The translations under genes and the position numbers were made by a program. From assembly GCA_027051265.1 (NCBI GenBank), contig JALTZH010000085.1, forward strand, positions 1-17,444: DNA of 17,444 nt. Reading direction: 5' to 3'. Positions 1 to 17,444 of the stretch are shown here, one piece after another (position 1 is the stretch's first letter; every line of letters starts with the position of its first letter). A model generated the notes under the pieces. It saw nothing but the letters and a program-made list of their open reading frames with translations, was not told the origin of the DNA and did no database searches. The stretch is from an archaeon. Lineage in GTDB: Archaea > Hydrothermarchaeota > Hydrothermarchaeia > JALTZZ01 > JALUTC01.

Positions 1-413
1 CTATTAAGTATAATAGAGGGACATATCTTTCTTATTCCCTTAATTTTTCCTATTTTATTAAAGATTATTTGCGAAAATTCTTCGTTATTTTTTGCCCATA
101 CTTCAGCAATTATCATGTGATCTCCCGTCGATAAGTATATCTTCTTAACCTCAGGCATCTTTTTTAACATATCTATTATATTAAGAATACTTTCAGGTTC
201 AGTATCTATACCAACAAGTGATACAACTTCAAAACCTATCTTTTTTGGATCTATATCAATCGTAAACTTCTTTATTATACCATCGTTTACCAATTTCTTT
301 ATAACTCTTCTTACATATGCCTCAGAGATGTTTAACATCTTTGCTATTTCAACATTCTTCATTCTTGAATTTTTTTCGAGGATATCTAGTATATCCAGAA
401 CAACTTTTTTCAC
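1..413 (-). CDS. Lrp/AsnC family transcriptional regulator (3' end cut by window edge)
   Basis: Reading leftward from a GTG at 411-413 gives 137 codons with no stop before the window edge. A GGAGG ribosome binding site sits just upstream at 421-425 and decides this start. The N-terminal third is a winged helix-turn-helix (EIAKMLNISEAYVRRVIKKL at about residues 22-41, followed by DGIIKKFTIDIDP). The rest reads as a RAM/AsnC ligand-binding domain with a GDHMIIAEVWA stretch near residue 100. Lrp/AsnC proteins are usually about 150 residues, so only the last few are missing. They bind DNA as dimers or octamers and sense amino acids or other small molecules. The gene lies downstream of cdhB on the same strand, after a T-rich terminator and with its own TATA-like element, so it is probably a separate unit. 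Its target is unknown; control of the CODH operon is only a guess from position. Confidence 0.85.
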   Translation of the reverse strand, partial: MKKVVLDILDILEKNSRMKNVEIAKMLNISEAYVRRVIKKLVNDGIIKKFTIDIDPKKIGFEVVSLVGIDTEPESILNIIDMLKKMPEVKKIYLSTGDHMIIAEVWAKNNEEFSQIIFNKIGKIKGIRKICPSIILN

Positions 414-452
414 AAGAATCCCTCCGTTAATATAACCGGAACCCTAATAGTT

Positions 453-460
453 GTTATAAA
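453..460 (-). promoter_or_regulatory. TATA-like promoter element for the Lrp/AsnC gene
   Basis: On the minus strand this reads TTTATAAC. It lies about 40 bases before the GTG start and about 28 bases before the GGAGG site, which suits an archaeal TATA box with a short leader. It is judged by eye only. Confidence 0.35.
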
Positions 461-517
461 TTGCATATTGTTAACCACATTTTTTAACATTTTAAAAATT
501 AACGCTTAATAATTGTT

Positions 518-530
518 AAAAATAAAAAAA
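518..530 (-). terminator. T-rich terminator after cdhB
   Basis: The minus strand is a run of T with a single A interruption, 12-24 bases past the cdhB stop codon. This matches the oligo-T type of archaeal terminator. No strong hairpin precedes it. Confidence 0.4.
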
Positions 531-541
531 TATCTTATATA

Positions 542-1033
542 TTATAAAAATGTTTTTTTAAGGTATTCAATCCATAGGTCCCTTTCAAGATTTGGAAAAC
601 TGTAATCTGCTATAGATACGTAAAATCTTGAGGCATTGAAAGTTTTAATTTTTGAAAAATTTCTTAGTGTTGAAAGCATTTGTATAAGAAGCTGATAGAA
701 AATTCCTACAAAAATTGCTAAATCGTAATGTTTACCGTTAAATCCTTCCCACTCTTCATCCTTTAAAAAGTTTATAAGTGTGTTTAGACTCTCGTAATGT
801 ACTTCTCTATCTCTATCCTTGAATGCAAAGAAAGTCTTTGGTGTAGTAGCAACGATTTCATACTTCGTTTTTGACAATATATCAACAGCTTGATTCTCTC
901 TGCTTAATAGTTCTCCAGCAATAATTATTGGATTCTTTGCTCTACTTATAAGTCTTTTTGCCTGCTTATAATCTATAACCATTGCATATCTATTTCCATA
1001 TGAATCTGCATGATACCATGGTTTTGTGAACAT
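542..1033 (-). CDS. cdhB: CO dehydrogenase epsilon subunit (CdhB)
   Basis: This is a 163-residue protein of the CdhB family, the small partner of CdhA in the archaeal alpha2-epsilon2 CO dehydrogenase. The family has a nucleotide-binding-like fold and is thought to help electron transfer or flavin binding. The N-terminus MFTKPWYHADSYG leads into AKRLISRAKNPIIIAGELL, which fits the usual 'A..i.rAkrPl.i.G' pattern. I chose the ATG at 1031-1033 because the AAAGGAG site at the end of cdhA is then 8 bases away. In-frame starts at 1042 (GTG) and 1039 (ATG) would lie on or within 2 bases of that site. The gene follows cdhA directly; the longer forms would overlap the cdhA stop. No other ACS/CODH subunit follows. 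Confidence 0.85.
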   Translation of the reverse strand: MFTKPWYHADSYGNRYAMVIDYKQAKRLISRAKNPIIIAGELLSRENQAVDILSKTKYEIVATTPKTFFAFKDRDREVHYESLNTLINFLKDEEWEGFNGKHYDLAIFVGIFYQLLIQMLSTLRNFSKIKTFNASRFYVSIADYSFPNLERDLWIEYLKKTFL

Positions 1034-1038
1034 CACCA

Positions 1039-3393
1039 TCACTCCTTTATATTCCTTTCTAACAACGTTGGATCAGGAATTGTCTTAGGTTTCCATCCTT
1101 TTTCTTTCAGCATCTTTAGTATCTCATCTTTATAGTTGAATGGTATTTCGTTTTCATTTCTTATGTATAGATGTAGATCGTTGGGTAATTTTCCAAAGAA
1201 TTTTTTATACAAATCTATATAATGTGCAACCTTAATCATTCTACCTTTACTGGTATCGTTTGGTCGCATAACAAGCTTTGATATCCATATCATTGCTTCT
1301 TCTTTACTCTCAGCTACAACAAGTAAATGTTCTGGAACAGGGTCGGCAACAACTCTTTTACCTGTTCTTGCATCGTATACAATCCAGTCGTTTTCTTTAT
1401 CTCTTCTACCTAATAATAATCTTCTATATTTGGCACCATGAGGTCCAAGTATAACAGGGATTCCCCACCTATTTGCACCTGTAGCAATTGCAATTGCTTT
1501 CTGTGACATCGTACCCCAAACTACAGCTACAGCACCAACTCTGTTCAAAATATAATCTGCTATAACTTCAAAGTTTCCTCTTAATGGTCTTCTTGCAAAT
1601 ATATTGGCTATCTTTATCGCTGCTCCTATTGCATGACTGTTTGCAACACATGAACCTAAATTGACTAAACATCCAGCATCAAAACTTCCCGGATACTTTT
1701 CGTATAAACTTTTTCCTTCCTCGTCTTTATAGGATGCAATTGTCATTGCAGCACATCCACTTGTAACAACTATATAATTTCGTTTGAGAAATTCTTCAGC
1801 CATTTCGCCAAGTTCTCTTGTACCATTATAATAGTTACTACATCCAGCAAACAATATAACTCCAGGAATCTCACCAAAGACTATTGGTTGACCTACTTTT
1901 CTTATTTCTGTATCTTTAATAGGTCCTCTTCCTGCTCTTATCTTACTCTTCTCATTTTTAACGATATATTCAACAGCCTTTTCCATTGCTGTAACTATCT
2001 TAATATCTTTAGGACATGAAGATTCACATCTTCCACAAGCGATACATTCTTCTCTTATTATAGATAACTCAAACAGGTTTCCATGCTTCGCTTTTTCAAT
2101 AGCCTCTGGAATCTCTAAGTTTACGGGACAATTTCTCTGACAATTGTAACATTTCGTACATTTCTTTAAATCTTCAATTACTTCGTTAATATCTGGTAGT
2201 CTTTTGTATTCATATCTTAAAGGATTTACAAGCATTGCTAACTTCACAGCAACCTCGGCAGCCTTTTTTGGATCATGTATCAATACACCAGCCTTTCCAT
2301 TACTTATTAAATCCATTATAATTTTATCAGCAGGATCGTTTGTTCTATCTTCTAAACCATGACAGGCTTTATCACTCGTTGCAATTACAAAGGATTTTCT
2401 CTTTCTTGCTTCCTCAACAACATCTGTTCTTATACATTGTTCATCGATTACGATAACATCCGCAATTCCTGCTCTTAAAAATCTTAGCTGTGCTGACATA
2501 GGGCCAATTATTTTAACTCTAGAATTTTTCCTAACCAAATCATGACTCGTGCAACATATTCCTACGACTTCAACTTTATCGTTTAAATTGTTTTTATCGA
2601 TGTAGTCTAGAATTTCAATTCCAACTATGGCATTGTGACCAATTGTTAATATCGTTGCTTTTCTCGTATCAACAACACCCATACCAATTTCTGCCAGAGG
2701 TGCATCTTCATCTCCTTTTGGATAATTATAACCAACTATCTGAGCTATATCAGCGATTTCTTTAACTAAATTATCTATCATCCCCATATGCAGAGCTTTC
2801 GATTCATAATCTATTGCAGATGCTTCTTGTCCCGTTGCTATACTAGCGAGGACGTTTGTTACTTCTTCTTCAGCATATCTTAAAGCTTCATCTAAATCTC
2901 CAAGAACTTCAGGTTTTATTCCAATTATAGTTCTCGTAATAGGTGCTTCGACGTTAATTTCTAAACCTAAATTAATTTTATAATCTCTACCAAGTTTTTT
3001 TATCAAATAATCAACCATATGTCTTGCGTGTGCTAAGTGACATGCGGTTCCAATAGTTACATGAAGACAGAATTCTCTTGCTTGTTGTGTTGTCATATCT
3101 ATGCCGCATGCTCCTTTTTTTCCTTCTGATAGATCACATTTACCAAAGACACATTTACAACAGAAATCACAAAGAGGAGAGTAGAAAGGTTTATATCTGG
3201 ATAAAAGTTTAAAGTCCCAGTTTCTTAACGTAAACACGTTTGGTTTTATCTGAGGTCCTTCTTTTTCTTCCCATGTTTCTTCTCTAACTTTACCAAACTC
3301 TAACGTAATATTTTCTCCCTTAATAATATTCGTATCCACTTTTTTAATTTTAACCAATATATTATCCATCGAAATTTTATCAAGTTCCATCAT
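1039..3393 (-). CDS. cdhA: CO dehydrogenase alpha subunit, Ni-Fe catalytic (CdhA)
   Basis: At 784 residues this is close to the usual length (about 780-810) for the archaeal CODH/ACS alpha subunit, which interconverts CO and CO2 at a Ni-Fe-S C-cluster. Visible landmarks, in order: an N-terminal cysteine group at residues 75-96; the GHNAIVG motif at 252-258 (His253 probably near the C-cluster); CC at 280-281; C320 in DEQC; two ferredoxin-type 4Fe-4S motifs, C412/415/418/422 and C450/453/456/460; then C518 (FAGCSN), C547 (SGCAAM) and C582 (GSCVANSH), all placed as expected for C-cluster ligands. The motifs are intact, so the enzyme should be active. The start overlaps the upstream frhB-like stop by four bases (ATGA); a second ATG follows immediately. 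A GGTGAT site lies 5 bases before the first ATG. Translational coupling with the F420-type gene is likely. Confidence 0.95.
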   Translation of the reverse strand: MMELDKISMDNILVKIKKVDTNIIKGENITLEFGKVREETWEEKEGPQIKPNVFTLRNWDFKLLSRYKPFYSPLCDFCCKCVFGKCDLSEGKKGACGIDMTTQQAREFCLHVTIGTACHLAHARHMVDYLIKKLGRDYKINLGLEINVEAPITRTIIGIKPEVLGDLDEALRYAEEEVTNVLASIATGQEASAIDYESKALHMGMIDNLVKEIADIAQIVGYNYPKGDEDAPLAEIGMGVVDTRKATILTIGHNAIVGIEILDYIDKNNLNDKVEVVGICCTSHDLVRKNSRVKIIGPMSAQLRFLRAGIADVIVIDEQCIRTDVVEEARKRKSFVIATSDKACHGLEDRTNDPADKIIMDLISNGKAGVLIHDPKKAAEVAVKLAMLVNPLRYEYKRLPDINEVIEDLKKCTKCYNCQRNCPVNLEIPEAIEKAKHGNLFELSIIREECIACGRCESSCPKDIKIVTAMEKAVEYIVKNEKSKIRAGRGPIKDTEIRKVGQPIVFGEIPGVILFAGCSNYYNGTRELGEMAEEFLKRNYIVVTSGCAAMTIASYKDEEGKSLYEKYPGSFDAGCLVNLGSCVANSHAIGAAIKIANIFARRPLRGNFEVIADYILNRVGAVAVVWGTMSQKAIAIATGANRWGIPVILGPHGAKYRRLLLGRRDKENDWIVYDARTGKRVVADPVPEHLLVVAESKEEAMIWISKLVMRPNDTSKGRMIKVAHYIDLYKKFFGKLPNDLHLYIRNENEIPFNYKDEILKMLKEKGWKPKTIPDPTLLERNIKE

Positions 3394-4478
3394 AGTAAAT
3401 CACCGAGATGTTTTAAATGGAATGGTAGATAACTAATAATCTTATTTTTAACTTCTTTAATATTTTCATCGAATTTTAACTTTGAAAGTTTTTCTATCGA
3501 CAATATATCAACGTTTTCTTTTAAATCTATATCTTTTTGTTTTAAAATTTTGTCGAGAAACATTTCTCCGTTTTCTGTTCTTATGATAATTGTCGAATAA
3601 CCTTTATCCGAACCAACCGATCCAACACTAAGATCAGCCATTCTTGCAGGAAAATCTATGCAATAGTTGCAACCAAATCTTTTATATCTTCTAACTTCTT
3701 TTAAAGGTATTTTTTTAACACCATCTGGAAGATATACGTAGAAATATTTTCCTTTTATATCTACTTTTCTTATGGAGTCTAAATTTATTGAATACTTTTC
3801 TCCTATTAAATCCGTAAATAACTCATAAAGAAAATTACTTTTACAGAACAATCCAATGATTAATTTGATGTTTTTTGTTAAATCAACTTCTCCAACCTTA
3901 TTAAACTGAAACTTTCTAATTGCTTCTATTTGACATGGAAGCGCAACAACAGCAACTCTTTCATATTTTAAAGAGTCCTTAAGAAGATATAAAACATTAC
4001 TCATAGTATATTTAGTACCAGCTGCCTTTACGACATCGTCTGCATTGGTTACAATTTTTGGATAGGCTTTTTGTTTCTCATGAAATGTTACCAATGCAGC
4101 ATCTATTAAATCATTTTCCAGCAAGTATTTAAGGATATAAGTAACTGCACCTCCATCTTGTCCCTTTATGTTTGTTTTCATTGCTATGATTTTTTTATAA
4201 TATCCAAGCAGATTCGTTTCATATTTTCCAAAGAGTTTTTTTTCGATCTCTTTTCTCGAAATATCACATCTCGGACAAACTTCTAAACAATAGCCGCATT
4301 TCGTACAATTTCCATCGAGATACGGATATTCGTCGAATTTAATAACATCTTCTGGACAAACTGCCTGACATATGCTGCACCCTGAGCAAAAATCGTTCAA
4401 TATTACAAAATATTCGAGAGCTTTAAAACCTTCTTCCTTACCAACAATTTTGTAGTTGATAACCATAAAACAATACAT
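3390..4478 (-). CDS. FrhB/FpoF-type F420-handling iron-sulfur flavoprotein paired with CODH
   Basis: The 362-residue protein has two N-terminal 4Fe-4S motifs (C31/34/37/41 and C58/61/64/68) followed by the coenzyme F420 hydrogenase/dehydrogenase beta-subunit domain. Typical family marks are GQDGGAVTYILKYLLE (from about residue 107), AGTKYTMSNV, ALPCQIEAIRK, IGLFCKSNF and a late C-x2-C followed by ADLSVGSVGS. Members bind FAD and move electrons between F420 and iron-sulfur clusters. Being the first gene of an overlapping operon with cdhA and cdhB, its likely role is to pass electrons between CODH and F420. This is inferred from position. The start is uncertain: ATG at 4478 or the one four codons later (4464-4466); no good ribosome site precedes either, so the mRNA may be leaderless. 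Relatives that use other partners (formate, glutamate synthase, sulfite reductase) cannot be excluded from sequence alone. Confidence 0.85.
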   Translation of the reverse strand: MYCFMVINYKIVGKEEGFKALEYFVILNDFCSGCSICQAVCPEDVIKFDEYPYLDGNCTKCGYCLEVCPRCDISRKEIEKKLFGKYETNLLGYYKKIIAMKTNIKGQDGGAVTYILKYLLENDLIDAALVTFHEKQKAYPKIVTNADDVVKAAGTKYTMSNVLYLLKDSLKYERVAVVALPCQIEAIRKFQFNKVGEVDLTKNIKLIIGLFCKSNFLYELFTDLIGEKYSINLDSIRKVDIKGKYFYVYLPDGVKKIPLKEVRRYKRFGCNYCIDFPARMADLSVGSVGSDKGYSTIIIRTENGEMFLDKILKQKDIDLKENVDILSIEKLSKLKFDENIKEVKNKIISYLPFHLKHLGDLL

Positions 4479-4528
4479 CGAAATTCAAATTGAAATCTTT
4501 ATCTTCTCGTTGTATGCTGGTTATTTTT

Positions 4529-5704
4529 TCATTCCTTTTCCTTAAGCAAATTCAATATCTCTATTTTGAGTACATTTTTTATTAGAGTAAAGTATACACT
4601 TAGAATTGCTACGAAAACTGTTACAAGTATTGAAATCAAAAACGTATTGATAACATTTATTCCTAAGAATGTTTGAAACGTAACCATGAATTTAGGTAAA
4701 ATATAGAGAGAAATATATATTGATAATACCATACCAATAATAGAGGAAGGAATTATTAGAAGCAAAAGTTCATACATGAACAACATAAAAACGGATTTGT
4801 TCGTTACTCCTAATGCTTTGTAGATACCAATTTCCTTTTTTCTTTCGTTTACAGATATTGAAATGATCGTTGAAATTATTAGTAGGAACATTGGAATTAC
4901 AAGAACAACTATTGCTATTAAAGAATTAGAAAGGCTTTGAATGTAACTTCTAAAATGCTTCCCGAGCTCTCCCTTTTTTATAATTTCAACCTCAGGGAAT
5001 TCACTTCTTATCCTTTCAGCGAATTTATTTGGATCGACATTTGGTTTTAATTTAATATATATGACAGAGATCTCATCTCTGTTAACTACAACATACGGAT
5101 TCTTACCTATTATATCGTTTAAGTCATCAACACTAATGTAAAGTGCATAATCCAATCCAGTTCCAGTTTCTCTGAGATTTGTTGTTAATTCGAATTCTTT
5201 TCCATAGAGATATGCGGTATCGACTTCATATCCAAGAATTGCATACCAAGCTTCTAATCCAGCGTAAGCAGTGCCTGGTGTTAACTCTATATTTTTTTCT
5301 AGGAATGGTTTTATTATAAAATCAGTTCTTGGATCTATTGCTATTACCTGAACATCAGCAACTCCACAACATAATGCGGGTAAAGTTACCAGGAATACTT
5401 GATAGGTTATTTTTTCGATTTCATCATAATTTTTTAATTTTTCATATATATCTTTTTTCATATAAAAGGTTCTCAACTCCCAGGCAAACAAGAATTCATC
5501 TAACAATGTTTCAGAACCTTTTGGAACTAGAACCAAATCAGCTCCAAGTTTTTCGTTTACAATTTCTATATTTTTATTAATAGTACTTGTAGTGATTGAA
5601 ATGAAAGAAATGATAAACGACAAAAGAATCACAGATAATATGATAATGATGCTTCTTAACATGTTCCTCCTAATATTTTTAAGAGCTATTGAGAGTAATC
5701 TCAT
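4529..5704 (-). CDS. FtsX-like ABC transporter permease (Cys-Cys form)
   Basis: The 391-residue membrane protein has the MacB/FtsX layout: an N-terminal transmembrane helix (about residues 15-40), a large extracytoplasmic domain (about 45-255), then three helices near 260-285, 300-330 and 355-385. The cytoplasmic ISVNERKKEIGIYKALG loop typical of FtsX permeases lies between the second and third helices. The external domain carries GADLVLVPKG and AIDPRTDFIIKP, both also present in the paralogue at 6501-7637. A vicinal cysteine pair, C112-C113 (PALCCGVAD), is found only here. The gene is divergent from the ATPase and second permease, and the two permeases probably form a heterodimer with that ATPase. 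The substrate is unknown; this class usually works on lipoproteins, lipids or envelope proteins rather than importing solutes. Its stop is 51 bases from the frhB-like start, so read-through into the CODH operon is possible. Confidence 0.85.
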   Translation of the reverse strand: MRLLSIALKNIRRNMLRSIIIILSVILLSFIISFISITTSTINKNIEIVNEKLGADLVLVPKGSETLLDEFLFAWELRTFYMKKDIYEKLKNYDEIEKITYQVFLVTLPALCCGVADVQVIAIDPRTDFIIKPFLEKNIELTPGTAYAGLEAWYAILGYEVDTAYLYGKEFELTTNLRETGTGLDYALYISVDDLNDIIGKNPYVVVNRDEISVIYIKLKPNVDPNKFAERIRSEFPEVEIIKKGELGKHFRSYIQSLSNSLIAIVVLVIPMFLLIISTIISISVNERKKEIGIYKALGVTNKSVFMLFMYELLLLIIPSSIIGMVLSIYISLYILPKFMVTFQTFLGINVINTFLISILVTVFVAILSVYFTLIKNVLKIEILNLLKEKE

Positions 5705-5730
5705 AAAAAAATTAAAAATTTTTAGCTTAA

Positions 5731-5748
5731 AGATTATAACTTTTAATA
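5731..5748 (-). promoter_or_regulatory. TATA-like element for the minus-strand permease
   Basis: On the minus strand this reads TATTAAAAGTTATAATCT. Its TTATAAT core is about 30 bases before the ATG at 5704, which would make the transcript leaderless or nearly so. It lies in the 111-base gap between the divergent transporter genes. Confidence 0.3.
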
Positions 5749-5763
5749 TTAAATTAATTCATC

Positions 5764-5776
5764 TTAAATATATAAT
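5764..5776 (+). promoter_or_regulatory. TATA-like element for the ATPase-permease pair
   Basis: TTAAATATATAAT lies about 45 bases before the ATG at 5816 in the divergent intergenic region. Spacing suits a TATA box with a leader of about 20 bases. The whole gap is so AT-rich that the exact box is uncertain. Confidence 0.3.
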
Positions 5777-5815
5777 ATTGAATTTTTTTAACTTTTAAGC
5801 AATTTTAAAAAATAC

Positions 5816-6523
5816 ATGAATAATAGAACAAAAATAGAAACCAAAAATTTAACAAAAATTTATGAAAGAGAAGAGGAAAAGTTCATAGGTGTTTATGATA
5901 TAAACCTAACAATTAACGAGGGAGAATTTGTTGGAATACTAGGCCACTCTGGTGCAGGAAAAACTACGTTACTAAGTTTAATGGGTGGATTAATAAAACC
6001 TACGAAGGGTAGTGTTTACATAAATAACGTTGATATATTTAAGCTGGATGATAATGAATTATCTCATTTTAGAAACAAAAACATAGGTTTTATTTTTCAA
6101 TACTCGAGTTTAATTCCAAACTTTACTGTGATGGAAAACATTTTACTTCCGATAGTTTTCTCAAAGGAAAAGAAAAACTTAAGAGAATATGAGACAAGAG
6201 CTAAATATTTTTTAGAAAGGTTAGGATTAAAGGGATATGAAGACAAATATGCATATGAATTATCGGGTGGTGAGCAAAGAAGGGTTGCAATAGCTAGAGC
6301 TTTTATAAACAAACCAGAGATAATATTGGCAGATGAACCAACTGCAGATTTGGATGAAGACACGGAATTGAAAGTGTTAAAATTCTTCAGAGAAATCCAA
6401 AGAAAGGAGAATCTAACATTTGTTTTGGTAACGCATAGTACAGAAATTGTTGATTTGTGTTTATGTGAAACAGTATACTATATGAAGAAAGGAAGAATTT
6501 ATGATAAAAAGATTATTGCTTGA
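5816..6523 (+). CDS. ABC transporter ATP-binding protein, LolD/MacB class
   Basis: The 235-residue ATPase has every standard motif in order: Walker A GHSGAGKTT (residues 43-51), Q-loop Gln95 (FIFQYSS), signature LSGGEQRR (149-156), Walker B IILADEPTADLDE (169-181) and switch His207 (VTHS). The 'ADEPTADLD' form and the partner genes place it in the LolD/MacB/FtsE group, which uses ATP for mechanical work across the membrane with FtsX-type permeases. It overlaps the second permease by 23 bases, so the two are translated together. It is also the only ATPase near the divergent permease at 4529-5704, and probably serves both. No periplasmic adaptor of the MacA type is present in the window. Confidence 0.92.
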   Translation: MNNRTKIETKNLTKIYEREEEKFIGVYDINLTINEGEFVGILGHSGAGKTTLLSLMGGLIKPTKGSVYINNVDIFKLDDNELSHFRNKNIGFIFQYSSLIPNFTVMENILLPIVFSKEKKNLREYETRAKYFLERLGLKGYEDKYAYELSGGEQRRVAIARAFINKPEIILADEPTADLDEDTELKVLKFFREIQRKENLTFVLVTHSTEIVDLCLCETVYYMKKGRIYDKKIIA

Positions 6524-7637
6524 ATTATCTATAAGAAACATAAATAGAAGAAAACTTAGATTTCTTTTAGTGTTCATTCCAATATTTATATTGACGTTTA
6601 TTTTTACATATCTTCTCGTTATATCTCAAATATTCTTATACAGCTTAAACGAGCTTTCACTCAAAATTGGACAAGCCGATATAGTTGTTGTTCCAATGGG
6701 TTCTTTGGTTGAGAATGAAGATTTTTTGCTTGAAGGAAATCTTAGACCATTTAAGTTAAATCCCGTATTTTATGATAAGATTAAGAATCAATTTAAAGAT
6801 GAAATAGAAAGAATAACCTATCAAATCTATTTGGAAAATCTAGATGGAATAGCATTGATAGCAATAGATCCAAGAACAGACTTTATAGTTAAACCATTGC
6901 TTGAGAAAAAGGTAGAGCTTGGAGAATTTGAAGCATATGTTGGAGCAAAAGCCTTTGAAAAATTAGGTGGAAAGGATTCTGTGGAAATATATTCTAAGAA
7001 ATTTAGAATCGTATCAAAATTAAAAGAAACGGGAAGTGGTTTAGACTATGCAATATTCGTAAGAGTCGATGATATTAAAAAATTGAAAGATATAGATTAT
7101 ATATCCGTTATATATATAAGAGCTAAACCTGAGGTTGATTCTGAAATATTGGCTTATAAAATAGAAAACGTTTTTGTACAGGTTGATACTGCACATCTGA
7201 CAAAAATGGGAAAGAAAATAAAAAAATCGATAAACGATTTAAACAATATTCTTAAGTTTATGTTTTTAATCTCAATTATATTATGTATTCTATTAATATA
7301 TAATATATATTCAATAATAATAAATGAAAGACGGAAAGAAATAGGTATATTAAAAGGATTAGGTGCTAGTAACAAAGATGTTTTAAAATTGTTGCTTTTA
7401 GAGGGATTCCTAGTATGCTCGCCAGCATCAATTTTTGGTAGCGTTGTAGCAATTATTCTCTCATACTTAACGTTGTTAAAATTCTTTAAGTTAATCTTTG
7501 TTAAGATACCTGTTACGGTGTTTATCTTTGTTCCTTTATCCTTGCTTATAAGTATAACGATAACATTCCTCGGTATTTATATCACATTCTCTAAAATAAG
7601 AAGATTTGATATACTATCATTATTAAAGAGCATCTAA
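6501..7637 (+). CDS. FtsX-like ABC transporter permease (paralogue without Cys-Cys)
   Basis: The 378-residue protein has the same plan as the permease at 4529-5704: one N-terminal helix (about residues 18-45), an extracytoplasmic domain, three C-terminal helices and the INERRKEIGILKGLG cytoplasmic loop. Shared signatures in the external domain are ADIVVVP, IERITYQIYLE, AIDPRTDFIVKPLLEK and KETGSGLDYA, so the two are clearly paralogues. The segment that holds the vicinal cysteines in the other copy is shorter here (ENLDGIALIAID) and has no cysteine. The start overlaps the ATPase gene by 23 bases. Two different permeases with one ATPase suggest an asymmetric heterodimer, with the cysteine-bearing subunit doing something specific such as metal or thiol binding. 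The substrate is unknown. Confidence 0.85.
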   Translation: MIKRLLLELSIRNINRRKLRFLLVFIPIFILTFIFTYLLVISQIFLYSLNELSLKIGQADIVVVPMGSLVENEDFLLEGNLRPFKLNPVFYDKIKNQFKDEIERITYQIYLENLDGIALIAIDPRTDFIVKPLLEKKVELGEFEAYVGAKAFEKLGGKDSVEIYSKKFRIVSKLKETGSGLDYAIFVRVDDIKKLKDIDYISVIYIRAKPEVDSEILAYKIENVFVQVDTAHLTKMGKKIKKSINDLNNILKFMFLISIILCILLIYNIYSIIINERRKEIGILKGLGASNKDVLKLLLLEGFLVCSPASIFGSVVAIILSYLTLLKFFKLIFVKIPVTVFIFVPLSLLISITITFLGIYITFSKIRRFDILSLLKSI

Positions 7638-7667
7638 TCAAAATCTATATCAGATTTAAACTTTTAA

Positions 7668-7745
7668 CTTTCTCCCCGCCTTACAGGAACTCTTGTTCTC
7701 TAAGGCAGAGAGAAGTTTGAGAGAGTGGTCCTACACCCGTTACGG
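7668..7745 (-). mobile_element. Solo IS200/IS605-like right end / omega-RNA-like relic
   Basis: On the minus strand this stretch begins with CCGTAACGGGTGTAGG and ends with CTGTAAGGCGGGGAGAAAG. That is the style of right end and omega-RNA 3' region that follows tnpB in many archaeal IS200/IS605 elements. It folds as an imperfect hairpin: GCCTTA (7678-7683) pairs with TAAGGC (7701-7706), GAAC (7687-7690) with GTTC (7695-7698), and the flanks CTTTCTC and GAGAGAAG extend the outer stem. The same GTAACG...GTAGG core follows the tnpB remnant near 16121-16133. No transposase or tnpB sequence adjoins this copy. It is GC-richer than its surroundings. An unrelated structured RNA or terminator is an alternative. 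Confidence 0.45.
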
Positions 7746-7816
7746 CTATCTATTTTTAAATGAAATATTAAAAAAATTAAAAAATATTATAAAAATATTA
7801 AAAGTTATTTATTTAA

Positions 7817-7826
7817 TTTAAATATT
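7817..7826 (+). promoter_or_regulatory. TATA-like promoter for the haem lipoprotein
   Basis: TTTAAATATT lies about 50 bases before the GGTGAT ribosome site (7866-7871) and 58 bases before the ATG at 7875. The surrounding 120 bases are almost pure A and T, so the true box could be elsewhere in this stretch. Confidence 0.3.
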
Positions 7827-7874
7827 AAATTTATTTCAAATTAAAAAGCTTAGTTTATATTAATAGGTGATAGT

Positions 7875-9101
7875 ATGTTTGATAAAAGTGTTGCTAAAAA
7901 AGTATTTATACTAGTACTTGCTTTTGGAATTATTCTTTTAGCTGCATGTGCACCTCCACCAAAACCAGAAGAAAAAGCTCCACCACCAGAGAAAAAACCA
8001 CCTGAAGAAAAACCAGCTCCTCCACCTCCTAAAGAAAAGATAGTTTATACAGGTACTGTTTATGTTGCTGGTATGGGAGGTCACTTTGCAGTAGCTGAAG
8101 TAGAGATAGATCCAACAAATGAAGAAGAACCTATAAAGATTAAGAATTTGAACAGAATAACATTGATGGGTGAAGGAGGAATTTATGGTACAAAAATGGC
8201 AACCCATGATCCAAGAATTGATTATGAAAAACATAGGATGTATTATACAACTTACGTAGATGATGGTACTGGTCATTTCCACTATGGATACGTTGATCTA
8301 AAAACCGGTGAAGTAAAAGTTGATAAGAAGTTCAAGATTCCAGAAGGTGCAAAGAAACCATTTGGATGTGCTTCAGGACAAACTCCTAAATACTTCGTAC
8401 CAACGATAATGTCATATCCAGGATTCATATTAGTAATTGATAAGGAAACGATGGAAGTTGTTAGAAAGGTAGATATACCAACCACTGATCCATTCCCAAA
8501 AGCTTATTGTTGGTACCATGGATATAACAGCCCAGATTATAAGTATTATCTACTAACTGTAACTGAATGTGAAGAAGGAAATAACTTCAAGACAGCAACA
8601 GGAAGAGTATTTGTATTCCTACTTGACCTAAATGCATTGGTTGAAAAAGGTGAAATCAAACTAGTCAAAGATCCATTGATAATAAAAGGAGAAGCCATGA
8701 AAACTGCTAACTTCAGAGGATATTTCACACCAGACGGTAAATACGTATTACAATCTGGTAGAGATAGATTCTTCGTAATCGATGTCGAAAAGTGGGAAGT
8801 ATACGATGAGAAAATCCTAACAGCTGAAGGATTACCAGAAGGTTCTGAAGCACACGATGTTATGCCAATTGACAACAGGTATGCTCTTGTTACAATAAGA
8901 CTACCAATTGAAGAAGCAGGTAAAAAGGTTAAGGATGGTACGATATTGTTATACGATATTCAGAATAAGAGAATAATAGGAAAACCAGTTTCAACATGTA
9001 AAGCATGCCATGCTAAAATTGGCGTTGGTGTCGGTAAATCTGCTATACTCTGTGGTATCGATGGGCACGGTACATTCAAGAAAACAACTGTAAAAGAGTA
9101 A
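7875..9101 (+). CDS. Lipoprotein with beta-propeller-like domain and one c-type haem site
   Basis: The 408-residue protein starts with a signal peptide and lipobox LLAAC (lipid-bearing Cys25). A proline/glutamate/lysine-rich tether of about 30 residues follows, then a body of repeated strand-like segments that looks like a YncE/YVTN-type beta-propeller (FILVIDKETMEVVRKVDI, RFFVIDVEKWEVYDEK, ILLYDIQNKRIIG). Near the C-terminus is one CxxCH haem site, C375-K-A-C378-H379. It should sit on the outer face of the membrane. A GGTGAT site 3 bases before the ATG supports the start. TTC is favoured over TTT much more than in neighbouring genes, which may reflect high expression. It precedes the DsrHEF-like genes and a multihaem cytochrome, so an electron-transfer or sulfur-compound-binding role is plausible. 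I do not recognise a named family; cytochrome cd1-like propellers are the nearest idea. Confidence 0.75.
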   Translation: MFDKSVAKKVFILVLAFGIILLAACAPPPKPEEKAPPPEKKPPEEKPAPPPPKEKIVYTGTVYVAGMGGHFAVAEVEIDPTNEEEPIKIKNLNRITLMGEGGIYGTKMATHDPRIDYEKHRMYYTTYVDDGTGHFHYGYVDLKTGEVKVDKKFKIPEGAKKPFGCASGQTPKYFVPTIMSYPGFILVIDKETMEVVRKVDIPTTDPFPKAYCWYHGYNSPDYKYYLLTVTECEEGNNFKTATGRVFVFLLDLNALVEKGEIKLVKDPLIIKGEAMKTANFRGYFTPDGKYVLQSGRDRFFVIDVEKWEVYDEKILTAEGLPEGSEAHDVMPIDNRYALVTIRLPIEEAGKKVKDGTILLYDIQNKRIIGKPVSTCKACHAKIGVGVGKSAILCGIDGHGTFKKTTVKE

Positions 9102-9113
9102 AATAATCTTACA

Positions 9114-9132
9114 ATTTTTATTTTTTTATTTT
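9114..9132 (+). terminator. T-rich terminator after the haem lipoprotein gene
   Basis: A T-rich run broken by single A residues starts 13 bases after the lipoprotein stop and ends 13 bases before the dsrH-like ATG. It fits an archaeal oligo-T terminator. If it works, the abundant lipoprotein message would be partly separated from the downstream sulfur genes. Confidence 0.4.
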
Positions 9133-9145
9133 AACTAGTTTTAAT

Positions 9146-9430
9146 ATGACCTTTGCAATTCTAATACATTCTTTAAATTTTGATCCCGAAATTTTTGAGA
9201 GACTAAATCTAGAAGATATGAGAATCGTCTTAGTGCAAGATGGTGTATATCATGCAACGATTGAGAATTCTCCGATATTTAACAAAAACGCAAAGATTTA
9301 TGTTCTCGAAGAAGATTTAATAGCAAGAGGTATCAAAAAGGAAGAGATTAAAAAAGATATCGAAATAATAAACTATTCAAAACTTGTTGATCTAATAATG
9401 CAAGAGTTTGATAAAATCGTTTGGTATTAA
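9146..9430 (+). CDS. dsrH: DsrH/TusB-like sulfur relay protein
   Basis: The 94-residue protein has the DsrH/TusB layout: a VLVQDGVYHA segment (about residues 29-38), YVLEEDLIARGI (about 50-61), then IINYSKLVDLIMQEFDKIVWY at the end, matching the family's closing 'id...fVdLv.e.dkv..W' pattern. DsrH and TusB form the heterohexamer DsrE2F2H2/TusB2C2D2 that receives sulfane sulfur. Here the order is H-E-F, and all three members are present within about 1 kb. No ribosome site precedes the ATG, so the transcript may be leaderless. No cysteine is visible in this subunit, so it should not itself carry persulfide. Confidence 0.75.
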   Translation: MTFAILIHSLNFDPEIFERLNLEDMRIVLVQDGVYHATIENSPIFNKNAKIYVLEEDLIARGIKKEEIKKDIEIINYSKLVDLIMQEFDKIVWY

Positions 9431-9442
9431 AGGTGAAGAAAT

Positions 9443-9802
9443 ATGGGTACTTTAATGATAGGTATATTAACTCGCCCCTATGGTTCTTCTAACTGGAATT
9501 TTGTTATAAATCTAGCAAAGGCTGCCATTGAAAAAGGTCATAAAGTTAAGATATGGTGTTCTGGAGATGCTACATATATATTGAAGAAAAAACAGAAAGA
9601 ATTTGCAAGAAAATATCATTATGAACCTAAGATAAAAGAGTTAATCGAGAAAGGTGTTGAAATAGTTGGTTGTGAGTCGTGTCATTTAATGAGAGGAATC
9701 TCTGAAGAAGATTTCATCGAAGGAATAACATCAAAACCCATGACATGGTTCTTTGAAAATTTGCTCAAAGCTGATAAGGTTTTGTTTATTGGTGAGGAAT
9801 AA
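9443..9802 (+). CDS. dsrE: DsrE/TusD-like sulfurtransferase
   Basis: The 119-residue DsrE-family protein contains GCESCHLMRGI, with Cys77 and Cys80. One of these sits where TusD/DsrE carry the conserved persulfide cysteine (near residue 78), followed by the family's RGI. The N-terminus MIGILTRPYGSSNWNFVINLAKAAIEKGHKV is the usual first strand and helix; the start could also be the second Met four codons later. An AGGTGA site at 9431-9436 supports the ATG at 9443. It lies 12 bases after dsrH and overlaps dsrF by one base (TAATG). Role by family: it accepts sulfane sulfur from or passes it to TusA, which is encoded downstream at 12104. Confidence 0.8.
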   Translation: MGTLMIGILTRPYGSSNWNFVINLAKAAIEKGHKVKIWCSGDATYILKKKQKEFARKYHYEPKIKELIEKGVEIVGCESCHLMRGISEEDFIEGITSKPMTWFFENLLKADKVLFIGEE

Positions 9803-10197
9803 TGGCTAAAAAAGTTTTTATTCTTGTTAAAACAAACGTAAAAGAAGAGGTTCCATATTTGGGTGTGGATCATGCAATGGGTGCAATGGCTACATTAATC
9901 GGTGAAGAAGAATTCGAAGCAACCGTAGCTTTTGTAGGTAGTGGTGTTCTTAACTGTATAAAGGGACAGAAGTTTTTGGATATTTATAACGTTGAAAGTA
10001 TAGAGGATGTTATAAAATTAGCTTTGGGTAGTGATGTTAAAATATACATATGTAAGGAAGATATGGAAAAATATAAGATAAGTGAAGACTCGTTAGTTGA
10101 TGCAAAAGATATGGGAATAGAAGCAACAATCGAGGTTAAGTCTTGGAACGAAATACAAGAAGAAATGAAAAAAGCGGACTATGTTTTCTTCTTTTAA
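9802..10197 (+). CDS. dsrF: DsrF/TusC-like sulfur relay protein
   Basis: The 131-residue DsrE-superfamily protein completes the H-E-F trio. Visible features are FILVKTNVKEEVPYLGVDHAMGAMATLIG at the N-terminus, a GSGVLNCIKGQKFLDIYNVESIEDVIKLAL stretch (about 47-76), and ICKEDMEKYKISEDSLVDAK, which parallels the 'v..eSl..RGl' segment of TusC/DsrF. Cys52 and the ICKED cysteine (about residue 75-80) are candidates for sulfur binding, but the DsrE-like CxxC is absent. A GGTGAGG site at 9791-9797 drives the start, which overlaps the dsrE stop. Its 3' end overlaps the out-of-frame start proposed for the next cytochrome gene. Confidence 0.75.
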   Translation: MAKKVFILVKTNVKEEVPYLGVDHAMGAMATLIGEEEFEATVAFVGSGVLNCIKGQKFLDIYNVESIEDVIKLALGSDVKIYICKEDMEKYKISEDSLVDAKDMGIEATIEVKSWNEIQEEMKKADYVFFF

Positions 10198-10314
10198 ACT
10201 TTTTTTGTAATATTTTTTTTAATTTTAATTATAAATTCGAACTCAAATATTTTATCTTCGTTACAAATTATTCCAAATTCTTCATGTATATATTGTCATT
10301 CAAATCTAACACTG
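10181..10314 (+). other. Out-of-frame signal peptide and first haem site of the multihaem cytochrome
   Basis: The cytochrome frame stays open upstream of its first ATG to the dsrF stop at 10195-10197, but contains no usual start codon there. It encodes a hydrophobic stretch (FFVIFFLILII) and then CIYCH at 10285-10299. In a neighbouring frame an ATG at 10181 gives M-F-S-S-F-K-L-F. This joins the hydrophobic stretch exactly if one T is added, or a -1 slip occurs, at the seven-T run 10200-10206. The joined product is a textbook signal peptide with Lys6 followed by a hydrophobic core. This may be a sequencing homopolymer error, a recent mutation, or slippage at a C-TTT-TTT-G site. Confidence 0.7.
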
Positions 10315-11940
10315 ATGAAAAAGTATCCTCAGTTCTTAATTAAATTGGAAGAAGTATGGAACCAGAGTAAAATGTTCAGAGAGGGGGTGGGTGGAGTAAC
10401 ATGTAGTGACTGTCACTTAGGAAATCCGTTTGAATATGAGAAACAAAAAGCTCATGAAGGTTTACTTTCTCTTATCATTGTTGGTAAAGATAAACTCTTA
10501 CCATTGAATAGAAGCTTTTATCCACAAATAGGTATATATTCAAATCTCTTACCAATATATTTGATCAAGGATCCTTCTATTATTAAAACAATTTTATATC
10601 ACGATCGTGATAAAAAAACGTATGAGTTTCGTATAGATATAGCTAACAAAACCTGTGGCAAATGTCATCGAGATATCGTGGAACAATATTCAAAGAGTGT
10701 TATGGGAGGAGTAAGATTTCAATCTCAATATGTAAACTTTACTTATCCTGCACCACATGACTGTGGTTATTGGCTTAAAAACTTTACTCTGATAAAGAAT
10801 CAACTTCTTGTAGATTATACTAGAGAACAAGCAGAACTTAATAGAAGAGTATGTAACCAGTGTCATGCTTCATGTTTGGATTGTCATTATGATCCATCTA
10901 AAGGTAGACATTATTTCTCAAGAAATGTGGATGCAAAAACTTGTTACTATGGTGGTGGTAGAGGTATATGTCACTCTGGAGCTGAGGAATTTAGAAGAGG
11001 TGGATATTATTTTAAAGGTATCTTTACAAACATGGAAGATATTCACGCATCAAAAAATATGTCATGCCTTGAATGTCATAATTTCATAAACCATAACGTT
11101 ATCAGAAAAGCAACGTGTAGAAATTGTCATACAAAAATAGAGAGAAAATTATCCCTAGGTGTGCATAGGAACTTAACTTGTGAAGCTTGTCACATTAGAA
11201 CGCTTGGTGGATACCAGATTGTTGTTTGGGGTCCTGGATATTATTGGAACATGTATACACCTCTATCAAAACATAAGTATTATGGCATCATGGAAAAACC
11301 TCTTCTCATAAAAAATTTACAAGGAAAATGGATCCCTGTAAAACCTGTTATACATTTTACGTTAAATATAAATGAATCGTTAAACAAAACAAAACTATTG
11401 TTTAGAGTAATTAAAGGAAGGAATTTTTCAAACGATGCTTATATAATTTTTGGTACGTATAAATTCAACAACATTTCGTTTATATCTTGGCTTCAGATGG
11501 ATAAAGTTTCTCATGGTTATAATAGAGCAAGAGATTGTTTGGATTGTCATGCAACAACCTCTCAGGAAATATTATCCAGTTGGATTTTTAGTAACTTACA
11601 TGCACCAAATGTTAAACCGTTTAAAGGTTATGTCAAAATAATTTCAAACGAAACTGGTCTTTATTTAACAGTAATATCAAATACTTCATTAGAGGAATAT
11701 CCCAATAGATATGATTTTGCACCATGGCTTCTCGTCAATAGATTTTATTCGAACGAATCTTTCACGATGCCAAAAATTTCAGAGTTCTGTGATTTGAGAA
11801 AAGATTGTACCTCATGTCATGCTGATCCTCATAAAACAACAAATCCAAAATATATGAAATTAAGAAATACTTTTTTAATAATACTTATAACTGTAATAAC
11901 TTTAACGTTCTTAATCTTATTTATCAGAAGCATGCGTTAA
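10315..11940 (+). CDS. Membrane-anchored multihaem cytochrome c
   Basis: The visible frame encodes 541 residues with nine CxxCH sites, starting at residues 30, 114, 180, 187, 251, 268, 289, 408 and 498. There is also a possible wide site with C210 and C219-H220 (eight residues between the cysteines). A further CIYCH just upstream of the first ATG belongs to the same protein, giving ten standard sites. The C-terminus has one transmembrane helix (about 519-537) followed by basic residues, so the haem domain should face outward with a tail anchor. The true start is probably ATG 10181 with a one-base shift (see the entry for 10181-10314). The haem-free stretch 294-407 may be a binding domain. It lies between DsrHEF and TusA/YedE, which suggests a redox step on sulfur compounds or electron exchange with an outside acceptor. 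I do not recognise it as a known sulfite, nitrite or hydroxylamine enzyme. Confidence 0.85.
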   Translation: MKKYPQFLIKLEEVWNQSKMFREGVGGVTCSDCHLGNPFEYEKQKAHEGLLSLIIVGKDKLLPLNRSFYPQIGIYSNLLPIYLIKDPSIIKTILYHDRDKKTYEFRIDIANKTCGKCHRDIVEQYSKSVMGGVRFQSQYVNFTYPAPHDCGYWLKNFTLIKNQLLVDYTREQAELNRRVCNQCHASCLDCHYDPSKGRHYFSRNVDAKTCYYGGGRGICHSGAEEFRRGGYYFKGIFTNMEDIHASKNMSCLECHNFINHNVIRKATCRNCHTKIERKLSLGVHRNLTCEACHIRTLGGYQIVVWGPGYYWNMYTPLSKHKYYGIMEKPLLIKNLQGKWIPVKPVIHFTLNINESLNKTKLLFRVIKGRNFSNDAYIIFGTYKFNNISFISWLQMDKVSHGYNRARDCLDCHATTSQEILSSWIFSNLHAPNVKPFKGYVKIISNETGLYLTVISNTSLEEYPNRYDFAPWLLVNRFYSNESFTMPKISEFCDLRKDCTSCHADPHKTTNPKYMKLRNTFLIILITVITLTFLILFIRSMR

Positions 11941-11958
11941 ATATTAAATGTAAAAACA

Positions 11959-11980
11959 AATAAGTATATCGTTACTTATT
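11959..11980 (+). terminator. Hairpin after the cytochrome gene, possible terminator or operator
   Basis: AATAAGTA (11959-11966) and TACTTATT (11973-11980) form a perfect 8-base stem with a 6-base loop, 18 bases after the cytochrome stop. A short T-rich stretch follows at 11989-11994. It could end the cytochrome message or act as an operator for tusA. Confidence 0.35.
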
Positions 11981-12049
11981 GTATGAAGTTTTTCTAAACA
12001 ACAGGAATATAAGATATATTTAATATTAAATTCAGTGCTTATCATGTTC

Positions 12050-12065
12050 AAATATTTAAATATTT
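12050..12065 (+). promoter_or_regulatory. Palindromic TATA region ahead of tusA
   Basis: A perfect 16-base palindrome, AAATATTTAAATATTT, lies 39 bases before the tusA ATG and 28 bases before the GGTGAT site at 12094-12099. It contains a TATA-like core in the right place, and its symmetry would also suit a dimeric regulator. In such AT-rich DNA it could be chance. Confidence 0.35.
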
Positions 12066-12103
12066 TAATACAAACATTTGTTAAATAATTATTGGTGATT
12101 TAA

Positions 12104-12364
12104 ATGACTGAGGTTGAAATTCCAAACGTTGGTAAAGTAAAGATTGACAGAACAATAGATTGTAAAGGCATGGTATGTCCAAGACCCCAACTTGAAGTAA
12201 AAAAAGCCATTCAGTCAATGAAATCTGGTGAGGTTGCTGAAGTTTTAATAACAAATCCACCTTCTGTAAGATCTGTCACGGAAATAATTAAAAAAATGAA
12301 ATGTGAACTTCTAGCGAATGTAAAAGAAGGTAATGTATTCAAGCTATACTTTAAAAAATTATAA
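12104..12364 (+). CDS. tusA: TusA-family sulfur carrier protein
   Basis: The 86-residue protein carries the TusA/SirA signature DCKGMVCPRPQLEVKKAI (residues 19-36), with Cys25 in the CPxP motif as the persulfide-bearing residue. The remainder gives the expected two-layer fold (SGEVAEVLITNPPSVRSVTEIIKKMKCELL). TusA moves sulfane sulfur between proteins, typically with DsrE/TusBCD. A GGTGAT site at 12094-12099 supports the start. It opens a three-gene unit with two YeeE/YedE genes, the first of which starts 2 bases after the stop. Fusion or adjacency of TusA with YeeE/YedE is common and points to handling of sulfur brought in through the membrane. Confidence 0.92.
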   Translation: MTEVEIPNVGKVKIDRTIDCKGMVCPRPQLEVKKAIQSMKSGEVAEVLITNPPSVRSVTEIIKKMKCELLANVKEGNVFKLYFKKL

Positions 12365-12366
12365 AC

Positions 12367-12870
12367 ATGAAGAAACTAAAAGAAATATTAACTGCTGAAA
12401 TAGATTATAAAAAAGGTGGAATAATTTTAGGAATATTATTAACTCTACTCGTAATACCAGTATTTGGATATAAAAAAGCATGGGCATTTGCAGCAGGTTT
12501 GAGATGGATTGACAAAACAATATTATCAGCAATCTCTCCTACTACTGTTGAGAACGTTCCTTTCTGGAAAATAATGAAAGCCAGTTTTGATGTATTCATA
12601 ATGCTTGTATTCTTTGTACTAGGTAGCTTCGTTGCAGCTGTTCTTTCAAAAGAATTCGTTGTTAGTATGGATAAAAAGTTTCTACCGGAATCTGCAATAG
12701 GCGGCTTCCTAATGGGTATTGGAATAGTATTAATTACGACATGTAACGTAGGATGTTTCCTAAACGGATTACCACAGCTTAATCTAGGTGCAATCATTGC
12801 AATTATTGGCTTAATAATAGGAACTTACATAGGTGGAAAATATTATGAGAAAAGGGTGATGAGTGGATAA
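12367..12870 (+). CDS. YeeE/YedE half-transporter 1 (sulfur-compound permease)
   Basis: The 167-residue membrane protein has about four hydrophobic segments (roughly residues 18-36, 75-95, 108-124 and 138-155). It carries the conserved glycine/cysteine motif GGFLMGIGIVLITTCNVGCF (about 111-130), with Cys125 and Cys129. This is typical of the YeeE/YedE family (DUF395), where cysteines relay thiosulfate or sulfane sulfur across the membrane. Bacterial YeeE is a single chain of about 350 residues; here two half-length proteins are encoded side by side, as in other split members. It starts 2 bases after tusA with no clear ribosome site, which suggests coupled translation. Confidence 0.85.
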   Translation: MKKLKEILTAEIDYKKGGIILGILLTLLVIPVFGYKKAWAFAAGLRWIDKTILSAISPTTVENVPFWKIMKASFDVFIMLVFFVLGSFVAAVLSKEFVVSMDKKFLPESAIGGFLMGIGIVLITTCNVGCFLNGLPQLNLGAIIAIIGLIIGTYIGGKYYEKRVMSG

Positions 12871-12885
12871 GTTGGTGGATGTGTT

Positions 12886-13431
12886 ATGAGCGAATCTTTT
12901 ATAGCTGCTGCAATCTTTGGTTTTATACTTGGATATGTTGTACAGAGATCAAGATTTTGTATGACCTCAGCCATTAGAGATTATTTACTGTTTAAGGTTA
13001 CCACGAATTTAAAATTCGCATTAATAATATTAACGATAATCACGTTTACATATACTCTAATGCTAACGTTCAACGTATTCAAACCAACACCAATTCCCGC
13101 TGGGTGGTTTAGTTTTGTAGGTGGATTACTCTTTGGAATTGGAATGGCTATAGCAGGGGGTTGTGTTATATCAACCTTTTCAAGAATAGGTCAGGGAAAT
13201 ATAAACTATGTTGTAACTGCAGTATTTATGTTGCTTGGAATATTCGTAGGAAGCTATTTATTCGTTATAATGCCAAACGCTTTACCACCAAGAACAGAAC
13301 TATTCGGATATAAAGCAGGATTAGTATGGCTTGATAAGTTATTTGGAATACCTCCTATTGTAATAGGTATAATATTAACAATAATATTCTTAGCAGCATA
13401 TATATATCTTGAGAAAAAAGAGTCTATCTAA
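12886..13431 (+). CDS. YeeE/YedE half-transporter 2 (sulfur-compound permease)
   Basis: The 181-residue membrane protein has the first-half signature of YeeE/YedE: GFILGYVVQRSRFCMTSAIRD near the N-terminus (Cys25) and a second motif, GGLLFGIGMAIAGGCVISTFSRIGQGN (Cys93). The latter matches the family's 'G..fG.Gm.laGgC..g.l.r.g.Gn'. About five hydrophobic segments are visible. It follows half 1 by 15 bases with a GGTGGA site at 12873-12878. Together with half 1 and TusA it should form a channel that takes up thiosulfate, polysulfide or a similar species and delivers sulfur to TusA; the substrate is not readable from sequence. Confidence 0.88.
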   Translation: MSESFIAAAIFGFILGYVVQRSRFCMTSAIRDYLLFKVTTNLKFALIILTIITFTYTLMLTFNVFKPTPIPAGWFSFVGGLLFGIGMAIAGGCVISTFSRIGQGNINYVVTAVFMLLGIFVGSYLFVIMPNALPPRTELFGYKAGLVWLDKLFGIPPIVIGIILTIIFLAAYIYLEKKESI

Positions 13432-13736
13432 GTAAGTATAGTCTAAGTAACAAAATTAAAAAAACAGAGAGAAGGTTAGAGTTAAGAATACGTTAATATT
13501 AAGATTAAGAATTTGAGAAATGAATCAAGAAAGATAAGAGGATTAGAAAAGGTTTCTATAATCTTAACGAAATAGCTTTAAAAATTGAACCAGTGATTAA
13601 TACTAATATTCTGAATGATACTGATTTTTTTCAGAATTCTAAATATTTAATTTAACTATATATCTACATTTTTTTCACGTTTTTTGTTGTTTATATACAT
13701 AATATACATAACCTCATAAGTTTCTGATCCTTAGGG
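13432..13736. other. Convergent intergenic region with hairpin and T-runs
   Basis: About 305 bases lie between the yedE-like stop and the cytochrome b stop. No convincing gene or RNA gene is seen. The first 130 bases are purine-rich on the plus strand. ATTCTGA (13608-13614) and TCAGAAT (13631-13637) form an inverted repeat enclosing six T. Further T-runs near 13670-13686 could end the plus-strand sulfur transcript. Confidence 0.5.
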
Positions 13737-14672
13737 TTAAGTTGTACTTGTAGTATTAAAAGAAATAAGTAACGATAATATTGAAAGAACAAATAATATC
13801 AGGAGAATTAGAAATAATGAGAGGTAAGAATATTTTGTGTTTCTTTTCTTAATATAAGGAAATATTAGAATATAAATAGCTAATGCAATCAATATTAAAC
13901 CGGGTATAAAATTAAAATCAGGATTTACGTTTCCTATCTTATAATCTATATAATATAACCATAAAAATAACCAATAAGGCTTCACTATATCTTTTCCTTC
14001 TTGTATTTCAATGGGTTCTTCATAAGTATATAACAGAGATAAATTTAAGATTATCCCCATCGATATCAATATTAAACCTAAATTCTCTTCAAGCTTTAGA
14101 AATTCCTCAGAGATATGACGTTTAAACAGATAAGCAAGTATTGCAGGTAGTATCAATACATGTAACACATAATACCTTAGTAACGTTATTGAAGAAATAT
14201 CGTCTCCAAAGAGTAATATTTTTTTTAAGTATTCACCAATGAAAGGGAGATCCCTAAGAATATTTGAAGCTATTTTTACAGAAGTATATCCGACGTAATC
14301 CCATCTCATCAAATAACCTGTAAAAATAAATAATATTAAAACGTAAAACATTAAAATTCCAGATAACCACGATCCTGTGTTACATCTTCTAATTGTAAGA
14401 AGTATGTGTAATATTGTAGCTATTATTAGAATATCTGAAGATATCCTATGTATTATTAATAATGTATCTCCAAAATATACATTATTTCGTATAAATAAAA
14501 TACTATAATAAGCCATTTCTTCCGTAGGATAATACCACATAGCGATTAAAATTCCTGTCAAAAATAATAATATAAGAGATGATAATATAAAAGAATTGAT
14601 AATTCTATACAAATATATTTCTATTTTAGAAGAAAGAATATTTTTATCACGAATAGTAAATACTGGGATCAT
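13737..14672 (-). CDS. b6-type dihaem cytochrome b
   Basis: The 311-residue membrane protein of the cytochrome b/b6 family has about eight hydrophobic segments. The haem ligand pairs are clear: His75 and His89 (HRISSDILIIATILH), and His171 and His186 (LHVLILPAILAYLFKRH). The second pair is spaced as in cytochrome b6 rather than mitochondrial b. GYLMRWDYVGY (119-129) matches the family's 'GY.LpW.q..y', and TLLRYYVLH the 'TL.Rfy.lH' segment. The C-terminal third resembles subunit IV, with a VKPYWLFLWLYY stretch where the quinol-site PEWY normally lies. That motif is altered here. No Rieske protein is encoded in the window. The start overlaps the queC-like gene by 26 bases, with AGGA 4 bases upstream of the ATG. 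A role in quinone-linked electron transfer with the cytochromes encoded at 7875-11940 is plausible but unproven. Confidence 0.82.
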   Translation of the reverse strand: MIPVFTIRDKNILSSKIEIYLYRIINSFILSSLILLFLTGILIAMWYYPTEEMAYYSILFIRNNVYFGDTLLIIHRISSDILIIATILHILLTIRRCNTGSWLSGILMFYVLILFIFTGYLMRWDYVGYTSVKIASNILRDLPFIGEYLKKILLFGDDISSITLLRYYVLHVLILPAILAYLFKRHISEEFLKLEENLGLILISMGIILNLSLLYTYEEPIEIQEGKDIVKPYWLFLWLYYIDYKIGNVNPDFNFIPGLILIALAIYILIFPYIKKRNTKYSYLSLFLILLILFVLSILSLLISFNTTSTT

Positions 14673-15384
14673 TAATTCCTGCTTTTATAAATGCTTCTTT
14701 CCTTTTCTTGCAGTTACTACATCTTCCACAATGAATAGGGATTCCGTTTCTCAATTTTCCACCATATCCTCTATAGCAACTATACGTATACTCAAATCTG
14801 ACACCTAATTCATAACCTTTTTTAACAACTTCATCCTTTGTCATCTTGATCAACGGAGCATAAATCCTTATATTTTCTTTGAGATGATACTTAAGAATAG
14901 AATACTCGAAAACTTTATTCAATCGCTCTATAAACTCCTCTGTATTATCGGGCATTGGAAGAGGAAGCTCTCTTCTTATTCCAATGAAGATATCCCTTTT
15001 TATTCCATTGTAGAGATAATCATGTTCCGCAATTATTAGAGCTATAGTTGAGATGAGTAAATTTCTACCTGGGATCCACCACCATTTCATTCTTTCGATA
15101 GCTTTTTTCTCATCGTATATCTCTTCATCCTTAATAGTAGGTATTTCTTCGTCTGATGTTAGATAAGATTTCGAAAATTTTTTAAGCCACGATACATCGA
15201 TTTCAATTAATTTTAAATTCAAAAACTCACATATTTTTTTGACACAATATTTTTCTTCTGGACTTGCTCTATGATTATATTCTACTCTTAATGCAACTAT
15301 ATCCTTATATCCAAGTTCCTTCTTGATTAGATAAGCTAGAGTTGTAGATTCTATACCACCGCTTAAACATATTATTGCATACAT
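14647..15384 (-). CDS. queC: QueC-family 7-cyano-7-deazaguanine (preQ0) synthase-like enzyme
   Basis: The 245-residue PP-loop ATPase of the QueC family makes preQ0, which in archaea feeds archaeosine in tRNA. Seen in order: PP-loop SGGIESTT (residues 8-15), WWWIPGRNLLISTIALIIAEH (about 100-120) matching the family 'vPgRN...ls.A...A', and the C-terminal zinc site with TYSCYRG and CGRCSNCKKR followed by AFIKAGINDPSIY, the QueC ending. The PP-loop has Glu where SGGxDS is standard. It overlaps the upstream kinase by 13 bases and the cytochrome b gene by 26 bases, so the three form one operon. A paralogue with another substrate cannot be excluded given the PP-loop change. Confidence 0.82.
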   Translation of the reverse strand: MYAIICLSGGIESTTLAYLIKKELGYKDIVALRVEYNHRASPEEKYCVKKICEFLNLKLIEIDVSWLKKFSKSYLTSDEEIPTIKDEEIYDEKKAIERMKWWWIPGRNLLISTIALIIAEHDYLYNGIKRDIFIGIRRELPLPMPDNTEEFIERLNKVFEYSILKYHLKENIRIYAPLIKMTKDEVVKKGYELGVRFEYTYSCYRGYGGKLRNGIPIHCGRCSNCKKRKEAFIKAGINDPSIYYS

Positions 15385-15860
15385 ATATAGTTAAGAATCT
15401 CTTCCATACAACAATTCAACGATTTTTCCGTATTTATTTTAAGTCTCTCATATTTCGTATCCTCAAACTCTCCTTTTATTTTTAGATAAACTTCGAAATC
15501 TGCATCCGTATACTCTCTATTTTTTTTCATCCTTCTCTTTATTTCTTCTTCCGATGCAGTACATTCTATTAAGTAAAACTTCTTATTCATATCCTTAGCA
15601 ACTCTTATAAATTCTTCTCTAATCTTCTCTTTGTAAAATGTTCCAGAAACTACAACATTAGTATATTTTAATAAATATTTTGTAAGTAACAATATTGATT
15701 TATACACAAGAAGTTTTTCCTCGTAACTATATTTTGGAGTCTCTATTAACTCTTTTCTTATAATATCCGTATCAAGGTGTTCAGCACCTATTCTCTTTGA
15801 AAGTTCCTTTGCGATCGTTGTTTTACCAGTTGCTGGTAAGCCGTATATTATTATTAACAT
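15372..15860 (-). CDS. AAA_33-type P-loop kinase of unknown substrate
   Basis: The 162-residue nucleotide kinase begins with the P-loop GLPATGKTT (residues 7-15). Next come LDTDIIRKEL (about 29-38), the usual acidic and arginine pair after strand 2, and NVVVSGTFYKEKIREEF (about 68-84), as in 'viDatf....R'. A lid-like EEEIKRRMKKNR segment (about 104-115) follows. This fits the predicted-kinase group that includes zeta toxin, APS kinase and L-seryl-tRNA(Sec) kinase relatives. The phosphorylated substrate is unknown. It is the first gene of the operon with queC and cytochrome b. The ATG has no obvious ribosome site and an A/T-rich stretch about 28 bases upstream, so it may be leaderless. Confidence 0.75.
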   Translation of the reverse strand: MLIIIYGLPATGKTTIAKELSKRIGAEHLDTDIIRKELIETPKYSYEEKLLVYKSILLLTKYLLKYTNVVVSGTFYKEKIREEFIRVAKDMNKKFYLIECTASEEEIKRRMKKNREYTDADFEVYLKIKGEFEDTKYERLKINTEKSLNCCMEEILNYICMQ

Positions 15861-15901
15861 AACTATTTTCTAGATATTCTACTAAAATTTCTTGTTACAA
15901 A

Positions 15902-16111
15902 ATGTCGTTAAGAAATCTCCACTTTTCAAAGTTGGGACAAATGTTTAAACGTTTAGAGTGTAATACTTCCTTTTAATGCCTTTGGTGTGGATCAGCTAAG
16001 TTTGTTAAAAAAGGTAGGTTGTTTAAATGTCTTAACTGTGGTATAAAAGCTCATAGAGATATCGTGGCTGCTGCATTGAATATAACCCTCGTCTCAATGG
16101 AAATTCTCTAA
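15902..16111 (+). pseudogene. tnpB: TnpB (IS200/IS605 OrfB) C-terminal remnant
   Basis: One frame reads through about 69 codons with a single internal stop at 15974-15976. The text around it is unmistakable TnpB C-terminus: TSF-stop-CLWCG, then FKCLNCGIKAHRDIVAAALNI (16031-16085, allowing for flanks). This gives the four-cysteine zinc ribbon and the HRD...A.N RuvC-III signature. Intact TnpB is about 370-420 residues, so some 85 percent is gone. The stop falls exactly where TS.tC..CG would have its residue before the first zinc cysteine. It is followed by a GTAACG...GTAGG element end. It cannot make an active nuclease. Confidence 0.8.
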
Positions 16112-16134
16112 GTTGAATCGGTAACGATGTAGGC
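16112..16134 (+). mobile_element. IS200/IS605-like right-end fragment
   Basis: Directly after the tnpB remnant stop, the DNA reads GTTGAATCGGTAACGATGTA followed by GGC. Its GTAACG-x-GTAGG core matches the reverse complement of 7730-7743. It ends abruptly, and from about 16131 the sequence is the 3' end of another broken gene, which marks the element's border or a deletion point. Confidence 0.5.
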
Positions 16135-16184
16135 TTAAAGGAATCGAAAGAGAAAAGATAAAGAAGCTTAAGGAGCTTCTATGA
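16131..16184 (+). pseudogene. C-terminal fragment of a truncated upstream gene
   Basis: The frame ending at 16182-16184 reads RLKGIEREKIKKLKELL and then stops in an ATGA overlap with the next open frame. The four-base overlap and the AAGGAG ribosome site inside this peptide are the hallmarks of a two-gene operon, probably antitoxin then toxin. The 5' part of the first gene is replaced by the element remnant. Confidence 0.45.
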
Positions 16185-16496
16185 TTGATGAGTTTGTTAA
16201 GGAGGTTGAAAAATCTGCAAAAAACTTCTCGCTAAAGATAGAAGTTGTTGCGAAAACTAAGAATGCTGTTAAAATAAAAGTTCAAACAACTGAAAACATA
16301 TATCTTCAGTTCTATTATTAGCTTATCTAAAACAATGAACTATGTTCTGATTGGATGGAACAGAAGACTTTTCGGTAGAGATTGTATTGGTGGCAAATGG
16401 TACCTGCACCCTTTTGAGAATCCCAATGAGCATGTTTTTTGTGATGAAGTTCCAGTAAAGAATTTCTTTGAGAAGGTTTTTGAAAGGCTCTTATAA
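16181..16496 (+). pseudogene. Frameshifted small archaeal toxin-like gene
   Basis: An ATG at 16181 opens MIDEFVKEVEKSAKNFSLK and runs to NIYLQFYY, then stops at 16319-16321. The protein continues one frame over as SLSKTMNYVLIGWNRRLFGR, a GGKWYLHPFENPNEH motif and FFEKVFERLL, ending at 16494-16496. One single-base shift near 16310-16325 explains this. The rejoined product of about 105 residues resembles a group of small archaeal proteins with a W-(H/L)-HP-(F/L)-E-x-P motif, often next to an antitoxin-like gene (TumE/DUF6516-like is my best guess). The overlap with the truncated gene before it supports a former two-gene module. Confidence 0.5.
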
Positions 16497-16704
16497 CTTT
16501 TCTGATTGTTATATAGAGATTGTCCAAATAATATGATTTTGGATAATTTCTCGATATCCATGCCAACGAGAAGTTTCCGAACAAAAGAGTTATAGGAGCC
16601 CTACTTATATTCATACGTCTTTTGGTGTTGATGTTGGTGAGATGTCAACAACCAAAAAAGTTATAAAAACCTTTCCAACTTTTAACCTAAAGGAATTTTC
16701 AAAC
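16497..16704. other. Non-coding stretch with repeated GTTATAANANCC motifs
   Basis: No gene is recognised. AGTTATAAGAGCCTTTC on the minus strand (about 16482-16498) recurs in variant form on the plus strand at about 16658-16674 (AGTTATAAAAACCTTTC). A shorter version, AGTTATAGGAGCC, lies near 16588-16600. These look like old promoter cores of the TATA type left by decayed genes. Confidence 0.35.
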
Positions 16705-16905
16705 CTATTCCTTCTCGACTTCCTCAATTTATTTCATCCTTTCTTTCCGATAATATTTCCAAAAGTTTTTTCAACAATACTGCCTTTTCTTATTATTTTT
16801 ATCTCTTATTATTTTTATCTTAATTCTTTCTTTTTCTCTAAGCTCGACCTTTTCAAACGGTTTTATAACACCGTTTTCATAGATTGCTTCTATTATCTTT
16901 GCTAT
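16705..16905 (-). pseudogene. Decayed AF2212-like (DUF104) antitoxin gene
   Basis: Reading leftward from 16905 gives IAKIIEAIYENGVIKPFEKV and then ELREKERIKIKII, the classic N-terminus of AF2212-like antitoxins (PF01954), which normally read M-x-K-x-I-x-A-x-Y-E-x-G-V-x-K-P. The initiator ATG is replaced by ATA, and an upstream in-frame ATG is followed by a stop. After about 45 codons the frame breaks. GSIVEKTFGNIIGKKG and then IEEVEKE continue in other frames, matching the family's C-terminal 'G.ve.tfG.i....ieeve.E' pattern. At least two frameshifts and a lost start make it non-functional. Such antitoxins usually pair with PIN toxins; a decayed PIN gene lies just beyond, on the opposite strand. 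Confidence 0.65.
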
Positions 16906-17033
16906 ATTTCTAATTTAAATCTTCATAACTTCAAGGAAATTAAACCGCAAACGAAAATTTTAATGAGAAAAAGCTTGAAGTTTACTAAATAACAATGTTT
17001 ATGTATTTGTTTAATAGGGTTGCGGGCTACAAT

Positions 17034-17444
17034 ATGAAGCTTATACTTAATTATACATATAGTCAGAGCTGGATTCATTAAAGTTTTTATTTTATTAAAA
17101 GAGGCTGGAATAGAGCTCATTGTTCCAAGAGAGGTTGTGAATGAAGTTGTTGGGAGAGAAAAGAATTATGCAGATTCTGCTCTTGTTTAAGATTTCATAG
17201 AAAAAGGAGTTATAAAGGTTGCTAAGATAGAAAGCGAGATTTTTAAAGCACTTCTTGCGAGAAATGAATTAAACGAAAAGTCTTTACACAAAGGGGAGAT
17301 TAAAGTTCTTTTTCTTGGAAAGAAGCTCAACGGAATTGCTATAATAGATGAAAAACCTGCAAGAGTTGTTGGAAGGATCTTGGGAATAGAAGTTAGAGGA
17401 AACGTTTACCTGCTTATGCTTCTTTTCAAAAAAGGTTTCATTAA
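17034..17444 (+). pseudogene. Decayed PIN-domain toxin (VapC/DUF3368-like), cut by window edge
   Basis: From an ATG at 17034 the first codons give MKLILN. The frame then breaks and resumes as RAGFIKVFILLKEAGIELIV, PREVVNEVV and a run to SALV, with an in-frame TAA at 17188-17190. After it the same frame continues to the window end with GVIKVAKI, LHKGEIKVLFLGKKLNG, IAIIDEKPARVVGRILGIEV and LLMLLFKKGFI. This is the layout of DUF3368-type PIN nucleases: 'LH.GE...i.Lg..l....iiDe..aR..a..lgi...G...lLl.l.kkG.i'. The acidic residues Glu (GE) and Asp (IDE) are kept, and the N-terminal acidic residue is lost at the frameshift. It has one frameshift and one stop and was probably inactivated recently. 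Confidence 0.65.

Follow-up and report, generated by a model that had tools for sequence, protein, structure and literature searches.

Among the closest described counterparts of the locus reported here are the YTD clusters known from Desulfobacterota and Nitrospirota (yeeE-tusA-dsrEFH type II), in which, as here, one block encodes YedE and TusA along with a DsrEFH-like set of three subunits, and dsrAB lies at another site in the genome (PMC13293266, PMC12998232). Transfer of sulfur from TusA to DsrE and on to DsrC has been demonstrated in vitro for cable bacteria (PMC13293266), and the coupling of sulfur to extracellular electrons was recently demonstrated, with iron(III) oxide and sulfide, in one bacterium (PMC12545173). 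For Hydrothermarchaeota, DsrL has been reported to be absent (PMC7596348), DsrAB takes a basal position in the bacterial reductive type in published trees (PMC10504309), and no DsrEFH was reported in the MAGs of Kato et al. 2019 (PMC6759336).

The window analyzed here, a stretch of 17,444 nucleotides, belongs to a Hydrothermarchaeia MAG (completeness, ~95%) of an uncultured hydrothermal archaeon, which confirms the archaeal host given in a preliminary description of this DNA. The conserved unit is a block of eight plus-strand genes (7875 to 13431) for a one-haem propeller, DsrH, DsrE, a protein in the DsrF position, a multihaem cytochrome, TusA, and two YedE halves, and these genes are real. 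Whereas the preliminary description began the unit at 9146, comparison with G021, a genome from another family of the same order, moved its start to 7875 and brought in the beta-propeller lipoprotein gene. The features are as follows.

7875..9101, plus strand: seven-bladed beta-propeller, lipoprotein-like, with one haem motif (CKACH); leading gene of the block (AF2 pLDDT 80.4)
9146..9430, plus strand: DsrH/TusB-family subunit (PF04077, 54.9 bits; TIGR03011, 60.6 bits, cut-off 49.2)
9443..9802, plus strand: DsrE-family subunit with putative active Cys77 (PF02635, 60.9 bits, cut-off 22.7)
9802..10197, plus strand: second DsrE-family subunit, in the DsrF/TusC position (PF02635, 33.8 bits)
10198..11940, plus strand: membrane-anchored multihaem cytochrome, 10 CxxCH and 1 CX8CH (motif map, alignment of relatives, AF2 model)
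11941..12103, plus strand: intergenic gap of 163 bp, which may hold a second promoter
12104..12364, plus strand: TusA (PF01206, 74.8 bits; 73% identity in G021)
12367..12870, plus strand: C-terminal half of YedE/Sulf_transp (PF04143 profile positions 180-310; 75% identity in G021)
12886..13431, plus strand: N-terminal half of YedE/Sulf_transp (PF04143 profile positions 1-154; 81% identity in G021)
13737..14672, minus strand: cytochrome b (b6/ExtP-like), a possible partner outside the conserved block (PF00033, 87.8 bits)

Neighborhood comparison found all eight genes of the block in G021, with order and strand kept and 56 to 81% identity. No window gene outside 7875 to 13431 recurs there in this way, the window's cytochrome b, Cdh, and ABC genes being absent from the surroundings of the G021 block, and the two dsrAB contigs that were compared had only dsrAB in common. 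Taken together, these results imply that the arrangement is beyond chance.

The set of YedE, TusA, and DsrE noticed previously is upheld by Pfam and NCBIfam matches. The DsrH protein, which contains no cysteine, has TusB (2D1P) and DsrH (2HY5) as its PDB matches. The DsrE protein (119 residues, 79% identical to its G021 counterpart) carries Cys77 in a column common to all 17 aligned DsrE-type sequences and scores far below the cut-off of the DsrE/TusD equivalog TIGR03012 (16.1 bits versus 89.25). The label DsrF, given earlier to the next protein, is apt only by position, as that of the third DsrE-family subunit; the similarity of this protein to the DsrF/TusC equivalog TIGR03010 is weak (22.3 bits, far below the cut-off of 94.15). 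The protein is 66% identical in G021. Its PDB matches to the RSV fusion glycoprotein were discarded as chance.

An orthologous trio lies immediately upstream of dsrM-dsrK in three genomes (G006, G001, and G010; DsrK is over the cut-off in G006), with identities to the window of 30 to 36% for DsrH, 57 to 61% for DsrE, and 44 to 50% for DsrF. The same DsrH-E-F trio precedes dsrMK in Ca. Pyrohabitans, which implies that the trio belongs to the Dsr pathway. In G022, from the same genus as the window, a ThiF gene rather than the propeller gene precedes the trio, and the contig terminates at that point. The short, type-II-like proteins of G011 and G013 have no NCBIfam matches; unlike them, the window DsrE aligns with the longer, Cys77-containing form. 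Judged by the DsrH score and these alignments, which included no reference type II sequence, the trio appears closer to DsrEFH type I than to the type II found in bacterial YTD clusters. Consequently, the name "YTD-like" fits, whereas "sulfur disproportionation module" is weakly supported.

YedE is split, in line with the two YeeE/YedE halves of the preliminary description, and the gene for the C-terminal half comes first; the PF04143 matches (58.8 and 92.3 bits, cut-off 27) cover the C-terminal and then the N-terminal part. The NCBIfam model that both halves best resemble is the thiosulfate transporter TsuA (NF052577), at 48.7 and 68.4 bits, far under its cut-off of 400. The genome has four TusA genes besides that in the window.

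The earlier remark that no dsrAB is visible nearby is true of the window only, because the genome carries dsrA (442.7 bits, cut-off 392.85) and dsrB (447.3 bits, cut-off 341.5; NCBIfam) on another contig (C48). Of the other genes whose presence had been raised, sat and aprA were not found by the profile searches on which all absences from this genome are based: there was no PF01747 match for sat, and for aprA nothing rose above noise (TIGR02061, 24.2 bits versus 641.75). Such searches found no sulfate activation genes in this order; G021 and G022 have dsrAB, a canonical DsrC, and DsrK, and neither sat nor aprA was found in them. Since dsrAB is present and sat and aprA were not found, the oxidized end of the cytoplasmic pathway is taken to be sulfite, not sulfate. 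The window's own genome, for all its estimated completeness, yielded no dsrK, and its only DsrC/TusE-family protein (51.2 bits versus 53.5) ends in a TusE-like tail (...KCGCL) and lacks the second conserved cysteine (CysB). A molybdoenzyme on contig C13 (formate dehydrogenase- or Psr/Phs-like) was considered as a sulfur enzyme and could not be assigned to sulfur.

The preliminary description counted ten haems from position 10315. That the protein is a membrane-anchored multihaem cytochrome was correct (C-terminal transmembrane helix, residues 551-579), and the count of possible haem sites is revised here. The frame is open upstream to 10198; no ATG, GTG, or TTG start was found in it upstream of 10315, and its first CxxCH, at nt 10285, is invariant in 32 of 32 aligned relatives and follows a signal-like stretch, so that we recognize 11 possible haem sites. 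In the AF2 model (pLDDT 71.6, low around CX8CH), residues 135-533, the stretch carrying the final eight family-wide haem sites, align with 1SP3 at a Z score of 9.3 (rmsd 5.3, 262 residues aligned; the next row has a Z score of 2.0), predicting a core resembling octahaem tetrathionate reductase (OTR). Foldseek returned no match for the model at E<=0.001, and the OTR family model TIGR04315, without a match in the window cytochrome, matched 4 of the 32 family members (best, 1.2e-5). The CX8CH motif and Cys189 are invariant in the family. OTR is further marked by a lysine-ligated second haem and presumably has a catalytic free cysteine; Cys189 would fit the latter role, a lead only. Two other assignments were rejected: PDB matches of the sequence to nitrite reductases were short and driven only by CxxCH, and membership of the relatives in ExtN/ExtO, for which NCBIfam matches were seen, was unsupported by full-cluster context and cut-offs.

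The propeller protein, 58% identical in G021, has no Pfam or NCBIfam match. Its model aligns at Z scores of ~20 with thiocyanate dehydrogenase, N2O reductase, and the hydrazine synthase beta subunit and likewise with unrelated propellers, and for this reason we claim no enzyme activity. Homologues with 47 to 50% identity lie near dsrAB in G007 and G008, and a propeller gene is at most ~2.3 kb from the orthologous cytochrome in eight of eight genomes. The cytochrome b of the window has ExtP (NF040969) as its best NCBIfam match (126.5 bits, under the cut-off of 290); in G011 and G013, its homologues come after a Rieske gene and the cytochrome. The window also contains a Cdh operon.

The association of the cytochrome with the YedE/TusA set held, narrowly. 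All eight genes occur in G021, an orthologous cytochrome in G013 (another family) is within ~2-4 kb of a different YedE/DsrE cluster, and linkage to YedE/DsrE/TusA was seen at 3 of 8 orthologous cytochrome loci within the class; the G021 block and the G013 locus thus contradict the proposition that homologous clusters never conserve the two together. Such linkage occurred at none of 35 fetched bacterial loci, among which the sole TusA (L051) was ~7 kb away, beside other genes. One Desulfuromonadales locus (L050) has ext-like genes nearby, and a paralogue of the cytochrome adjoins cdhAB in G009 and G010.

On balance, we consider it an even call that positions 7875 to 13431 encode the intake arm for sulfur in a Dsr pathway, along with the redox partner of that arm outside the cytoplasm. 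Sulfane sulfur, as polysulfide or thiosulfate, would cross the membrane through YedE and be received by TusA as a persulfide; Cys77 of DsrE, in a putative DsrEFH-like trimer, would accept it and pass it to a DsrC-type protein and then to DsrAB, so that the carriers of the block probably feed the sulfite reductase. Electrons may cross the membrane through the anchored cytochrome and the propeller lipoprotein, perhaps with a Rieske/cytochrome b unit in the route, and these haem proteins would carry or catalyze an external redox step in either direction. In favor of this intake-arm reading we counted the G021 block, the genome's own dsrAB and DsrC/TusE-family protein, the lack of sat and aprA, the like gene content of G021 and G022, the trio beside dsrMK, the propeller near dsrAB and near the orthologous cytochrome, Cys77, and the transfer chemistry of cable bacteria; against it stand the missing dsrK, the TusE-like tail, ThiF in G022, the reported absence of DsrL, and the published placement of DsrAB with the reductive type. 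We offer more tentatively, as a doubtful elaboration, a single archaeal operon that combines sulfane import, delivery to a DsrAB of the reductive type, and an anchored, OTR-like cytochrome of 11 haems partnered by the haem-propeller, for anaerobic sulfur oxidation to sulfite or respiration of external sulfur oxyanions coupled to electron transfer outside the cell, the CX8CH haem being a possible unusual active site.

Read in the reductive direction, the cytochrome would reduce an external sulfur oxyanion (tetrathionate to thiosulfate or similar), YedE would import thiosulfate, TusA and DsrEFH would take its sulfane sulfur and DsrAB its sulfite, and CO or H2 would be the donor. The 1SP3 alignment, the TIGR04315 matches among relatives, the TsuA resemblance of YedE, and the Cdh operon would suit this; yet the window cytochrome itself has no TIGR04315 match, the TsuA scores are far too low, Foldseek found nothing for a model that is weak near CX8CH, and Methanosarcina MmcA, although related to OTR, works as an electron conduit (PMC11024163), so we regard it as unlikely, though a serious candidate. 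We also think it rather improbable that the cytochrome and propeller, with a linked Rieske/cytochrome b, are a Geobacter ext-type exit for metals, CO, or other uses, joined to sulfur genes by co-regulation or drift. The Rieske and cytochrome b neighbors in G011 and G013, the ext-like genes at L050, the ExtP match, the unlinked bacterial loci, and the paralogue beside cdhAB point that way, whereas the precise conservation of eight genes in G021, away from the window's cytochrome b, Cdh, and ABC genes, and a third genome (G013) joining the cytochrome to YedE/DsrE in a different cluster argue against it.

A TusABCDE-type biosynthetic relay, in which the trio, TusA, and the DsrC/TusE-like protein serve tRNA thiolation or cofactor sulfur and the adjacent cytochrome is coincidental, would explain the TusB score of DsrH, the TusE-like tail, and ThiF in G022. 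We consider it quite unlikely, given that three other genomes pair the orthologous trio with dsrMK, that this genome has dsrAB, and that it has four further TusA genes. Least of all do we expect the disproportionation module that had been raised as one option by analogy with bacterial YTD clusters, a link that the gathering of YedE, TusA, and DsrE in one block invites and that found little support: DsrH scores as type I/TusB, DsrE aligns with the type I length and Cys77, the subunits are not recognizably type II, and sat and aprA for making sulfate were not found. Moreover, a 2026 study of DsrEFH type II finds the connection between YTD and disproportionation poorly supported (PMC13293266), and complete YTD clusters are reported only from Desulfobacterota and Nitrospirota, with no archaea observed to disproportionate anaerobically (PMC12998232).

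Returning to the intake-arm reading, the sulfur components are already known, and their combination with haem proteins looks new; it suggests that intracellular sulfur chemistry may be tied to extracellular electron transfer, which the preliminary description had raised and which is a possible role of the haem proteins. The occurrence of a DsrEFH-like trio, accompanied by dsrMK in some genomes and by TusA-YedE in others, alters the view of what sulfur chemistry Hydrothermarchaeota may carry out, and Dsr without Sat/Apr makes a testable case in which the pathway would end or start at sulfite, not sulfate. Should cytochrome and relay cooperate, the block would be archaeal gene-cluster evidence for sulfur chemistry coupled to extracellular electrons. 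It also defines a cytochrome family by its invariant CX8CH motif, of which a full-text literature search on "CX8CH" found no cytochrome description.

Compared with YTD clusters, the window block is archaeal, with a type-I-like trio (TIGR03011, 119-residue DsrE, Cys77) and YedE divided into C- and N-terminal halves, adds a propeller lipoprotein and a multihaem cytochrome, and comes from a genome in which sat and aprA were not found. Desulfurivibrio, which couples iron(III) oxide respiration to sulfide oxidation (PMC12545173), likewise has Dsr, YeeE, TusA, and multihaem cytochromes, there expressed in the same organism; it is a bacterium with Sat/Apr, whereas here a single archaeal block, of putative function, lies in a genome in which sat and aprA were not found. 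The Geobacter extHIJKLMNOPQS genes (PMC5877670) similarly bring together a multihaem cytochrome, Rieske/cytochrome b (here in G011 and G013), and a sulfurtransferase-like gene (the rhodanese ExtH in ext), but no porin or selenoprotein was seen here, the sulfur genes are of the Dsr/TusA/YedE kind, and the window cytochrome b is under the ExtP cut-off. With OTR (1SP3) and the OTR-related MmcA the cytochrome may share its predicted octahaem core; it differs in having two additional N-terminal haems, a C-terminal haem and transmembrane anchor, and one CX8CH, and it does not match the family model. DsrEFH type I of Allochromatium and TusBCD of Escherichia coli share with the window three adjacent subunits, the cysteine column, and a DsrH over the TusB/DsrH cut-off, whereas the window has DsrE and DsrF far under the equivalog cut-offs, the order H-E-F, a DsrH without cysteine, and a phylum without reported DsrL. 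Finally, the archaeal dsrEFH-dsrMK arrangement, called type II in PMC13293266 and carrying the window-type trio in G006, G001, and G010, has an orthologous trio in common with the window, where the propeller, cytochrome, TusA, and YedE accompany it in place of dsrMK.

We compared the window, one entire contig (C85; 17,444 bases) of an archaeal MAG, with 37.9 kb of contig C90 from G021, a genome of a different family in the same order. The two sequences have exactly eight genes in common (7875-13431), arranged in the same order and encoding a one-haem beta-propeller lipoprotein-like protein, DsrH, DsrE, a second DsrE-family protein in the DsrF position, a multihaem cytochrome, TusA, and the C- and N-terminal halves of YedE, with identities of 58, 56, 79, 66, 60, 73, 75, and 81%, respectively. 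None of the window genes outside 7875-13431 had a match in the 37.9 kb, and when the contigs carrying dsrAB in each genome were compared, dsrA and dsrB themselves were the sole genes in common. Thus, overall synteny between the genomes is poor, and the eight-gene block has been held together. In G022, a genome of the same genus, the DsrH-E-F-like trio lies at a contig end, with a ThiF gene in front.

All of the genes named in the preliminary description were present, each above its Pfam cut-off; yedE is split, its C-terminal half preceding the N-terminal half. The successive intergenic gaps in the block are 44, 12, -1, 0, 163, 2, and 15 bases, suggesting that 9146-11940 forms one transcription unit and TusA-YedE perhaps a second. 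The block is flanked by the following genes.

542-4478 (-), CO dehydrogenase operon adjoining the block: cdhA (1148.8 bits vs a cut-off of 781.3), a cdhB-like gene, and an FrhB-like gene
4529-7637 (one permease on the opposite strand), MacB-type ABC transporter: two FtsX permeases and an ATPase
13737-14672 (-), cytochrome b: best NCBIfam model ExtP (Geobacter selenite/tellurite cluster), no Rieske gene adjoining

Permeases or transporters resembling the MacB-type set also adjoin propeller genes in G007, G008, and G011 and lie near YedE loci in G006.

A haem-propeller gene was found within about 2.3 kb of the orthologous cytochrome gene in all eight genomes compared, and YedE/DsrE genes lay within 5 kb in only three (the window genome, G021, and G013). 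Conservation of the cytochrome with YedE/TusA is thus narrow: it is seen in the whole block in G021 and in G013, where cytochrome, Rieske, and cytochrome b genes precede YedE, TusA, and a DsrE set that is type-II-like. A single case of this kind in the other genomes may have arisen by chance.

The cytochrome had been described as ten-haem, and we did count ten CxxCH motifs, but there is also a CX8CH motif, and the frame is open back to 10198, immediately after the stop codon of the second DsrE-like gene. This N-terminal extension carries a signal-like hydrophobic stretch followed by a CIYCH motif, the haem-binding residues of which are invariant in 32 of 32 aligned relatives. Motifs, including CX8CH, are invariant across the family, as is a free cysteine, Cys189. 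Because there is no ATG, GTG, or TTG in the upstream stretch (10195-10318), translation must begin at a rare start codon, unless the sequence has an error in a homopolymer; T-rich homopolymers in this stretch suggest the same two options. The G021 cytochrome has an ATG near the equivalent position.

Structural alignment of the AF2 model gave a predicted octahaem core resembling octahaem tetrathionate reductase (OTR; PDB 1SP3; Z 9.3 and rmsd 5.3 over 262 residues at 18% identity; runner-up, Z 2.0), the aligned range (135-533) holding eight family-wide haem sites. Foldseek alone gave no significant match with this model, and the OTR sequence model weakly matched only 4 of 32 relatives. Since the OTR relative MmcA is an electron conduit (PMC11024163), kinship with OTR would be compatible with more than one function. 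In the tree, the window and G021 cytochromes group at 100/100 within a clade of eight archaeal sequences, and the bacterial relatives (mostly Geobacterales, plus Nitrospirota) form one separate group. Paralogues adjoin cdhAB homologues in G009 and G010, and the window genome has one on C59. A Desulfuromonadales locus (L050 1917-17810) combines a relative with a putative TAT-type oxidoreductase, a 12-haem cytochrome, Rieske, cytochrome b, and a 4-haem protein. G021 also has a cytochrome frame truncated at the edge (L212 2-3070 [-]; 23 CxxCH in 1,023 aa); another DsrH-E-F trio and a gene for a thioredoxin-like protein lie ~6 kb away.

The preliminary description had noted no dsrAB nearby, which holds for the window; dsrA and dsrB are present elsewhere in the genome, on contig C48. 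A profile search of this genome (1.46 Mb, 95% complete) found neither sat nor aprA. Its DsrC/TusE homologue (L259 3892-4215) ends in IAGIPKCGCL, retaining the penultimate Cys; the second conserved C-terminal Cys is replaced, and an extra Cys lies two residues earlier. Both G021 and G022 encode DsrAB together with a canonical DsrC and DsrK. Elsewhere, orthologous trios lie immediately upstream of dsrM-dsrK in "Ca. Pyrohabitans" and relatives (G006, G001, and G010), and propeller homologues lie near dsrAB in G007 and G008, so both are tied to Dsr independently of the window. The window genome also encodes an 830-aa molybdoenzyme (L299 3891-6954) with a DmsB-like FeS subunit and no evident signal peptide, scoring between formate dehydrogenase and Psr/Phs.

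In the favoured reading, sulfur would pass from YedE through TusA and DsrE to DsrC/DsrAB, and electrons outside the membrane would be handled by the cytochrome and the propeller protein. The gene content and conservation of the block, dsrAB, the lack of a sat/aprA match, and cysteine conservation are observed here; we infer that the sulfur relay and electron steps are joined in this archaeon. The missing sat/aprA would fit either oxidation ending at sulfite or sulfite/thiosulfate respiration. Transfer from TusA via DsrEFH to DsrC is established in vitro (PMC13293266), and YeeE, TusA, Dsr, and multihaem cytochromes are transcribed in Desulfurivibrio during sulfide oxidation coupled to Fe(III) (PMC12545173).

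No DsrEFH was reported from Hydrothermarchaeota by Kato et al. (PMC6759336). The YTD (YedE, TusA, DsrE) cluster has been equated with yeeE-tusA-dsrEFH type II, archaeal copies of which adjoin dsrMK or qmoAB (PMC13293266, 2026). At L210 8871-10710 and L211 8679-10543, two DsrE/H sets, one short and type-II-like and the other a long type-I-like trio, lie divergently back to back, followed by dsrMK. Other archaeal genomes, methanogen-like by our reading, carry TusA, DsrE, and DsrH clusters (L214, L215, and L216; ~9300-11100), with no cytochrome in the neighbourhood examined. The window DsrH scores above the cut-off of the TusB/DsrH model, and its DsrE is a long form carrying Cys77, although both DsrE and DsrF score well short of the equivalog cut-offs for type I. 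In G011 and G013, in contrast, the presumptive type II sets have no NCBIfam match and lack ~12 residues of the DsrE alignment. The window trio therefore appears, by sequence, to be type-I-like and divergent, so that the cluster called "YTD-like," although it does contain YedE, TusA, and DsrE-family genes, is not filed as a YTD member. The block is a genuine and conserved DsrEFH-TusA-YedE relay in a new form.
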